In this document: positions 1 to 64,000 of the stretch, in pieces | Layout: each line of letters starts with the position of its first letter | Position numbering within the stretch: position 1 is the stretch's first letter | Source: Haloarchaeobius sp. HME9146 | Lineage (GTDB): Archaea; Halobacteriota; Halobacteria; Halobacteriales; Natrialbaceae | DNA: 64,000 nt | Direction of reading: 5' to 3' | NCBI RefSeq assembly: GCF_025399835.1 | Contig: NZ_JAODVR010000002.1 | Coordinates: 248,001 to 312,000 of the forward strand | Position numbers and translations under genes: made by a program | The notes under the pieces: generated by a model | Told to the model about the DNA's origin: nothing | Seen by the model: only the letters and a program-made list of their open reading frames with translations | The model's database searches: none

Positions 1-210
1 CGCTCGGTACACACGCGGGTCCGGTTCGATTCCGAGAGGTCGTATCCCGGTCCAGTGGGATGCTCGGGAACTGTCTGCTTCCACGCGGAGAGTATCGCTT
101 CCTGCCGGGGACCGAACGTATCTGTCACGGTACAACAGACCCATGCAGGACGTAAAGTTCCCAGGGCAACGGTCGCAAGTTTTCTTGGTGTACTCGACCG
201 CCGACTCGCC
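1..210. other. Upstream stretch without a recognised gene
   Basis: I see no credible coding frame here. The open frames running through it are on the strand opposite the lipoprotein gene that ends at 211. A short string around base 30 resembles a tRNA T-loop, but no cloverleaf can be built around it. Confidence 0.4.
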
Positions 211-1158
211 TCACCGCCAGCGGATAGTGAACGTTCCTTCGGGTGGAATCCGGTATTGCCCAGACGGCAGATTGAACTTCTCACTGGCCAACACGGGCTG
301 GAACCGGACCTCCGACTCGGAGGCTGTCCCGGGAGACGGGTTGTCGGTCCGAATGAAATACTCGTGGTAGTCGTCCAGGTTCTTCCCAGGGCCACCGTGC
401 CCCTGCAGCTGGATGAGCAGGTCCCCGTACCCGAGGTCAGTCCCCGGGAACGGATAGGTGGCAACGTATCCCATGTCGAAGTGCTGCTCGTCCTTGTCGA
501 CGGTGAAGGTGCCATCCTGATACGCGTCGGCGAACGCAGACTGAACGTGCCACTCCGCGGGAAGCCATTCGAACGCCTTCGTGCTCATCTGTGTCGTCGC
601 ACTCTCCTCGATGCTGAACCCCTCGAAACTCGCGACCCCCTCCAGAGTACCCGTGTCGCCACCGCTGTTCACGGCCACGACGGCGAGGTTCGCCTTCGAG
701 GTGGCAGGGACCACCATCTGAATCACGTCCTCGTCGCTCTGCCGCTGGACTGCCTTGGAGTATACCGCACCGTTGCTTGGATATCGGAGTCTGATGGCGA
801 CGTGCGAGAGATAGACCTGATTTGCGACACCCGGGGCACTCGCACCAGCGAATCGGGTCGAACTCGACGCCGTCTCGAGCGTCGATTCGAGGTGCTCCCA
901 GTCGACCTGGACCTCGTACAGTGTCGGCTGGTCCCCGCTTCCATCTGACTCCTCTTGCGTCGTCGATTCAGTCGGTCGGTCTGTCGGTTGCTCCGTCGTC
1001 GCAGTCGTCTGCTCCGTCATCGCGGTCGTCTGTTTCGACGTCTGCGTCGACGATTCCGTATCAGTACCACCCGCCACATCCGCGGTGTCACTTTCCAGCC
1101 GAAGACAGCCTGCAAGCGAGACAGGGGCAAGCGCCCGAATGAAGGTACGACGATCCAT
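211..1158 (-). CDS. Tat-exported lipoprotein, unknown function
   Basis: The 315-residue product starts MDRRTFIRALAPVSLAGC, a twin-arginine motif followed by a lipobox Cys, so it is probably exported folded and lipid-anchored on the outer face of the membrane. A Thr/Ser/Gln-rich linker follows (about residues 25-75), then a single beta-rich domain of about 230 residues. I recognise no catalytic motif. The upstream region on the minus strand has an AT-rich box (ACATTTTAGG, about 1190) some 32-40 bases before the ATG, fitting a haloarchaeal promoter. The gene lies next to the large surface glycoprotein on the same strand but 160 bases away, so it is probably its own unit. Function is unknown. 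Confidence 0.85.
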   Translation of the reverse strand: MDRRTFIRALAPVSLAGCLRLESDTADVAGGTDTESSTQTSKQTTAMTEQTTATTEQPTDRPTESTTQEESDGSGDQPTLYEVQVDWEHLESTLETASSSTRFAGASAPGVANQVYLSHVAIRLRYPSNGAVYSKAVQRQSDEDVIQMVVPATSKANLAVVAVNSGGDTGTLEGVASFEGFSIEESATTQMSTKAFEWLPAEWHVQSAFADAYQDGTFTVDKDEQHFDMGYVATYPFPGTDLGYGDLLIQLQGHGGPGKNLDDYHEYFIRTDNPSPGTASESEVRFQPVLASEKFNLPSGQYRIPPEGTFTIRWR

Positions 1159-1322
1159 CGTAGTGATACCAGTACTCTCGATAGCCTCCTAAAATGTGTT
1201 TCGCCCGCGAGTATTGTAGATGACCGGGAGTACGACAGCAGAATTCGTTCGCGAGCAAAAAACGAGGTCCACCCTTCAGGCCGTCCGCTTGAATCGGGTG
1301 ATGAACGCAGGTCGTCCTGCGC

Positions 1323-4300
1323 TCAGTTGGTCCGACGCATCGCGAGCAGCGCCGCCGCGACCAGGGCGACGAGCGCGGGTCCGAGACCGAATCCGGGTAT
1401 CGAGGAGCTGCTTCCGGAGTCGTCAGCGTCGTCCTCTGCCGGGGGTTCCGTCGTGGTGTCGGCCACGGTGGTCGACTCGGTCGTCGTCACCGGGTCGTCG
1501 CTGTTCGACGGTGCGGTCGTGGTCTGCGTCGAGTCGGTCGTGGTCGGCGTCGCGGTCGTGGTCGTCGATTCGCCCGCCGATTCGACGGTGACGAACTCGA
1601 AGTCGCTGCCGTCGGGACTGAGGCTGTGCGTTCCCTCCTCGCTGAAGCGGTAGGTGAACTCGACGGTGCGCTCCATGCCCTTCAGCACGGAGAGGCGCTT
1701 GCCTTCGACGAGTTCGCCGTCCACGTACAGCGCGGGGGTGATGGTCTTCGTGCTGTCGGCGTTGTTCGCGACCGTGACGGTGAGCGTGACCTGCTCACCG
1801 GGGGCGACAGTCGAGTCCGAGACGGACCAGTCAGCAATCTTGATGGTGCCAGCCGAGCCACTGCCCTGACCGCCACCACCGCCGCCACCGCCGCCCTGGT
1901 TACCCCCGCCACCGCTGCCGCCGTCACCGGCACCAGCCACGGTGAAGTTCACCGTCTTGTTGAGGGTGCGGCCGAGGGAGTCAGTGAGCGTCACGACGAG
2001 CGAATACGAGGAGCCGTCCGAGAGATTCGTCGCGGAGTAGGTCATGGTGTCACCGTCCCTGGTCAGCTCTGCCGTGGCAGGCTGGCCGTCGAACGTCGCA
2101 GCGACCGAAGTGACCTTCGCATCGACCGCAGTGAAGTCCACCGTGATGTCGGTCACGTCGGTTCCCGCGGAGAGCGTGCCGTTGTCAATGGGCTCACTGA
2201 AGGTCGTCGTCATGGCCGCCTCCTCCTGTGTGGGTAGCGTGAGCTCGAACGACCGGTTCTCGGTGACCGAGATGTCTCGGTGCTCCCACCGGAAACCGAA
2301 GTCGTCGGTGCCTTCCGGTGGTTCGAAAGAGAACTCAACTGGACCGGCGAGTTCCAGTCCGGCAGGGTCGTCGATGTCACCCGAGGCGTGGATGCGGCCG
2401 TCAGCGTGCGTCTGGATGGTGAACGGGAGTGCGTACTCGTCACCGGACGCGTTGGAGTTGTACCAGACGGTCGCGTCCTCGACCGGCTCACCGGCCTTGC
2501 CGACGACAGTCGGGTCAACGACGTGCCCGTCGGGGATAGTCACGTTCCCGTAGGACGTATTGCTCCAGATGGACGGGCTCTCGAACTCGTAGATGTCTGG
2601 GAGTCCGTCGAGGGGACCGGCACCGGCTTCGCCGCCGGTCTGGACGAACAGCATGGTGTAGTCGCCGGCGGGGACAGTGATGTTGAATCGCCCCTGCTGG
2701 TCGGTCTGCTGGCTCACCAGTGTATTGCCTTCGTCGGAGCGGACGATGAGCTCACCACTGGTCAGGACCGTGCTCTGCTCGTCGACGAACCGGCCGGAGA
2801 CGGAGTAGTTCTTCCCCAGTGGGATGGTGATGTTCCGGTCGCCGTCGATAGTGAACGTCCGAGTCTCGTACCCGTACGGGTGACCGTGTGACAGAACACC
2901 GATGGTGAGGTTCCCCGACGCGAGTTCGATGCCGGCGGGGCCATCCTGCAGATGGACGACGCCGTTGTCGTCGGTCGTCCCACTAGCTTTCGCCGCCGAC
3001 CCGTTCCGTTCGTACTCGACAGTGACGTCGACGTCCGCGAGGGCGTTCCCGTTCTCGTCCGTCACGGTGACGTTGACCAGATGCGGCGCTGTCGGAAGGG
3101 TTCTGGTACCGATGTCGGTGTCGGACGCCCCGATGGCCGCCTCGTCCTCGAACACGTAGAGGTCGGGCTGCCCGTCCTTCGGGTAGGACCGGTCGGGGGA
3201 GTCCAGGTCACGCTGGTCGAACTCGAGTTCGTACGAGTCGTTCGCCACCACCTCAGTAGTGAACGACCCATCGTTGCTGAGGCCTTCGATATCGACGTCC
3301 TCAGAGCCATGGAGCGTCACCATGGACCCCGACGGGCTGGTGCCGTCGGCGTACTCGAACTGTCCCGAGACCTCGGCCGTCTTCCTGAGCGTCAGCGTAA
3401 CCGTCTCGTCCCAGCTGACGGTCTCCTGGGTCCCGTTCGAATCGTAGCCCTGGTCCTTCCCGTTCGCGTAGAAGTCGATCTGTCCGACGACCTCGGCCTG
3501 TACCGTCCCGTTTGGACCAGTCTCCGTGTAGACGGTCGAGCCGCCCTTCATGTTCGGGAACTCGTGGGTCAGTCCCACGCGAATCCCCGAGAGTGGGTCA
3601 CCGGACTGGTCCACGACGCGGATGGTCAAGTTGTTCGCGCTCGGCAGTGTCTCCGTCCCGAGCGCGGGGTCACTCTCACTGACGACGCCAAGGTAGTAGA
3701 AGTCCGGAATACCGTCCTGCGGGAAGCTCTCGGCGTGGTCGCCCTGCTCGGCCGTCTGGTGGAACTCGACCTCGTAGGAACCACTATCGGCGACCTCGGC
3801 GGAGAATGTCCCGTTCGAATCCGTCCAGGTCGTTTCGCCGTTGTTGTTCTCGAGATGAGAGATGCGAACGTAGTCGGAAGCCGCGGGCGTCCCGTTCGCG
3901 CCCTCGACGGTCCCGGTGACAGTCATCGCACTGGGGAGCGTCACGGTGAGGTTCGTGCTGTTTGTGACGTTCGTCGCGACCTCTGTCTCACCGTACCCCG
4001 GAGGCGTGTCCCATATGTCGACCGCGATAGAGCCATTCACCTCGATACCGGGGTCGGTCGCCCCATTCGGAACGAACATGCCATTCGCGTCGGTCGTCCC
4101 GGGGGCACTCGTCCTCTCGTTGTTCCGAACCGCCTCGACACTGAGGTTCACACCCTGGATGGCTACACCACTCTCGTTCTGCACCGTGACGTTCAGGTCG
4201 TGTCCCTTCGGGAGCTGGATGTCGTGGGTCCCGCCGTCACCGACCGCAATCGGGTCCGTGACATACACACCGGGGACGCCATCGTCGGGGAACGGGGTAG

Positions 4301-5216
4301 GTTCGGCCCGTCCCTGTTCCAGACGAACGAAGTGACTCTTGTTCGGGTGGACGGCAACCGTGTATCGCCCCTCCGAGTCGGTCACGTTCGAGTCGTACGA
4401 GCCATCGCCCGCGTAGTAGAGCCACATGTTCTCGACCGTCGCGCCGGTGTGGTCCGTGACCGTCCCGTTGACCTGCACCTGCGGGTCGACAGTCAGAGTC
4501 ACGGTTCGGTCTTCGGTCATCGTCACGTCTGTGCTCTCGTAATCGAGATGGTCAGTCGGAATCACGTAGACGCGGATATCGCCCGTGACCTCGATGTCGA
4601 CCGTGCCGTTCGCGTCGGTCGTCCGCTCGGCCCCGACGTGCCCCTCACCACGTTCGTGAATAATGCGCACCTCGGCGTCGGCGATGCGCGTGCCGTTCGG
4701 GTACTCAAGCTGGACCGTCAGGTTGTGCCCGGCGGGCAGCGAACGAGTCCCGAGGTCGGTGTCACCGGAGACCTCGACGTCACCGAATGTGTAGACGTCC
4801 GGAATCCCATCGGCGGGTGCCAGGGAACCGTAGCCGTCCTGATGGTAGGTGAGTTCGTGCGACCCGTTCTCCTCGGTCGAGAACGTGAAGTCGCCGGTCT
4901 CGTTGGTTTGATTGAGCGTAAACCGCCCGCCTGGATTGACGAGTTGGACGGTGTCTCCATCGACTGGTGTCCCATTGGCCGCCGTCAGCGCTCCGGTGAC
5001 CTCGTTGTCCCCTGCGAGCGTGACGTTCCCGAAGGCGAAGACATCTGACACACTGTCCTCCGGTGCCTCACCGTCCGAATACGTCGGTGACCTGATCACG
5101 TCCACCGACTCCGCTTGTTCCTGCATCGGCATCGACACCGCTGTCCCGCCCACCGTGGCAGCCATCGTGACCAGCACCATCACGACGAAAACTGCTCTAA
5201 ATCCGTTACTTCTCAC
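1323..5216 (-). CDS. Large repeat surface glycoprotein with PGF-CTERM anchor
   Basis: About 1297 residues. An N-terminal signal peptide is followed by repeated Ig-like or carboxypeptidase-regulatory-like modules containing many N-x-S/T sequons. A motif DGxPDxY recurs five times, near residues 135, 310, 499, 679 and 868, giving units of about 175-190 residues. After a Gly-rich linker (about 1094-1120) comes a CARDB-like domain, a Thr-rich stalk and a C-terminal PGF motif, hydrophobic helix and Arg cluster. These last features are the PGF-CTERM signal that archaeosortase A removes to attach a lipid. The GTG at 5216 was preferred because it is about 30 bases below the box TAATATTTATC. A TTG two codons upstream (5222) is the alternative. 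The role is probably structural or adhesive. Confidence 0.9.
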   Translation of the reverse strand: MRSNGFRAVFVVMVLVTMAATVGGTAVSMPMQEQAESVDVIRSPTYSDGEAPEDSVSDVFAFGNVTLAGDNEVTGALTAANGTPVDGDTVQLVNPGGRFTLNQTNETGDFTFSTEENGSHELTYHQDGYGSLAPADGIPDVYTFGDVEVSGDTDLGTRSLPAGHNLTVQLEYPNGTRIADAEVRIIHERGEGHVGAERTTDANGTVDIEVTGDIRVYVIPTDHLDYESTDVTMTEDRTVTLTVDPQVQVNGTVTDHTGATVENMWLYYAGDGSYDSNVTDSEGRYTVAVHPNKSHFVRLEQGRAEPTPFPDDGVPGVYVTDPIAVGDGGTHDIQLPKGHDLNVTVQNESGVAIQGVNLSVEAVRNNERTSAPGTTDANGMFVPNGATDPGIEVNGSIAVDIWDTPPGYGETEVATNVTNSTNLTVTLPSAMTVTGTVEGANGTPAASDYVRISHLENNNGETTWTDSNGTFSAEVADSGSYEVEFHQTAEQGDHAESFPQDGIPDFYYLGVVSESDPALGTETLPSANNLTIRVVDQSGDPLSGIRVGLTHEFPNMKGGSTVYTETGPNGTVQAEVVGQIDFYANGKDQGYDSNGTQETVSWDETVTLTLRKTAEVSGQFEYADGTSPSGSMVTLHGSEDVDIEGLSNDGSFTTEVVANDSYELEFDQRDLDSPDRSYPKDGQPDLYVFEDEAAIGASDTDIGTRTLPTAPHLVNVTVTDENGNALADVDVTVEYERNGSAAKASGTTDDNGVVHLQDGPAGIELASGNLTIGVLSHGHPYGYETRTFTIDGDRNITIPLGKNYSVSGRFVDEQSTVLTSGELIVRSDEGNTLVSQQTDQQGRFNITVPAGDYTMLFVQTGGEAGAGPLDGLPDIYEFESPSIWSNTSYGNVTIPDGHVVDPTVVGKAGEPVEDATVWYNSNASGDEYALPFTIQTHADGRIHASGDIDDPAGLELAGPVEFSFEPPEGTDDFGFRWEHRDISVTENRSFELTLPTQEEAAMTTTFSEPIDNGTLSAGTDVTDITVDFTAVDAKVTSVAATFDGQPATAELTRDGDTMTYSATNLSDGSSYSLVVTLTDSLGRTLNKTVNFTVAGAGDGGSGGGGNQGGGGGGGGGQGSGSAGTIKIADWSVSDSTVAPGEQVTLTVTVANNADSTKTITPALYVDGELVEGKRLSVLKGMERTVEFTYRFSEEGTHSLSPDGSDFEFVTVESAGESTTTTATPTTTDSTQTTTAPSNSDDPVTTTESTTVADTTTEPPAEDDADDSGSSSSIPGFGLGPALVALVAAALLAMRRTN

Positions 5217-5348
5217 ATGCAAATTAGTCAGACTGCCCGAGATAAATATTACTCTTTAGATACGAAGTTGGTTGAAAATACGGCAGTTGGGAAGAAATGC
5301 AGGCGAGATAGTACAGCAAGATATCAGGTCGTGGCCGGATACGTCTGG

Positions 5349-5873
5349 TCAGAATCCGCGAATCACGTTGGGCACCGGCCCTGGCGGAATCCGTGCCTGT
5401 GCGGGGCCCAACGCGAACCGGACCACGGCCAGCTCACCGGCGGGGTCGAACTCGCCGTGTTCGTCGCGCGAGATCTTCAACAGACGCCGCAACAGGGGTC
5501 GCTGGTCGACGAACGCCGAGAGGAGTTTCTGGCGCTCCGGTCCCGAGGTGACGGTCCCGATAGCGGCGCGCTCCTCGCCGTTGTACCAGATGGAACAGGG
5601 GTGGCCGTCGTTGAAGTTCGGCCACCATGCGCTCTCGGCCTTCGGGGTCACCACGACGAGTGCGCCGTCGACGCGAGCGTAGGCGACCGGGAAGGTGTAC
5701 TGGCGACCGCTCTGTCGGCCAGCGTACGAGAGGAGGATGAGCCAGCGGTCGACGGTTCGGTGTAACGGCGACCGAAGAACAGCACGGAGAACCGGATTCG
5801 CCACCCAGGCCTCGACGGCCCGGTGAAGCCAATGAATCCGTTTCGTTGGTGGGAAGGAACGCTGCGCAGGCAT
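5349..5873 (-). CDS. Nitroreductase/quinone reductase family protein (F420-type split barrel)
   Basis: The 174-residue product resembles deazaflavin (F420)-dependent nitroreductase-like proteins. A basic N-terminal amphipathic stretch is followed by LLSYAGRQSGRQY and a beta-barrel segment with WWPNF and a Trp-Tyr-Asn block, both common in this family. The frame stays open to 6140, but that extension is basic and low in acidic residues, and it would overlap the next gene by almost 200 bases. I therefore start at the ATG at 5873, just before MPAQRSF. Family members reduce quinones or nitro compounds with F420H2. The physiological substrate cannot be told from sequence. Confidence 0.75.
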   Translation of the reverse strand: MPAQRSFPPTKRIHWLHRAVEAWVANPVLRAVLRSPLHRTVDRWLILLSYAGRQSGRQYTFPVAYARVDGALVVVTPKAESAWWPNFNDGHPCSIWYNGEERAAIGTVTSGPERQKLLSAFVDQRPLLRRLLKISRDEHGEFDPAGELAVVRFALGPAQARIPPGPVPNVIRGF

Positions 5874-5947
5874 AGCGTAAGATACGACCCCAGAGAAAGT
5901 AGCTGTTCGCCTGGTATCGCTGCCCGGTCGAGAGACGAGGACAGGGC

Positions 5948-6727
5948 CTATGTTACGTTGCGAGCGCTCAGAATCGCCAGACTGGCCACGATGGCGAGTG
6001 TAGCGATTCCGAGACCGAATCCGGGGGCACCCCCACTGGACCCGACGTCCGACCCATCCGCTCCAGTGCCAGACTGTGTCGAGTCTTCGACGGCCACGAA
6101 GTGCGCTTCGAACCCATCGAGCGACGTGCCTCCGGCCCACGTCGCAGTGGCCTGGGTCCTGGCCGTCGGCGGCGGTGAGACAGTCACAAGTTCGTAGCCA
6201 GCGGGGCCGGTGACTCGGAACGCTCGGTCGATATCGAACCCGCTATCGAACGGGTCGCTGACCACGAGCTGGTCGTCTTCACGCGCAGCGAGGCCCTCCC
6301 AGGTCACCGACAGTGCAACGATTCCGGTGTCGTTCTCGGTGACGAACGCGATGTTGGGGTCTCGAATCTGCATCTCACGACCAGATTCAGTCTGGGCACC
6401 GGCAGCGACGTTCCGCAAACGGTCAGCGAACTGATTCAGCCGTTGTTCACGGGCGGTCGTATTGGCACGGAGCGCTTCGAAGGCAGCGCGTTCACTGTCA
6501 GTCGTCAGATCGAACGTGACAGCGAGCGTCGTCCGTGCGGACCCGTCTTCGTGGAGCGAAACCACGAACGCGGAGTCGGTCGGAACCGTTTGCTGTGGGT
6601 TGGATGCGTCCTCTCCCGCCGCTGAGCCGACTGGCGCAGTCACGAGGAGTACCAGCGCGAGGAGCACACACGAGAGGTGCACGTGACGTCTGGATAGCGT
6701 TGTTTCGTCTGTTTTCTTGGAAGTCAT
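5948..6727 (-). CDS. PGF-CTERM surface protein, paralogue of the HTH membrane protein at 8921
   Basis: The 259-residue product has an N-terminal signal helix (about residues 18-37), one globular extracellular domain and a C-terminal PGF motif with hydrophobic helix, so it is probably archaeosortase-processed. The globular domain is clearly related to that of the protein at 8921-10060: both have a FxDRxxxVxAxA segment, GREM, a TWExxAA segment and a V-D-F-GGF/SGF segment. I believe this matches a haloarchaeal domain catalogued as DUF7345, from memory. The paralogue couples the same domain to a cytoplasmic DNA-binding domain, whereas this copy is purely external. It may be a decoy, partner or ligand-binding counterpart. 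Confidence 0.8.
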   Translation of the reverse strand: MTSKKTDETTLSRRHVHLSCVLLALVLLVTAPVGSAAGEDASNPQQTVPTDSAFVVSLHEDGSARTTLAVTFDLTTDSERAAFEALRANTTAREQRLNQFADRLRNVAAGAQTESGREMQIRDPNIAFVTENDTGIVALSVTWEGLAAREDDQLVVSDPFDSGFDIDRAFRVTGPAGYELVTVSPPPTARTQATATWAGGTSLDGFEAHFVAVEDSTQSGTGADGSDVGSSGGAPGFGLGIATLAIVASLAILSARNVT

Positions 6728-6811
6728 TGATAGGGAAACGGTGTGTGGATATCGGTTGAATCAACAGCAGGCACCACGGCGAGAATACCGCGGCCGAACC
6801 GGTGACCGGAG

Positions 6812-8539
6812 CTATACTGTCCCGTCGTCCTCGGACTCGTCGTGGTCAGGCTCGTCGTCTTCTTCCTCCGGTTCAGATTCGGTCTCGGTCTCGTGTTCGT
6901 CGTCCTCTTCCTCCGCTTCGTCGTCTTCACTCTCTTCTGCGCCGTCGTCGGCGTCCGAGTCCTCTACCTCTTCAGCCTCCTCTTCCTCGTCGCTCTCGGC
7001 CTTATCACCGTCACCTTCGTGCGCTTCCTCGGTCAGGACGAGCGACCCATCCTGGATGTCGTACCGAAGCTCGGCCTCGAAGGCGCCCTTGACCACCTCG
7101 AGTTCGAGTTCCTCGGTAGTCTCGCTGTCGAGGGTGAACGTCACCGTTCCCTCGGCGTCGGTCGTTCCGACGGCACGGTCGTTGGCGAACACAGACGCGT
7201 TCGCGACCCCGGTCCCGTCGTAGTTCACAGAGACGGTGACCGTGTCGTTATCGAGGGTCGCGGTCGTTGCCAGACGCTGGAAGACCTCGTCGTCCTCCTC
7301 GCTTCCGTCACCGAACTCGAACTCGAGTTCGCCGCTTGCATCACCACGCTCGGCCTCGAATTCTACCTCTCCCTGTTCTGGGAGCGTCACGGTCACGGTG
7401 CCGTTCTCGTCGGTGGTTCCGATTTCTCGATCGTTCATGTGAACCATGACGCCGTCTGCGGGTGCGCCGTCGGCGAGGGCTGTGATGGTGATAGTCGCGC
7501 CAGGGGCGGCGGCCCCATCACTGACGAGGAGTGCCAGTTCACCGTCCTCGCGCTCGTCATCGTCGCCGTCTTCATCGTCGTCGTCCCGTTCAGGCACCTC
7601 GATCTCGGACTCCAGCCGGAACACGTCGCCGGTAGAGCCGTCCACGCGGACTTCAGCCTCACCCGTCTTGTTCGACCCCGTAAGGACGAACTCGAACTTG
7701 TGGTAGCCGCTGTCCTCGTGGATGCTTGCCTTCTGAAGCGTCCAGTTCCCGGTCTCGGGAGAGCCGAGTGCCTCGCGAGCGGTGTCCAGGGCGTTCGCCT
7801 GACTGACGGTGATGCTGTTGTTGTTGTCGCGCGGTGCCTCGAACTCGCGGGACTGTTCGCCGTCTTCGTTCTCGATTTCGATCGAGAAGCCGTCGGCAGT
7901 CTCCAGTTCGATTTCTCCGCGCGCCTCGCCGGTGAACTGTTGCAACAGAGCAGCGGTACCGCTCCCGTTGACGCTACGGAGGTTCTCGACGACGTCCTGG
8001 AGCGCGCTCTGGTTGACGCCAGCAGCCCGAAGCTCGAACGCGGACACGTTCGCGCGCCGGTTCTGGAGGCGTTCGACGCTCTCGAGGAGGTTGCTCGCTC
8101 GCGCGTTCAACGTCGCCAGCTCCTGTGCGTACTCGGACGCAGTGAGTTCGCCCTCCCGGTACGCTTCGGTCGCGTCGTCGTAGTCCTCGCGGATGTCCTC
8201 CGCACGCTCGCGGAGTTCCTCTGTGCGCTCCGCGATCGCCTCGACTCGCTCGTCTTCCTCGCCGCGCTCAAAGGAGAACTCGAATGCGGTGTTCTCGAAG
8301 TCCGTCTGGACCTCGTCGCTCGATACGTCGATGACGGTCGAGAGTTGCTGTCCGACCGTTACGTTCACGCTGGAGTTGTTCTGTGGTGCGGCCGCCTGTG
8401 CCGCCGTCGTTGCTGCGTCCGAAGCGCTCCCAGTCCCTGCAGACTGCGCGGCGCTCGTCGACAGTGCCATCGCGGGGAGAGCCGTCCCCGCGACGAGGAG
8501 CACTGCGAGCAGCAATGCGGCGATTCCGGTTCGATTCAT
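6812..8539 (-). CDS. Secreted acidic surface protein with coiled coil and Asp/Glu tail
   Basis: 575 residues. A signal peptide (about residues 1-27) is followed by a Glu/Arg-rich coiled-coil region (about 95-165), a beta-rich region that resembles PepSY-type folds (about 235-300), an acidic linker, and two Ig-like segments that each contain a G-T-T-D-x-x-G-T-V turn. The last 80 or so residues are almost entirely Asp, Glu, Ser, Gly and His. No membrane anchor is visible at the C-terminus, so the protein may be released or held by cation bridging. The start is the ATG at 8539 in front of an Arg-then-hydrophobic signal. The long open frame on the opposite strand (6842 onward) is a composition shadow of this gene. 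Function unknown. Confidence 0.85.
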   Translation of the reverse strand: MNRTGIAALLLAVLLVAGTALPAMALSTSAAQSAGTGSASDAATTAAQAAAPQNNSSVNVTVGQQLSTVIDVSSDEVQTDFENTAFEFSFERGEEDERVEAIAERTEELRERAEDIREDYDDATEAYREGELTASEYAQELATLNARASNLLESVERLQNRRANVSAFELRAAGVNQSALQDVVENLRSVNGSGTAALLQQFTGEARGEIELETADGFSIEIENEDGEQSREFEAPRDNNNSITVSQANALDTAREALGSPETGNWTLQKASIHEDSGYHKFEFVLTGSNKTGEAEVRVDGSTGDVFRLESEIEVPERDDDDEDGDDDEREDGELALLVSDGAAAPGATITITALADGAPADGVMVHMNDREIGTTDENGTVTVTLPEQGEVEFEAERGDASGELEFEFGDGSEEDDEVFQRLATTATLDNDTVTVSVNYDGTGVANASVFANDRAVGTTDAEGTVTFTLDSETTEELELEVVKGAFEAELRYDIQDGSLVLTEEAHEGDGDKAESDEEEEAEEVEDSDADDGAEESEDDEAEEEDDEHETETESEPEEEDDEPDHDESEDDGTV

Positions 8540-8604
8540 CGTAGCAACTACTCATGCCCCAGGGATGATAAACCGGTGAGATGTTGGCGGTGTCTGGTGG
8601 ACTC

Positions 8605-8739
8605 TTGCAGACGTTTGCATCCGTTTTCATCCGCTAAAACCACGAATTTGGGGGCTTCAGCCGATGTTTCGGAAGTAGACCACATTCTGGAGAGTATGAC
8701 AGAAAGTGCACCTGCTTCGCACGGTTGCACTCGTTTGCA
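8605..8739. promoter_or_regulatory. Two TTGCA-N2-CGTTTGCA boxes in a divergent intergenic region
   Basis: The 15-mers at 8605-8619 (TTGCAGACGTTTGCA) and 8725-8739 (TTGCACTCGTTTGCA) match except at two central positions. Each is itself a tandem TTGCA repeat with 10-base spacing, about one helical turn. They lie between the divergent genes ending at 8539 and starting at 8921, so they are candidate binding sites for a regulator acting on either or both. The protein encoded at 8921 carries a DNA-binding domain and is an obvious candidate. Confidence 0.45.
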
Positions 8740-8920
8740 CCAGATCAGACTCGGTACGGGGGTATCGGCATTTGCGTCGATCACCGTGGCTGATAGGAGT
8801 CGTGCCGCCGGGGGGCCAGGTTCCCCCGCCTGGCACTACTCGATTGTCGATCCAGCAGGTGACAGAGCCGATGAAAGCGCACGACTTATGCGATTTTCGC
8901 GAGAAGACGACGGTAGCCGA

Positions 8921-10060
8921 ATGGTCCCGTCACGGAATTCCCGACTAGTGTCCGTCCTCTCGGTCGCCGTTATCGGGCTGCTGCTGACCTGTGCGATAGC
9001 ACCCCCGACTGGTGCAGCGACTGTGAATCAGAGCCAGCAGGCACAGCCTGAGACGGACAACACCGTGACGCGGATCGAGGTGTCCGCGGACGGGTCCGCG
9101 AACTGGACCATCCAGATACGGACCCGGCTGGATACCGACCAGCGGGTCGAGGAGTACACCGCATTTCAGGCGCAGTTTCGGAACGACACGGCCCGGTATC
9201 TGGGTCCCTTTCGTGACCGGATCAGTGGCGTCGTCGCGAACGCTGCCGACGCGACTGGCCGCGAGATGGCTGTGACGAACTTCACAGCGAGTACGAGCAT
9301 CCAGGAGATCCCCCGTCGGTGGGGGATCGTCACCTACACGTTCACCTGGGAGAACTTTGCCGCTCCTGGGGACAACGAACTCGTCGTTGGCGACGTGTTC
9401 CAGGGTGGCTTCTTCATCGCATCGAATGACACCCTGCAGGTCGCTGCCCCCGAAGATTACGGAGTTCAGAGTGTGACGCCTGCGGCCAACAGTAAGAATT
9501 CTGGCGTCGTGACGTGGGTCGGGCGTAGGGACTTCCCGGATGGGCAGCCTCGTGTCGTCTTCGCACCGACCACCGCAGACGGGATGACGACCACCGGGTC
9601 GACACCGAACCGGAACCCGGAGTCGTCTGGCGGGTTGAGTCCTGCAGAAATCGGCGGTGGGCTCGCTGCACTGGTGCTCGTTGGAGTTGTGGCACTCGTA
9701 CTGTATCGACGCCAGACCAGCGAGAAGAGCGCCACTGCAGCCGATTCACACGAGGCAGACCCCCAGGAGGAACCCGCTACGGGAATCACCGAACCTTCTT
9801 CCACCGGGCCAGAAGACGACCAGATGCCAGCCAACGACTCGTCCTCACCAGGGACAGCAGTCATGACCGACGACGAACGAGTGCTGGACCTCCTCGACTC
9901 TGCAGGTGGCCGCGTCCGGCAGGCAGCGATCGCCGACACGTTCGACTGGTCCGCCTCGAAGACGTCCCGTGTCATCGGCCGGATGGCCGACGACGGGACT
10001 GTCGAGAAACTCCAGCTCGGGCGAGAGAACCTGGTTACGCTACCCGAGGACGAAGACTGA
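8921..10060 (+). CDS. Membrane-bound winged-helix regulator with extracellular sensor domain
   Basis: 379 residues. An N-terminal signal or membrane helix (about residues 9-30) is followed by an extracellular domain shared with the protein at 5948-6727, a transmembrane helix (about 240-262), a Glu/Ser/Pro-rich linker and a C-terminal winged helix (about 310-379) with the pattern VLDLLDSAGGRVRQAAIADT then SKTSRVIGRM. The layout implies a one-component signal transducer that reads the cell surface and binds DNA while tethered to the membrane. The ATG at 8921 was chosen over the in-frame ATG at 8888 because a TATA-like CTTATGCG lies about 30 bases upstream, and the earlier ATG is inside that box. 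Domains resemble those I recall as DUF7345 plus DUF7343. Confidence 0.85.
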   Translation: MVPSRNSRLVSVLSVAVIGLLLTCAIAPPTGAATVNQSQQAQPETDNTVTRIEVSADGSANWTIQIRTRLDTDQRVEEYTAFQAQFRNDTARYLGPFRDRISGVVANAADATGREMAVTNFTASTSIQEIPRRWGIVTYTFTWENFAAPGDNELVVGDVFQGGFFIASNDTLQVAAPEDYGVQSVTPAANSKNSGVVTWVGRRDFPDGQPRVVFAPTTADGMTTTGSTPNRNPESSGGLSPAEIGGGLAALVLVGVVALVLYRRQTSEKSATAADSHEADPQEEPATGITEPSSTGPEDDQMPANDSSSPGTAVMTDDERVLDLLDSAGGRVRQAAIADTFDWSASKTSRVIGRMADDGTVEKLQLGRENLVTLPEDED

Positions 10061-10081
10061 CCGCTGGCTCCCGTGAGGGAA

Positions 10082-10354
10082 TCAGCGACCGTCGCTGACG
10101 ACTCGCACCGGAGTCTCGAGTTCGGCCTGGATTCCGATGAGGAGTTCGTCGGGTGGGAGTGCTCGGGAGCCCTCTGCGGTAACCGAAACGAATCGGCCTT
10201 CGTCCTGGCTCTGGGTCGTCCAGGTCATCGTTGGCCAGCGATCGGAGAGCGCCCGGCCGAGCACCACGTCGTCGAGCGCCACCGGGTCGATGCTGTGGAC
10301 CTCGAAGCTTGTTCGGATGGTCACATCGACCGCCGTATCGGTCCCGCTACTCAC
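10082..10354 (-). CDS. Small conserved-type hypothetical protein
   Basis: 90 residues, acidic, with no signal or membrane helix. The frame has typical haloarchaeal amino-acid use and good codon bias, which the opposite-strand frames lack. Its stop is 22 bases from the convergent gene that ends at 10060. A region with alternating hydrophobic and polar residues suggests a small alpha/beta fold. I do not recognise the family. Confidence 0.55.
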   Translation of the reverse strand: MSSGTDTAVDVTIRTSFEVHSIDPVALDDVVLGRALSDRWPTMTWTTQSQDEGRFVSVTAEGSRALPPDELLIGIQAELETPVRVVSDGR

Positions 10355-10565
10355 GCAGAGTCACCTGTAGCTGGGAGCGACGGCCAGCGTGGCCGACCGA
10401 GTGGGTGTTCGTCGGGCGATAGTGGGGGGTGTTGTGTATGGTCATACAGTCTGTGCTATCGAGGGCCAAGGTGTAGTTGGAGTTCAATGTACCGGTCACG
10501 GCGAATGGTGGACACACGCCGGGACAGGCACGAATATTTACACTCTGCGATGAGGACTACGAGAC

Positions 10566-12434
10566 ATGGATCCCACGCGGCGTCGCGACCTCCTGCGGCG
10601 ATTGAGTTTACTCGGAGCAGCCGGGCTAGCGGGGTGCCAGGGGCTTTCGTCGGACGAGCAGACCGACACTACAGGGGAAACGAAGACCCACAGAACGACG
10701 ACGACCGATTCCGCAACGGTGGAATCGACAGACGAGGAGAGGACGACACAACCCGTCGCGACGGGACCGACCTTCGACCTGCAGACGGCTATCGAAACCG
10801 GCGACACGTCTCAACACATCGTCGTCACCGGTCGAATCACTGCTGACACCGGCGTCGATTCGGTCACGGTCGAAACACAGGGAGCGGATGAGAGGCTCGA
10901 TGCTGGTGGCGAATCCGAATTCACGCTCGATACCACCCTTGCGGTGGAAGGCGGGCGAGCGTACCAGATAACGGTCTCGGCAGTCACTGGCGATGGACGG
11001 GAGGCCAGCACACAACTGGAGACGGACCACGTTCCGGTCTTCGCCGAGTCCCTGGAGACAGACCGACTCGTCGGTGCCCACTACTACCCCTGGTACGAGA
11101 TGTCCGGCGGCCACCAGGACTGGACCGAATGGACCGTAAGCGACCCTGTGCTAGGAGAGTATTCGGCTGACGACGCACGCGTCGTCGACCAGCACCTCAA
11201 GTGGTGTCTCGAATACGGCATCGACTGGCTCTCGGTGAGTTGGTGGGGACCGGAGTCCGGTTCGGACACCGCACTGAACGGGACGCTCGTCGAGATGGAG
11301 CGGTTCGACGACGTCCAGTTCTCCATCCTCTACGAGACGGTCGGTCGGCTGGAAGCGTACGAGTACGACCTCGACCGGTCCGCTGCTCGCGAGCGGTTGC
11401 AGTCAGACTTCGAGTACCTCGCGGAGAGGTACTTCGGACGCGAGAACTACCTCCACATCGACAGCCAGCCGGTTGTATACTTCTACGTCTCGAACAACCT
11501 CAGCGGTGACGTCGAAGCCGCGTTCGCGGATGCGACGGCGAATCTGGACACAGACCTCTACGTCCTGGCCGGTATCCCGTTCGGGTCCGCCCCGGCCACG
11601 TACCCGATAATCGACGTTGCAGACGCAGTCACCTCGTACAACCCCTACAGCCCCCGGGCAGACATCGAGGCGGTGTTCCACGACAACTACGAGCAGGGGA
11701 ACAAGGTGATGAACCTTGGAGCGCGGGTCGCCGACATCGGGTTCGTCCCGGTCGTCATCCCTGGATTCAACGATACCGGAATCCCCGACAACGTCCGCGA
11801 GGACAATCCCATCCTCTCGTCCTCTCCCGACCGCTACGAACGCATTTTAGAACAGGTTCGACCGCACCTCGCCGACAGCGAAGCGGTTCTCATCACCTCG
11901 TTCAACGAATGGTACGAGGACACCCAGATCGAACCGGGAGACGACTTCGGGACCGAGTATCTGGAACTCACAGCCGACAAGCTCGCGAACGCGACCTCCG
12001 CCGGGTTCAACACCTCGGGGACGACCCTTCGCTTCGCGTTCAACGAGACGATCGTCCCCGCGGAGACGAACCCAGATAGCACGGACGACCGCGAGTTGGC
12101 GTTCATGGCCGGTGGGCTTCGGTTCCTCGACGACGGCGAGGTCCTCACAAACTTCGACATCGGGGACGCCTCCAACGAACCCCTGCTGTTGAAAGGTGTC
12201 TACGGCACGGCGTCGAACGACTCGTACTCCTGGCGCTGGTTCGGTGGTCCGGACGCCGAAACGGTCCTCTTCGTCGAAGCAGACATCTCGAACGCAGACA
12301 CTGCGGTCCTCACGGGCGAACCGATGCGCTCAGACCGCATCGAGGCCGAGGTCTTCGTCGATGGGGCCAAGACCGACCAGTTGGTCTTCGGGAAGCGCGA
12401 CGGGAGGTTGGACGACTACACGTTCGCCGTGTAG
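10566..12434 (+). CDS. Tat lipoprotein with GH99-like glycoside hydrolase domain
   Basis: 622 residues. MDPTRRRDLLRRLSLLGAAG and a following lipobox Cys form a Tat lipoprotein signal. A Thr-rich linker and an Ig-like domain (about 60-155) precede a TIM-barrel region (about 165-480) with HYYPWY, DWLSVSWWGP and, near its end, a SFNEWYED segment. These are hallmarks of glycoside hydrolases of the GH99/GH71-like group, whose known members include endo-mannosidases. A beta-sandwich C-terminal domain of about 130 residues follows. A TATA box (GAATATTTAC, about 10531) sits about 35 bases before the ATG. It probably trims glycans or polysaccharides at the cell surface. Substrate is unknown. Confidence 0.85.
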   Translation: MDPTRRRDLLRRLSLLGAAGLAGCQGLSSDEQTDTTGETKTHRTTTTDSATVESTDEERTTQPVATGPTFDLQTAIETGDTSQHIVVTGRITADTGVDSVTVETQGADERLDAGGESEFTLDTTLAVEGGRAYQITVSAVTGDGREASTQLETDHVPVFAESLETDRLVGAHYYPWYEMSGGHQDWTEWTVSDPVLGEYSADDARVVDQHLKWCLEYGIDWLSVSWWGPESGSDTALNGTLVEMERFDDVQFSILYETVGRLEAYEYDLDRSAARERLQSDFEYLAERYFGRENYLHIDSQPVVYFYVSNNLSGDVEAAFADATANLDTDLYVLAGIPFGSAPATYPIIDVADAVTSYNPYSPRADIEAVFHDNYEQGNKVMNLGARVADIGFVPVVIPGFNDTGIPDNVREDNPILSSSPDRYERILEQVRPHLADSEAVLITSFNEWYEDTQIEPGDDFGTEYLELTADKLANATSAGFNTSGTTLRFAFNETIVPAETNPDSTDDRELAFMAGGLRFLDDGEVLTNFDIGDASNEPLLLKGVYGTASNDSYSWRWFGGPDAETVLFVEADISNADTAVLTGEPMRSDRIEAEVFVDGAKTDQLVFGKRDGRLDDYTFAV

Positions 12435-12530
12435 TGAACGAATCGCGATCTGCCACACTCTCACTCGGCAGTCGATATGCAGGCCGACTGGAGGAGTAAC
12501 AGATCGCCCGCAATCGAAGGGAACGTGCTG

Positions 12531-12731
12531 TTACTCTTCCATCGCTTCGATGTCTTCGAGCGAGAGTTCGGTGTCACTGAGTGGCATCGCGACGAAGCCC
12601 TCGTGGTGGGTCGGCCAGTAGCAGACGACCCCGGTCTCCGTGTCGATTGCTCGAACGAGTTTGGTGTTCTTGTGCGCCGAGAACGTGTCCACGATGACGT
12701 CGTCGGAGTCGTCGCCAGAGAGTAGTCCCAT
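12531..12731 (-). CDS. Small conserved-type hypothetical protein
   Basis: 66 residues, acidic, with a beta-rich core (DVIVDTFSAH, LVRAIDTETGVVCYWP) and an acidic C-terminus. A longer frame reaches 12752, but a TATA-like GAGTATAAGAG sits immediately upstream of that codon and about 28 bases above the ATG at 12731, so the shorter form fits a leaderless transcript. It is divergent from the pirin gene. I do not recognise a function. Confidence 0.65.
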   Translation of the reverse strand: MGLLSGDDSDDVIVDTFSAHKNTKLVRAIDTETGVVCYWPTHHEGFVAMPLSDTELSLEDIEAMEE

Positions 12732-12852
12732 GACCCGTAGTCGGGCCGACATCTCTTATACTCCACCGTAGGCTGGGACGGAACCTCCGACCCTGCAAAC
12801 GAGAGTACCGCGACCACACGATTGGTAGGGCTCGCCCTCCTACGGCGAACAG

Positions 12853-13599
12853 ATGACCGAACACGACCCCTCGGACGGCGGCCCAGTCCCCCGCCAGGCC
12901 GGTGACCTCACACATCCGGGTGGGATGCGCGCCCGGCGCGTCTTCCCGTTCGACCAGCTGCCCAACCTCGACCCCTTCGTCGTCTTCGAGCGGTTCTTCA
13001 TCGAACCGACGCAGGGCTTCGGTACGCACCCACACCGCGGTTTCGAGATAGTCTCGTACATGCTCGACGGGGCGATGGCCCACGAGGACTCCATGGGTCA
13101 CGCCAGTACCGCACGGACTGGCGACGCCATGCGAATAACCACCGGGAGCGGGATGGAGCACTCCGAGATGCCCGGCGACGACGAGGCCTGCAGTGGCCTG
13201 CAGTTGTGGGTCAATCTCTCCCGGTCGAAGAAGGACCTCGAGCCCTCCTACCAGGAGGCATCGAGCGAGGAGTTGCCGGTCACAGAGCGCGATGGAGCGA
13301 CCATCACGACGGTCGTCGGAGCGGACGCTCCAATCGACCTGCACACTCCAGTCACGTACCAGGACGTGGCGATTACGGACACCTGGGAGTGGGAGGTTCC
13401 GGACGGCTGGAATGGCTTTGCGTTCGTCATCTCTGGGTCCGGTCGCGTTGGCGAGCACTCGCTGGAGTCGGCAGCGTTCTTCACCATCGAGAACGGTGGG
13501 TCAGTCACCATCGAATCCGACACCGAGGTTCGCATCGCCGCGATAGCTGGCGAGCCACATCACGAGCCGATTCGGCAGCGTGGACCCTTCGTGCTCTGA
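12853..13599 (+). CDS. Pirin family protein
   Basis: 248 residues forming two cupin domains. The N-terminal one has the metal ligands expected of pirins: HPHRGFE (His-x-His) near residues 58-60, and GMEHSEMP (His-x-Glu) about 45 residues later. The protein closes with the family's EPIxQRGPFV signature. Pirins bind Fe or a similar metal in the first cupin. Bacterial members have quercetin 2,3-dioxygenase activity and eukaryotic ones act as redox-sensitive transcription cofactors. The role in archaea is not established. Length is normal for the shorter pirins, and no signal peptide is present, so the protein is cytoplasmic. Confidence 0.92.
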   Translation: MTEHDPSDGGPVPRQAGDLTHPGGMRARRVFPFDQLPNLDPFVVFERFFIEPTQGFGTHPHRGFEIVSYMLDGAMAHEDSMGHASTARTGDAMRITTGSGMEHSEMPGDDEACSGLQLWVNLSRSKKDLEPSYQEASSEELPVTERDGATITTVVGADAPIDLHTPVTYQDVAITDTWEWEVPDGWNGFAFVISGSGRVGEHSLESAAFFTIENGGSVTIESDTEVRIAAIAGEPHHEPIRQRGPFVL

Positions 13600-13705
13600 C
13601 CATCAGCGACGGAGGGTGACCCAGATTGGTCTGTACGTGGAAGCTGTAGACAGTGTTCAGACTACCACGACCACTGCTTATTCCTGGGACGTGCGTAGTT
13701 TAGAC

Positions 13706-14263
13706 ATGGTAGCACTTGACAGTCATGCGCTGGACGAACTGTTCCAGCGGGGGCGCTGGCTCACCTTCCCGGATTTCGTGCGTCTCGTCGAACAGGACCA
13801 CCCACACGACGAGCCGGGCGTCTCCAGAGAGGTCCTCGACGCGTACGCCGAAGCCATCGAGAACGACCTCGGCGGAGCGGCCCCTTTCACGGTCGAAGAG
13901 ATGGAGCAGCGACTCGAGCGACATCTCAGTGACTCTGGCGGTTGGTCGAAACGAGCAGTGTACGAGGTTGGGTCGGACCGCATCAGTTTCTATCCCAAGT
14001 CCTGGCACGACCGGCTGCGTGGGGAGACCGACCCCCGGAAGTACGTGGCGGTGATGCAGGCAGATTCCGACCCATCGACCAGCCAGTACCCCCGGGGGAT
14101 ACGGGGGGCGCGCGTGCCGAAACAGCAGTTGCTCAACGCGATGCAGATTCTGGGTAGGATGAATATCCATGCGGCCACCCAGGCGGTGGACGACGGCCGA
14201 AAGCGCGGCGAGTTGCTCGTCTACCCGTTCCAGAACCCGGAAGCCGACGTACTGCTCCCCTGA
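13706..14263 (+). CDS. Hypothetical protein
   Basis: 185 residues, acidic at the N-terminus, with no signal or membrane segment. The frame is open back to 13580, but the ATG at 13706 lies about 25-30 bases below a TATA-like GCTTATTCC, and the upstream part has poor composition. The protein has a helical N-terminal half and a more basic second half. I recognise no family. It sits alone between the pirin and HTH genes. Confidence 0.65.
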   Translation: MVALDSHALDELFQRGRWLTFPDFVRLVEQDHPHDEPGVSREVLDAYAEAIENDLGGAAPFTVEEMEQRLERHLSDSGGWSKRAVYEVGSDRISFYPKSWHDRLRGETDPRKYVAVMQADSDPSTSQYPRGIRGARVPKQQLLNAMQILGRMNIHAATQAVDDGRKRGELLVYPFQNPEADVLLP

Positions 14264-14399
14264 CCGGCAGGAACGAGGCGGAGGCTCCGTATTTCTGCGG
14301 AATCGAGCCGAGGTAGCGACAGAATCGGCTCTTGGAGAGACAGTGAGCCAACTCGGTCTGAGGGTGAGTATTATCATGGTAGGGCGTGCGTGAGGGTAC

Positions 14400-15191
14400 A
14401 TGGGTGCTGAGGACGTCGCGTTTCTGGCCAGGTCGCCGAACCGGGCTGCAGTGTTGGCTGCGCTGGTCGACGCGCCGTGCGACCGTGCAGAACTCCGTGA
14501 ACGCGTCGGTGCGTCGCGGGTGACCATCGGGCGCATCACGACCGACCTCGAGGCGCGCGGGTGGGTCGAACAGGACGCGACTGGGTATCGAGCGACCAGG
14601 TCAGGGCAGACCGTCGTCGCAGCCTACGAACGATTCCTCGAAGTCGTCGACGCGACACGCCACCTCGAACCCCTCCTCGAACATCTGCCGGTAGAGGCGT
14701 TCGATTTCGAGCTCTCGGCCCTCGGCGATGCGGATGTGGTCGTGCCGACACCGACGATTCCAGATCAGCACATCTCCAGACTCGGCACGCTCTTCCAGCA
14801 AGCCACCTCGGTCTCGATGGTTGTCCACGCGATGTCACCGAAGGTCGTCGCCTCGAGCCACGCATCCGCACGAGACGGAGACCACGTCACGAAAGGCGTC
14901 GTGACGCCGATAGTGACCGACGCGATTCTGGCGAACGAGACGGTCGCCGAGCAGGTCCGTGAGATGGTCGGTGAAGGGACACTGGAACTGTCCGAGCGAC
15001 CATCGGTCCCGTTCCAGGCGGGCGTCTACGACGAGACGACAGTCATCTCTGCTGACGACGAGGCGGGGGTCCCCCGAGGAATCGTCGAAACCCAGTCCCG
15101 CACCGTCCGGGAGTGGGCACTCGGAGAGTTCGAGCGACTTCAGGCAGACGCGACGCCGTTGTCCGTCGAGGCTCTCGAACCGGACCGCTGA
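14400..15191 (+). CDS. Winged-helix transcriptional regulator, FilR1-like
   Basis: 263 residues. The first 65 form a winged helix: VLAALVDAPCDRAELRERV, then SRVTIGRITTDLEARGWV. A regulatory domain of about 180 residues with alternating beta and alpha segments follows, resembling the FilR1 middle domain (formerly DUF1724) common in archaeal regulators. No signal peptide, so it is cytoplasmic. A TATA-like GTATTATC lies about 25-32 bases before the ATG. Immediately downstream is a perfect 8+3+8 palindrome (15219-15237) in front of two lipoprotein genes, which are the likely targets. Confidence 0.82.
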   Translation: MGAEDVAFLARSPNRAAVLAALVDAPCDRAELRERVGASRVTIGRITTDLEARGWVEQDATGYRATRSGQTVVAAYERFLEVVDATRHLEPLLEHLPVEAFDFELSALGDADVVVPTPTIPDQHISRLGTLFQQATSVSMVVHAMSPKVVASSHASARDGDHVTKGVVTPIVTDAILANETVAEQVREMVGEGTLELSERPSVPFQAGVYDETTVISADDEAGVPRGIVETQSRTVREWALGEFERLQADATPLSVEALEPDR

Positions 15192-15218
15192 CTGAGACGG
15201 GTGCGCACTGTTGGCACA

Positions 15219-15237
15219 CTGTTCACACCGTGAACAG
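15219..15237. promoter_or_regulatory. Perfect palindrome CTGTTCAC-ACC-GTGAACAG, candidate operator
   Basis: The two 8-base arms are exact inverted repeats with a 3-base spacer. The site lies between the HTH regulator gene (ends 15191) and the lipoprotein gene (starts 15283), about 46-64 bases before the ATG, at or just upstream of the expected BRE/TATA. A further GTTCAC follows at 15240. Symmetry and position suit a dimeric regulator, most simply the neighbouring gene product. Confidence 0.5.
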
Positions 15238-15282
15238 GTGTTCACGAAGTAACCTGATAGTGTTCTGTTCCACACAACTCGT

Positions 15283-16026
15283 ATGAAAGAAGTGTCACGG
15301 CGGCGGTTCCTTCTCGGTACATCGGTCGCGACGGCCGGGTTGGCCGGGTGTACAGGTGGTGGCGAAACCGATACCAGTAATGGCGGTGGGAGCACGGACA
15401 GTGGTCAGACCGATGCATCGGGTGGGTCGTCCGGTGGCGGCGGCGACCAGAGTGAGACGTCGACACCGAACAACGACCCGGACCCCGACTGCACGCGCCT
15501 GGAAGGGAGTCCGACGCCATTCGACGTGGCTGGTACGCCCTTCGTCTTCACCTTCGACTACATCGATTCGTGGCAGCCGAAGGACCCCCTTGCAGGACCG
15601 AAAGGGCGAGTGCAGGGGTTCTCCTCCGCAACTGTGACCGTCGATGGAGAGACAGAGAGCGCTGGCCTCACCGTCATGCAGTCGTACGAGGCCATGACGG
15701 CGGCCCAGGTCGACGAAGCAATCTCGGATGCCGTCTCCGGTGACTACGCCCGGTTCGAGGTCGTCGCAGAACAGGAATTCAACGGTGAAACGGTCCGCGT
15801 CGTCGGGTCACCCGACGAGGACGTCTACTACTACAAGGTCTGGCTTCCCTACGGCGACGGCGACGCGCGATACTATCCACTCGAACTCTCGCTCATGACG
15901 AGTATCGTCAGACTGGACGAAGAGAACGTGGCACAACCGCTGTGTGTCGACGCGACGGTCGCGAGTATCGAGACGGTCCGAGAGAGCCTCGCGGTCAATC
16001 CCGAGTCGACCATCGAGGAGGTGTGA
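15283..16026 (+). CDS. Tat lipoprotein, first of a tandem pair
   Basis: 247 residues. MKEVSRRRFLLGTSVATAG and a lipobox Cys give a Tat lipoprotein signal. A Gly/Ser/Asp-rich linker follows (about 25-65), then one domain of about 180 residues. That domain is a clear paralogue of the next gene: both share a FDYIDSW segment, EFNGETVR, PYGDGDARYY and a C-terminal SLAVN-EST segment. The pair looks like a tandem duplication with diverged linkers. Regulation is probably through the palindrome at 15219-15237. I recall no characterised family. Confidence 0.85.
   Translation: MKEVSRRRFLLGTSVATAGLAGCTGGGETDTSNGGGSTDSGQTDASGGSSGGGGDQSETSTPNNDPDPDCTRLEGSPTPFDVAGTPFVFTFDYIDSWQPKDPLAGPKGRVQGFSSATVTVDGETESAGLTVMQSYEAMTAAQVDEAISDAVSGDYARFEVVAEQEFNGETVRVVGSPDEDVYYYKVWLPYGDGDARYYPLELSLMTSIVRLDEENVAQPLCVDATVASIETVRESLAVNPESTIEEV
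16017..16023 (+). promoter_or_regulatory. Shine-Dalgarno GGAGGTG deciding a GTG start
   Basis: GGAGGTG is complementary to the haloarchaeal 16S rRNA 3' end and ends eight bases before the GTG at 16032. It overlaps the last codons of the upstream lipoprotein gene. It favours 16032 over the GTG at 16023, which lies inside the motif itself. Confidence 0.6.
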
Positions 16027-16031
16027 TTCCG

Positions 16032-16781
16032 GTGGATACCGACAGCACCCGGCGACGGTTCCTCCTGCGGGCTGGGGCAGCCGCAGCGGTCTCCGGGCTT
16101 GCAGGCTGTACCAGCGACAGTGGTGGGTCACCTGAAGGAGACGAAAGTGACACACAGACGGCCACTGCAACGGCGACGGACACCGCAACCGCAACGGCGA
16201 CCGAGACAGCGACAGACGAACCCGCCACCACGGCCAGCCAGGCTGCCTCGTTCTGTCAGCCCATAACCGGCTCTCCGACGGCGTACGAGGTCGCCGACAC
16301 CCCGTACGTCTTCGCGTTCGATTACATCGACAGCTGGACCGTCGAGGACCCGCTCGACCGGAGCAACGCACGTATCCAGCGCATCGTCAGCCCGGAACTG
16401 ACCAGCGAGGGGTCGGCCTCCAGCGCCACGGTCCGGGTTGGCCAATCCCTGGAGGCGGTCACCGCAAGCAAAGCCGAGTCAGAGATCGAAGCAGCCATCG
16501 AACGCGAGGGAAGTTCTGGCGTCGCCTACGAGGAGGAGTTCAACGGCGAGACGGTCAGGTTCGTCGAGTTCCCGAACGTCGACGTCAACAGCTATACGAC
16601 CTATCTGCCCTACGGCGACGGTGACGCCCGGTACTACGCGTTCTCGCTGGTGACGTTCCTCGACATCGGTAACAGCAACGTCGAAAATATCGGCGACTGT
16701 ACCGACGCGGTGAACGTCGCCACCCAGACGGTCCGCGGGAGTCTCGCGGTGAACACCGAGTCGACCATCGACCAGACGTGA
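16032..16781 (+). CDS. Tat lipoprotein, second of a tandem pair
   Basis: About 249 residues beginning at a GTG five bases after the stop of its paralogue. The start has a good Shine-Dalgarno at 16017-16023. The signal STRRRFLLRAGAAAAVSG leads to a lipobox Cys, then a repetitive Thr/Ala/Glu linker (about 25-70) and the same globular domain as the previous gene. Close spacing and the internal ribosome site indicate one transcript. Function unknown; a surface-exposed role is likely. Confidence 0.82.
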   Translation: MDTDSTRRRFLLRAGAAAAVSGLAGCTSDSGGSPEGDESDTQTATATATDTATATATETATDEPATTASQAASFCQPITGSPTAYEVADTPYVFAFDYIDSWTVEDPLDRSNARIQRIVSPELTSEGSASSATVRVGQSLEAVTASKAESEIEAAIEREGSSGVAYEEEFNGETVRFVEFPNVDVNSYTTYLPYGDGDARYYAFSLVTFLDIGNSNVENIGDCTDAVNVATQTVRGSLAVNTESTIDQT

Positions 16782-16828
16782 GGTCGACCCTCCGGTTTCA
16801 TTGACGAGGCCTGTTCTCCGGTCGGCAC

Positions 16829-17401
16829 TCACACATCGACCGAGTGACGGTCCGACTCACGAATCGCGGCGTCCTCGCAATCGAAGGTCTGGTCACCCTC
16901 CTCGACGACGACGTTCTGCGTCGATTCCGCGAGCACCTCGGGCCCGTCGCGAACGCGGATTCGCACGGTCGTCGTCTCACCCACGGCGAGGGTCTCGTCG
17001 TCCTCGACGATCCAGAAGAAGCGGACCGTCTCCCGACCCGAGTAGTCACCGGTCTTGGTGGTCGTCTCCCCGACATCCACGAGGGTCATCACAACCTGAT
17101 AGTCGTGGTCTGCGCGGTCGAACCCGTCCTGTACCGGGACTGTGACTGTCACGGTCCCGTACACGCCGATGCTGTCCCCTGGAGTGCCCGAGGTGATGCA
17201 CGTCTGCACGGAGTCGTTCGCGCTCTCCGGGAGGTCCCACTCGTCGTTCAACCGGACCGAGAGGTCAGTCCGGTCGATAGTGGCGTCCGAGTCCGATACC
17301 TGGGGTCCGGGGCCGGTGAAGGTGACCCACGCGCCGGCACCTACCAGTATCACGAACAGGACGGCCATGGCGAGACCACGACCACGAAGCAGATTCGACA
17401 C
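16829..17401 (-). CDS. Single-pass membrane protein with extracellular beta domain
   Basis: About 190 residues: one N-terminal membrane helix (about 11-30), then an extracellular domain of about 150 residues with a repeated pattern of beta strands and turns, like a CARDB or Ig fold. The GTG at 17401 is preferred because a TATA-like TTATGATT is about 25 bases upstream. The ATG at 17368 would remove the first 11 residues. The open frame continues upstream to 17809, but that part overlaps the ABC ATPase gene and has shadow composition. Divergent from the ABC transporter operon. Function unknown. Confidence 0.65.
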   Translation of the reverse strand: MSNLLRGRGLAMAVLFVILVGAGAWVTFTGPGPQVSDSDATIDRTDLSVRLNDEWDLPESANDSVQTCITSGTPGDSIGVYGTVTVTVPVQDGFDRADHDYQVVMTLVDVGETTTKTGDYSGRETVRFFWIVEDDETLAVGETTTVRIRVRDGPEVLAESTQNVVVEEGDQTFDCEDAAIRESDRHSVDV

Positions 17402-17528
17402 AGTCGAACCTACATGTTCAGAATCATAACAGTGTTTGTTTCCCCGTAGGTCGTGCTCCAGCTTGCCCGGTCGATGGTCCGACAGCGAGCAGGTGTCCTT
17501 TTGCCGACAGGGGCCGAAGTCCCGCCCG

Positions 17529-18551
17529 ATGGAAAGCCAGTCGGAGAAACGGGCGAGCGAGCGGCCGGAAACTGCCGACCGGTCGGGAGAGGACTCGGAC
17601 CAGACGCCGGCCATCGCCGTCGAGGGGCTCACCAAGACCTTCGGGAAGGGGGACGAGGCACTCACCGCGGTCGACGACGTGTCCTTCACGGTCCGGGAGG
17701 GCTCGGTCGTCGGTCTGCTCGGTCCGAACGGGGCGGGCAAGACCACGACCATCAAGTCCATCCTCGGGATGATCCTGCCCGACACCGGCACGGTCCGGAT
17801 ACGTGGCATCGACGTGCACGCCGACCCGCGGCGAGCCTACCGCCACGTCGACGCCATGCTCGAAGGGGCCCGCAACGACTACTGGCGACTGACCGTCCGG
17901 GAGAACCTGCGGTACTTCGCGACCATCAGTGGTGTGAAGCCCAACTCGGTCGCTGGCCGACACCAGCGCCTGCTCGAACAGCTCGACCTGGCCGAGAAGG
18001 CGGACACACCGGTTCGAGAGCTTTCCCGCGGGATGAAGCAGAAGGCATCGCTCGCGAGCGTGCTGGCGACCGACTCCGACGTGGTGTTCCTCGACGAACC
18101 GACGCTGGGACTCGACGTGGAGAGTTCGCTGAAACTCCGCCGTGAGTTGCGCCGCATCGTCAGCGAACGCGGCCTCACGGTCGTCCTCTCCAGTCACGAC
18201 ATGGACGTCATCGAGGACGTCTGCGACCGCGTCATCATCATGAGTGAGGGGCGAGTCATCGCCAACGACACCGTCGCGAACCTCCTCCGTGGCTTCGAGA
18301 CCCGGGGATTCCGGGTTTCGAGCCCGAACCTCGACGAAGACGCACTGTCCGAGGTCCAGGCCGAGTTCGACGTGACCGACGTGCAGCAGTACGACGGTCA
18401 CACGCGCATCGAGGTGGCGACCGACTCCGACGGCTTCTACGAGCTGATGGCTGTGCTGCGGGCCCACGCGGTCACTATCGACGCCATCGAGACTGTCACT
18501 CCGGACTTAGAAGAGGCATTCCTCGAGATGACGAAGGGGGAGCAACGATGA
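17529..18551 (+). CDS. ABC transporter ATP-binding protein
   Basis: 340 residues. Walker A GPNGAGKTTT (about residue 67), a signature region LSRGMKQKASLA and Walker B VVFLDEPTLGLD are present, in order. After the nucleotide-binding domain comes a C-terminal extension of about 90 residues typical of ABC-2/DrrA-type exporters. The frame is open to 17436, but the ATG at 17529 begins the acidic N-terminus expected here. The gene overlaps the permease by ATGA (18548-18551), so translation is coupled. The substrate is not evident from sequence. Relatives export drugs, lipids or polysaccharides. Confidence 0.92.
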   Translation: MESQSEKRASERPETADRSGEDSDQTPAIAVEGLTKTFGKGDEALTAVDDVSFTVREGSVVGLLGPNGAGKTTTIKSILGMILPDTGTVRIRGIDVHADPRRAYRHVDAMLEGARNDYWRLTVRENLRYFATISGVKPNSVAGRHQRLLEQLDLAEKADTPVRELSRGMKQKASLASVLATDSDVVFLDEPTLGLDVESSLKLRRELRRIVSERGLTVVLSSHDMDVIEDVCDRVIIMSEGRVIANDTVANLLRGFETRGFRVSSPNLDEDALSEVQAEFDVTDVQQYDGHTRIEVATDSDGFYELMAVLRAHAVTIDAIETVTPDLEEAFLEMTKGEQR

Positions 18552-19387
18552 GTCACGAGACTGGTGAGGGCACCTCATCGCAGGCACCGTCAGTAGAAGA
18601 CGATGACCCACAGCCGGCGACCTACTGGGACCTGTCGAAGGCCGTCCTCTACCGGGAGTTCCTCCTGTTCGTGCGCTATCCGGCGAACGCCATCGGTGGC
18701 ATCGTCATCTCCCTGTTCTTCTTCGGCCTGCTGTTCTATGGCGGGCAGATGCTCGCCGGGCAAGCCCTGACCGACTCGATAGAGGGTATCATCGTCGGGT
18801 ACTTCCTCTGGACGCTCGCGGTCGGAGCCTACAGTTCGCTCTCGAACGACATCGGGAGCGAGGTCCAGTGGGGTACCCTCGAGCGCCACTTCATGACGCC
18901 CTTTGGCTTCGCCCCGGTCGCGCTCGCGAAGGGCGTCGCCAAGGTTATCAGAACGTTCGTCACCTCGATAGTCGTCCTCGCCGTCATGCTCGTCCTGACC
19001 GGGACGACACTCCAGTTGAACGTCCTGACCATCGTCGTGGTCGCGACCCTTTCGATCGCGTCCGTGCTTGGGCTCGGGTTCGCTGCAGGCGGTATCACCG
19101 TCCTCTACAAGCAGGTCGGGAACTGGCTCAACCTCCTGCAGTTCAGCTTCATCCTCCTCATCTCGGCACCCGCATTCGATTTGGGCTGGACGCGCTTCCT
19201 CCCGCTGGCACAGGGGAGCGCGCTGCTTCAGCGCACGATGATCGATGGCACCCGGTTGTGGGAGTTCCCACTGCTCGACCTCGCCGTCCTCGGGGGGGTG
19301 GCAGGTGGCTACGTGGGCGTCGGATATCTCATCTTCCAGTACACGACGAGACGGGCGCGAAAGCTGGGCGTCCTCGGGGATTACTGA
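18548..19387 (+). CDS. ABC-2 type transporter permease
   Basis: 279 residues with six predicted membrane segments, beginning with a cytoplasmic acidic N-terminus of about 40 residues. The layout matches ABC-2 permeases, which pair with a separate ATPase as a homodimer. It starts inside the stop of the ATPase gene (ATGA overlap) and completes a two-gene exporter. No substrate-binding lipoprotein is fused or adjacent, fitting an exporter. Confidence 0.9.
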   Translation: MSHETGEGTSSQAPSVEDDDPQPATYWDLSKAVLYREFLLFVRYPANAIGGIVISLFFFGLLFYGGQMLAGQALTDSIEGIIVGYFLWTLAVGAYSSLSNDIGSEVQWGTLERHFMTPFGFAPVALAKGVAKVIRTFVTSIVVLAVMLVLTGTTLQLNVLTIVVVATLSIASVLGLGFAAGGITVLYKQVGNWLNLLQFSFILLISAPAFDLGWTRFLPLAQGSALLQRTMIDGTRLWEFPLLDLAVLGGVAGGYVGVGYLIFQYTTRRARKLGVLGDY

Positions 19388-19471
19388 GCCGCCTGAAGAC
19401 TGGGGGAGCAGCCAACCCCTATTTATGTAATTTGGCCAAGTATTATTTGTGTCGAATATCGTGACTGTACC

Positions 19472-22400
19472 ATGCAGAAAGAGGTGGTGATAACCATTGC
19501 ACTCGTTGCCCTCGTCGCACTGGCAGGGTGCCATGGTGGAGGTGGGAGTGACGAACCGGATCGGTCTATCGACATAACGAACGACCAGCGATACGAATCT
19601 GGGGTCAGTCCGGCAGACGAACCACTCATCAAGGCTGACGCCACACGAGAGGACGAACTGGAGAACGTGACGCTGGCGTGGACAGCCTACAACCGGAGTG
19701 GGAGCCCGGCCATGGGGCCCGACGCCGATGGGACGAAATCGATGACCGAAGAGGGAGACCGATTCCGTGCCTCGCTTCCTGATTTCCCCGCAGGGTACCA
19801 GGTAGAGTACGAGGTGCGAGCGAACTACAACGACAACGAGACGTACACCGACGACGCCTCCTACACCGTCTCGTACGTCGAGTCGGTCGACGGGCCGAAC
19901 ACGAACGCCGAAACCGCCAATCTCACCACGGACGTGTCGGTGGAGCTCTACTCCACTACCGCCGTCAAACGGGTCGAACTCGTATACGAACGGGATTTCA
20001 CCGAGACCGGCAACGTCGAACAAGAGACCGTCGTCATCGCACGTGACCCCAACACGACGACCGTCACGGGCAGTATCCAGAACGAAGAGGACGGCGAGTC
20101 CGCCAACAGTATCGACGTGAACTACAGCGTCAGGGTCGTGTACGGGCAGAACACGAGTCTGGCGTACCGGACCGGGAACAGGACATACCGGTACCGTAAC
20201 GACAAGCCAGACGTCCTGTACGTCCCGATCACGTTCGACGACAGCGACACGTCGACGAACTTCGCGGACCCGAAGGACGTCGATGCGGACCTCGACTCCA
20301 AAGCTGCGAAGTCGGTCGCCTATTACCGACTCGAATCGCGCGGGGAAGCAGCGTTCGACTACGTCTGGGCCCGCAACGATACCCCGAACGACTACTTCGT
20401 GTTACCCGGGCATCCGCTGGATTATCGCGGACAGCTCGAAGAGACGCACAACAGCTCGTTCCAGCAAGGGAACGCGACGATTAACGTCACCGAGTTGGAG
20501 TACGCCCACGACGAACGGGCGATTCGACAGGCAGCGCGCACCGAGGTGGAGCAGGAGGCCAACGTCGACCTGGGCTCCTACGAAGCGGTCGTCTTCGTCT
20601 ACCCCAAGCTCAACGGGACGGAAACGACGACGTGGAAGACCGCCAACGAAACGATGAGGCTCCCGAACGGGACGACGGTCTCCGGTAACAACAGGTCGTA
20701 CGTCGTCGACCGGGGCAAGAACTGGGAGAACGCCGTCGCGTACGGCAACGATGCCTACATCATCCAGTCGGCGGACTACGGGACGCACGTCCACGAAATC
20801 GGTCACGCGGCGTTCGAGTGGGCTGACTACTACAATACGAACAACGACGAACGTGGCATCACCGGGTCCTGGGCGCTCATGGGGAACGGAAACTACAACG
20901 ATGAGCACCCGTCGCAGGTGATGTCGTACCACAAGCTCCAGGAAGGCTGGATAACGAGCGAATCTCTCCCCGTCTGGGACCTCGACCACAACGAGAGCCG
21001 AACGAGGTTCATCCCGTATATGAAGGACTCGAACACGGTCGACCCCGGGTATCGGGTCGTCGACGTTCGACTCTCAGCCCTGACGCTGTTCGATAGCTAC
21101 CTGTTCGAAGCTCGAGACCCGCCCAACGACGAGCTGCCCAGACAACCAGGGTTCGCAGGTGGGAACCGGCAAGGGCTCGTTGCCTACGCAGTCGGGAACG
21201 ACCAGGTGAACGTGGTCTGGTCCCAGACACCCAACTCCGGGCGTATCCGCCGACCGAGCCAACCGACGCTCGCCGCGGGGAACTACAGCGGACAGTTCTA
21301 CGATCCCGACGCTGGTATCGCGGTGACGCTCGACCGAGACCCACGTGCGCCAGCAGAGGGACTGAAGCTCAACGTCACCCGCGTCTCGCCGCGGAACCTC
21401 AAGGGCGTCAACGTCTTCTATCGAATCGACTGTGAGAACATCACGACGAACTGGGCCTGCTCACGGTACCGGAACCAGGGAAGCGAGGGACAACCAGCGA
21501 CGATCGGCGTCGTCGCACACACCGAGGAAGGACGAGTCGGGACGACTGCCAATGGGACGATCATCAACGAGGTCGAGGGCGCATACGTCGTCTCGGCTGG
21601 GACCGCCCAGAAAGTGTACCTTCCCCGGAACCTCTCGGCTCGATTCGTGGTGAACACGAGCACCCTCCCCGGTGAGGCGTCGGTGAACGTAACCAGCCAG
21701 ACGGTCACCCGCGACAGCGAGGGGACCCGTATCGCATCGACGCTGACCAGCGAGACGGTCGCTGGAAACACGACCGACGCTCCGCCCCTTGCTCGACTGA
21801 ATGCCTCGCAGGCGACGTGGGATGCCGGTCGCTTGCGGACGCTTCAGGGGAACTCCACGACGGTCGCGTTCCAGAACACTGGTATCGATGAACTGACGAA
21901 CGTTACCGTCACCACCGATGGGGCGCTCGTCTCTGTCAACCGAACGGATGTCGGGGCGCTATCGGCGACCGAGCGGGTCCAGCTCGAACTCGACGCCGAT
22001 GTCCCCGGAGGGAAGCCGGTCGGGGTGTATACGACGAACGTCACCGTCACTGGCGATGGACCTACGGGGCAGGTCACGCAGAACGTGACCGTCACCGTCA
22101 GCGTGCTCCCGACGGTGTACTGGAACGCTACGCCGGCTGCCTTCAACGGAACCATCGCGGAGACCAACACGACCACGCTCTCGGCCGTGGTCTCCAACAG
22201 TGAGGCCTCGAACGTGCCGCTTCGGGACGTCGAAACGACCATCTCCGGAGCCGTGACCACGTTCCGTGTCGACGCACCGCGATTCGTCGAGACGGTCGAG
22301 CCGGGAGCGAACGTCACGCTGACGACGACGTTCACGGTTCCAGACGGTGGCATCGAGAACGGGAGCTACGCCGGCACCCTCGCCGTCAGCCCACGACTGA

Positions 22401-23620
22401 ATTACGAGGACTACTACGACTATCCCGTGACCATCCCCGGGGAGTACACCGTCCCCGAGCCGGCCTCGGAGACCACGAACGTGACGGTGCAAGCGGTCGG
22501 TCCGAGCGTCGACTCGGCAGCGACCTTCCACCCGACGCAACAGGTCGCCATGCGGAAGGGAGCGGCGACGGAACGTGTCACGGTCGACCCTGTGTCCGAG
22601 GGAACCGAGATTCCCGCCGAGGAGGTGACCGTCCGTGCTGAGATTCCGGATGGCTGGACCTACACCGGCAACGCCGGTGCGAACCATCTCAAGGTATGGA
22701 TAGTCACGGAGAAGCGGGATACGAAGGCGGGACACGGTGGGAAACGTGTCCAGCTCACTCGGGACGACTACGACCTCACCGTGACGGACGACGCAGTCGT
22801 CCTCCACATCGACGACGTGCGAGAGACCACCTTCGGCCGGTACATGAACGAGAACCACGTGCTTGAGTTCGAGTTCAAGCTCGACAAGCGACCGAAGGCG
22901 ACGACCTATCGCTACGTCTCACAGGTGGACGCTGCGACCACCAGTCCGGTCGGTGTCTACCGGACGGAGCGGCCAACCGCAGCCATCGACGTGTTCACGC
23001 CGCCAGCTGGCACGCCTCCGGGACAGGTCGGGAACGGCCGACATCGCGTCGCTAACGGGCGTATCGCCGTCTCGAAAACGGCACTGGGAACGAACGCGAC
23101 CCTCGCGCCGACCCGGCTGTACGTCTTCGACCGCGACGGTGAGCAACAGCGGTGGGCACGGTTCCGTCTCGAAGCCACCGAGAGTAACCGTACCAGGAAC
23201 GTCTGGCTCCCGGTCGAAGAGGTCGGGGGAGGCTATCAGATCGAGGTCGATGCCGTCGACGAGGACCGCGCACTCCTCGGTGGTGTCGTCACTCGGAACG
23301 TGCAAGGAGCAGTGTCGAGCGCACTCCGGGATGGGAAACCGATTCGCATCGCGGTGCCGATGGACGGCAACGTGAGTGGTGTGAGCGCGCTCCAACTGAC
23401 TGTGGCAGGGAGCGACAACGTGACCGGCGTAACGCTGGCCACGCCCGATGGGGACGCCAGCGCGGCTGCCGATCCGACAGTCCCGCTCCACGTCGTCGTC
23501 GGCAACGACGTGTTCGACGCACCAGTCGATAGACGAGATGGTGACAGCTCAGAAGCGGACGACCGAGCCCGTCACGTCTATCCGATGCACAGCCAGCGTG
23601 GCATCGTCACCCACAGTTAA
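19472..23620 (+). CDS. Very large lipoprotein with M6-like metalloprotease domain
   Basis: 1382 residues. A short signal with LVALAGC at the lipobox shows lipid anchoring by the Sec route; no twin Arg is present. Residues 441-445 are HEIGH, a zincin HExxH. The segment WALMGNGNYN-PSQVMSYHKLQEGW some 30-60 residues later matches the pattern downstream of the active site in M6 (immune inhibitor A-like) proteases. An N-terminal Ig-like region and a long C-terminal series of beta domains with many N-x-S/T sequons surround it. A TATA (AGTATTATTT, about 19438) precedes the ATG by about 30 bases. Probably a surface peptidase; the length is several times that of the catalytic unit. Confidence 0.8.
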   Translation: MQKEVVITIALVALVALAGCHGGGGSDEPDRSIDITNDQRYESGVSPADEPLIKADATREDELENVTLAWTAYNRSGSPAMGPDADGTKSMTEEGDRFRASLPDFPAGYQVEYEVRANYNDNETYTDDASYTVSYVESVDGPNTNAETANLTTDVSVELYSTTAVKRVELVYERDFTETGNVEQETVVIARDPNTTTVTGSIQNEEDGESANSIDVNYSVRVVYGQNTSLAYRTGNRTYRYRNDKPDVLYVPITFDDSDTSTNFADPKDVDADLDSKAAKSVAYYRLESRGEAAFDYVWARNDTPNDYFVLPGHPLDYRGQLEETHNSSFQQGNATINVTELEYAHDERAIRQAARTEVEQEANVDLGSYEAVVFVYPKLNGTETTTWKTANETMRLPNGTTVSGNNRSYVVDRGKNWENAVAYGNDAYIIQSADYGTHVHEIGHAAFEWADYYNTNNDERGITGSWALMGNGNYNDEHPSQVMSYHKLQEGWITSESLPVWDLDHNESRTRFIPYMKDSNTVDPGYRVVDVRLSALTLFDSYLFEARDPPNDELPRQPGFAGGNRQGLVAYAVGNDQVNVVWSQTPNSGRIRRPSQPTLAAGNYSGQFYDPDAGIAVTLDRDPRAPAEGLKLNVTRVSPRNLKGVNVFYRIDCENITTNWACSRYRNQGSEGQPATIGVVAHTEEGRVGTTANGTIINEVEGAYVVSAGTAQKVYLPRNLSARFVVNTSTLPGEASVNVTSQTVTRDSEGTRIASTLTSETVAGNTTDAPPLARLNASQATWDAGRLRTLQGNSTTVAFQNTGIDELTNVTVTTDGALVSVNRTDVGALSATERVQLELDADVPGGKPVGVYTTNVTVTGDGPTGQVTQNVTVTVSVLPTVYWNATPAAFNGTIAETNTTTLSAVVSNSEASNVPLRDVETTISGAVTTFRVDAPRFVETVEPGANVTLTTTFTVPDGGIENGSYAGTLAVSPRLNYEDYYDYPVTIPGEYTVPEPASETTNVTVQAVGPSVDSAATFHPTQQVAMRKGAATERVTVDPVSEGTEIPAEEVTVRAEIPDGWTYTGNAGANHLKVWIVTEKRDTKAGHGGKRVQLTRDDYDLTVTDDAVVLHIDDVRETTFGRYMNENHVLEFEFKLDKRPKATTYRYVSQVDAATTSPVGVYRTERPTAAIDVFTPPAGTPPGQVGNGRHRVANGRIAVSKTALGTNATLAPTRLYVFDRDGEQQRWARFRLEATESNRTRNVWLPVEEVGGGYQIEVDAVDEDRALLGGVVTRNVQGAVSSALRDGKPIRIAVPMDGNVSGVSALQLTVAGSDNVTGVTLATPDGDASAAADPTVPLHVVVGNDVFDAPVDRRDGDSSEADDRARHVYPMHSQRGIVTHS

Positions 23621-23650
23621 TACCCGATGGCCGATATCTCAAACCCAACG

Positions 23651-24964
23651 ATGGACCGACGCGCCGCACTCCGGGCACTCGCCGCCGCGGGAGTCGCTGC
23701 TGTCGCGGGCTGCCAGACGACGGCCCAGAACGGGACTGAAAGTAACACGACAGAGACGGCCACGGAGTCGGCGACAGCAACAGACACGTTTGAGACAGGC
23801 CGGTCGGTGTCGGGCTGGGAAACGTTCCGAGGTGACCACGGCCATACTGGCCGTGTCGGTGACGCCACTGGACCCACGGGCTTGACCGAGCAGTGGGTGC
23901 AGTCGCTCCGGACGGTCGATACCCTTCGGGTCTCGGCAGCCGATGGCGTCGTCTACGCGGCGTCACGGGCCGGTGGAATCGCCGCGTTCAACGTGGCCGA
24001 CGGTCGTCGGCTGGGCGGTGACCTCTCGAGTGGTCGGCCAGTGACGACAGAACCGGTCCTCACCGACGGGTGGGTCGTCTTCGGGACCCGGGCCGGCGAG
24101 GTCGTCGGTGTCAGTCCTGGTAACGGCGTCGACTGGACGATACAGGCACCGCGACCACAGAGTCACGACGGGACCGGTCCACACCGCCTGGACAGCACGC
24201 CGATTCTCGACGAAGAACTCCATATCGGGTTCAGCGAGTATCCATCCACGGACGACGCGAACGGCGCGGTGGCCCGCGCAACGGTCGGCGACGAGGCTGG
24301 CTTCACCGCCGACGGCTGGCCCATCGAGACGAGGTATCCGATCCGGGCCAGTCCGACGAAAGCCGGTGGCCGAGTGTACGTTCGTGACGGGCCGGACGTG
24401 CTCGCCGTCGATGCCGAGACGGGGACGGCAGAGTTCCGGTCCGCCGTCCGGTCGAGCCCGCGACGCGTCGGTCGGCTCGACCGAAGTCCGGCAGTCACCG
24501 CGGGGACGCTCGTCGCGGGCGGGGACGCCATCGTCGCACTCGAGGCCGGCTCCGGTGACGAGCAGTGGACCACACCCGTCGAACCCGTCGACGGCAGCGA
24601 CCATACCCGCCAGGTGTACGGGGCGGCGCTCGCGGACGGGACGGTGTACGTCGGGTCCGCAGACGGAGCGCTTCGCGCACTCGACCTCAGTACGGGTGAA
24701 CTGCTGTGGTCCGTGTCGACGTCGGTGCTCCGGTGGTCGCGACCAGCAGTCGGGCAGGACACGCTCGTCATCGCCGGGAACGAAGGGTACGAGAGCGGTG
24801 GAACCCAGTACGTAGACAGAGAACGAGGCTTGGCGATGCTCTTCGACCGCGAGACTGGTGAGCAGTTGGCGACGGTCGAACGCGACGGGCTCGTCGGCGA
24901 CCCCGTCGTCGTCGGAAGCCGGGCCGTGGTTCCGTTCGGAAACCGTCTGGTCGCGCTCGAGTGA
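23651..24964 (+). CDS. Tat lipoprotein with PQQ-like beta-propeller
   Basis: About 437 residues. MDRRAALRALAAAGVAAVAGC is a compact Tat lipoprotein signal. Repeats of about 40-50 residues follow, each with a GxVYxxS/G-x-DGxLxALD-like pattern (clearest: TVYVGSADGALRALD), forming a PQQ-binding-like beta-propeller. Such proteins act as surface scaffolds, or as quinoprotein dehydrogenases when cofactor residues are present, but I cannot confirm the latter here. The ATG at 23651 is preferred over the ATG at 23627 because a TTAATAC box sits about 30 bases upstream and the Tat motif is then N-terminal. It follows the protease gene closely. Confidence 0.85.
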   Translation: MDRRAALRALAAAGVAAVAGCQTTAQNGTESNTTETATESATATDTFETGRSVSGWETFRGDHGHTGRVGDATGPTGLTEQWVQSLRTVDTLRVSAADGVVYAASRAGGIAAFNVADGRRLGGDLSSGRPVTTEPVLTDGWVVFGTRAGEVVGVSPGNGVDWTIQAPRPQSHDGTGPHRLDSTPILDEELHIGFSEYPSTDDANGAVARATVGDEAGFTADGWPIETRYPIRASPTKAGGRVYVRDGPDVLAVDAETGTAEFRSAVRSSPRRVGRLDRSPAVTAGTLVAGGDAIVALEAGSGDEQWTTPVEPVDGSDHTRQVYGAALADGTVYVGSADGALRALDLSTGELLWSVSTSVLRWSRPAVGQDTLVIAGNEGYESGGTQYVDRERGLAMLFDRETGEQLATVERDGLVGDPVVVGSRAVVPFGNRLVALE

Positions 24965-25091
24965 CCGGGGCGAGCGAGCGCCTGTGAGACGTCTATCTTT
25001 TGGACACAATTGCCTGCATCCATCCGGGGCGGGGTCGGAGCCTGCCAAGCCGACCGGAATATACACAACCGGCCCGGCCATTGGACCTGCC

Positions 25092-25370
25092 ATGTCACCC
25101 ACCGTCCACGCCCTCCGGAACGAGATTCGAGTCGCTGTCGGCCGGTACGAGCGGATGGAATCGACCGGCTTCACCAAGGAATCCCTCGCAGCCATCTGTG
25201 AGGCAGTCGGCTACGAAATCCCCGAGCACTCGCTTCCCTCAAAACCAGAGATGCGAGCAGGCATCCTCTGGAAGATCGGTGAGATCGAGTCGGACGACCC
25301 GGACGAGGTCGGGAGTTCGTTCCGGAAGGCGGAGCTGACCGCGATTGCGACGGAACTGCGAGACGAGTAG
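25092..25370 (+). CDS. Small cytoplasmic hypothetical protein
   Basis: 92 residues, acidic, all helical in appearance. The sequence includes LAAICEAVGYEIP and a region rich in Glu/Asp toward the C-terminus. The ATG lies about 30 bases after a TATA-like GAATATACA (25057-25065), fitting a leaderless transcript. The upstream-extended frame lacks good composition and overlaps the propeller gene. Family not recognised. Confidence 0.65.
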   Translation: MSPTVHALRNEIRVAVGRYERMESTGFTKESLAAICEAVGYEIPEHSLPSKPEMRAGILWKIGEIESDDPDEVGSSFRKAELTAIATELRDE

Positions 25371-25601
25371 GAACATTCCGTTCCAGTGATACCCGGGTAT
25401 CCGGACTGTTCCTGACGGTCCATCCGATTGTGTTCGATCGTCGAGAGCGCCGCGCGCTCGCGTTCGAACCAGACACTCGAACTGCATTGCAAACTCCACT
25501 CGGCCAGCGGCTGCTCGCTCACCGGGTATGACTAACGTTCGCTATCGCTGGTGACATTGGCACTGAAAAAGGAGCTACGACTGACGTTGGGGTGACCGGA
25601 G
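25371..25601. other. Intergenic stretch without a recognised gene
   Basis: Convergent spacer between a plus-strand and a minus-strand gene. The open frames crossing it are basic, Ser/Arg-rich shadows. No terminator hairpin stands out. Confidence 0.4.
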
Positions 25602-26108
25602 TTACGCGGTCGTGGTAGCCGTCACGGTGGCGTTCTCGTTCGCGTGGGGGGACTTGTCGCCGCCGACCTCGTCGTCGCTGTCAGCGTTCTCGTCCTCGGC
25701 GTCCTCGTTCAGGTCGCTGAGCACACCGCCGAGGGTTCCGTCCATCGCGCCGTCGAGGAACTTGTTGATGTGGTTGTGGATGTTCTCGACGCGGTTCTCG
25801 ACGTCATCGGGGATGGCATCAGGGAGGTCGCTCGGGGGGCCCTGCTGGCCGACCGCTTCGGGCTGCTGGCTCCCGGCATCCGTGCCGTTCTCGCTGGCGT
25901 TCGCGTGGTCACCAGCCTGCCCAGACTGGTTCTCATCGCCTGCGTGTTCGCCAGCGGTTTCGTTCGCATGGTCGTCAGCGGGGGTGGTCGGCTTGTCGTC
26001 GTCGCCAACGTTCAGGGGACTATTCGTCGGACCAGCTGCAGCCGCGACCGTGCCCGCACTCACGAGGAGTGCAGCCAGGGCGACCGCGGTCAGTTTGGAG
26101 AGTCTCAT
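25602..26108 (-). CDS. Secreted acidic low-complexity protein
   Basis: 168 residues. The signal peptide MRLSKLTAVALAALLVSAG is followed by a mature part dominated by Asp, Glu, Ala, Asn, Gly and His. One more ordered segment, PDDVENRVENIHNHINKFL (about residues 98-117), is amphipathic. No lipobox or C-terminal anchor. A TATA-like CATATCC lies about 35 bases upstream of the ATG, and a cluster of GTTCA/TGAAC half-sites lies behind it (26164-26265). Function unknown; perhaps an exported cation-binding or matrix protein. Confidence 0.75.
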   Translation of the reverse strand: MRLSKLTAVALAALLVSAGTVAAAAGPTNSPLNVGDDDKPTTPADDHANETAGEHAGDENQSGQAGDHANASENGTDAGSQQPEAVGQQGPPSDLPDAIPDDVENRVENIHNHINKFLDGAMDGTLGGVLSDLNEDAEDENADSDDEVGGDKSPHANENATVTATTTA

Positions 26109-26163
26109 TGTGGGGTGCCTCCACTCGAACCGAAGTGGCCGGAGGGATATGAAGGGTGAGAGC

Positions 26164-26265
26164 CGTTCAGGCAGTTCAGGAGTGTGAACGCTCCTACTGC
26201 TGTTTTTCGCGGTTTCAAATCGTTTGAACGCTGCTGAACGCGGTGCAATGGTTCGTGGTCGTTCA
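26164..26265. promoter_or_regulatory. Cluster of GTTCA/TGAAC half-sites upstream of the acidic secreted protein
   Basis: Within about 100 bases are GTTCA at 26164, 26174 and 26261, and TGAAC at 26185, 26225 and 26235. They include an inverted pair (26174-26189, 6-base spacer) and the near-palindrome GTTTCAAATCGTTTGAAC (26212-26229). The half-sites match the core of the palindrome at 15219-15237. Together they suggest a multi-site operator just upstream of the promoter of the gene starting at 26108. Confidence 0.4.
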
Positions 26266-26393
26266 CGAGACCGAAAACGTTCGCCAGAACCCCGGGAGAG
26301 AGCCGGCTATTGTCCTTCTCGGTGACAAAATGGAAGGGAGTTCTCGAATACCAGCCAACCCGGAACAGGAACGTGGAATCGGTTGGACCTGTC

Positions 26394-27866
26394 TCAGCGC
26401 CTTGCAGCTGCAGCTTCGAGCGCGGCTGGCGCATAGATGACGCCTGCTCCCACGTCGGCGTCGCCCTTTCCGTTGCTTCCTCTCGCCGTGTTCTCGATGA
26501 TACTCTGGACCTCCTTCGCACCGAGGTCGGGGTTGACCTCGCGGATGAGCGCGACCAGGCCAGCTACCTGTGGCGCGGCCATCGAGGTCCCCGCGTACCA
26601 GGCGAACGCCTCCCCGTCGTTCAGGTCCGGTGGGACCGTCGAAAGGACGAGATTAAGTGGGAACGGCCACTCGGTGTCTGCCGCGAGTGTCTTCTCGAGC
26701 GTCTCGTACCCGCCTCCGGGTGCGCCGACGTCGATGTCGCTGGTGCCGTAGTTGGAGTAGAACACGCGCTTGTTGTTCGGACCGGTCGCGGAGACGCTGA
26801 TGGACCCCGGCACGCTGTTCGGGAGCGTGTAGTACCCTTCGTGCTGAAGGTCGGCGCTGGCGTTGCCGGCGCTCGTGGTGACGACGGTGCCGCGCTGGAC
26901 CGCCGACTGGATGACGCGCTGGTATGCGACGTGCTCCTTGGTCTGGTGGTACGGTCCCTTGATGACGCCCCCGCCGAGGCTCATGTTCGCTGCGTCCGCT
27001 CCGATCGTCCCGGCGTAGTCGATGGCGCTCAGGATATCGAAGTCGGTCGTCCAGAGGGCGGTGACCGTGACCTCGTCACCCTCGTACGGATAGCCCTCGT
27101 ACTTCTTCCAGTAGAACACGCGAAGCGGGATGACATCGGCGTCGGGGGCCATGCCCGCGATGCCGAAGTCCTCGCCGACGGACGTATCGTCGTGTTTGGC
27201 CGTCGCGATACCGGCGCAGTGGCTCCCGTGGGAGTCGATGTCGTCGCCTGCCGCCTGTTCGCGCGTGTCCGGCTCTCCCAGGTAGATGTAGGACCCGATC
27301 TCGGGGCCGCCCGGGAACCTGGCTTCGATGGTCGTATCCCCCGCGACTGTCGGCGACCCGTCGGGACTGGATGCGCCGTCAGCCCGGAAGAGCATCCCAT
27401 CTCCGATGTTGTTCCGGAGGTCCGGGTGGAAGGTGTCGATACCGGTGTCGATGATGGCGACGCTTCGGTCCGCGCCAGTCGCCGTGTCGTGGGCCTCGAA
27501 GGCTCCCGTTGTCTTGTCCTTCTTGTCCCACTGGAGGGGCGCGAACTGCTCGTCGGTGGACTCGTCCGTCGAGGTCTCGGCTGGCCCGACCGCACGGTAG
27601 CCGATGTTCTCGCGCACGTCGACGACGCCGCTGGTCCCGCGCAGGGTGTCCGCGTCGGCGGCGGCGACGAGCAGTACCTGCCCGTCTGCGATGGACGCCA
27701 GGACGTCGGCGTCACTTCGTTCGAGTCGGTTCTTCGCACCCTTCCCCCGGACCGTGACGACGAACTGGTCTCGGCCGTCGGCCGCGCTCGCGACACCCAT
27801 CGTCGTCAGTGCTGTCGCGCCGGCCGCAACGGACTTCATGAATCGCCGTCTGCTATGGTCTGTCAT
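26394..27866 (-). CDS. Subtilisin-like serine protease (halolysin type), Tat-exported
   Basis: 490 residues. MTDHSRRRFMKSVAAGATAL is a Tat signal. A propeptide (about 35-115) precedes the S8 domain. The triad is complete: Asp140 in IIDTGID, His213 in SHGSHCAG and Ser428 in AGTSMAAP. The protein ends soon after the catalytic domain, so the C-terminal extension known from halolysins is absent. An upstream ATG at 27896 is in frame, but a TATA-like ATATATGACC lies about 30 bases before 27866, favouring the shorter leaderless start. Haloarchaeal subtilases are exported folded and degrade extracellular protein. The gene ends a small minus-strand stretch. Confidence 0.93.
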   Translation of the reverse strand: MTDHSRRRFMKSVAAGATALTTMGVASAADGRDQFVVTVRGKGAKNRLERSDADVLASIADGQVLLVAAADADTLRGTSGVVDVRENIGYRAVGPAETSTDESTDEQFAPLQWDKKDKTTGAFEAHDTATGADRSVAIIDTGIDTFHPDLRNNIGDGMLFRADGASSPDGSPTVAGDTTIEARFPGGPEIGSYIYLGEPDTREQAAGDDIDSHGSHCAGIATAKHDDTSVGEDFGIAGMAPDADVIPLRVFYWKKYEGYPYEGDEVTVTALWTTDFDILSAIDYAGTIGADAANMSLGGGVIKGPYHQTKEHVAYQRVIQSAVQRGTVVTTSAGNASADLQHEGYYTLPNSVPGSISVSATGPNNKRVFYSNYGTSDIDVGAPGGGYETLEKTLAADTEWPFPLNLVLSTVPPDLNDGEAFAWYAGTSMAAPQVAGLVALIREVNPDLGAKEVQSIIENTARGSNGKGDADVGAGVIYAPAALEAAAARR

Positions 27867-28249
27867 ACCAGCCAATGGTAACCGGCGAATGGTCATATAT
27901 CTGAGGGTCGTTCAGGCGGATTGCCCCTTCTCGAACATGCCGGAATCCGAGACGGTTTGAACCGCTCCGGGGTATAGGCCTGAGGGGATCGTGTTGTTCA
28001 TCTGGAGACCGCAATACTGAATCGAGATATCGTTTCGACCAGTTAACTTTCCATCACTTACTCGGTCCTCGGGTTGACGGTGATCGCACGTGGCACCACG
28101 GCCAGAGAGGACGGTCCGGTGCGTTTCACATGGCAGGGGCAGGTAGCGGCGAGAGCAGTCGTTGCCGGTCCGGGTCAGCAACAATGCCTCCCGGCCAGAC
28201 CTGAACCTGCACGATACACTCAAACGACAGCAGCAGGTTAGGACTGAGT
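27867..28249. other. Divergent intergenic region
   Basis: About 380 bases between the protease and MBL-hydrolase genes. The protease promoter box lies at about 27893-27900. I see no convincing coding frame in the rest; the GATATCG and TTAACTTT strings near 28030 are the only AT-rich parts. Confidence 0.4.
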
Positions 28250-29239
28250 ATGGAGCGCCTCACGCTGTCGAACGCTGCGTTCGAGGGGAACAACAACGCC
28301 TACCTGTTCAACGATGGGCCCGAGACGGTGCTCATCGATACGGGCGACTGGATGGACGCGACACGAACGCAGCTGGAAGCGGCTCTCGAGGACCATGGCG
28401 TCACGGTCGAGGATATCGACCGGATATTCCTGACGCACTGGCACCCGGACCACACCGGCCTGGCTGGCGAGATTCAATCGCGGAGTGGGGCAGCGGTGTA
28501 TGCCCACGTCGAGGACGCCCCACTCGTAGAGGGAGACGAGCAGGCGTGGAATGACCTGCATAGGACCCAGGAGCGGTATTTCGACGAGTGGGGCATCCCC
28601 GAGCCGAAACAGGCAGTGCTCCGAGAGCGGATGGTCGACCCGACGACGATCCAGGCACCCGAGGTCACCACGATGGAAGACGGCGACGTTTTCACTGTGA
28701 ACGGGCACGACCTGCGCGTCGTGCACACCTCGGGACACGCTGCAGGCTTGTGCATGTTCGAGACGACGCTCGATGGCGCTTCGGTCGTCTTCACTGGGGA
28801 TGCACTGCTCCCCGTCTACACTCCGAACGTCGGCGGTGCCGACGTGCGGGTAGAGAACCCGCTCGAGAAGTATCTCCGTGCGCTTCGACGCATCGCGGAT
28901 GCGGAGTACACGCGCGCCTGGCCCGGACACCGTGACCCCATCGACGACCCGACTGGCCGAGCCGAGCACATCATCGACCACCACGAGGAACGAGCCTGGC
29001 GCGTGCTGAACGTGCTCGACGAATCCGGCCCACTCGACACGTGGGAGGTCAGCGCTGCGCTCTTCGGGGAGCTCTCAGACATCCACATCCTCCATGGACC
29101 GGGAGAAGCGTACGCGCATCTCGAACACCTGGAGCGGACCGGCGACGTCATCACGAAGGGCCGGACGTATCGCATCGCCGAGAGCGCGATCGAAGACCTT
29201 CAGCAAGGCACTACTCAACGCTGGAAGCTCGGGTTTTAG
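28250..29239 (+). CDS. MBL-fold metallo-hydrolase
   Basis: 329 residues. The metallo-beta-lactamase fold is shown by VLIDTG (beta-core), the metal motif THWHPDHTG (HxHxDH), HTSGHAAG (third His), FTGDALLP (bridging Asp) and WPGHRDP (final His). Residues beyond about 245 form a helical C-terminal extension, perhaps a winged helix, as in LACTB2-like hydrolases. Such enzymes cleave thioesters, phosphodiesters or small-molecule lactones; the substrate here is unknown. No signal peptide, so cytoplasmic. This is the last ordinary gene before the mobile-element-like region. Confidence 0.9.
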   Translation: MERLTLSNAAFEGNNNAYLFNDGPETVLIDTGDWMDATRTQLEAALEDHGVTVEDIDRIFLTHWHPDHTGLAGEIQSRSGAAVYAHVEDAPLVEGDEQAWNDLHRTQERYFDEWGIPEPKQAVLRERMVDPTTIQAPEVTTMEDGDVFTVNGHDLRVVHTSGHAAGLCMFETTLDGASVVFTGDALLPVYTPNVGGADVRVENPLEKYLRALRRIADAEYTRAWPGHRDPIDDPTGRAEHIIDHHEERAWRVLNVLDESGPLDTWEVSAALFGELSDIHILHGPGEAYAHLEHLERTGDVITKGRTYRIAESAIEDLQQGTTQRWKLGF

Positions 29240-29458
29240 CTTTCGGCTGTCGCTCGGACGACCACCCAGAGCCGTTGAGGTACCATTGTGTGCAGTCCGG
29301 ATAGGAACTCGAGTTCGCGGCTGTTACCGCCAAAGTGAGCCAGAAGATGGCGTTTCCGAACGTGGGCCCCTCTTGTTGACGCATCGTAATCAACACCATC
29401 CCATTGACGGTTATCTCGGGAAATCGGTTGGTCAGCCGTCTCATCTATCGAGCGTTCA

Positions 29459-30643
29459 CTATGCACGGAGTCGCTTGATCATCCGCGACAGCCGAGAGCG
29501 AATCGAGGCCTGTTTCGGTTCGGGTGGTTCTCGTTCGCTCTGGGCCTCATCCATCCGTCGTTCGAATTCCAGTCGCTCTTGGGCTCGGGCTTGCCGTTCT
29601 TTGTCGAGGTCTTCTCGTGCGAAGGCGAGCTTCTCGTCGAGGTCGTCGACACGCTTCGTGAGGAGTTCGTTGCGTTTGCGAAGACTGTAGAGTTCATTCT
29701 GCGTCTTCCGGTCGAGCGTGGTCGACTGGACGGGCTCGGAGGAAGCATCCTCGGCCGGTGGAGTATACACATCTCCCGTCACGTTGACCGCACGCTCTAT
29801 CGTCCGCTTCCCGTAGGTCGTCCCGTCCGAATAGTGGACTTCGTCCCACTTGGGTCGATGGAGCCCGGACTGGCGAAACAGGCGGTCGATTCGAGATTCA
29901 TCGTTGGCCGTCCAGAACGCGAGCAGGCAACAGAGTGCCATGTCGGCCTCGGAGTGGCTCTCGTAGCCGGTCGTGTTCCCACCCCAGAGTCGCGTGAACT
30001 TCTGGCCGTTCTCGGCAGATTGGGCCTTCTCGAGGAGCTCCGAATCGTCGAGCGTGGTCGACGTTCCCATTGAGGTGCTCCCTGTGGCGTGTTGTGCCGA
30101 CTGCTCGGGTTTCCGTTCCTTCGGAGGCGAGACGTATGTCCGGTACATCGCGTCGAAGGCGACCTGCCGAGGCTCGACCGCGGGAGAGCCGGTGGCGAGT
30201 CGGTCCCCAGTCATCGTGAAGAACCGGCCAGAGTCGTAGCACTCGACCGACCCCTTCCGCGAGCGACTGCCTGGAATCGAGCCCTCGAGGATCACGTGGA
30301 CGCCCGTTCCAGAGGGGCTGACCTCGGTGTACGAGTCGAGCCGGTCGACGATGTCCTGCGCACGACTATCGAGCGCGCCTCCTGCCCGGCAGTTGTCGAG
30401 GTCAACCCCCAGGAACGGGTCGTCGTCGGTGAACACGAATCCAAGGCCGAGGTTGCTACGGAGTGCGCGACACGCGTTCTCGAAGTCTGTCCACGTGTCC
30501 GGGTCCGAGACAGACGCGTACTTCTTCATCCGCGGAACGACCGGGAGCTTGGTCCGCTTCCCGTTCCGGATCACTTCCCGCCAATGGACCCACTGGTCGT
30601 ACTCGCGGAGAGCTTCCGGGATTACCTCCGTGTCGACGGTCAT
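29459..30643 (-). CDS. Primase-polymerase-like protein (NrS-1/AEP type)
   Basis: 394 residues. An N-terminal domain with the region FLGVDLDNC (near residue 76, Asp pair typical of archaeo-eukaryotic primase catalytic sites), SPSGTGVHV and YDSGRFFTMTG resembles phage and plasmid primase-polymerases of the NrS-1 type. A middle helix-bundle region has KWDEVHYSDGTTYGKRT, similar to the domain that follows the polymerase in those proteins. The last 100 residues are coiled coil and basic. I see no helicase domain in this protein. Its start overlaps the stop of the VirB4-like gene (ATGA, 30640-30643), so it is the last gene of the transfer-like operon and could prime the complementary strand of transferred DNA. 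Confidence 0.75.
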   Translation of the reverse strand: MTVDTEVIPEALREYDQWVHWREVIRNGKRTKLPVVPRMKKYASVSDPDTWTDFENACRALRSNLGLGFVFTDDDPFLGVDLDNCRAGGALDSRAQDIVDRLDSYTEVSPSGTGVHVILEGSIPGSRSRKGSVECYDSGRFFTMTGDRLATGSPAVEPRQVAFDAMYRTYVSPPKERKPEQSAQHATGSTSMGTSTTLDDSELLEKAQSAENGQKFTRLWGGNTTGYESHSEADMALCCLLAFWTANDESRIDRLFRQSGLHRPKWDEVHYSDGTTYGKRTIERAVNVTGDVYTPPAEDASSEPVQSTTLDRKTQNELYSLRKRNELLTKRVDDLDEKLAFAREDLDKERQARAQERLEFERRMDEAQSEREPPEPKQASIRSRLSRMIKRLRA

Positions 30644-32682
30644 GGCGATTCACCTCCATCGGCTCGGGGAATGCTCGTGGACGTCTGGTCGAGGCTGGCC
30701 TGCACCGTCCGTGACGGCCCCGGTGAGACAGGGGGTTCGGAGCTGTTCTGCGTCCCCTCCACAGCCCCAGCCAGCACCTCACGTTCGTAGGGACTGGCGC
30801 GTACCCGCAGGGGGAACCAGCCGGCTTCGTCGATACCCAGCAGTGCTTCGGAGAAGCCGTCTTCTTCGTTCCCCGCCTTTGCGGTTCGGACCCAGTTCGC
30901 CTCGCGCTCGCTCAGGCCGAACCACTCGGCGAGTTTGTCGGCCTCCTCGTTCACCCGGTGGATGAGCGTGAGCGAACAGAGGCTCGCGATGGTCCGGGCT
31001 TCCGGCGTCAGTGCGAACTCGCCACCTGTCTGGGTGATGAACTGCAGTGAGAGATCGTAGTGCCTGCTGTGTCTGACCGCCGTTTCGAGGAAGCCGAGCG
31101 AGGTGGCATCGTTGAACAGGTAGTGGGCCTCGTCGATGACGAACACGACGTTCTTGTCCGTCCCCTTGGCGCGCTCGTAGACGGCGTTGAACAGCACCTG
31201 CATCATGAGACTCGTCTGGGCACGGCCACGGACGCCCTCCTCCTGGTGCAGATCCAGGTAGACGACGGGCGACTCGAGGTCGAACTCGGTGGGACGGGCC
31301 AGATTGGCGAGGTCACCATCCGGCCGGAACGAGGGCCGCAGGTCCGTCAGCAGGGAGCGTGCATCGACGCGGACACGCTCCTGTTCGCCCTCCGTCGGAT
31401 AGTCGAACGAGCCGGGGTCTTCCAGCATCGTTTCCAAGACCGAGATGAGGTCGGTGATCGTGGGTGACGGCTGGCCGTGCGTCGCCGGGTCGCGGGTGAT
31501 GCCCTGGTGCTCGTAAGTCTCCTGGACCGCCCGCCTGAGCGTCTGGGTGCGCTCTCTGAGTGGGTTCGCGGCCACGTGCTCGAAGAACGTCTCGAAGAAC
31601 GTGAGCACCCACGCGACCTGCTCCGCCCACGGGTCGAGGTCCGAGACCGATTCGAGGACGCTCGCGGGCGTCTCACGAAGTTCGAGCGGGTTGAAGCCAC
31701 GGGTGCCGCCTACGGTGATGCGTTCCCCACCGAGGGCGTCGTTCACGCTCGCGAAGCCCTCGAGCGGGTCGAGCATCACGATGACCGTCTCCGGGTCGTA
31801 CATCGCCCGCCGAAGGAGCTGGAGCTTGGTCGAGAACGACTTGCCAGCGCCGAGTTTTCCGATGACCATCGCGCAGTACCCGGTCTCGCGGGCGAACCGG
31901 TCGAGGATGAGCGGGCTCTCGTTGAGCGCGTAAGTGCCATACTCGATGCCGGGTTCTGCGAACGAGCCCGCGACGAACGGGAACATCGCACCGAGCGCCC
32001 CACCGAGCATCGGCGTCGTCGTCTCGAACGATTCCTCGAGTTTGTCCACCGCGACCGGACTGGCCGAGATCAGGGCATCGAGTTGCTGCCAGCGCGGCGT
32101 GACCGGCGTCAGGTTGGTCGGCGACCGCCTGGCCACGCCCATCACAGCATCCACGTCAAGGACGTCCTCGGTCCCGCCGTGGAGGCTCAGGTACATCGAG
32201 ACGTCGAATGCCTCCATCGACGTGTTCCGCAGCACGTCGTAGAGGTCCTGGTAGTCTTCGAGATCTTTCCGGACGCCACGAGCGCCAGCGCGATGGCGCT
32301 CGGTGAGGTACTCGAAGTCCGCCTCGAGGTCTTCGATCTTGTTCTCGAGGGCGTCGAGCGTGCGAGCCGTATCGCGCGGGTCGATGTGCAGCGAGATGTC
32401 CGTCTCGCGGGTCTCGGGCGTCGCATAGAGTGACTCGAACAGCCCATCGACCGGTGCGTCGGGGAACTCACCCATCCAGAGCGTGCGTCGCCAGCGGTCG
32501 CCCGTTCGAACCGAGTTCGGATGCCGTTCGAGGCTGTCCGGGCCGACAAGCGTCTGGTGGACCGTCGATTGGTCACCCAGGCCGCGGTCGCTCCCGGTGT
32601 ACTCCTCGGCACCGTCTCGGTCGGCTGTGTGGTCACGAGCCGAATCGGGCGAGCGTCGTCTCCGGAGCCAGCGTCGAATCAT
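30640..32682 (-). CDS. VirB4/TraC-like conjugation ATPase
   Basis: 680 residues. Walker A GKLGAGKSFS (about residues 273-282) and Walker B VVFVIDEAHYLF (about 510-521) are those of VirB4-type secretion ATPases. A long N-terminal domain of about 260 residues carries a helical segment (LDALENKIEDLEADF) as in VirB4 proteins. LQFITQTGGEF after the Walker B region is also typical. The protein would power pilus assembly or DNA transfer at the membrane. Both ends overlap neighbours by ATGA: start 32682 with the PrgI-like gene, stop 30640 with the primase-like gene. Confidence 0.88.
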   Translation of the reverse strand: MIRRWLRRRRSPDSARDHTADRDGAEEYTGSDRGLGDQSTVHQTLVGPDSLERHPNSVRTGDRWRRTLWMGEFPDAPVDGLFESLYATPETRETDISLHIDPRDTARTLDALENKIEDLEADFEYLTERHRAGARGVRKDLEDYQDLYDVLRNTSMEAFDVSMYLSLHGGTEDVLDVDAVMGVARRSPTNLTPVTPRWQQLDALISASPVAVDKLEESFETTTPMLGGALGAMFPFVAGSFAEPGIEYGTYALNESPLILDRFARETGYCAMVIGKLGAGKSFSTKLQLLRRAMYDPETVIVMLDPLEGFASVNDALGGERITVGGTRGFNPLELRETPASVLESVSDLDPWAEQVAWVLTFFETFFEHVAANPLRERTQTLRRAVQETYEHQGITRDPATHGQPSPTITDLISVLETMLEDPGSFDYPTEGEQERVRVDARSLLTDLRPSFRPDGDLANLARPTEFDLESPVVYLDLHQEEGVRGRAQTSLMMQVLFNAVYERAKGTDKNVVFVIDEAHYLFNDATSLGFLETAVRHSRHYDLSLQFITQTGGEFALTPEARTIASLCSLTLIHRVNEEADKLAEWFGLSEREANWVRTAKAGNEEDGFSEALLGIDEAGWFPLRVRASPYEREVLAGAVEGTQNSSEPPVSPGPSRTVQASLDQTSTSIPRADGGESP

Positions 32683-33689
32683 CGTCGCCCCCGGACCATC
32701 GGCCCCGTTCGAAGCGTCTGGGCAACGTCCCGGTCGGTCCCGGTATGCCCACCCCAGAACGAATCGAGTAACGCGACCGTGTCAGCCGCGGAGACCCGGC
32801 TCGCGTTACACCCCTGCATCTCCCTGATACCGGCCCTGAGCCGGGCCAATCGGTCGTCGAGTGCATCGTGCATGGCCGTGCGCTGTTCCTCGATAGGTGG
32901 TGCAGAGAGTACTCGAACGAACGCGCCGAGGACTGGAATCGTGGTCAGTTGCTGGGAGAGACTCTCGCGCTCGAAGCGCACCTCGTCCGGGCCGACCGGC
33001 ACAACCACGTAGTGGTCACGAATGGTCATCTGGCGCGCATCGAGGTCTGCGGCGTACCACTCTGCGTAGTTCTCGATGAGTGCAGCCAGGCGTGGATTCG
33101 CCTGCACGTCCGGGTCGCCGAGGCGAGCCTCGTAGTGTGCGAGATACTCTTCGACCGGGAATGCCTGTGTAGTCGCATAGAGCTGAATCGGGAAGGCGAC
33201 GCTCGTGTTCAGGAAGTCCTGGAAGTCATTCGCCATCGCCGCCCACTCTTCATCCGTCGCCAGCGCGAGCATGGGTGGGTCGACCCTGAGCAAGCCGACG
33301 AGAGTCCCATCGGTGCGCTCGATGAATCCCGATACCGGGTCGATCTGCTGAACCTGGGTGTACTCCCGGGCAGTCTCGTGTGGGAGGCGTTTCTGTCGTC
33401 TCCGGTACCCCACCATGGTGAACACCCAGTCGAGGCTCGACGTGTGCGCGGGCGTGAGGTAGACGAACACCCCACCGACCAGGGCTGCAACGGCTGCCAC
33501 AGGGAGCACCAACAGCTCGACCGAGAATCCACCGATGGTCATTCCGGGTGGGACCAACAGCTGCGTCCCCAGGACGACGACCACGGCCGGGACCAGCCCG
33601 ACTGCGAGGTCGCTCAACGTGTACTGCCCGAGGAGCTTGGTCTCGGTTCCCAGCGACTTCGGGACCCGCTTCGCTTGCTCATTCGGCAT
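32679..33689 (-). CDS. PrgI-like conjugation membrane protein
   Basis: 336 residues. After a short cytoplasmic N-terminus there are two membrane helices (about residues 27-45 and 52-80), then a large soluble domain. Small two-helix PrgI proteins in Gram-positive and archaeal conjugation operons lie next to a VirB4 ATPase, as here. The soluble part (about 110-300) has the look of the VirB4 N-terminal domain region. The frame stays open to 34007, but the ATG at 33689 is the one inside the 3' end of the VirB6-like gene (11-base overlap), fitting coupling. The product is probably part of the inner-membrane platform. Confidence 0.75.
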   Translation of the reverse strand: MPNEQAKRVPKSLGTETKLLGQYTLSDLAVGLVPAVVVVLGTQLLVPPGMTIGGFSVELLVLPVAAVAALVGGVFVYLTPAHTSSLDWVFTMVGYRRRQKRLPHETAREYTQVQQIDPVSGFIERTDGTLVGLLRVDPPMLALATDEEWAAMANDFQDFLNTSVAFPIQLYATTQAFPVEEYLAHYEARLGDPDVQANPRLAALIENYAEWYAADLDARQMTIRDHYVVVPVGPDEVRFERESLSQQLTTIPVLGAFVRVLSAPPIEEQRTAMHDALDDRLARLRAGIREMQGCNASRVSAADTVALLDSFWGGHTGTDRDVAQTLRTGPMVRGRR

Positions 33690-34908
33690 CGGAGTCACCT
33701 CGCGGGGTCTTGTGGGTGCTCGATGCCTCCGGGCTCGGTGCTGGTGGGAGCGCCCGGGGACGCAGTGTATCGAAGCTGGTGTTTCGAGACTCTTTAGGAC
33801 GGGTACTACCACCGGGTCCGCCCTTGCCACCACGCCGGCCCCCTGGTGTGATCGCATCCGAGAGGCGACTGCCTGCATCACGGACTCGGGCCCCTGCACC
33901 GTGTGCCCGAGAGCCACCAGAGCCCAGCATGTACTGCCCATCGCGTCGCACCGCAACGTCACCACGAAGGCCACGGGAGAAGTTGCGGCCGCCCTGGGTG
34001 GCAGCAAGCCCGGTATCGCGGGTTCGAGCCATTCGGTGCTGTGCGCGACGACGGGACATCTGGCCGGCGATGCGCTGGGTCGCGACGAATACAGCGCCCG
34101 CCTGCCAGAACAGGATGAGTGGCGCGATGATGGCCATCAAGGGAACGATGAGCGCGAGAATCCACGCGCTAAGCCCATCAATCGATAACCCGAAATTCTT
34201 GCCGAGGAGTCCACTGAACTGAAGCAGGATAGCCACTGGGACCGTCATGAACAGGAACGGGAGGTAGAACCCAGCAAGTCGGATCATCAGTCTAGACATG
34301 AGGGCAAATGGACCAACCCCTGGTATCCAGAGGGCGATGAGGATGGGCATCAACAAGACGTACATGTACAGCGCGACATGGCGCACGATGTACAGTAGTA
34401 GAATCGCCACGACAAGCGTGAGATTCACTGCTTGCGAGATTGCGTAACCGAGCACCCCAATTCCTGCGAATGAAATGGACTGGACCAAGTCGACGTCGGA
34501 CAAATCCGGTGCAAGATAGACAGCAAGTACATCGGTGAACTGTAGCGATAGTGCGGCAATCCACCACCACGATAGAATTCCGAGTAGACCCGTGACTGCC
34601 CGCTTCTTCAATTTTGACCGGTGGTAGCCACTGAACAGGTGACTCGTCGCTTCGAGGAAGATAACGAGCCCGACTGCGAGTCCCCAGAGGAATAGAGAGA
34701 GCGGGATGATGGTCTCCCAGTAGTATTCGTAGACCGATGGCCAAGGCGTGTTTGTCGGAGACGTGAAGATGGTATTTGGTGCAGGTGCACCGACAACTAC
34801 TGCGATGACCTCATTCCCGTATTCTTCCACAAGTCCCTCGACCGGAGCGAATAGGAATTTCAGAAACTCCTCGATTGCCCGGACGATTACGTCTTCTAAT
34901 TCTCCCAT
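33679..34908 (-). CDS. VirB6/TrbL-like polytopic membrane protein
   Basis: 409 residues with about seven membrane helices between residues 55 and 290, then a basic Gly/Arg/Pro-rich cytoplasmic tail of about 120 residues. The topology, with a pair of early helices followed by a dense cluster and a long soluble tail, matches VirB6 or TrbL channel components. Primary sequence gives no other motif. It starts 13 bases inside the upstream lipoprotein gene and ends 11 bases inside the PrgI-like gene. In a transfer apparatus it would form the inner-membrane pore. Confidence 0.72.
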   Translation of the reverse strand: MGELEDVIVRAIEEFLKFLFAPVEGLVEEYGNEVIAVVVGAPAPNTIFTSPTNTPWPSVYEYYWETIIPLSLFLWGLAVGLVIFLEATSHLFSGYHRSKLKKRAVTGLLGILSWWWIAALSLQFTDVLAVYLAPDLSDVDLVQSISFAGIGVLGYAISQAVNLTLVVAILLLYIVRHVALYMYVLLMPILIALWIPGVGPFALMSRLMIRLAGFYLPFLFMTVPVAILLQFSGLLGKNFGLSIDGLSAWILALIVPLMAIIAPLILFWQAGAVFVATQRIAGQMSRRRAQHRMARTRDTGLAATQGGRNFSRGLRGDVAVRRDGQYMLGSGGSRAHGAGARVRDAGSRLSDAITPGGRRGGKGGPGGSTRPKESRNTSFDTLRPRALPPAPSPEASSTHKTPRGDSDAE

Positions 34909-35777
34909 CTCGACCTCTTGATGGCACTAATTTCTACGCTCGATTCACTGCAAGCGTACTCCCCAAGCAGGTCTTGGTTAATCTCATCACCGTCGATCTG
35001 ACCAGCTAGGTCAACCTGAATCATTTCACCGGTTGCGACTCCTATCAAAGCACGAATCTCGAAAATTCCCAGGTCGCACCCAGAGTATTCCCGAGATGAG
35101 AAGCGTAGCGGATTGGATTCGGGGACGAGTTCCACCTGTTCGTTTGGACCCAAGACCAAGTCTGGAGCTTCACTCGGAGACTGTAGTTTTGGAAGACCAG
35201 GAAAATCGCTAAGCGGATCGTTCGCCCCAAAGTTAGGTGCCCCCTCATAGGTAATGTCGAATATCCAGGTAGGAGCAGTACCTTGGTTCTCCATCCGGAA
35301 CAGTAATTTTCCTTGCCTCAAGCCATCGCGAGCAACCGAATTCACTTCGATATCGACCAACTGGACATCTGGTTCTAAGCTCAGCTGAGTTCGCTTGACA
35401 GAATCCTCAGTGATGACCACTAATTCGTGGATGCCAGGACTGTAATGTCTATATCTACTGGATAGCTGTCTGAGCTCCAGAATCGGAATCCGAACGGTGG
35501 TCGCTCCCCTCGTAACGGACTTGCTGGCGAACGCAGTCCCGTCAGGCGAGATGAGGTTCAACTTGGATACTGCGGCGTCCGGTCGTAGGCCGACGACGAG
35601 GTCCATCCCCTCGAAGCCTATTTCAGTTACCACGTCAGGGAGCTCCTCGGTTGTCGTCGCAGTTTCAGAAGCCTCGGGCTCTCCGGAATTCGAATCGTTC
35701 AGACAGCCGGCGAGTAGCCCAGCCCCCGTCAGACTCGCACCTGCGAGGAACCGGCGACGGCCATACTGCCCCGTCAT
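34896..35777 (-). CDS. Element-encoded Tat lipoprotein
   Basis: 293 residues starting MTGQYGRRRFLAGASLTG, with a Tat motif and a lipobox Cys six residues further. The ATG at 35777 overlaps the stop of the upstream gene by ATGA, so it is favoured over the longer frame to 35795. The mature protein is beta-rich and has less extreme composition than the neighbours (more Lys, Ile and Asn), suggesting different ancestry. It belongs to the transfer-like operon by overlap, and may be an exterior component of the apparatus. Confidence 0.75.
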   Translation of the reverse strand: MTGQYGRRRFLAGASLTGAGLLAGCLNDSNSGEPEASETATTTEELPDVVTEIGFEGMDLVVGLRPDAAVSKLNLISPDGTAFASKSVTRGATTVRIPILELRQLSSRYRHYSPGIHELVVITEDSVKRTQLSLEPDVQLVDIEVNSVARDGLRQGKLLFRMENQGTAPTWIFDITYEGAPNFGANDPLSDFPGLPKLQSPSEAPDLVLGPNEQVELVPESNPLRFSSREYSGCDLGIFEIRALIGVATGEMIQVDLAGQIDGDEINQDLLGEYACSESSVEISAIKRSRWEN

Positions 35778-37489
35778 CGGAGGACACCTCGCCACGGTGG
35801 CCAGACGCCCCAGCCGGTGATGCGGTCGATGATGAACACGCCGAGTAGAATCGAGCCGAGCGGTATCGCCATGTTGTAGAGCAGTTGAATCACGGCCAGC
35901 GGCGAACCTTCGACGTAGAGCACGTCGGCAGCAGGCAGATGCGGGGCATCATCGTCCCACCAGGTCCCCGGGTCGTACTCAGCCGCATAAACGTTCCTGC
36001 GCGGGAGGGTGATTCTCCCCACACCGTCGATACCCGTCTCGACCGGATTCCCATCCACGGTGACCGTCCCGCCGATGCGTTCGGTGCTGATGGGCGCGCC
36101 GCTCACCGTCTCGTTGAGCCGAACTTCCAGAGTTACCGTCTCCTCGGTCGCCTCGGTGACAGACAACCGAAGCGTGCTCTTGGTGAGTGGATTCGTCTGT
36201 ACGGACGAAATCGCTCGCTGTCCCGAGACACCCCTGACGAGGCCGTAGACAGTGAGTGAGGGGGTCAGATTCGCGGCCTCGTGGCGCGCGACGACGCGGT
36301 CGCTCACGGTGTAGGTTCCGTTCGGGGTCCGAAGTTCGACGAGGGGTGGGAGTTCCGGTGTGTCTCGTTCGACGCCATCCGATGCGAGGAGCTGCACCGG
36401 CCCGGTTCCGGTCGCAGGTCGGTCGCCCCATGCTGGCGCGGGATAGGCGTGCACCTGGAGCGGGAGCGCCGAGGAGTTCTGGACCGTCGTGTTGTTCGCG
36501 GTCGTGACCACCAGCGTATCCCACGAAGCATCCCGAGCGGAGTAGAACGCCCAGCGACCGTCGACGGTGGCCTCGCTGGTCGCGTACCCACGCCACGGCT
36601 GGGTCGCACTGACCTCGAGGCCGAGGTCGCCATCAGGGTATTCGACACCCGTCGCCGACGAGACCAGCTCGTACGCGGTGACGGCTACCGAATCGTCGAC
36701 CGTCATGAACTCCGTCACGGTCGTCGAGTTGTTCGCAGGGACGCCCGGACAGGTCGTGTTTGGACTCCCACCAGGTGGTGAACAGGACGAATTGAGCGGT
36801 TCGACGGTTCGGTTAAGCGCGACCGTGATGGTCACGTCGACCACGAGGTCGTGCTCGGTCCCCGCGTACTCGTCGAGGCGCGTGTACTGCAGCCTCGGTC
36901 GTTTCGACCCCAGGCTCACGTCTTCGACCTGCCCGTCTACCAGAAGTCGAACGGGTGAGACGGTCGTCTTCTCCAGCGCCCAGGAGACGCGATGCGTCGA
37001 GTTGTTCGTGGCTGCAGGGACGGCGATCCGATAATCCAACGTCGCCAACACGGTTCCGTCTGCGGCCACGTACAGCGGTTCGTCATCCAGGGCGATGTGT
37101 GCCCGCGTCGACGGCTGGACGGCGAAGACGGTCACGTGTGCGTCCCTGACGAACTGGCCGGAGCGAGGCGTCGCGGCCTGTGGGTAGACCGAGACGGTGT
37201 GGTCTGTCCGGGGGTAGTCCTCGATGTCACCGGCGTTCCACCGCTCAACGGCCGGTGGTGGGGCCGCGAATGGGATGTCGGTCAGGGCACTCAGTTCCTC
37301 GAAGGCCGAGGCGTTCTCGTCGACCGTCCGGTTGTCGAGATCGCCCGCCCAGAGCGGGTAGAACGTCTCGTTGGAGAGGCCGTGGTCCAGCCCCGGTGGT
37401 GCTCCTGGGCGTGAGGCAGCACTCTGGACGGCTGCGAGCAGGGCCACCGTGACGACGAGGAGTGCGACCTGTGCCCTCAGAAGGCGCAA
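35774..37489 (-). CDS. Large membrane-anchored extracellular protein of the transfer-like operon
   Basis: 571 residues with an N-terminal signal helix (about 6-24), a long extracellular part rich in N-x-S/T sequons, and a C-terminal membrane helix (about 545-565) ending in a short basic tail. Several beta-rich segments (Ig-like) are visible. I recognise no domain. Position between the VirB2-like and lipoprotein genes, with overlaps of 13 and 4 bases, suggests a surface-exposed component such as an adhesin or mating-contact protein. Confidence 0.7.
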   Translation of the reverse strand: MRLLRAQVALLVVTVALLAAVQSAASRPGAPPGLDHGLSNETFYPLWAGDLDNRTVDENASAFEELSALTDIPFAAPPPAVERWNAGDIEDYPRTDHTVSVYPQAATPRSGQFVRDAHVTVFAVQPSTRAHIALDDEPLYVAADGTVLATLDYRIAVPAATNNSTHRVSWALEKTTVSPVRLLVDGQVEDVSLGSKRPRLQYTRLDEYAGTEHDLVVDVTITVALNRTVEPLNSSCSPPGGSPNTTCPGVPANNSTTVTEFMTVDDSVAVTAYELVSSATGVEYPDGDLGLEVSATQPWRGYATSEATVDGRWAFYSARDASWDTLVVTTANNTTVQNSSALPLQVHAYPAPAWGDRPATGTGPVQLLASDGVERDTPELPPLVELRTPNGTYTVSDRVVARHEAANLTPSLTVYGLVRGVSGQRAISSVQTNPLTKSTLRLSVTEATEETVTLEVRLNETVSGAPISTERIGGTVTVDGNPVETGIDGVGRITLPRRNVYAAEYDPGTWWDDDAPHLPAADVLYVEGSPLAVIQLLYNMAIPLGSILLGVFIIDRITGWGVWPPWRGVLR

Positions 37490-37869
37490 CTCGCACCTCC
37501 AGCGACGACACTGGTCAGCAGGAACTGGATGATGACAGTCCCGAGCGGGGCGACGATGACACCCCAGACGATGCCCTGGTTGCGCACCTCTTTCAGCTCC
37601 TGCTTGAGGTCGGAGCGTCGAACCATCGGCGTCGCAACTGCGGCCCCGAGCGCGAGCAAGCCCCCGACGAGGGGACCGCCGAACTGGATGACAGAGAACA
37701 GATTCCGGATGGTATCCGCCATATCGGTGGTGCAGAATGCACTGCCACTCCCCTGGGCGAGCACAGGCATACTGAACACGGTGATCATTATTCCACCGAG
37801 GATCACCCAGCGAAGGGCGTGTTTCGTACGGTCGATACCCGTTGCTAATCGTGCAGCAGTTGCGGTCAT
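37477..37869 (-). CDS. Small two-helix membrane protein, VirB2/pilin-like
   Basis: 130 residues with a hydrophobic N-terminal region (about 20-40, signal-like, ending near AQGSGSA), then two membrane helices (about 60-85 and 105-125) joined by a short basic cytoplasmic loop. This is the architecture of VirB2/TrbC pilins and of small conjugation membrane proteins. The long frame reaches 37995, but the ATG at 37869 gives a normal signal. A TATA-like CTTTATGC lies about 100 bases upstream, and a 14-base palindrome (38060-38073) lies further back. It is the first gene of the overlapping seven-gene operon. Confidence 0.65.
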   Translation of the reverse strand: MTATAARLATGIDRTKHALRWVILGGIMITVFSMPVLAQGSGSAFCTTDMADTIRNLFSVIQFGGPLVGGLLALGAAVATPMVRRSDLKQELKEVRNQGIVWGVIVAPLGTVIIQFLLTSVVAGGASCAF

Positions 37870-38059
37870 GGTATATGGAAGAACGACACCTCTCGGCGAA
37901 GCACAGCTAGACAAAGCTCGCAGGCACCGCAGCGGATGAAGTTCCACTGGATACCTCAATCGGCGATAGCATAAAGGTATGCAACTGATTAGCACAGGAT
38001 AATTCCAATTACTAGTCTAGAAATACCAACTGGTTTGTATTGATATTTCAGAGCTACCG

Positions 38060-38073
38060 ACAGAGTACTCTGT
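38060..38073. promoter_or_regulatory. Perfect 14-base palindrome ACAGAGTACTCTGT
   Basis: The sequence is exactly self-complementary. A further half-site ACAGAG begins at 38083. It lies in an AT-rich spacer about 90 bases behind the TATA of the transfer-like operon and just past the end of the Cys-rich mini-protein gene. It is a candidate operator or element-control site. Confidence 0.45.
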
Positions 38074-38098
38074 ATACCTCGAACAGAGTGGCCCCACA

Positions 38099-38338
38099 TC
38101 AGGTTTCGAACGTTCGTGCCCCAGTCCGGTAACAGTGCCAGCAGGGGAAGCCGTCGGTCAGGTCTTCACAAGCGCATTCGTCCTCTCCGTCCTGTTCGTC
38201 AGCGGCAGTCTTCCGACCGCCATCGGTCAGGATTCCCGGTACGCTCTCTGTTGGGTGCCTCCCCTCATCAGCAGGGCCTTGACATCGGTGTCGACGCGCC
38301 TGCTGCAGTTCATGGTCGTTGTTGCTGTCTGGTTTCAT
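38099..38338 (-). CDS. Cys-rich mini-protein, putative zinc binder
   Basis: 79 residues, polar and acidic, with a C-terminal Cys cluster CACEDLTDGFPCWHCYRTG. The C-x-C and C-x2-C pairs could bind one zinc. I recall similar PCWxCYR-type motifs in short haloarchaeal proteins. A promoter of the type shared by its upstream neighbours (TATA-like GATTCTATCG then the palindrome CCCCTGAGGGG) lies about 40-60 bases upstream, inside the 3' end of the TFB gene. Function unknown, perhaps a regulator. Confidence 0.6.
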   Translation of the reverse strand: MKPDSNNDHELQQARRHRCQGPADEGRHPTESVPGILTDGGRKTAADEQDGEDECACEDLTDGFPCWHCYRTGARTFET

Positions 38339-38375
38339 CCGTATGACGAGGTGGTCGATTCGGCAACCCCCCGCA

Positions 38376-38400
38376 CCCCTCAGGGGGCGATAGAATCGGC
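38376..38400 (-). promoter_or_regulatory. Promoter-palindrome element A (upstream of 38338)
   Basis: Read on the minus strand: GATTCTATCG (TATA-like) directly followed by CCCCTGAGGGG, a palindrome around one central base (38376-38386). The TFB stop codon TGA is the middle of this palindrome. The next bases, GTGCGGGG, are also shared with element B. One of four similar elements in this cluster. Confidence 0.5.
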
Positions 38401-39282
38401 TGCGGAGAGTTCCCTGTACCGAGCCCGAAGCGTGGTGGCCGTCGACCCCGCCGCGTCTGCGATGGCTTTCTGAGTCAGTGGGTATCTCGCCTCCCGCACC
38501 GCCAGATACAGACAGGCCGCCGCGATACCGGATGGACGCCGGCCATTCGTCAGTCCCTGTTCCCGTGCTCGTCTCCCGAGTTCGCGGGCGCGACGCGAGA
38601 GGTCGTCCGGGACGTCGAGTTCAGAGAGGAGTCGCGAAAGTCGGGCATCGTAGGAGGTCGGCTGGGTATCGAGCTGGAACTGTTTCTGCAGGGCGCGATA
38701 GCACGCATCAACCAGGCCTGCGGGACATTCCACACAGCAGAGCACCTCCTCGCGAGTTCTCCCAAGCCCACGACAGCGACACGTCGCGTAGACACAGGCC
38801 GCGGCCATCGCCTCGACCGACCGCCCAAGAAGCAGGTCTGCCGTCTGGGCGGCACGGAACAGGGTCGACGCTTCCTCGCGGACAGTACGAGAGAGGTCGA
38901 GCATCCCGCTCAGTCGCGACACCTCTCGACAGCCACGGGAGAGGTTCTGTTCGGCCGTCGACTGCCAGCGCCCACGGTGATGCTCGCGCTGCATCCGGTA
39001 GACACGCCGTCGCTCACGGGCCGAGAGTTGGTTCCCCTTCGAGTCCCTGGTCACCCAGATCGCGGTTGAGAGCCCGCGGTCGTGCCTCGTCGCTGTAAGC
39101 GGGGCACCCGTATGCTCGAATTGGGTGATGCCCGGTTCGAAGGCTGGTCCATCGACGATGAGGCCACAGTCACGACAGCTCGTGTCTGCTGCCTCGTGGG
39201 TGAGTCGGCCACCGCATTCGTTGCATCGAGTCGATCGGGAGTCGGTTCTAGCCGTCGCTGGTTGAGTTCGTTCTGACGACAT
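38380..39282 (-). CDS. tfb: Transcription initiation factor IIB (TFB) paralogue
   Basis: 300 residues. An N-terminal zinc ribbon (CNECGGRL, then CRDCGLIVD about 16 residues later) precedes a B-finger region and two cyclin-fold repeats (about 100-190 and 200-295). ACVYATCRCRGLGRT and AACLYLAVREARYPLTQKAIA are the usual helix pairs of each repeat. Haloarchaea encode many TFBs that direct RNA polymerase to promoter subsets. This copy diverges from typical housekeeping forms in the linker. The ATG at 39282 was preferred over an earlier start nine codons up. It lies in the element-like cluster, so it may favour the element's own promoters. Confidence 0.9.
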   Translation of the reverse strand: MSSERTQPATARTDSRSTRCNECGGRLTHEAADTSCRDCGLIVDGPAFEPGITQFEHTGAPLTATRHDRGLSTAIWVTRDSKGNQLSARERRRVYRMQREHHRGRWQSTAEQNLSRGCREVSRLSGMLDLSRTVREEASTLFRAAQTADLLLGRSVEAMAAACVYATCRCRGLGRTREEVLCCVECPAGLVDACYRALQKQFQLDTQPTSYDARLSRLLSELDVPDDLSRRARELGRRAREQGLTNGRRPSGIAAACLYLAVREARYPLTQKAIADAAGSTATTLRARYRELSAADSIAP

Positions 39283-39291
39283 GGTCGAAAC

Positions 39292-39325
39292 GGGGCGAAC
39301 GCCCCGCACCCCCAGTGGGCCGATA
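39292..39325 (-). promoter_or_regulatory. Promoter-palindrome element B (upstream of TFB)
   Basis: Minus strand: GATTGTATCGGCCCA, then CCC-ACT-GGG and GGGGTGCGGGG, followed by the perfect inverted repeat GGGGCG-TT-CGCCCC (39292-39305) just before the TFB ATG. Over about 35 bases the layout matches element A. Confidence 0.5.
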
Positions 39326-39398
39326 CAATCGCTCTACAGCATGACCCGCAAAACGAGCCATCTGGGCCGGCTTCTCTCGTCCGACTCTTCGAGGTTCA

Positions 39399-39872
39399 TC
39401 ACCTGACAAAGACGCCTTCGGGCCCAGGAACCACTCCAGCTTCGCAGGCGAAGAGCACGCGCCGGTAATGCTTGCATCCGCCCTTAGGAGCGCGTTTTAC
39501 ATGGTCCGGGCAGGAGCACGTCTTCGATTCGAGGTCCACCGTGTACGTCTTTCCTGATTGGCTGTGTATCCTGTATCTCGGCCCGATGTCACCGAACTTG
39601 ACCTCCATTTCTTCGGTTAAGGCGCGGTACGTCCGTGGGTCCTCAATCTCGTAGCCAGTACTGGTCAACAGTCCGGGGAAAGTGACCGCGCCGCACGACT
39701 CCGAGAACTCCTGCTCCGTCAGCCGTTCCTGGCCACAGGCACGACACCTGACGTAGGTCCGGTCATGAGTCTGCGTTCCTCTCGTGGTGGCTCGTTCGGT
39801 CACCCGAACGAGCAGGTGTTCGTGAGTGTCGGTTCTGCGGTGCTTCTCTGCGGTCTGGAATTCTATCGACAT
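39399..39872 (-). CDS. SWIM zinc-finger protein
   Basis: 157 residues. Near the C-terminus CSCPDHVKRAPKGGCKHYRRV matches the SWIM pattern CxCx(n)CxH, which binds zinc and interacts with DNA or protein. A second pair (CRACG, about residue 42) may form another metal site with a later Cys. The ATG at 39872 is preferred over 39887 from the distance to the TATA-like ATTTTATCGG. SWIM proteins in haloarchaeal plasmids and elements have no settled role; some accompany recombination proteins. Confidence 0.8.
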   Translation of the reverse strand: MSIEFQTAEKHRRTDTHEHLLVRVTERATTRGTQTHDRTYVRCRACGQERLTEQEFSESCGAVTFPGLLTSTGYEIEDPRTYRALTEEMEVKFGDIGPRYRIHSQSGKTYTVDLESKTCSCPDHVKRAPKGGCKHYRRVLFACEAGVVPGPEGVFVR

Positions 39873-39902
39873 TGGTTCAGGAGGCACGTGACGCGCCTCA
39901 GC

Positions 39903-39925
39903 GCCCCGGGGCCGATAAAATCGAT
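39903..39925 (-). promoter_or_regulatory. Promoter-palindrome element C (upstream of the SWIM gene)
   Basis: Minus strand: CGATTTTATCG (TATA-like), directly followed by the perfect 10-base palindrome GCCCCGGGGC (39903-39912). Same arrangement as elements A and B. Confidence 0.5.
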
Positions 39926-40067
39926 AACTGATTCAGATTAGTCACCAATCGTCGAGATACGTTTGGAGTGCATCGCTACGGTCACGATCTCGGCCGAGGT
40001 GGCGTCGTTCGAACTGTTCGTGGCTATCGGATTCGCATGGATAGTGGCATAGGTTGTGGGAGGATGC

Positions 40068-40346
40068 TTACTCGCTGATGTCGATGCTCGGGTCGAACGC
40101 TCGTGCGGCTTCGGCGAGGCGGCACAGCTTCGGGAACAGTTCGTCGATGTCTGCTTTCGCCTGTTCGACGGTCGGTGCTTTCACCGTCCCTTCGAGGCGC
40201 TCCTGGTCACGAGTCCCGGTTCCCCGGGTCATCGTGAGCTTGATCGATGCCCCCGTGTCGGTTCGGTAGATGTGCTCGGTCGTCTCGAAATCGTCTGGTA
40301 GGCTGTGCTGATCGTCGTCGTGCGGTGGGTCTGTATTGGTTTCCAT
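40068..40346 (-). CDS. DUF7389-like small protein
   Basis: 92 residues, with an acidic N-terminus and a beta segment including SIKLTMTRGTGTRDQER, which I recall from a haloarchaeal family labelled DUF7389. A helical C-terminal half follows. The upstream ATG at 40364 lies inside a perfect inverted repeat of the promoter, so I start at 40346. Often found on plasmids and elements. Function unknown. Confidence 0.72.
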   Translation of the reverse strand: METNTDPPHDDDQHSLPDDFETTEHIYRTDTGASIKLTMTRGTGTRDQERLEGTVKAPTVEQAKADIDELFPKLCRLAEAARAFDPSIDISE

Positions 40347-40355
40347 CTGAGGAAT

Positions 40356-40386
40356 CTCCCTCACTCCTGAGGGAGGGATAAAATAC
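40356..40386 (-). promoter_or_regulatory. Promoter-palindrome element D (upstream of the DUF7389-like gene)
   Basis: Minus strand: GGTATTTTATCC (TATA-like), then the exact inverted repeat CTCCCTCA-GGAG-TGAGGGAG (40356-40375). It covers the region from just below the TATA to the expected transcription start, so a bound protein would block initiation. Confidence 0.5.
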
Positions 40387-40494
40387 CGTGTGGAAGGGCC
40401 AGACCGATCTTCCTACAGGAGCAACTCTACCGGTTCGGGTCGTACGGGTTCGTCGTCATCTCAAGCCGATAGGCCGCTTCGAAGATACCCTCGT

Positions 40495-41214
40495 TTATCT
40501 TCTGATGCGCCACCGTCCCCCGAGTTCGTCACGTTCGAAATCGTTGTATTTCCCGTCTCGAAAGGTTGTCACACGCCCGTTCTCTTCACTGAGTGTCACC
40601 GCGGCAAGGACCTCTTCGCGGAGAGAGATCTCGAGCGCACTGAGATGCTTGGTCCCCATCCAATTAGCAGACGCAATGGGTGGCTCTTCGGTTGGTTCGG
40701 TAGCACTCGGGCTTCGAACACGAACCAGTTGTTCCTGTATCGTCCGGTCTGCAGCGATCACGACCGCCCCATCGCAGCTGAACGCCACGTTGCGGGCAGC
40801 ATTGATGAACTCGTCAGATGAGATCGTGACTGCTGGACAGTGCTTGACAGGCCAGGTATTGTCTCCTAACGGGTCGGTGTACTTGCCGAAATCGATGTCT
40901 GCGACGATGATGAAATAGAGACTCGGTCCGGTCACGTATCGTTCATCCCATCGGGTGAAGTTTAGACTCAAACTCTCAGCACTATATCGAAGAATATCGA
41001 TTGTTTCTGGGAGAGTCGCGTATTCCGCCTGACCGACATTGGGTCCTGTAATCATTATCTGACCGCTTGGCTCATTTAGGAGGAGCACCAGTTTGAGTTC
41101 TCCGCCTGTCGTTTTCCGCTTGACCCGCACTCGGAGACGCAGGATTGTGCTCGCACGATGTGTCAGTCTCTTGGCTTCGTCCCCGTGCGGAGGTTCTCGC
41201 GGTACTCGCCCCAT
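40495..41214 (-). CDS. Diverged diadenylate-cyclase-like (DAC/DisA_N) domain protein
   Basis: 239 residues as drawn. The C-terminal half aligns with the DAC domain order: DGAVVI (about residue 148, the DGA motif), then GTKHLSA (about 187) where active enzymes have GTRHR, then LSEENG and TTFRDG. DAC proteins make cyclic di-AMP, and haloarchaea use the family member DacZ. Here DGA is kept but the RHR triphosphate-binding motif reads KHL, so activity is uncertain. The N-terminal 100 residues are unrecognised. The start is uncertain: the ATG at 41214 overlaps the upstream gene by 52 bases, and a GTG at 41130 is an alternative. Location in an element-like region suggests signalling, or interference with host signalling. 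Confidence 0.65.
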   Translation of the reverse strand: MGRVPREPPHGDEAKRLTHRASTILRLRVRVKRKTTGGELKLVLLLNEPSGQIMITGPNVGQAEYATLPETIDILRYSAESLSLNFTRWDERYVTGPSLYFIIVADIDFGKYTDPLGDNTWPVKHCPAVTISSDEFINAARNVAFSCDGAVVIAADRTIQEQLVRVRSPSATEPTEEPPIASANWMGTKHLSALEISLREEVLAAVTLSEENGRVTTFRDGKYNDFERDELGGRWRIRR

Positions 41215-41432
41215 GCCCGGTAGCGTTCGCCCCGTTCGTCTTCGGTCAGGGTATCGTGTTCCGCTTCGTCATAGAACGGGAGTTCCTCCTTCTCAGGCAT
41301 CTCCAGCAAGCGGCCAAGGGGGTAGAGTTTCTCGTAGTATTGCGCTAGCACCCACGTCTCACCGTGTTTCGCGACGGCTTGCTCGATGACCGGAGCTGCA
41401 TCTGGATAGTCCGCTTCGAACGTTTCTTTCAT
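41163..41432 (-). CDS. Small acidic hypothetical protein
   Basis: 89 residues, rich in Glu, Asp, Tyr and Arg, helical in appearance, with no signal. It lies 54 bases below the gene ending at 41487 and overlaps the DAC-like frame, so the three may be one transcript. No family recognised. Confidence 0.55.
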   Translation of the reverse strand: MKETFEADYPDAAPVIEQAVAKHGETWVLAQYYEKLYPLGRLLEMPEKEELPFYDEAEHDTLTEDERGERYRAWGEYRENLRTGTKPRD

Positions 41433-41486
41433 TGGGAGTGCCGATTGGCTCTCTGGAGTGTGCTGATTGGACCCACCTGCTGGCGG

Positions 41487-41843
41487 TCAGGCATCGGTGT
41501 ATTCGGCGAGAGAGTGGTTCGAGCTCTCTGCAGTCCACTTGCCGATCTGGATGAACTCGAACGCCTCGATGGGTACGTCGCGCACCTCTGAAAGCTGTGA
41601 CTGGACCGTCGGAGAGAGTTCACCGATGGGAATCACGGTGAGGCCGTGCTGGGTGAGGAAGTAGCTGCTCGCCATGGACGTTGGAGCGATGACGATGACG
41701 TCCGCGCCATCGGTCTCTGTAAGCGCGAGTTCAGCGTCTCGACCCTGCAAAACCTCCGCGTCGAGGTCGCCGACAGGGAAGAGAACGCTCGCATCTCCGT
41801 GGTCGATGCTGGCACCTGCCGACCCGAAATGCCCTTTGGTCAT
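41487..41843 (-). CDS. Small hypothetical protein of the element-like cluster
   Basis: 118 residues from the ATG at 41843 (a second ATG at 41849 is two codons upstream). An alternating beta/alpha pattern with ADVIVIAPT and LTVIPIGEL suggests a compact alpha/beta fold. A TATA-like CATAAATTT and the palindrome TTAATG-GG-CATTAA lie just upstream. Probably the first gene of a small operon with the next two. No function recognised. Confidence 0.6.
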   Translation of the reverse strand: MTKGHFGSAGASIDHGDASVLFPVGDLDAEVLQGRDAELALTETDGADVIVIAPTSMASSYFLTQHGLTVIPIGELSPTVQSQLSEVRDVPIEAFEFIQIGKWTAESSNHSLAEYTDA

Positions 41844-41863
41844 AATCAAACAGAAATTTATGC

Positions 41864-41877
41864 TTAATGGGCATTAA
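41864..41877. promoter_or_regulatory. Perfect inverted repeat TTAATG-GG-CATTAA
   Basis: Six-base arms with a two-base spacer, lying about 20-35 bases before the ATG at 41843, at the expected BRE/TATA position. A repressor bound here would occlude the promoter. Confidence 0.45.
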
Positions 41878-41954
41878 TCTTGTGGGCAGGAACGACCCAG
41901 ACCACAGATAGAGTTCGCAATCAGCACTGAAACGGGCAAGCGGCGCTGCCGGCC

Positions 41955-41980
41955 CTCGTGACCTCCTCCCCGCCGTGAAA
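41955..41980. other. Possible end remnant of an IS200/IS605-type element
   Basis: The string CGTGACCTCCTCCCCGCCGTG is similar, from memory, to conserved ends of haloarchaeal TnpB-carrying elements (a CCTCCCCGCC...GTGAA motif). No transposase gene or second end is visible nearby, so if real it is only a scar. Confidence 0.2.
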
Positions 41981-42091
41981 TGTTGCTGAAAGAAGAGAGG
42001 GATTGGCCTATCGAGAGACCCTACATACAATATACTGCAAAATTGGACTCAGGAGTGTAGACGGGCGAGAGTGGATGTTGAGACACCAGGA

Positions 42092-42424
42092 TTAGCGATG
42101 TACCAATCCCAGTACTCTGCTTCGAACGTCATCGGCGGAGTCGTAGGTCTGGTTTTCGGTTCGGGAAAGCACGTCTTCGAGGGATTCTGATCCGCCCTGC
42201 GTTTCGATCTCGTAGTCTCCATAGGCCTCGACCAGTTCGTTTGTCGTGGTTGGATAGCTGTGGGTCTCGAGTGCCTCATCGAGGGCACCAAGCCGTCCTC
42301 CAGGGTCACCGTCCATCGCACGGGCTTCATGGGCGCGGTCACGTACCTTCTCTTCCGCTCGTTCTGGCCGTTTTCGGGGGTCGTTGCCTGCGTTCTCGTA
42401 TCGGCCTCGTTTATTGTTTGACAT
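42092..42424 (-). CDS. DUF5789-like protein
   Basis: 110 residues, with a basic N-terminus and an acidic C-terminal half. The sequence SYPTTTNELVEAYGDYEIE followed by ESLEDVL is the core I recall for the haloarchaeal DUF5789 family. The ATG at 42424 starts the basic segment; the longer frame to 42472 lacks support. Function unknown. Confidence 0.7.
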   Translation of the reverse strand: MSNNKRGRYENAGNDPRKRPERAEEKVRDRAHEARAMDGDPGGRLGALDEALETHSYPTTTNELVEAYGDYEIETQGGSESLEDVLSRTENQTYDSADDVRSRVLGLVHR

Positions 42425-42823
42425 CCCTAGGAGTAGGCGCCCGGTTCGGATAACTGTGTGGACGCACGCCATTGTCGGATTCGTGCCATCCCTGAAGAGG
42501 TTGACTTCCTTCTTGTATTCAGAAAACCAACGCGAGTACCCCGGGGTTTGACCCCGAGGCGGTTCATCGAGATTTGATGACCAACGGCATCGAAGACGAT
42601 CCGCCTGCGAAGAGGTGCGCGAGACCCAGAATTTCGTATGTTCTTAATCCGCTGAAAGGGATCCGTACACCAGTTTCCATTCGCGTGACAGATAAATCGA
42701 CCCGAATGGTGGGCTCTAGTCACCGACCCCCGACTGAACTCGTGGGCGTCCACATTACATCTCTGTGAGAAGCGACTGCACCAATTACACCAGGAGGCAA
42801 AAAGAAAGGGCCGCGACCGACGA
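42425..42823. other. Intergenic stretch with possible decayed coding DNA
   Basis: About 400 bases. Several short open frames on both strands (for example the minus frame 42427-42753 and a plus frame stopping near 42550) look partly coding-like, but none is convincing in composition or has a start context. This fits a degraded gene or a mobile-element scar. It includes the expected 3' region of the OB-fold gene on its right. Confidence 0.3.
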
Positions 42824-43705
42824 CTACTCGCTCGACCACCACCGCCCGCGCTCGGGGAAGGTCACACGCGACCAGCCCGTCAGTGCCAGGCTGCACCGGC
42901 CCTCGTACCAGCTCTTCGCCGCCGCATGAATACGGACCACATCGCCTTCCGCGAACAGGGGTTGCTTCGCGCGCTTCCAGACCGTCACCTTCACCACGCC
43001 GCTCTCGTCCTCGACGAGGCCCACCTGTTGAATCTTCGATGACGACGGCTCCCACAGGGTCTGTACGCGACCCTCGATGCTCACCTCGCTACTGTTCACG
43101 TCTCCGACCGCCGAGATCGGCACGACCGTCCCGCGCCGCGTCCGTTCTGCTTCCATCACCGCCACCGCACTGCTCAGTCCGTCCTTCCCCGCGACCACGT
43201 GCTCGGCCAGTTCACGCGAGAGTGCCGCCCGCGACGACTTTCTGAACTCTCCATGGATGCGCGCCGCCTGCTGGTTGATGACTCCCAATTTCGATTTCGA
43301 CACCCGTTCTCTCGGGTCCGCTTTCGTCTTATCCAACCGCTCGTTCACACACGCCGCGCGCGCCTGGAAGTCTGCTCTCTTCGCGATGCTCCCTGTCGCA
43401 ACCGATTTCGAAGTTCTCGCCTCTCTGTCCGAGTGCTGTTCCCGGTCATACCGGGTTCTCGTCCGTTCGATCTCCCACTCCCGCGCTGCCAGCCGTTCCT
43501 CGGCCTCCAGCGTCAGCCCCCGTCTCTCCTCGTAGGTCACGTCGACCCGTGCCGCCCGCTCCTGTGCATACGTCGCCTGCAGTTCTGGGGTCTCCGCCCC
43601 CCACGCTCTCTCCGATTCCGCCGCCGTCCACGCGTCCAGCGCCGACTGTTCAGTTGCCAGTACCGTTTCCGTACCTTCTTTGCCGAGTGCGTTCTTGCTT
43701 GACAT
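42824..43705 (-). CDS. OB-fold single-stranded DNA-binding (RPA-like) protein
   Basis: 293 residues. The first 170 are helical, Glu/Arg-rich coiled coil; the last 110 form an OB fold with the strands VSIEGRVQTLW, VGLVEDESGVVKVTVW and DVVRIHAAAKSWYEGRCSL, as in archaeal RPA subunits. The ATG at 43705 begins MSSKNAL; the longer frame to 43786 is less likely. Many haloarchaeal plasmids carry such proteins near replication or transfer genes. It is divergent from the coupling-protein gene across the hairpin at 43799-43853, suggesting a role at an origin. Confidence 0.82.
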   Translation of the reverse strand: MSSKNALGKEGTETVLATEQSALDAWTAAESERAWGAETPELQATYAQERAARVDVTYEERRGLTLEAEERLAAREWEIERTRTRYDREQHSDREARTSKSVATGSIAKRADFQARAACVNERLDKTKADPRERVSKSKLGVINQQAARIHGEFRKSSRAALSRELAEHVVAGKDGLSSAVAVMEAERTRRGTVVPISAVGDVNSSEVSIEGRVQTLWEPSSSKIQQVGLVEDESGVVKVTVWKRAKQPLFAEGDVVRIHAAAKSWYEGRCSLALTGWSRVTFPERGRWWSSE

Positions 43706-43798
43706 TGGAGTACTCACTCCGAAGGCGTTCTCGCAACGCCCGACACCGCGATCTTGACCATCGCGGTTTTCATCGACACACAACACCGAGACTCGTCT

Positions 43799-43853
43799 CC
43801 GCGCGCCGCTTGCGCCTTCGCTCGTGCCCCTTGGGGGCGCGAGCGGCGCGCGG
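43799..43853. repeat. Strong GC-rich hairpin between divergent transfer genes
   Basis: The arms CCGCGCGCCGCT (43799-43810) and AGCGGCGCGCGG (43842-43853) are exact 12-base inverted repeats. Inside them a T-G pair and GCGCC/GGCGC extend the stem to 18, leaving a loop of about 19 bases (43817-43835). The hairpin lies about 95 bases from the OB-fold start and 280 from the ATPase start, so it is too far to be a simple terminator of either. It could be a nick site or replication origin. Confidence 0.55.
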
Positions 43854-44135
43854 GCTCAGGGGCAAAATTTCCAGCACGCGCGCCAGGCCCGGCCGTCGAC
43901 CGCGGCCAGTGGAGTTAGTCCACCGTGTCCGAGCACCGCAGGGCGCAGGACCGGGGGGCTAACCCGCTGGACCCGACGAGGGGAGCGGTCGACGGACGAG
44001 CTGGCCGGCGAGCGAGCGGGCCGCCTTACTGGAGGAATGAAAAAACGCGACAAAGAACCAATGCGTGCCACATGCTGACATAGCTCTTTATGCGGGTCTC
44101 ATGCGTCGATTCGCCAGCCAGACCGCGGCGACGAG
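43854..44135. other. GC-rich divergent spacer with promoter of the coupling-protein gene
   Basis: GC-rich at first, then AT-rich from about 44030. A TATA-like CTCTTTATGC is at about 44084-44093, roughly 45 bases before the ATG at 44136. No coding frame is convincing. With the hairpin it forms the likely control region of the element. Confidence 0.45.
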
Positions 44136-47100
44136 ATGTCACACCCACGCACACCCCCAGATACAGATAGCCTGCCCGTCACGGCCGACGACTCGCGCTC
44201 GTACGTTCGAATCCAGCCCACAGCCGAGGCGCTCGACGCAGAGACGGTCGTGGCGCAGTTCCGGCGGTTGCATCAGGTGCGACTCGAGTCTCAGAAAGAA
44301 TCGTTCCTCGACCGCTTCAGGGGAAGTCCGAGTCCGACACTCGAGGCCCTGCTCGTCAGCGATGGCGAGGAGACCACGTACTACGTGGGCGTCGACACAC
44401 AGGCGCTCGACGCCACGCGGCGCATCCTGCGGAGTCTCTTTCCCGATGGCTACGAATTTAGCTCGCAACAATGGGCACCGGACCGCGTCGTGCAGGATTC
44501 CAGAGCCCTCGCTGCGGTCGAGTACTGTGGCCGGGTCAGCCATCCGAAGGACTGGCAGACTCGCCTTACGAAATTCGAGTCGTTTCTGACCGACGCCACA
44601 GCGAGAGTCCCACTGGCCGGCATCGTCGAGGCGATGGCCGAGTCTCCACTGCCGATGGTGTACCAGATCCTGCTGCGTCCACGTGCGGACTGGTCGGGGC
44701 AACGCGCTGCCCGGGTCGAGAGCATCGAGAACCAGCACGACCACGTGAGCGACCAGCTCACGACCGCCCTGTTCGGGGCTCCGGACGAGGTGCTACTCAC
44801 CCAGGACGACGAGGAGCGTCTCGAAGAGCTCGCGTCGCGTGACTCACGGCGCTCGTTCGACGTGAACGCCCGGCTGGTCGTCGCAGGGAAGCGGCGTCAG
44901 GAACCAGCCGATGCACTCGCCCGGGAGCTCGCCGACGCGCTCAGTCACGTAAGCCACACCTGCTACGAGGTCACAGGACGAGTCAGGACTGGCTCGGCAG
45001 CCGAGAAGGTCCTGCAGGACGTACGCGATCGGACGCTGTACCAGCCGAAATACGGGCGTCTCAGCAAGATGCCGTGGCGTCGCCCCGAGAGTCCCGGGCT
45101 GGTCGTCGATGTCCACGAACTCGGGAGTTTCTGCCTGCTCGATGGGGCAGCCCTCACCGCAGATGGCACACGAAGCGTCGATGCCACACCGGGAGAACGT
45201 CGGTCGGTCCCCCAGCCGCCACAGACCGTGCTGGACCGGTATCGCGGAGCCGGACTCGCCCTGGGGAAGCCCCTGACCACGGACGGAACGGTTCATCCCG
45301 AACCGGTCGTCCTGCCTCCCGAACTCCAGCCCATGCACGTCGCCTGGTTCGGGAAGACAGGTTCGGGGAAGTCGACCGCGCTTACCACAGCGATGCTGGA
45401 GAACCACCGCGCCACCGACGGTGCGAGCATCCTCATCGACCCCAAGGGAGACGGGATGGCCACGGACTACCTGCGAGCGCACTTTGCGCGGTACGGCCAC
45501 CTCGAGAACGTGCTGTACTTCGACTGTTCACAGACCCTTCCCGCGTTCTCCTTCTTCGATATCCGCGACCAGCTCGCCGCGGGCGTGCCCCGGACCACTG
45601 CGGTCGAGGACAGCGTCGACCACTACCTCGAGATACTGGGTCAGGTCATGGGTGTCGAACGCTTCGAGCGGGCGGTCCGCTCTCCAGATATCATCCGCTA
45701 CCTCGTGAAGGCGCTGTACGACCCAGTGAGTGGCAGTGACGCCTACGCACACAGTGACCTCGAGACCGCGGTTCGCCAGCTTCACGAACGCCAGACTGCG
45801 CCCGCCGTGTCTGATGCCTCGCTTGAACAACTGCTCGCCGGCGTGGTCGCGAATAAGGCCCGGTCGTTCGACGAGATCATGCAGGGCGTCGCGAACCGCA
45901 TCGAGAAGATCCCCGTCGACCAGCGCCTGGCCAGAATCTTCAACCACGTCCCCGGGGAGGGCGATTCCCACTTCGACCTCGCAGACTACCTCGACGAGAA
46001 CGTCGTCATCATCCTCGACACGGGCTCGCTCCGCCCACAGGCTCAGCGCGTCCTCACGCTGGTCGTCCTCTCGAACCTCTGGACCGCCCTGCGTCGACGG
46101 GCGGCTCGCAGCGATGCGGACGAGCGCCCGCTGGTGAACCTCTACATCGAAGAAGCCGCGAGCGTCGCCATCTCTGACCTCCTGAAAGAACTGCTCGCCC
46201 AGGCCCGGGGCTTCGGCTGCTCGGTCACGCTCGCGATGCAGTTCCCCGGGCAGTTACGACGAGAGCGCGACGTCTACGACGAGATTCTGAACAACGTTTC
46301 GACAGTGGTCACGGGGAACGTTCCGAACGACAGGGACCTTGCCCGCCGGCTCGCGACCGACGACATGGACGCGACCGAGGTCGGGAACCGTCTTCGCGCC
46401 TTGCGACGCGGCCAGTGGCTGGTGAAGCTTCCCGCTGGATTCGGGTTGGCAGAACCACGGCCGTTCACAGTGGCGTCGTTACCGCCACCACTCGGGCATC
46501 CAGCAGGGACGAAACGCCGTCAGAAGGAACGGTGGTCGGTCGATGAGACACTCGTCTCGGTTCAAGAGCGCACATTGGCCGAAGCAGGGTTGGCCCTCGG
46601 GCAGGCAAGCACAACTTCAGACCCGGTCGATGAGCCTGCCCTCGATGCCCCAGACTCGGCCAGCGAAGGCGTCAGAGTCGATTCTGCACTTCCCTACACC
46701 AAACGGATGCCACCCACGGTTGCCTACGACCGGGGACTCCACGCCCTTCGCTGTCGGGAGTGTGGGAACCGGTACGACCCCAGTTCGATGGGGATGGTCC
46801 GGGCCATCGAGTGCTGTAGCTCACTCGCAGATACCGACCCTGACGACGTGCCGATCTGCGCGCTCAATCTGAAGCTCGCCGCTGCCGAGCGTGCTGCATC
46901 GCCACACTCAGACCGCCAGCTCATGTTCCTGCAGGCGGTGTACAACGCCCAGCAGCTTCGATACGATGCGCCAGAATACGACCTGCTCCACGACAGCATG
47001 ATTCGACTCCAGGAGTACGTCGGTATCGCCAGCGATGCCGTGCAGGACCTCATAGACGCCAACTTACTGACCCACGACACCGACCATCCGCACCGGCTGT

Positions 47101-47633
47101 TCACGGTGACCGTCGATGGTCGGAAGGCAATCGGCGAGAGCTATCGCGAAGGCGTCGACTACGGCCACGGGAAAGGCGACCTCGAAGAGTCCAGCCAGCA
47201 CGTCCTCGCGGTCGAGGTCGCCAGACGACATCTGGAACAGAACTACGTTGCAGACCCAGATTCGGCCGTGGTTCGGGTGCAACCGTACTACGACCTGGAC
47301 GAGAACCGTCGCCTGGACCTCGCAGGGCTGGATGCCGCGGGTGAAATCGTGGTCACGGTCGAGGTCGAACGCATCAACAACGACGTCCGTCGGGCAGTTC
47401 CCGCGGATTACGACAAGATGGCCGCGTGCGAGCCCGAAGAGGCTATCTGGGTCGTCATGACCCACGCAGGTGGGCACGAGGTCCTCGCCGCACTGAACGA
47501 CCCCCTCGAGGGCGAACCCCGCGTCGAGAAGACCTACAGTCCGAAGACCCCGCCCTACCAGTTCCGAATCGACACGCCAGGCATGACTGCCGTCTACCCG
47601 GCCGACTATCTGCGGGACCGGCTGTCTGACTGA
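44136..47633 (+). CDS. TraD/VirD4-like coupling ATPase with extra C-terminal domains
   Basis: 1165 residues. A long N-terminal region (about 1-390) precedes a P-loop ATPase domain: Walker A GKTGSGKST (about 406-414), SILIDPKGDG, Walker B LYIEEAASV (about 668-676) and VTLAMQFPGQL. This is the layout of VirD4/TraD/TraG coupling proteins and HerA-type pumps. Near residue 871 a zinc ribbon (CRECG with a later CC pair) follows. The C-terminus (about 1050-1100) has RRLDLAGLD then IVVTVEVERI, resembling a PD-(D/E)xK-type nuclease core. No membrane helix is evident in the N-terminus. It probably recruits and pumps DNA, with a built-in DNA-processing module. Confidence 0.82.
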   Translation: MSHPRTPPDTDSLPVTADDSRSYVRIQPTAEALDAETVVAQFRRLHQVRLESQKESFLDRFRGSPSPTLEALLVSDGEETTYYVGVDTQALDATRRILRSLFPDGYEFSSQQWAPDRVVQDSRALAAVEYCGRVSHPKDWQTRLTKFESFLTDATARVPLAGIVEAMAESPLPMVYQILLRPRADWSGQRAARVESIENQHDHVSDQLTTALFGAPDEVLLTQDDEERLEELASRDSRRSFDVNARLVVAGKRRQEPADALARELADALSHVSHTCYEVTGRVRTGSAAEKVLQDVRDRTLYQPKYGRLSKMPWRRPESPGLVVDVHELGSFCLLDGAALTADGTRSVDATPGERRSVPQPPQTVLDRYRGAGLALGKPLTTDGTVHPEPVVLPPELQPMHVAWFGKTGSGKSTALTTAMLENHRATDGASILIDPKGDGMATDYLRAHFARYGHLENVLYFDCSQTLPAFSFFDIRDQLAAGVPRTTAVEDSVDHYLEILGQVMGVERFERAVRSPDIIRYLVKALYDPVSGSDAYAHSDLETAVRQLHERQTAPAVSDASLEQLLAGVVANKARSFDEIMQGVANRIEKIPVDQRLARIFNHVPGEGDSHFDLADYLDENVVIILDTGSLRPQAQRVLTLVVLSNLWTALRRRAARSDADERPLVNLYIEEAASVAISDLLKELLAQARGFGCSVTLAMQFPGQLRRERDVYDEILNNVSTVVTGNVPNDRDLARRLATDDMDATEVGNRLRALRRGQWLVKLPAGFGLAEPRPFTVASLPPPLGHPAGTKRRQKERWSVDETLVSVQERTLAEAGLALGQASTTSDPVDEPALDAPDSASEGVRVDSALPYTKRMPPTVAYDRGLHALRCRECGNRYDPSSMGMVRAIECCSSLADTDPDDVPICALNLKLAAAERAASPHSDRQLMFLQAVYNAQQLRYDAPEYDLLHDSMIRLQEYVGIASDAVQDLIDANLLTHDTDHPHRLFTVTVDGRKAIGESYREGVDYGHGKGDLEESSQHVLAVEVARRHLEQNYVADPDSAVVRVQPYYDLDENRRLDLAGLDAAGEIVVTVEVERINNDVRRAVPADYDKMAACEPEEAIWVVMTHAGGHEVLAALNDPLEGEPRVEKTYSPKTPPYQFRIDTPGMTAVYPADYLRDRLSD

Positions 47634-48326
47634 CCACGCTTTCGGACATGTTTTTCAGAGTGGGTGAGTAGCGACTCGCGCCTGTAGCAGCGCGAAAACG
47701 TGGTCTGGACGATGCTCAGCGGATTCAGATTGGACTGCTGCTCCGCAAGGTGGCCTGTGGCGGTACTGCGAGAGCGGTTGGAAGGGTTCGATGACTGGAT
47801 GAACTGGGTAGTCGCGACTCTGGGTTCAGGGTCGTCTCGAGACGCCCGATATCGGGGGGTTGAACGGTTTCAATGCTGGCTTTCTAGCGTCGAAAGCGGT
47901 TGTTCTTCGGGGGTGAAATCGAGAGACGGAAACCGTGTCTGAAGATTTTCCCGGGGAATTCGCTGGTGTCTAGTTTGAATGGTTCTACGGATATCTAGCT
48001 CTACAGCTCTCAGTCCATCGAAGACAGCCGATTCCTGGTTTCTGCGACTGTCCCCGGATTTCGCCCTTTCAGCATATGCCCGTCCTAGTTCGAGCGTCAA
48101 TTCCCGCACAGGCCACTTTGCGGGGGTTCTCCCAGTCCTGAACGACCTGAGAATCGCAGAGACGACCTGTGGGGGCGATTCATCGGCCCAGACCTTTCAG
48201 GGAGGGGTCTGGGTCAGTGAATGCACGTCTCGATGCTGCCGGGGCCCAGAACTTGCTCGACAGATTGGTTCCTTCCTATAGAGGTCTCTCCCGGAGAACT
48301 ATGTCGAATGACTACGACGTCGAGAT
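47634..48326. other. Spacer between coupling-protein and UDG-like genes
   Basis: About 690 bases with a T5 tract (about 47650-47654) just after the coupling-protein gene, which may terminate it. One minus-strand frame (47870-48109) is a weak gene candidate and is listed separately. Several other open frames are Ser/Cys/Arg-rich shadows. The AT content is higher than in the genes around it. Confidence 0.35.
47870..48109 (-). CDS. Possible small protein, low confidence
   Basis: 79 residues from a GTG, helical N-terminal half with RELTLELGRAYAERAKS and a polar C-terminal half. Composition is more natural than that of the opposite strand, but I see no TATA or Shine-Dalgarno and recognise no family. 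Confidence 0.3.
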   Translation of the reverse strand: MRELTLELGRAYAERAKSGDSRRNQESAVFDGLRAVELDIRRTIQTRHQRIPRENLQTRFPSLDFTPEEQPLSTLESQH

Positions 48327-49289
48327 ATGACAACTGAGTGGATAGAACGAGTCCGACAGAACGCACTGGATGGTGGGGGAGCCTGTGCTGGATGTCCGGC
48401 CCATGAAGACGGCCGGTCGTGCCGTGTGAATCCTGGCCTGTTCGATCCCGATGGCGACGTGATGTTCGTCACCATCGAGCCCAGTCACCAGTTCGACTGG
48501 GATGACTACGACGACTGGGCCGAATACAACGATGAGATTACGGAGAAGTTCATGGACCAGTGGACTGGCGGGCCCATCCTGGAGAAACTGCTCGAGCCGA
48601 TTCCCGGTGTGGACATGACGTCCGTGTGGATGGCGGACGCGATCAAGTGCCCACCAGAAGGTGGTATCGACGACCAGGTCCGCAACGAGGAGTTCGCACA
48701 CTGCAAGTCATACCTTCAGGAAGAGATCGAGCAGGTCGACCCCGACGTGATTGTCGGCCTGGGAAAGAACGCCTGTCTTCGTACGCTGTCCGCGCTTGGA
48801 GAACCTCGAGACAGCCTCTCGGTAGCACGTGAATGCGGTCGCATCGTCGAGACGGACCCGCCCGTCGTGATTTCACCCCACTGGAGTTACGGTTGGCTGA
48901 GTCGACAGACGAGCGAGTCCTGGGGTCAGGGCTGGCTCTCTGAGCAACCACAGCTCGACGACTCGTACTCGCAGAACATGGAGGCCATCAGGGCATCCAT
49001 CGAAGCGGTCCGTGCCGAGGCTTCAGTTGCGGGGGATGCGAAGGCCAAAGAAGAGGAGATTACCGTCAGGGCGGATACCCACCGCGGCCGGGTCTGTAAA
49101 GCACTGTCTACCGAGGAGTGGATGGATAGCGAGGGCGTCGCGGACCAGACCAGATACAGGACGGGTGGAGCCTCGAGTGTGCTGTCTGACCTCTACCGGG
49201 CGGAGTACGTGATCCGTCGGACGTCACAGGGTGAAGGGAACTCCCAGTACGAGTATCGGTTGGTGGAGGGCGTCAGTGTGCAAGAATAG
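48327..49289 (+). CDS. Uracil-DNA-glycosylase-like protein fused to a winged helix
   Basis: 320 residues. The first 215 resemble the UDG superfamily: a Cys cluster CAGCPAHEDGRSC near residue 20, VMFVTIEPS, VWMADAIKCPPEG, and CKSYLQEEIEQVDPDVIVGLGKNAC. The usual GEAPG loop is replaced by TIEPS, so the substrate or activity may be altered. After a linker (about 225-245), residues 250-320 form a winged helix: VCKALSTEEWMDSEGVA and SSVLSDLYRAEYVIRR. UDG-like domains remove damaged bases or act as DNA-binding folds. Fusion to an HTH and location beside transfer genes suggest DNA surveillance or regulation. A start at 48327 is well placed. Confidence 0.75.
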   Translation: MTTEWIERVRQNALDGGGACAGCPAHEDGRSCRVNPGLFDPDGDVMFVTIEPSHQFDWDDYDDWAEYNDEITEKFMDQWTGGPILEKLLEPIPGVDMTSVWMADAIKCPPEGGIDDQVRNEEFAHCKSYLQEEIEQVDPDVIVGLGKNACLRTLSALGEPRDSLSVARECGRIVETDPPVVISPHWSYGWLSRQTSESWGQGWLSEQPQLDDSYSQNMEAIRASIEAVRAEASVAGDAKAKEEEITVRADTHRGRVCKALSTEEWMDSEGVADQTRYRTGGASSVLSDLYRAEYVIRRTSQGEGNSQYEYRLVEGVSVQE

Positions 49290-49380
49290 TGAAGACGCTC
49301 ATATCGATGGTATCCGATTACAGCGATTTCCCCCAACAGACAGCACCTATTTCTGTGAGTAAAAGTACCGGATTGACGAA

Positions 49381-50103
49381 CTACGCTTCAACCAACTGTT
49401 CAAGGCGTTCTTCTGCCTTGTCCCGGTCCTCTGGGTATCCGATATCGGACCGCCAGCCATCGATGCGAATCGCGTCGATGGTCCGCCCGCTCTGGATCAA
49501 GAGGTCGACCGCATCAGAGATTTCGTACTCGCCGCGGTTCGACGGCTGGACGAGATGGCAGGCGTGGAAAATGGCGGGGGTAAACGTATAGAACCCAGTC
49601 ATCACCAGATTCAACGGCGGGTCCTCTGGCTTCTCGATGACATCCGTGATCTCGCCGTACTGGTTCGTGTCGCACACGCCATAGCGACTTGCGTCTTCCC
49701 ACGGCACCTCTTCGACGAGGAAGGCCGCATCTGCACGGTCTTCTCGTTGCCGACGGACCACATCTTGTAGGTTGGCCTGGAAGATGTTGTCCCCGAGCAT
49801 CAGCATGAAGTCGTCGTCGATGTGCTCTTCCACGGTCAAGAGTGCGTGCGCTAGGCCATTCTGTTCGCGTTGGTGAGTGTAGGTGATGGGGATGCCCTCG
49901 AACTCATCGCCGTAGTGACTCACGATCTTCTCCTTCATGTAGCCAACGACGATGATGAACTCGTCTGCACCAAGCTCTTTGAGCTGTTCCAGACAGTGCG
50001 TGATAATCGGCTTACCTGCGACTTCCACCATCCCTTTCGGATTATCGTCGGTTAGCGGGCGGAGGCGTGTCCCCTTCCCAGCAGCTAGAACGACAGCTTT
50101 CAT
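49381..50103 (-). CDS. aglF: UTP-glucose-1-phosphate uridylyltransferase-like protein, AglF type
   Basis: 240 residues. MKAVVLAAGKGTRLRPLT is the nucleotidyltransferase signature; KPIITHC, MLGDNIF (metal-binding Asp) and EKPEDP follow as in sugar-phosphate nucleotidyltransferases. Length matches Haloferax volcanii AglF (243 residues), which makes UDP-glucose for S-layer N-glycosylation. The ATG at 50103 begins this signature; the extension to 50130 is unlikely. It is divergent from the epimerase gene. Related enzymes making dTDP- or GDP-sugars cannot be excluded. Confidence 0.85.
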   Translation of the reverse strand: MKAVVLAAGKGTRLRPLTDDNPKGMVEVAGKPIITHCLEQLKELGADEFIIVVGYMKEKIVSHYGDEFEGIPITYTHQREQNGLAHALLTVEEHIDDDFMLMLGDNIFQANLQDVVRRQREDRADAAFLVEEVPWEDASRYGVCDTNQYGEITDVIEKPEDPPLNLVMTGFYTFTPAIFHACHLVQPSNRGEYEISDAVDLLIQSGRTIDAIRIDGWRSDIGYPEDRDKAEERLEQLVEA

Positions 50104-50250
50104 ATCATATTTTCCACTTAACCAGAGCAAGATAGTATTTTTGGCTACCTTGAGGCGTGACGTGACACCGATTCACCAGATAGTAATCAGTCCCGACAGT
50201 TACGGAAAGAGAGCCAGTAGGCTTTAGTTACGTTTCGAGCCAGAAACAGT

Positions 50251-51168
50251 ATGGACGGAAAACGGGTCCTCGTCACAGGGGGAGCTGGCTTCATCGGTTC
50301 GAACCTCGCGAATCATCTCGCAGAATCGAACGACGTGATCGCACTCGACGACGGCTACCTCGGCAAACCGGAGAACCTGGACGACGCTGTCGAGTTCGTC
50401 GAGGCGAGCGTCCTCGACGACGACCTTCCAGTCGATGTAGACTTGGTGTTCCACCTTGCGGCGCTCTCCTCGTACGCGATGCACGAGGAGAACCCGCATC
50501 GGGGGGCTGAAGTGAACGTCGACGGGTTCGTGAACGTCGTCGAACAGGCACAGAAGGCAGGCTGTGACACCCTGGTGTACGCGTCGACCTCGTCGATCTA
50601 CGGGAACCGCACGGAGCCCTCCCCGGAAGACATGGACGTCGAAGCGCGGACAGGCTACGAAGCGTCGAAGCTCGCGCGAGAGCGCTACGCCGAGTACTAC
50701 TCGAACTTCTACGACATGTCCGCCGCAGGGATGCGGTTCTTCTCCGTCTACCAGGGCTACGGCGGCAGCGAGGAACACAAAGGCGAGTACGCGAACGTCA
50801 TCGCCCAGTTCGCCGACGATATGGCTAACGGCGAGTCACCTGTCTTGTATGATGATGGGACGCAGACTCGGGACTTCACCCACGTCGACGACATCGTGCA
50901 GGGACTGGTCGTGGCTGCTGAAGAGCGACTGGACGGAATCTTCAACCTCGGGACTGGCGAGAGCTATTCCTTCAACACCGTCGTGGAGATGCTGAACGAC
51001 GAACTCGGGACGAACATCGACCCGGAGTACGTCGAGAACCCGATTCCGGACGACGTGTACGTCCACGACACGATGGCTGATATCTCGAAGATTCGTGATG
51101 CGACCGGCTGGGAGCCCGGGATCACGTTCGAGGAAGGTATCGAACGCGTCTGCCAGCAGTATCAGTAA
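50251..51168 (+). CDS. NAD-dependent sugar-nucleotide epimerase (GalE-like extended SDR)
   Basis: 305 residues. TGGAGFIGSNL near the start is the NAD-binding Rossmann glycine motif, and YEASK (about residue 135) holds the catalytic Tyr and Lys. The layout (VDGFVNVVEQA, YASTSSIYG, RFFSVYQGYG, TRDFTHVDD) is that of UDP-glucose/UDP-galactose 4-epimerases and relatives. It opens the glycan locus together with the AglF-like enzyme, whose product UDP-glucose is its likely substrate. The exact sugar cannot be told from sequence. Confidence 0.88.
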   Translation: MDGKRVLVTGGAGFIGSNLANHLAESNDVIALDDGYLGKPENLDDAVEFVEASVLDDDLPVDVDLVFHLAALSSYAMHEENPHRGAEVNVDGFVNVVEQAQKAGCDTLVYASTSSIYGNRTEPSPEDMDVEARTGYEASKLARERYAEYYSNFYDMSAAGMRFFSVYQGYGGSEEHKGEYANVIAQFADDMANGESPVLYDDGTQTRDFTHVDDIVQGLVVAAEERLDGIFNLGTGESYSFNTVVEMLNDELGTNIDPEYVENPIPDDVYVHDTMADISKIRDATGWEPGITFEEGIERVCQQYQ

Positions 51169-51215
51169 GTGGCAATCCACTAGGGCGCAGACACGGAGCA
51201 GTTGCGGATTTGGAC

Positions 51216-51360
51216 GTGTGGAAGACCGGTTCGGGGTTCCACGTGCTCGCGATATTATTCTCAAGATGTTCTCCGTTGTCCGGTATTTCAGGGACTGTTG
51301 GTGTCCTCGGTGGACGCGGTCCAGCCTGTCGCCTGGTAATGCCGTCGACCGCCGTTCGAG
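51216..51360. repeat. Diverged repeat copy 1
   Basis: About 145 bases matching copy 2 (52011-52156) almost without gaps. Shared parts include CACGTGxTCGCGA, GTTGGTGTCC and a run ending in GCCGTCGACCGCCGTTCGAG. Read on the minus strand both copies open with LERRSTAL and then diverge; in copy 1 the later similarity continues only in another frame, so it is probably a decayed coding fragment. Confidence 0.55.
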
Positions 51361-51477
51361 GAAACGGTGGAACAATCTGTGAGCCGTTTGTAAAAATTGA
51401 CAAATATTGGTAATAAACAGGTGAGTTGAGCAGAACCCACTCGCGTTCACTACCAGTTTTGGTGTGCACTACGATCT

Positions 51478-51547
51478 GCTGCACATCACGAATGTGCTGC
51501 ACAGCAAATCGGCATACACAATGGGGTTATTCCGAATGTGCAGCACA
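51478..51547. promoter_or_regulatory. Three TGTGCWGCACA palindromes
   Basis: Exact palindromes around one base at 51493-51503 (TGTGCTGCACA) and 51537-51547 (TGTGCAGCACA), 44 bases apart, with a partial copy TGCTGCACA at 51478-51486. They are followed by TTTAACTTG and, 50 bases on, CTTATATA. This is an operator-like array without a visible downstream gene. Confidence 0.45.
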
Positions 51548-52010
51548 CCTTTAACTTGCCCAAGAAACTCAGCACAGTACTCCATCGAAGGTCCTTATAT
51601 ACTGGCCCGAATCACCGTCGGAAACAGTCGGGCGAATTTTCGAGGACTTCTCGCACTGTAAATCTGACATAGGCGTCGATTCTGCTGCCAGGTCAGGGCG
51701 TGATCCAGTTTGAAAAAAGAACTGGAGACGGTGTCGGCGAAGGTCGCTTGCTTGCCGTTGCTCGGCATTGGGAAGTGTACGTCGACAATGTCAGCGTCGA
51801 GGATGGGACCGTCCTCGAGATGTTCACCGAACAGGCGACCATCAGGCTCGAGACGATCCTCGTCGGGCGCGTCGGGGCGATGCTGGAGGACTTCGAGACC
51901 CAGCACATCGTCATCACGTACATCTCGAAGGCGTAGACGGCTGCTACACCAACGCTCGGGTTTTCATCGCCGTGAACTTCAGCGCCGGCTGCCGACTCAG
52001 CAGCGCCCGG

Positions 52011-52156
52011 GTGTGAAATATCGGCTCGATTCCCCACGTGTTCGCGACACTCTTCCTCGTGTGTCTCGCCGGCACCCAGCGTTCCGGGGACAGTTGGTGT
52101 CCCTGGTGGACATGCTCCAGCTTGTCGCTTGTTAGTGCCGTCGACCGCCGTTCGAG
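52011..52156. repeat. Diverged repeat copy 2
   Basis: Partner of 51216-51360. On the minus strand it retains a continuous frame of about 75 codons (51944-52168) whose LERRSTAL and VHQGHQLS parts match copy 1. I do not recognise the protein. Confidence 0.55.
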
Positions 52157-52268
52157 AGGTAGACCCACAGGTAGCCCAGCCGCGAACAGGGAACCGTATC
52201 GTCCGTGTGTCGTGTGTCCTGTGGGAGTTCAGTGGTCGTCAGTGCTCACGCGCTGGCCGGGGACAGCG

Positions 52269-53120
52269 TCACCCGGGGACACCGATTGTCCCCGGAGGGT
52301 CAGTGTTCGGTGCCGTCTCACCTGGAATCTCTGAATCGGTCGGGACGACTAGCCGGCGCTCTTTGTACTTGAGACCGTCTTTCCGGTGTGACCGTCGCTC
52401 GATATAGACGCGATTCTTCGCGAGTTCACGGATTCGTTGCATCGCCCGACCAGCGAGTTTCTTCGCGTAGTCGTGACTGAGGGATTCGTCCTCGCGCTCG
52501 AGTTCAGATTTGATGTGTAGCCTGATGTCACTCGCATCGATGTACTCGCGAACGCTGCGACAGCCCTTCGACCAGACACTCCCCGGTGTGTGTTTCCCGC
52601 GTTCTGCCCAGACCTTCGCCGCGATGTAGTCCGCGCGTTTGCTGGCGGCACTGGCAAGGAGATCTTCGTCCATCCACGCAAGTTGCTGAATCGGAAGGAG
52701 ATCAGCTGCCGGGAGCGTGGTGGTCCCGGAGCGGTCCAATGGGTCGGTACTATCGGGGAGCCGGACCCATTCCATTCCGGTGTCACCGGTGAATCGTTCG
52801 AGCCGGTCGCCGTCGACGTCGAGGTGTTCTACCGTCGGTTCGACGTGGTCGTACCGGAGATGCGCTCCCTTCTCGAGTTCTCTGGATTGGAGTTCTGCGA
52901 CCTGTCTACGAGTAACCGCTCCTCGTTTCCTGAGAGCATCCAGGAGTGCGTCCTGCCTCTCGACCGTATCTTCGAGAACTGCGCACCGCTCTTCCAGAGA
53001 CTCCCGATCCTCGTGTGCCTGTTCGAGGTCGGCCTCAAGTTCTCTGATAGAGTTGGCCTGCTCCTCCACGATAGTCTCCAGAGCTGCAACTCGGGCCTCG
53101 ATAGTCTGGAGGTCTGTCAT
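52269..53120 (-). CDS. Coiled-coil protein with C-terminal DNA-binding-like region
   Basis: 283 residues. Residues 1-80 form a Glu-rich coiled coil (EARVAALETIVEEQANSIRE), then a middle region with LPAADLLPIQQLAWMDED, and from about 160 to 250 a basic helical region (RSVREYIDASDIRLHIKSEL, KKLAGRAMQRIRELAKN). The latter ends in RRSHRKDGLKYKERRLVV, which could be a winged helix. Proteins of this build occur on haloarchaeal plasmids, from memory, with no known function. It may be the last gene of the element-like region. Confidence 0.65.
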   Translation of the reverse strand: MTDLQTIEARVAALETIVEEQANSIRELEADLEQAHEDRESLEERCAVLEDTVERQDALLDALRKRGAVTRRQVAELQSRELEKGAHLRYDHVEPTVEHLDVDGDRLERFTGDTGMEWVRLPDSTDPLDRSGTTTLPAADLLPIQQLAWMDEDLLASAASKRADYIAAKVWAERGKHTPGSVWSKGCRSVREYIDASDIRLHIKSELEREDESLSHDYAKKLAGRAMQRIRELAKNRVYIERRSHRKDGLKYKERRLVVPTDSEIPGETAPNTDPPGTIGVPG

Positions 53121-53408
53121 CGACTCCCCCCACAGTCGCTAAACCGCTGCTTCGCCTCGGTTGGTCGCGTTGCAACTACTCGGGCGGGCCATTGAAGGCC
53201 CCGCGGAACATTTTCGAACATGTCGGTATTGGCCGACCCTACGCGGCGTCCGTGCGGCAACACGGTCGCCACATTCCTTTCGTGACGAAACCGCCACGTA
53301 GCGTCTCTATAGGGTAGTCTTTCTTCGGGCACATAATTGTTACCGTGCGGTGATTAATATCCACCCGGAGCCAAATATCAATCCTACAATACTTCACGTT
53401 GGACACTG
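53121..53408. other. Divergent intergenic region
   Basis: About 290 bases between the coiled-coil gene and the wHTH gene. The right half is AT-rich (ATAATTGTTACC, GATTAATATCC, CAAATATCAATCC, near 53332-53390), likely the promoter of the wHTH gene. No coding frame is convincing. Confidence 0.4.
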
Positions 53409-53672
53409 ATGATTCGGGCAATGACTGGGGCTGGGCGAAAACCAACTGTCACCGACATCGAAATTCTCCAGCAATTCGTCCGTTCTCCCGATCCCGTCCT
53501 CCATCCGACCGAATTGACCGAGACGCTCGATATGTCCCGACAGGGGGTCTACAAACGGTTGGAGAAGCTTGTGGACGATGGGGCACTGTCGTCGAAGAAG
53601 GTCGCCGGCACACGCATCTTCTGGATAACGGACGCGGGGCGTGAGCAGGCGACTGCCGAGAAAAAACAATAG
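53409..53672 (+). CDS. Small winged-helix DNA-binding protein
   Basis: 87 residues (83 from the second ATG at 53421), a single winged helix: LQQFVRSPDPVLHPTELTET, MSRQGVYKRLEKLVDDG, then KVAGTRIFWIT as the wing. Similar proteins occur widely in haloarchaea as local regulators. AT-rich DNA is upstream. It may regulate itself or the neighbouring glycan genes. Confidence 0.85.
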   Translation: MIRAMTGAGRKPTVTDIEILQQFVRSPDPVLHPTELTETLDMSRQGVYKRLEKLVDDGALSSKKVAGTRIFWITDAGREQATAEKKQ

Positions 53673-53851
53673 AGCTCAGTTCCGCAACTCTGGTCGTACA
53701 TTGTCCCGCCTTCGACCGGTTGTTCGGCCCTCACAGACGGTACCTATTTTTATCAGCCATCGAAATGACCAAACGACAATGGCCTTGCCCCGAATCACCA
53801 ACCCGCACCCTCCTCACGAACACGAACTCGTGAGCACGAGGTGATTCGTTC

Positions 53852-55492
53852 GTGCGCCGTGGCCGCTTTTTCCTCGTCGTCTGCCTGACCGTCGCGATCG
53901 GCGTGATGCTCCGGACGCTGACCCTGTACGAGTCACCTCTTCCCTTCAATCCCGACGGGCTCGTGTACGCTGGGCACGTTCGAGACGCACGCGCTGCAGG
54001 TGAGCTGTTGCTCGCGAACCTGGCGACCGACGAATTGCACTTCACGATGTTCCTCGCCATGATATCGGAGGTGACTGGAGTGAAGGCACTGTATCACTCG
54101 CAGTGGGTTATCTCGGTCGTGGGGACACTGCCAGCGCTGTTCCTGCTCAGTGTGATTCGCCGGCTCGGTGGGTCGCTGGGATTGGACGCTGGACAGGCTC
54201 GTTTAGCCGGTGGGCTAGCCGGGCTGACGCTGGCCATCGAGGGGCTGTACCTACATAGGTCGATGCCGGTCGACGAGCAGACCGTCGGACTGTTCCTGGT
54301 GCCACTTGCAGTGATCGGCGTGGTCCGGGCGCACCGGGATTCGAGATGGTGGATCGTCGTTGGGTCGGTCTTCGTAGTGCTGCCGGCGATTCACAATCTG
54401 GATGCGATGGTGTTCGCGCTGACGCTGACCGTGCTGGCCGGGCTAGCGCTCGGGACAGCCGGACGGTTGCAGAGTCGTGAACTCACCCTGTTGGCACTAG
54501 GCTACTGGGGCTGGTTTGCTACGTACAATTACGGCCTAGAGGCGTTGACCGGGGCTCGAATCATTCAGCAAGCTCGAATCACCCAGGTCCCAGGGTTGCT
54601 ATTCGCGTGGGTCGTGCTTGTGGCGGTAGCGCTCCTCTGGTTCCTCGATCTCGATGCACGGTTCCAACGCGGGTTCGTTGGAGCGATCTTCGGTTCGTGG
54701 TTCCTGCTATTGGGCGTGAATACGATGATACCGGTGTTCCCAGGACTGTGGCAGACGAACTGGATCATCGTCGCTGGTGGGCTCCCCCTCGCGATTCCGT
54801 TCGGGTTGTCCGCACTGGGGGTTGGAGACACCGTCGAGGACGGCGTCGGTCACGGGCTACTCGGGTTGCTCGGCGGTGCCATCGTCCTCATCGGCCTCTC
54901 GTTCAGCGCAGCGTTGACGGCCGATTACATCAACCTCCTGTACCGGGTGCAGACGTTCGTGCACCTGCCTGTGCTCGGGTTGGCTGGGTACGTGTTGGTT
55001 CGGTTGGTTCGTGGGTGGAGTTTCGGTGTTGGTGCGAAGCAGATTGCGATAGCCATGTTGGTGGTCTCGGCGAGTGCCAGCATCCCGATTGCATTCGGTG
55101 AGTTGGAGGTGCTGTCGTACAAGGGAGTGACGACGCCTACGGAACTGGAAGCCGCCGGGTTCGCTGTTGAGTATTCGGGTGGAGATTGGACGAGTGATGA
55201 TCATCTGACACGGGTGTCACTCTATTACACGGCCAGCCTTCACGAGAGAAGTGGTGCTGGTAGTGGACCGGCATATGAGTGGATTGTAACTGACCGTCAA
55301 GTTGACTGCCTATTGTTGAGTCAAACTTCTTGGAATCGTGTCGGTGCACAGTTGTATCCAAAGCAACCAGTCGTCGTCGAGAGGGACAGGTATTCCAGAT
55401 TCCATAACCACCGTAACCAAGTCTACTCGATATCGAGCACTGAAACGATACAAGCGAGTCTTCCGATGTCAGTGAACCCGAAATCCTGCTGA
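53852..55492 (+). CDS. Polytopic GT-C-like membrane protein of the glycan locus
   Basis: 546 residues from a GTG, with about 12 membrane helices and a C-terminal extracellular domain of about 110 residues. The first loop after helix 1 contains NPDGLVYAGHVRDA, with Asp residues where lipid-linked-sugar transferases of the GT-C fold (ArnT, PMT, AglB-like) have theirs. HRSMPVDEQTVGLF in a later loop is also GT-C-like. No glycosyltransferase is confirmed by sequence alone. Its position in the locus suggests transfer, or flipping, of lipid-linked sugars. Base composition at the 3' end is slightly AT-richer than the rest. Confidence 0.65.
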   Translation: MRRGRFFLVVCLTVAIGVMLRTLTLYESPLPFNPDGLVYAGHVRDARAAGELLLANLATDELHFTMFLAMISEVTGVKALYHSQWVISVVGTLPALFLLSVIRRLGGSLGLDAGQARLAGGLAGLTLAIEGLYLHRSMPVDEQTVGLFLVPLAVIGVVRAHRDSRWWIVVGSVFVVLPAIHNLDAMVFALTLTVLAGLALGTAGRLQSRELTLLALGYWGWFATYNYGLEALTGARIIQQARITQVPGLLFAWVVLVAVALLWFLDLDARFQRGFVGAIFGSWFLLLGVNTMIPVFPGLWQTNWIIVAGGLPLAIPFGLSALGVGDTVEDGVGHGLLGLLGGAIVLIGLSFSAALTADYINLLYRVQTFVHLPVLGLAGYVLVRLVRGWSFGVGAKQIAIAMLVVSASASIPIAFGELEVLSYKGVTTPTELEAAGFAVEYSGGDWTSDDHLTRVSLYYTASLHERSGAGSGPAYEWIVTDRQVDCLLLSQTSWNRVGAQLYPKQPVVVERDRYSRFHNHRNQVYSISSTETIQASLPMSVNPKSC

Positions 55493-55533
55493 TAGCCAGG
55501 ACCGGTGGCCGGTCGAATCCCGTGGTCTCGGTA

Positions 55534-56784
55534 TCAGTTCGGCAGTGTGCCAGCGAGCATCCGATAGTACTCGTCGATGGACTGGTCTTCGGTGAAGTTG
55601 TTCTCGAAGGCTTCGCGAGCGTTCTTTCCTTGCTCCCGGACGAGTTCGGGATTTGACTGCCACCGGTTGATCGCCTCAACGATGCCCTCGACATCACCCT
55701 GTGATACCTGAATACCGGCTTCGAACTGCTCTACGATTCGTGCCTCGTCGTCGTCCGGCTGGGAAATGACGAGCACTGGCTGCCCAGTAGCCATCGCCGT
55801 GTAGAGCTTGCTCGACACACAGACACCTTCGAACCCTTCTTTCACAGCCACGACAGACACGTCGGCAGAGGTGAGACTGTACGGAAGGTCGTCCCACGGC
55901 TGGTACGGAAGGAAGTCAACGGTTTCGCCTTTTACACCGTGTTTCTCAGCGAGGCTAACGATATTTTGCTTGTTATCGCCCTGTCCGACGATGAGGAATT
56001 TGACGTTCTCATCCTGAAATTCGGTCGACCCTTCGACGAGCGTCTCCAAATCGTGGAAGTCCCCGATGTTCCCGGAATACAGCACAGAGAACGGTTCGAC
56101 CAACCCATGCTCTTCACTGAACCAGTTATCTCCTTTGGGGACGGGTTCAATGAACTCCTCGTCTTCCCAATTGTGGATGATCTCGACCTTTGACTCGTCG
56201 AACTTCCGGCCAGCGTTGTTGCTGATTCGCTGTTTCATGACTGGGCCGAGTGCCACGACGTGCTTGGCTGCTAAGAACGCACGACGGTTCAGCATACCCC
56301 AAACTGTGTCGATTACACCACCCTCTGTAATGTAATCGAGCTCGGCCGGTTGGTCCGGATACAGGTCGTAGACGATGTAGGTATATGCCCACCCACGGAG
56401 CCGGCAAACCAACCAGAGAGCCACCGGTAAAAACGGGGGATTAGAGACGAAGACGACTTCACGCTCCTTCTCGGTCCGGCTGAAGAGCAGTGCAAAGAAC
56501 ATCCAGACCGTAAAAACGGTCCAGTTGAACAAGCGCCGAGGGAGGGACGATTGCCTGACTTGAGGCGCTCGAATGCGATTTACCAGCACCCCCTCGTGTG
56601 TCGAGGTGTGCGGTTGCTTCTCGTTATCTCCACTGTGGTAGTTTGGCTGACCAGTAAAGACCGTCATATCGAGCCCACGCTCCTGAAGACCGACGGCCAG
56701 ATCTGTCATCAGTTGGCCAGTCGACGCAGTATCCGGGTGAAAGTACTCCGTGACGAGAACGTACTCTTTGTTTGACTCTGGCAT
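55534..56784 (-). CDS. GT4 family glycosyltransferase (WbuB-like)
   Basis: 416 residues with the GT-B fold. The N-terminal domain contains TEYFHPDTASTGQL, FTGQPNY and FNWTVFTVWMFFALLF, a hydrophobic segment seen in membrane-associated WbuB/WcaI-type enzymes. The C-terminal domain has VLYSGNIGDFHD, FLPYQPWDDLP and EGVCVSSKLYTAMATGQPV, in which the Glu motif binds the sugar nucleotide. It uses an NDP-sugar to extend a lipid-linked glycan on the cytoplasmic face. Convergent with the GT-C-like gene. Confidence 0.9.
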   Translation of the reverse strand: MPESNKEYVLVTEYFHPDTASTGQLMTDLAVGLQERGLDMTVFTGQPNYHSGDNEKQPHTSTHEGVLVNRIRAPQVRQSSLPRRLFNWTVFTVWMFFALLFSRTEKEREVVFVSNPPFLPVALWLVCRLRGWAYTYIVYDLYPDQPAELDYITEGGVIDTVWGMLNRRAFLAAKHVVALGPVMKQRISNNAGRKFDESKVEIIHNWEDEEFIEPVPKGDNWFSEEHGLVEPFSVLYSGNIGDFHDLETLVEGSTEFQDENVKFLIVGQGDNKQNIVSLAEKHGVKGETVDFLPYQPWDDLPYSLTSADVSVVAVKEGFEGVCVSSKLYTAMATGQPVLVISQPDDDEARIVEQFEAGIQVSQGDVEGIVEAINRWQSNPELVREQGKNAREAFENNFTEDQSIDEYYRMLAGTLPN

Positions 56785-56805
56785 CTATAAAAGATCGAGG
56801 ATTAG

Positions 56806-57825
56806 TTATCGCTCGTGGAGGAGCGTTTCGAGGTTCTCTTTGACGTACTCCTTGTCGCGGGCTTCTACGTACCAGTCGAGAGTGCGCTTGATACCCTCCT
56901 CGACTGTGTACTCCGGTTCCCAGCCAAGGAGTTCTTCAGCGCGAGTCGTGTCTGCCGCGCGGTGGCGGACACCGACCGGCTTGTCAGTCATGTAGTTGAT
57001 CTCATCCGGCTCCCACCCGAGGTGGTCGAAGACGTGTTCAACGGCCTCATTCATCGTCACGTAGCGGCTGATACCAGCGTTAACCGGCGTCCCATCAGTG
57101 ACGTTCTCAGCAGCAAGGCGAAGGGCCCGAGTAATGTCCTTCACATAGGTGAAGTTCCGCGTCTGCTCCCCGTCGCCCCAAATCTGATACGGGTCTTGTT
57201 CAGCGAACGCCTTCGCCATGAACGCGACGATTGCGTGGGTCTCGTTCTCGCGTGGACCATAAGCGGTGAAGATACGGACGATGCTCGTGTCGATGTCGTA
57301 CTGTTCACCGTACGCGTGGAGCGACCGTTCGCCCATGAGTTTCGCCCATCCATAGACTTCATCGGCGTAGGCACCACCGCGTTCCTCGAAGCTGACCATA
57401 TCCTCTGAGAGGCGCTGTCTCTCCTGCTGGATGTCAGTCGGGTAGGTACAAGCACTGGACGCGAACGAGATTCGCTCGACGCCGTTCTTCGCGGCGGCCT
57501 CGTAGACGATATTGTCCAGGGCCATGTTCGTCGCACAGTTGGCTGGGTAGTTCGAGATGTACCCACGTCCACCGTGGTCAGCTGCGAGGTGGAACACCGT
57601 ATCGATGTCTTTCGTCGCCTCGTCCGCAAAGTCGTAGTGTTTGAGGTTCCCCTCGAGGACTTCGATGTCGTCTTTTACCTCCTCAAGGTTGACCATTTCG
57701 CCGCTGGATAGGTCGTCTGCGACTCGGACATTCGCGCCGTGTTCGACCAAATCCTCAACCAGATGACTACCGATGAACGAGGCACCGCCCGTGACCAGAA
57801 CGTGTTCTCCATCCCACATTGTCAT
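56806..57825 (-). CDS. NAD-dependent epimerase/dehydratase (extended SDR)
   Basis: 339 residues. TGGASFIGSHLVED has Ser at a position usually occupied by Gly in the NAD motif. SSACTYPTD and YGWAK (catalytic Tyr-Lys) follow, as in extended SDRs such as GDP-mannose 3,5-epimerase. The ATG at 57825 begins one base after the stop of the next gene in the operon; the longer frame to 57939 overlaps it. It is likely cotranscribed with the epimerase upstream. Confidence 0.86.
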   Translation of the reverse strand: MTMWDGEHVLVTGGASFIGSHLVEDLVEHGANVRVADDLSSGEMVNLEEVKDDIEVLEGNLKHYDFADEATKDIDTVFHLAADHGGRGYISNYPANCATNMALDNIVYEAAAKNGVERISFASSACTYPTDIQQERQRLSEDMVSFEERGGAYADEVYGWAKLMGERSLHAYGEQYDIDTSIVRIFTAYGPRENETHAIVAFMAKAFAEQDPYQIWGDGEQTRNFTYVKDITRALRLAAENVTDGTPVNAGISRYVTMNEAVEHVFDHLGWEPDEINYMTDKPVGVRHRAADTTRAEELLGWEPEYTVEEGIKRTLDWYVEARDKEYVKENLETLLHER

Positions 57826-57826
57826 A

Positions 57827-58840
57827 TCAGTTATCTCCCTCTGCAGGAGCAACCGGCTTAGTTCCTTCGAGTTCGCTCCTGGCCCATTCGAAGACCTGCT
57901 GGAGACCGTCGTCAAGCGAAACACCCGGTTCCCAGTCAAGTTCCTCTTTCATCTTCGTCATGTCGCAGGCGTACTTGTCCGTCCCGGTGGGCTTCGAGAG
58001 GTCGTGCTCGATTGATATATCCTTGCCGCTGATTTCGATAATCTTCTCCGCGAGCTCGTTCATCGAGACGACCTCCATCGAGTTACCGAGATTAATCGGT
58101 TCCCCATCAACCTTCTTTTCGATCGTTTCGATCATCCCCTCGACGAGGTCGGTGACGTAGATGAAGCCACGTTCCTGCGTCCCGTCACCGAAGAGTTCGA
58201 TGGACCCACCGTCCGGTTCTTCGATGACTTTTCGACAGAGCGACGGAATGACGTGACTGCTCTTCGGGTCTAGGCTCTCACGCGGCCCGTAGCAGTTGAA
58301 GATCCGGACTGAACCAGTCTTCAGGTCCGTATCGGTCTGGTACGCCTCGCAGGCGACCTCCCCGAGTACTTTCGCCCACCCGTACGTGCTGTGTGGGTCA
58401 GCAGGGATTCCCTGGTCTTCACTGAACAGGTTCAGGTCGTCGTGTTCCTGCCGGTAAATACAGGCGCTCGACGCGAACAGGAACCGGTCGACATCGTTAA
58501 TTCGAGCCGCTTCCAGCATGTGCTGGTTCATCAACACACTGGGTGTGAGACCGTGGACATTCTCACGCTTGATGTAGTGGATTCCGCCGACAGCGGCGGC
58601 GAGGTGAAACACGTCGTCGACACCTTCCGTCGCCTCGATACATCCCTTGTGCGTGGTGAGGTCAGTCGGTCGAACCTCAATGTCGTCTTCAAGGTGACTA
58701 ATCTTTTCAAAACCCCCACGTGAGAAATCATCCGCGACGACAACATCCGCACCGCGTTCAAGGAGTTCTTCCGCTAGATAGGAACCGATGAACCCTGCGC
58801 CACCGGTCACCAGCACAGCTCGGTCTGTCAAGTCCGTCAT
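57827..58840 (-). CDS. NAD-dependent epimerase (GDP-mannose 3,5-epimerase-like)
   Basis: 337 residues with the classic TGGAGFIGSYLAE, SSACIYRQE and YGWAKVLGE motifs. It is about as similar in layout to the gene at 56806 as paralogues would be: ERG/EHGA, DDFSRGG/DDLSSGE, and SSAC in the same place. The pair suggests successive epimerisation or reduction of one sugar nucleotide. Divergent from the sulfatase-like gene at 58955. Confidence 0.88.
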   Translation of the reverse strand: MTDLTDRAVLVTGGAGFIGSYLAEELLERGADVVVADDFSRGGFEKISHLEDDIEVRPTDLTTHKGCIEATEGVDDVFHLAAAVGGIHYIKRENVHGLTPSVLMNQHMLEAARINDVDRFLFASSACIYRQEHDDLNLFSEDQGIPADPHSTYGWAKVLGEVACEAYQTDTDLKTGSVRIFNCYGPRESLDPKSSHVIPSLCRKVIEEPDGGSIELFGDGTQERGFIYVTDLVEGMIETIEKKVDGEPINLGNSMEVVSMNELAEKIIEISGKDISIEHDLSKPTGTDKYACDMTKMKEELDWEPGVSLDDGLQQVFEWARSELEGTKPVAPAEGDN

Positions 58841-58954
58841 GAAAATAGTCTACGAGATTAATGATTGAAATACCCTTCTCTCTCGCTGTCGCCATCAGAT
58901 GCAATGTGTTTTCGACGAAAGAATTTATCAGAGCACCCACCATCTTCACCACTA

Positions 58955-60250
58955 ATGAAGAATGTTCTGATGGTGACCGTAGACAGCCTCAGAGCCGACG
59001 CGTGTGGGTTCGTCGGTGACGGTGGGCAGACTCCCTATCTCTCCTCGCTCGCCGACGATGGTGTGGTGTACGAGAACGCGATTGCTCCTGGCCCTCGGAC
59101 GCCTTGTTCAGTACCGGTATCCCATACTGGCGAACCGGAGCGGAACAGCGCGTTCACTTCTGACGAACGGTGGGCCGCGATTGGAAGACACGTGGAGACC
59201 CACACAACGATACCGGAACAATTTAAACAGCTCGGATACCAAACAATTGGTTTCACCGCGAATCCATGGACTGCGTACGAGACGAATTTCGACGCTGGCT
59301 TCGACGAGTTCTACGAACTCCGGCCGGGGGCAGATAATGGCTTCGAGACGCTTCCCGACGTGGGAATGTTGGGGACTGTAGACGACATCCTGACCGGAAC
59401 AAAGATTGGTGACCGGTTCAAGTGGAGAAATCGGCGAGAGTGGTTTGCCCACTGGACAGCGTTCTACAAAGAAATTGAACAGAAGCTGTCCGACATGGAT
59501 GAGCCGTACTTCGCTTGGGTTTTCGTCATGGATACACATCAGCCGTACATCCTGCCGTCGGAGTTCCGTACCGAGACAAACCTGCCGAAGACATTGTACT
59601 CGCTCATGCAGTACGAACGGGACGACGAACAGCGGCTACCCTCTCATGTGGTCAAATGGCTAAAAGAAGCTTACCGGGACTGTGTTCGGTCCGCTGATCG
59701 GTTCGTTGAGCGACTCTACAAGAACCTACAGTCCCCCGAGACGTTGTTGGTATTCAACGCAGACCACGGGGAAGCACACGGTGAACACGGGACATTCGGC
59801 CACGAGTACCAACTGTACGAGGAGAACATCCACGTCCCGTTTCTCGTCCACGGCTTAGGCGAGTGTCAGACAATCAAAGACCCTCTCTCGCTCACGAGGT
59901 TACCACAACTGCTGGAACATTTCGCCACCGAATCGCGCCCCAATCCAGCGTCGTTCACGGACAAATTCGTGGTGTCAGACGTGGAAAGCCACCGGTTCTC
60001 GAAACACCGTGCGGAGTTGAACGGGTACGCCCCACACTTCGCAACAGTTCGAAGTAACGACCTCAAGTACATCGATACGGCCTCCGGTGCTGAGTTGTAT
60101 GACCTCTCCGCCGATCCCGACGAGACTGACGAACTCTCTCGCGAGCACCCCGAGCTTGTCGAACTCCTCTCTGAACTCACAACCATTCGAACCGTCAAAC
60201 CGAACGAAAAGCTATCGATTGTACAGGCTATACAGAAGATTCACTCGTGA
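58955..60250 (+). CDS. Sulfatase-fold (alkaline phosphatase superfamily) protein
   Basis: 431 residues. MVTVDSLRADACGFVGDGG supplies the metal-binding Asp; the nucleophile region is TPCSVPVSHTG; AWVFVMDTHQPYILP and NADHGEAHGEHGTFGHE are the other metal and active-site segments. Formylglycine sulfatases have C/S-x-P-x-R. Here the string is C-S-V-P-V-S, without the Arg, so it may be a phosphoglycan hydrolase or transferase or a sulfotransfer-related enzyme instead. No signal peptide is visible. A TATA-like GAATTTATC lies about 32 bases before the ATG; the long upstream extension (58865) is not used. Confidence 0.85.
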   Translation: MKNVLMVTVDSLRADACGFVGDGGQTPYLSSLADDGVVYENAIAPGPRTPCSVPVSHTGEPERNSAFTSDERWAAIGRHVETHTTIPEQFKQLGYQTIGFTANPWTAYETNFDAGFDEFYELRPGADNGFETLPDVGMLGTVDDILTGTKIGDRFKWRNRREWFAHWTAFYKEIEQKLSDMDEPYFAWVFVMDTHQPYILPSEFRTETNLPKTLYSLMQYERDDEQRLPSHVVKWLKEAYRDCVRSADRFVERLYKNLQSPETLLVFNADHGEAHGEHGTFGHEYQLYEENIHVPFLVHGLGECQTIKDPLSLTRLPQLLEHFATESRPNPASFTDKFVVSDVESHRFSKHRAELNGYAPHFATVRSNDLKYIDTASGAELYDLSADPDETDELSREHPELVELLSELTTIRTVKPNEKLSIVQAIQKIHS

Positions 60251-60253
60251 GCG

Positions 60254-60463
60254 TTATTTGAGATAGCCGAGCGATTCCAGTCTCGATTCGACATCCTGTT
60301 CGCTCCGATGCTCCTGGATTGAATCCAGTTCCGCTAGCGTTGCGGAGAGAACGTATTCGATGTACTCTCTGGTCGAGTCGAACCCGGCAGACCGGGACCG
60401 GTCAGATAGTTCCGCCACGAGAGATGCCGAGATTTCGACGGGCTCAGTTTCCTGCTCGTCCAT
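60254..60463 (-). CDS. Small protein between sulfatase-like genes, RHH-like
   Basis: 69 residues from the ATG at 60463. The middle SLVAELSDRSRSAGFDSTREYIEYVL resembles CopG/ribbon-helix-helix type segments. The C-terminus ESRLESLGYL resembles the QLREMGYL end of the neighbouring sulfatase-fold protein, which suggests a shared interaction tail. It lies between two sulfatase-fold genes. Function unknown. Confidence 0.6.
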   Translation of the reverse strand: MDEQETEPVEISASLVAELSDRSRSAGFDSTREYIEYVLSATLAELDSIQEHRSEQDVESRLESLGYLK

Positions 60464-60514
60464 GTCTTGACATCCAATCACAACCACATAAATCGGGCGA
60501 ATCGACCGAAAGGA

Positions 60515-61930
60515 TTAGTCGAGGTACCCCATCTCGCGGAGTTGGTCTCGGGTCTCGTCGTCGATGTCGTCGAGCGCCGCCCTCGGGTCCGCTTCACCGC
60601 TGCTGATGGCCTCTCGCCACTGCTCCAGTTCGCGCCTCAAGTCGTCGGATACGCCGGCGGAATCGACGAGGTTCTCGTGTTCCTCCGGATCGTTCTGGAG
60701 ATCGTACAGTCGCTCCGAAGATTCGCCGAATCGTCGCCGCAGGAAGTAGATGGGATTTGTCAGTACCTGACGCATGAACTGGAGGTCTACTATCTTCTCC
60801 AAGTACGGTGTCAGTCCCTCGTTCGGGGACTCCGTCTTGATGTACTTCCACCGGCGTCGCCGCACCGAGTAGAACGAGTTCTGCACATCGGCGTAGTCGG
60901 TCTCGGAGTACACGGACGTACGACCGCTGTCAAGGATGGACCGACCCGTCGCGTTCTCGACGCCATCCCACCGTTCGTACTGATCTATGTAGTCCAGTGC
61001 CGTCGGCAGCAAGTCGACCAGGCTCATGAGATCTCCTTCGCCTTTCCACGCCGGGTTCGTCTCCGGGTATCGAGCGATGATTGGGACGTGTACCAGTTCC
61101 TCGTACGGTACGTGGGAGTGCCCGACGTTCCCGTCGTGGTCACCGAAGGCCTCGCCGTGGTCGCCAACCAAGAATACGATCGTCTCGTCGTAGACGCTGT
61201 GGTGTTTCAGTCTGTCCAATAGGTCGCCGAACGCGTGGTCCACGTACGTGATCTCCGAGTCGTAGAGGTTGATTAGCCGCTGGAAGTCCTCTTCAGTGCT
61301 GGCATGTCGGAGGCTCTCCCTGGTGCCATCGATCTGGCCCTCGTAGTCAGGGTTGACAAACGACTGGAACCCCTCGGGAGGCTGGTACGGGTCGTGGGGG
61401 TCGATCGTCCAGAGAAACCCGAAGAACGGGTCATCACTTTCGGATTCGAGGACGGTGCGTTCAAACTCGTCCACGACTTGCTCCGCAAGCGGGAACACGA
61501 CCCGGCCGCTCTCGTGTTCGAGGAGCTCGTCGCCCGCGGTGGACGTGCTTCTGTGTGGCTTGATGGAGTCGTCCTTGTACAAGTCGACGAACTCGTCGAA
61601 TCCGCGATCAAATCCCAGCCCTGACGATACGTTTCCTATGGCCGATATCCCCGCCGTGCGATAACCCATCTCGCCGAATATCTTTGGCCACCGTGGTTGT
61701 GTCCCACCGAAGTAATCGTCCAGGGTCTTGACACCGTGGACGGAGGGGTGTGCACCCGTGAGGATAGATGCCGCGACAGACCGAGTCCAAGTAGAGGGGG
61801 TGAAGCCGTTCTCGTACCGGACGTTCTCCTCGGCGAAACTATCAATATTCGGAGTGGTTTGTCGGTCGTAACCGTAACAGGAGAGGTGATCTGCCCTGAG
61901 GGCGTCCGAGACGAAGATTAGGATATTCAT
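60515..61930 (-). CDS. Sulfatase-fold protein, second copy
   Basis: 471 residues. MNILIFVSDALRADHLSCYGY gives the metal Asp; GFTPSTWTRSVAASILTGAHPS is the nucleophile region with Thr or Ser but no Cys; GFLWTIDPHDPYQPP and VFLVGDHGEAFGDHDGNVGH supply the remaining ligands. It ends LREMGYLD. As in the first copy, the formylglycine motif is absent. The fold is shared by phosphoglycerol transferases and phosphodiesterases, so modification of the surface glycan by phosphate or sulfate groups is possible. Divergent from the pyruvyl transferase gene. Confidence 0.86.
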   Translation of the reverse strand: MNILIFVSDALRADHLSCYGYDRQTTPNIDSFAEENVRYENGFTPSTWTRSVAASILTGAHPSVHGVKTLDDYFGGTQPRWPKIFGEMGYRTAGISAIGNVSSGLGFDRGFDEFVDLYKDDSIKPHRSTSTAGDELLEHESGRVVFPLAEQVVDEFERTVLESESDDPFFGFLWTIDPHDPYQPPEGFQSFVNPDYEGQIDGTRESLRHASTEEDFQRLINLYDSEITYVDHAFGDLLDRLKHHSVYDETIVFLVGDHGEAFGDHDGNVGHSHVPYEELVHVPIIARYPETNPAWKGEGDLMSLVDLLPTALDYIDQYERWDGVENATGRSILDSGRTSVYSETDYADVQNSFYSVRRRRWKYIKTESPNEGLTPYLEKIVDLQFMRQVLTNPIYFLRRRFGESSERLYDLQNDPEEHENLVDSAGVSDDLRRELEQWREAISSGEADPRAALDDIDDETRDQLREMGYLD

Positions 61931-62030
61931 GATGCTCAGTCAGTTGAGGTGAAAGTTAATTCTCCCGGTTCCCAGACCTGCGTGGCATGAGTAAATACTT
62001 TACCAACACCGCCGTATCGATTGGATAGTC

Positions 62031-63116
62031 ATGTCTACCAGTTTTTTTGTTCTCGGTTACTTCGGATTTGGCAACGCTGGGGATGACTCTATCGGTAGAG
62101 CAACCGTTCAGCAGTTGCGTAGGAGCACCGAAGGTGCCGATATTTCGACAGTATCCGCGAACGGCGAGTTCGACCCTGGAGGCAACGTTCGGTTGATCGA
62201 CTTCTCGTTCGGTGCTATCGCGGCGGCGGTCTGGCGCGCAGACGAACTGATACTTACTGGCGGTAGTCACTTCCATGACGAAAGGTCTAGTCTCGCGAGC
62301 CTGAAGGTCAACGTGTTCTACCTCCTCGTGGTTTCGGTCGCCATATTGTCGTCGACGAACGTTCACGCCCTCGGTCACGGAATTGGACCACTCTCGCGGA
62401 CTTCGTCTCGTGTGCTCGCCTCACTAGTACTGCGACTCGCAGAGACGGTGACGGTCCGAGATCCGGAGTCTAGAAAGGTCGCGCGGAATCTGGGTGTCGA
62501 CGCGAAGTTGACCTTCGATCACGCTGCACTACTGGAGACCAACGATCTGGACCACTCAACCGAACGACTGGGGGTCTCGGTGACGCCAGCGTTCCGCAAG
62601 TACCACGACAGTCCCGACCGCGACGATCAATTGGTCGCGGATCTGGCCACAGTGCTTGACGACGCGCTCGACGGTGATCGATGGGATGGAGTGACGGTGT
62701 TCGCGTTCCACAACGGGGACGCGAATGGGGACGTGTTGCTGTCGGAACGTCTCCGTCGGCATATGGAGACTACGGACGTCACCGTCGAGACGTACGACGA
62801 CGACCCAGTCGCGTTCCTCAATTCTATCTCGTCGATGGATGTGTTCCTCGGCATGAAGTACCACTCACTGGTCTTCGCGTACCTTACAGACGTGCCGGTG
62901 GTCTCAATTAGCTATCACCCCAAGTGCGATTGGTTCCAGAACTATACCAAGACGGATGATTCGTGCGCGACCCAGATGACCAACGCGTCTGAATCGACCC
63001 TCTCGGAGTTGGTTGCGCGGCTCTCCGACGAGAACGGCATGTGTCAAGCGACGCTCCCGAGGAAGCGTGCCGAAGAACTGGCTTCCAAAAGCATCAAGTC
63101 CGCAATCAATAAATGA
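62031..63116 (+). CDS. Polysaccharide pyruvyl transferase family protein
   Basis: 361 residues with GYFGFGNAGDDSIG near the N-terminus, TGGSHFHDERSSLAS, HALGHGIGPL and VTVRDPESRKVARNLG, as in the CsaB/WcaK family. Members transfer a pyruvyl group from phosphoenolpyruvate to a sugar to form a ketal that gives surface polymers negative charge. A TATA-like GTAAATACT (about 61990) precedes the ATG. Its stop overlaps the next ATG (ATGA, 63113-63116), so the two genes are cotranslated. Confidence 0.9.
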   Translation: MSTSFFVLGYFGFGNAGDDSIGRATVQQLRRSTEGADISTVSANGEFDPGGNVRLIDFSFGAIAAAVWRADELILTGGSHFHDERSSLASLKVNVFYLLVVSVAILSSTNVHALGHGIGPLSRTSSRVLASLVLRLAETVTVRDPESRKVARNLGVDAKLTFDHAALLETNDLDHSTERLGVSVTPAFRKYHDSPDRDDQLVADLATVLDDALDGDRWDGVTVFAFHNGDANGDVLLSERLRRHMETTDVTVETYDDDPVAFLNSISSMDVFLGMKYHSLVFAYLTDVPVVSISYHPKCDWFQNYTKTDDSCATQMTNASESTLSELVARLSDENGMCQATLPRKRAEELASKSIKSAINK

Positions 63117-64000
63117 GTGAAGAAACCGAGTCCACGTTCATCATGCACGTGCTCCCCAAGAACAAACACGGTGGCATCAGCCTCCAGGTACTGGATGTCG
63201 CGCGCTCTTTGGGCGAACGTGGTTACGAGAACCTGTTGGTGTTCCCCGACGAAGACGACGACGATTTCCACTCCTACGCGGCCGACCAAGGAGTTCCGTC
63301 CGAACGCCTGCCGTATCGAATGCCCAAGGAGTTCGACTCTCTCAGCTCCGTGCTATCGAACGTGATGTGGGTGCTCGGATTCATGTTCTCCGTCTGGAGT
63401 ATCCGGAACGAAATCAAGGAAACGTCTCCGGACGTTGTTCACCTGAACGGTCTCCTCGTGCTTCAGCCTGCGGTCGCTGCAGCACTCGAAGACGTCGAGA
63501 TAGTGTGGTATCTCGTGAGCGATATCTACCCGGAATGGTTGGTACGGTTGCTTATCCCGTTTGTGAACTACGTTTCGAGTGAGGTCGTGTTGATTTCCGA
63601 ATCAAACCGGTCGTACTACAGACAGGACGGTCGGGACGTACCGGTCATTCCGGGAACGATCGACATGAGCCGTCTGACCGACGGTACAGTCTCCGGCGAA
63701 CGCAAACGAGATTTCCGCGACACGCATGGAATTGATCCAGATCTTCCGATCGTCTTGACACTCGCGAAGTTGAACGAGGTGAAGAGCCAGAAATCAGTGG
63801 TTGAAGCAATCGTCGACATGGACCTTGAAGTCCAGTACCTCGTTGCAGGGCCCAAACAAGACGAACAGTACGCAACAGAACTCGAAGTCCTCGCAGAGCG
63901 CGAGGGCGTCGGTGATCGCGTCCACGTCACCGGCTTCGTCGACGACAAAGCGGCGGCGCTGGCGATTGCCGACGTGTTCGTCCTTCCCTCCTCGGGCGAG
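63113..64000 (+). CDS. GT4 family glycosyltransferase, cut by the window end
   Basis: 296 residues visible, with the 3' part missing. N-terminal domain: IMHVLPKNKHGGISLQVLDVARSL, PDVVHLNGLLV. C-terminal domain: VLTLAKLNEVKSQKSVVEAI (sugar-nucleotide binding), YLVAGPKQDEQY, VHVTGFVDDKAAALAIADVFVLPS. This is the standard GT4 arrangement. It overlaps the pyruvyl transferase by ATGA and probably acts in the same assembly pathway. Confidence 0.92.
   Translation, partial: MSEETESTFIMHVLPKNKHGGISLQVLDVARSLGERGYENLLVFPDEDDDDFHSYAADQGVPSERLPYRMPKEFDSLSSVLSNVMWVLGFMFSVWSIRNEIKETSPDVVHLNGLLVLQPAVAAALEDVEIVWYLVSDIYPEWLVRLLIPFVNYVSSEVVLISESNRSYYRQDGRDVPVIPGTIDMSRLTDGTVSGERKRDFRDTHGIDPDLPIVLTLAKLNEVKSQKSVVEAIVDMDLEVQYLVAGPKQDEQYATELEVLAEREGVGDRVHVTGFVDDKAAALAIADVFVLPSSGE

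Follow-up and report, generated by a model that had tools for sequence, protein, structure and literature searches.

Archaeal conjugative elements lack a relaxase, and how they begin DNA transfer is still an unanswered question (PMC3158045, PMC9905601, PMC12857230). A locus on a 675-kb replicon of the salt-loving archaeon Haloarchaeobius sp. HME9146, which we analysed within a window of 64,000 nucleotides, raises this question in a concrete form, in that it provides an enzyme domain, a DNA site and a nearly complete list of components for what would be relaxase-less transfer. With a predicted nuclease on the DNA pump and a conserved hairpin element, the question becomes testable, and some haloarchaea are genetically tractable.

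Extent and distribution of the locus

At positions 29459-37869 lie seven genes, all on the minus strand and overlapping head to tail, as a preliminary description of this DNA had stated. With the start codons as used, the overlaps measure 4, 4, 14, 13, 22 and 13 bp, a slightly wider range than the 4-13 bases first given. The bounds of that description were too narrow: the transfer locus is 29459-47633, which adds genes for a coupling ATPase, an RPA-like OB-fold protein, a TFB and a SWIM protein. Missing from that description were the coupling ATPase and the nuclease-like domain it carries, as well as the OB-fold gene and the hairpin element. The features are as follows.

29459-30643, minus strand: NrS-1-type primase-polymerase with AEP and HBD and no helicase domain (PF22763 1.6e-29; phrog_1829 7.6e-92; PDB 6k9a/6a9w ~1e-36)
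30640-32682, minus strand: VirB4 ATPase (NCBIfam CD1110 5.5e-41; family profile against PDB 4ag5 4.1e-27)
32679-33692, minus strand: VirB3/PrgI-like membrane protein, apparently fused to a TrsD/VirB4-N-terminal-like domain (hydrophobic helices; TrsD match)
33679-34908, minus strand: VirB6/TrbL-like polytopic protein (PF19590 2.9e-19, over the cut-off)
34896-35795, minus strand: Tat lipoprotein of a conserved orphan family (RRRFL...LAGC in the sequence)
35774-37489, minus strand: large ectodomain protein of a conserved orphan family (N-terminal hydrophobic segment and one C-terminal TM; 21-member alignment)
37477-37869, minus strand: VirB2-like pilin candidate (conserved signal peptide, two hydrophobic helices, two invariant Cys)
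38380-39309, minus strand: TFB, archaeal TFIIB (PF00382 5.3e-33)
39399-39887, minus strand: SWIM-type zinc-finger protein (weak SWIM match)
42824-43786, minus strand: RPA-like OB-fold protein (NCBIfam replication factor A 5.1e-14, residues 224-307; PF01336 7e-6)
43717-44003, listed on the plus strand: conserved covarying hairpin element (core 43787-43913; inverted repeat 43799-43816/43836-43853)
44136-47633, plus strand: VirD4/TraG-like coupling ATPase, whose C-terminal part, about residues 843-1165, comprises a Zn ribbon, a winged helix and a PD-(D/E)XK-like domain (PF10412 1.6e-8; PF12696)

The operon is not a chance arrangement, since neighbourhood comparison recovers its order in ~40 further loci and VirB4 relatives occur in 247 of 392 Halobacteriales genomes. 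Conserved order elsewhere, which had been proposed as a check, is found on plasmids as well as chromosomes and in many genera. A 13.8-kb transfer module shares 87-93% DNA identity across plasmids of Halobellus, Haloplanus, Halobaculum, Halorientalis, Haloarcula and Halorubrum. Relatives of the locus are patchily distributed among genomes, with up to several copies per genome, and the SWIM protein has a homolog in the same place in locus L034 and in other loci.

Several ideas about its boundaries and origin were rejected. No Phage_integrase match lies within about 130 kb of the locus, which argues against an integrase-bounded ICE and also counts against the conjugative reading, as it leaves the transferred unit undefined, and a tRNA attachment site was discarded because the window holds no tRNA. 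As to a viral origin, viral contigs contain no relative of the ectodomain family and only two distant relatives of VirB4, whose phage matches show 20-27% identity.

Proteins of the operon

The matches listed above bear out four of the earlier identifications, namely the primase-polymerase, the VirB4-like ATPase, the VirB6/TrbL-like protein and the lipoprotein, the last through its Tat RR motif and LAGC lipobox. The primase has both the AEP catalytic motifs and the HBD of the NrS-1 primase-polymerase; D81, D83 and H116 are invariant among 45 homologs, and Thr replaces the Asp of the NrS-1 SPSGDG.

Two further identifications stood in part. The protein first called PrgI-like has no PrgI Pfam match, and neither do its 22 homologs. 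Its residues 123-232 do match TrsD (2e-5), as is also the case for 12 of the 22 homologs (best 3e-9), and its gene adjoins that of VirB4; judged by sequence, it looks like a fusion in which a TrsD-like domain has been joined to a VirB3-like part. For the VirB2-like protein the proposed topology holds, with a signal peptide, a conserved xAQ cleavage site and two helices, while similarity in sequence is weak and confined to some homologs (TrbC/VirB2 PF04956 at 0.002 in 4 of 19, T4SS_pilin PF18895 at 2e-4 in 3 of 19). The sole PDB match of the family is to VirB2, again weak (E=3.7). By sequence the VirB2 and PrgI identities are putative and weak, a point that counts against reading the locus as a conjugation system.

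So does the presence of two orphan subunits, the ectodomain protein and the lipoprotein, which that reading leaves unexplained. Lipoprotein homologs occupy the same position in related loci. No relatives of the ectodomain protein were found in Pfam or PDB, and its AlphaFold model has a pLDDT of 49; a fusexin-like ectodomain was considered and, at the sequence level, the PDB search gave no match.

The hairpin element, the coupling ATPase and the relaxase question

The genes of the locus diverge from the hairpin element, both arms pointing away from it. A known RNA family was rejected for want of any Rfam match. The element is present in 200 of the 392 Halobacteriales genomes, together with the coupling ATPase in 171 (odds ratio 25.6, p=6e-43) and with VirB4 in 184 (odds ratio 23.5). 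The start of the OB gene or of a TFB gene follows it at a distance of ~85 bp, and all 36 copies inspected share one orientation. Given its position, structure and co-occurrence, it may be an oriT or a single-strand promoter. The constant distance from OB/TFB starts and the single orientation would equally suit a leader or promoter region that regulates these genes and has no direct role in transfer, and the structured strand is undecided, as GU/AC counts and folding energies disagree. This explanation is weakened by how strongly the element is linked to VirB4 and the coupling ATPase, by its covarying structure and by its central place between divergent arms; a regulator is still compatible with all of these observations, and we regard a purely regulatory role as only a little short of an even bet.

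The coupling ATPase scores over the cut-offs of both PF12696 and PF10412, as expected of a VirD4-type protein. Among close loci, 33 carry it at a distance of no more than 60 kb, and in all of them it is oppositely oriented; in other loci it directly follows VirB4. A second repeated motif upstream of some coupling ATPases, GGGACTGAAAGGG, was rejected as not specific to the locus. The C-terminus, modelled with a pLDDT of 92, is predicted to contain the alpha-beta3-alpha-beta core of PD-(D/E)XK enzymes, and its top fold matches are restriction-endonuclease-like structures, with moderate scores (Z 6 to 7.3; Foldseek E 0.003 or worse) that place the assignment at the level of fold. That these matches are moderate is a further point against the conjugative reading. 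Among 61 homologs, the active-site-like residues E1018, D1061, E1076 and E1078 are invariant, and a second type of coupling ATPase has its own version of the pattern (PDA...ExETTT...K). The domain is thus a predicted PD-(D/E)XK nuclease; catalysis is unproven, given the moderate fold matches and a motif that departs from the textbook (D/E)xK, with ExE and Lys1094 on the next helix.

It is tempting to suppose that this domain replaces a relaxase. Profile searches of the genome for four relaxase/Rep families (PF03432, PF08751, PF02486 and PF25227) returned nothing, which removes MOBP, MOBF and Rep_trans/MOBT relaxases and Rep-Arvir (PF25227) as candidates. Plasmids that carry related loci are typed as non-mobilizable. 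In one such plasmid the coupling ATPase is followed by a 674-aa gene, which was rejected as a relaxase since it gives only coiled-coil matches. The preliminary description had likewise recognised no relaxase and considered the mechanism unusual on that account. For these four families the absence holds, but it is not unusual in itself, as archaeal conjugation is known to lack a relaxase in general (PMC3158045, PMC12857230). A different possibility is that the system is conjugative and that an unrecognised or host-encoded relaxase or Rep processes the DNA, the nuclease-like domain serving in DNA binding, exclusion or defence. The four families searched cover part of the MOB range, many of the conserved genes nearby are of no assigned function, and the departure from the textbook motif points the same way; against this, all four families are absent from the genome, and the residue pattern is invariant in the 61 homologs and recurs in the second ATPase type. 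We consider this alternative a serious one, with a chance somewhat below even.

Proposed mechanism and relation to known systems

VirB4, VirB6, VirB3-TrsD-like and VirD4-type proteins, primase, OB-fold protein and hairpin element co-occur in largely conserved order, in many genera and on mobile replicons. The best reading is a relaxase-less conjugative T4SS, kin to bacterial monoderm systems and to Ced/Ted. The earlier proposal of a haloarchaeal conjugation system is thereby supported by the VirB4, VirB6/TrbL and VirB3-TrsD-like profile matches and by the conserved order; with these in hand, neither of the outcomes named as counting against it, failure of the VirB4-like and PrgI-like matches or a gene order found nowhere else, was encountered. 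We put the probability that a haloarchaeal conjugative element has its transfer region at 29459-47633, mechanism included, at roughly 60%.

Under this reading, the VirB2-like, ectodomain and lipoprotein subunits would form a surface junction and VirB6 and VirB3-TrsD a channel, with assembly powered by VirB4. The VirD4-like ATPase would recognise the hairpin element and, after a cut, pump one strand out. We hypothesise that the PD-(D/E)XK-like domain takes the place of a relaxase and makes a cut or nick close to the central hairpin array, that early expression of the hairpin-linked OB gene (or TFB) in the recipient allows the entering strand to be coated or transcribed, and that the NrS-1-type primase primes second-strand synthesis there. 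The full combination, in which the nuclease of a VirD4-type pump acts at a hairpin array serving at once as origin of transfer and as the early (single-strand) promoter of an RPA-like or TFB gene, is speculative and, taken as a whole, rather doubtful. The locus also suggests that haloarchaeal plasmids which standard tools type as non-mobilizable, as they do for 148 of the 153 records that match the coupling ATPase, may be self-transmissible.

A DNA importer of the Ced/Ted kind, in which a VirB4/VirB6/VirB2 core brings in DNA of other cells to be used in repair or recombination, with no need for a dedicated cut, has archaeal precedent with three matching core components and no relaxase (PMC9905601), and the coupling ATPase does match CedB weakly (3.6e-9). 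That match, at 35.8 bits, falls far under the family cut-off of 700 and leaves the protein outside the CedB family, while the patchiness, copy number and plasmid identity of the locus across genera, together with the VirD4-like ATPase and cis element that it has of its own, indicate a self-moving element; an importer is thus improbable. Very unlikely is protein export, common among bacterial T4SS without a relaxase (PMC3158045), or a decayed relic, given that the locus is accompanied by partners that handle DNA, namely a coupling ATPase bearing a nuclease-like domain, a primase and an OB-fold protein, and given the full-length open frames of the seven operon genes, the OB gene and the coupling-ATPase gene in the window, though some relatives carry stops.

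Ced/Ted systems share with the locus an archaeal VirB2-, VirB4- and VirB6-like core and the lack of a relaxase (PMC9905601); the locus differs in being mobile, plasmid-borne and multi-copy, and in its dedicated VirD4-like ATPase with nuclease-like domain and its cis element. Fusexin-bearing integrated elements of haloarchaea have VirB4 and TraG/TraD/VirD4 genes in the portions of PMC9259645 considered, which contain no mention of the operon anatomy, nuclease-like domain or hairpin element; no fusexin was recognised here at the sequence level. The nuclease-like domain on the coupling ATPase and the hairpin element look new. The element resembles Frpo single-stranded promoters of conjugative elements, hairpin-forming and non-coding, directly 5' of plasmid ssb genes (PMC9849209, PMC11541004), as here of a single-strand-binding-type gene; the likeness is one of position and hairpin, the present element being archaeal, unrelated in sequence and also found upstream of TFB. 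Monoderm T4SS of the MPF-FATA class (pCF10 prg, pIP501 tra, staphylococcal trs; PMC3158045, PMC12857230) have VirB4, VirB6 and VirD4 components and, putatively, VirB3-like and TrsD-like parts in common with the locus, where the candidate VirB3-like protein adjoins VirB4 as it does in those systems. Of the features that define that class, the VirB4 ATPase, VirB6/TrbL-like channel and VirD4-type coupling protein are present, whereas no relaxase (MOB) was found among the four families searched; the TrsD-like domain here appears fused to the VirB3-like part, an archaeal surface protein and a Tat lipoprotein are present, and the C-terminal domain of the coupling ATPase is nuclease-like. The conjugative plasmids pNOB8 of Sulfolobus and pT33-3 of Thermococcus (PMC12857230) likewise have VirB4 and VirD4 homologs and no relaxase, but in them mainly the two ATPases have been recognised, whereas the haloarchaeal locus presents a near-complete set of components.

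The operon and its spread

The window covers positions 248,001-312,000 of a 674,682-bp contig. The transfer locus in it comprises two arms, with an OB-fold gene, a SWIM gene and a TFB gene between them:

29459-37869, minus strand: operon for VirB2-like, ectodomain, lipoprotein, TrbL/VirB6, PrgI-like, VirB4 and primase proteins
42824-43786, minus strand: RPA-like OB-fold gene
43717-44003: hairpin element
44136-47633, plus strand: VirD4/TraG-like coupling ATPase, 1165 aa

All seven overlapping operon genes of the preliminary description are present; its overlaps of 4-13 bases hold for four junctions but not for two (4, 4, 14, 13, 22 and 13 bp in order, with starts as used). Three of its assignments are borne out by profile searches: the VirB4-like ATPase (NCBIfam CD1110, 5.5e-41; VirB4_plasma, 9.5e-37; family profile to the VirB4 ATPase structure PDB 4ag5, 4.1e-27), the VirB6/TrbL-like protein (PF19590, 2.9e-19) and the primase-polymerase-like protein (PF22763, 1.6e-29). 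The last also matches NrS-1 primase structures at about 1e-36, and its residues D81, D83 and H116 are invariant in 45 homologs. The proposed two-helix VirB2-like protein has a signal peptide, with a conserved xAQ, and two helices, and its family has two invariant cysteines; TrbC/T4SS-pilin matches are weak and confined to some homologs. Both the ectodomain protein and the Tat lipoprotein belong to conserved families, the former with no relative found in Pfam or PDB.

The PrgI-like protein has hydrophobic helices at its N-terminus, and residues 123-232 match TrsD, as in 12 of 22 homologs (best 3.1e-9); a few homologs match VirB4 models. Its sequence suggests a VirB3-like part joined to a domain resembling TrsD or the VirB4 N-terminus. 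Three small haloarchaeal genomes encode it together with VirB4 in a single open reading frame of about 1030 aa:

L076, 9921-12983
L077, 8613-11699
L078, 7054-10167

Relatives of VirB4 are present in 247 of the 392 Halobacteriales genomes and in 74 of 95 genera; they comprise a close subfamily, at 64% identity or above, and others that are more distant, at around 38-50%. The gene order VirB2, ectodomain, lipoprotein, TrbL, PrgI, VirB4 recurs in other haloarchaea, with VirB2-like and lipoprotein genes sometimes undetected in distant loci; a minority of loci have the primase directly after VirB4, and others have it close to the coupling ATPase. Relatives returned in searches are haloarchaeal, the close named ones including Haloarchaeobius, and the system is essentially absent from the viral contigs searched. 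Plasmids from six genera share a 13.8-kb module at 87-93% identity, which speaks for a recent spread across genera.

Several neighbouring genes were also noted: a Tat-exported subtilisin-like protease near the operon (26394-27896; PF00082, 1.7e-42), a DisA/DAC-like C-terminal match just under cut-off inside the locus (40495-41214; PF02457, 4e-6) and a uracil-DNA-glycosylase-superfamily gene just 3' of the coupling ATPase (48327-49289; PF03167, 1e-9). Adjoining the locus, at 49381-64000, genes for a nucleotidyltransferase, epimerases, sulfatases, glycosyltransferases and a pyruvyl transferase make up a cluster for surface polysaccharide or glycosylation; the transfer locus of pCBA1220-01 is also flanked by a cluster of this kind.

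A coupling ATPase with a nuclease-like domain

The coupling ATPase lies outside the coordinates first reported. Homologs are found in 207 of 392 genomes, and at least 33 of 61 close VirB4 loci have one no more than 60 kb away on their contig, oppositely oriented in all 33. A second type directly follows VirB4 and has its own PDA...ExETTT...K pattern.

In line with the preliminary description, no relaxase of the four families searched was recognised: PF03432, PF08751, PF02486 and PF25227 (Rep-Arvir, a new archaeal family; PMC13107129) were without match in the genome. Related plasmids are typed non-mobilizable. Archaeal conjugation without a relaxase is already known (PMC3158045, PMC9905601, PMC12857230).

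Residues 843-1165 of the coupling ATPase were modelled (pLDDT 91.9), the predicted order being Zn ribbon, winged helix and helix-strand-strand-strand-helix-strand-helix. For the last part, restriction-endonuclease-like proteins lead the structural matches (YaeQ, EcoT38I, Can2, PaqCI, Nt.BspD6I and LlaBIII; Z about 6-7), with NucS, SfsA and Card1 additionally among Foldseek matches; since every score is moderate, the likeness is one of fold. E1018, H1022, R1059, D1061, E1076, E1078, N1081, D1083, D1091 and D1093 are invariant across 61 homologs, and K1094 is present in 58. Because this lysine sits on the following helix, catalysis remains putative.

The hairpin element

The intergenic DNA that separates the OB gene from the coupling ATPase folds much better than shuffled versions (z=-4.45) and contains an 18-nt inverted repeat. 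Homologs occur in many other genera. In the covariation test, 97.3% of cells are paired and 10 pairs changed on both sides, with 0 of 500 shuffles as high and slid controls far lower. No Rfam family matches it. All 36 copies inspected (blast and model searches) are followed, about 85 bp downstream, by an OB gene or, in a few cases, a TFB gene; in the window, genes of both arms are directed away from it.

Searched with a covariance model, 200 of the 392 Halobacteriales genomes have the element; all 13 matches in a 148-genome phylum sample fall within that order. The coupling ATPase is present in 171 of the 200 (odds ratio 25.6; p=6e-43, which overstates independence because the genomes are related), VirB4 in 184 and either in 191. 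The 9 genomes without T4SS or coupling-ATPase matches possibly carry mobilizable elements.

A second repeated motif, GGGACTGAAAGGGGCCG...AAGCACCGCAG, stands upstream of the coupling ATPase in four loci (L137, L138, L139 and L160). Its 13-base core has 20 copies in 3.0 Mb; a number of these lie 200-300 nt before a coupling-ATPase gene, the others elsewhere.

Proposed mechanism and known systems

Computation shows what the components are, their synteny and spread, the nuclease-like fold with its conserved residues, and the structure of the hairpin element and its co-occurrence with the coupling ATPase and VirB4. Beyond this, we propose that the system exports DNA. The fused nuclease-like domain would cleave it, the hairpin element may serve as oriT and/or single-strand promoter, the OB or TFB gene would be expressed early, and the NrS-1-type primase would prime in the recipient.

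VirB4 and TraG/VirD4 genes have an earlier record on haloarchaeal or archaeal mobile elements (PMC9259645, PMC3158045). Searches of the open-access literature turned up no account of the operon anatomy in haloarchaea, the nuclease-fused coupling ATPase or the hairpin element. The single-strand promoter role proposed for the hairpin element is modelled on that of Frpo, located upstream of ssb (PMC9849209, PMC11541004).
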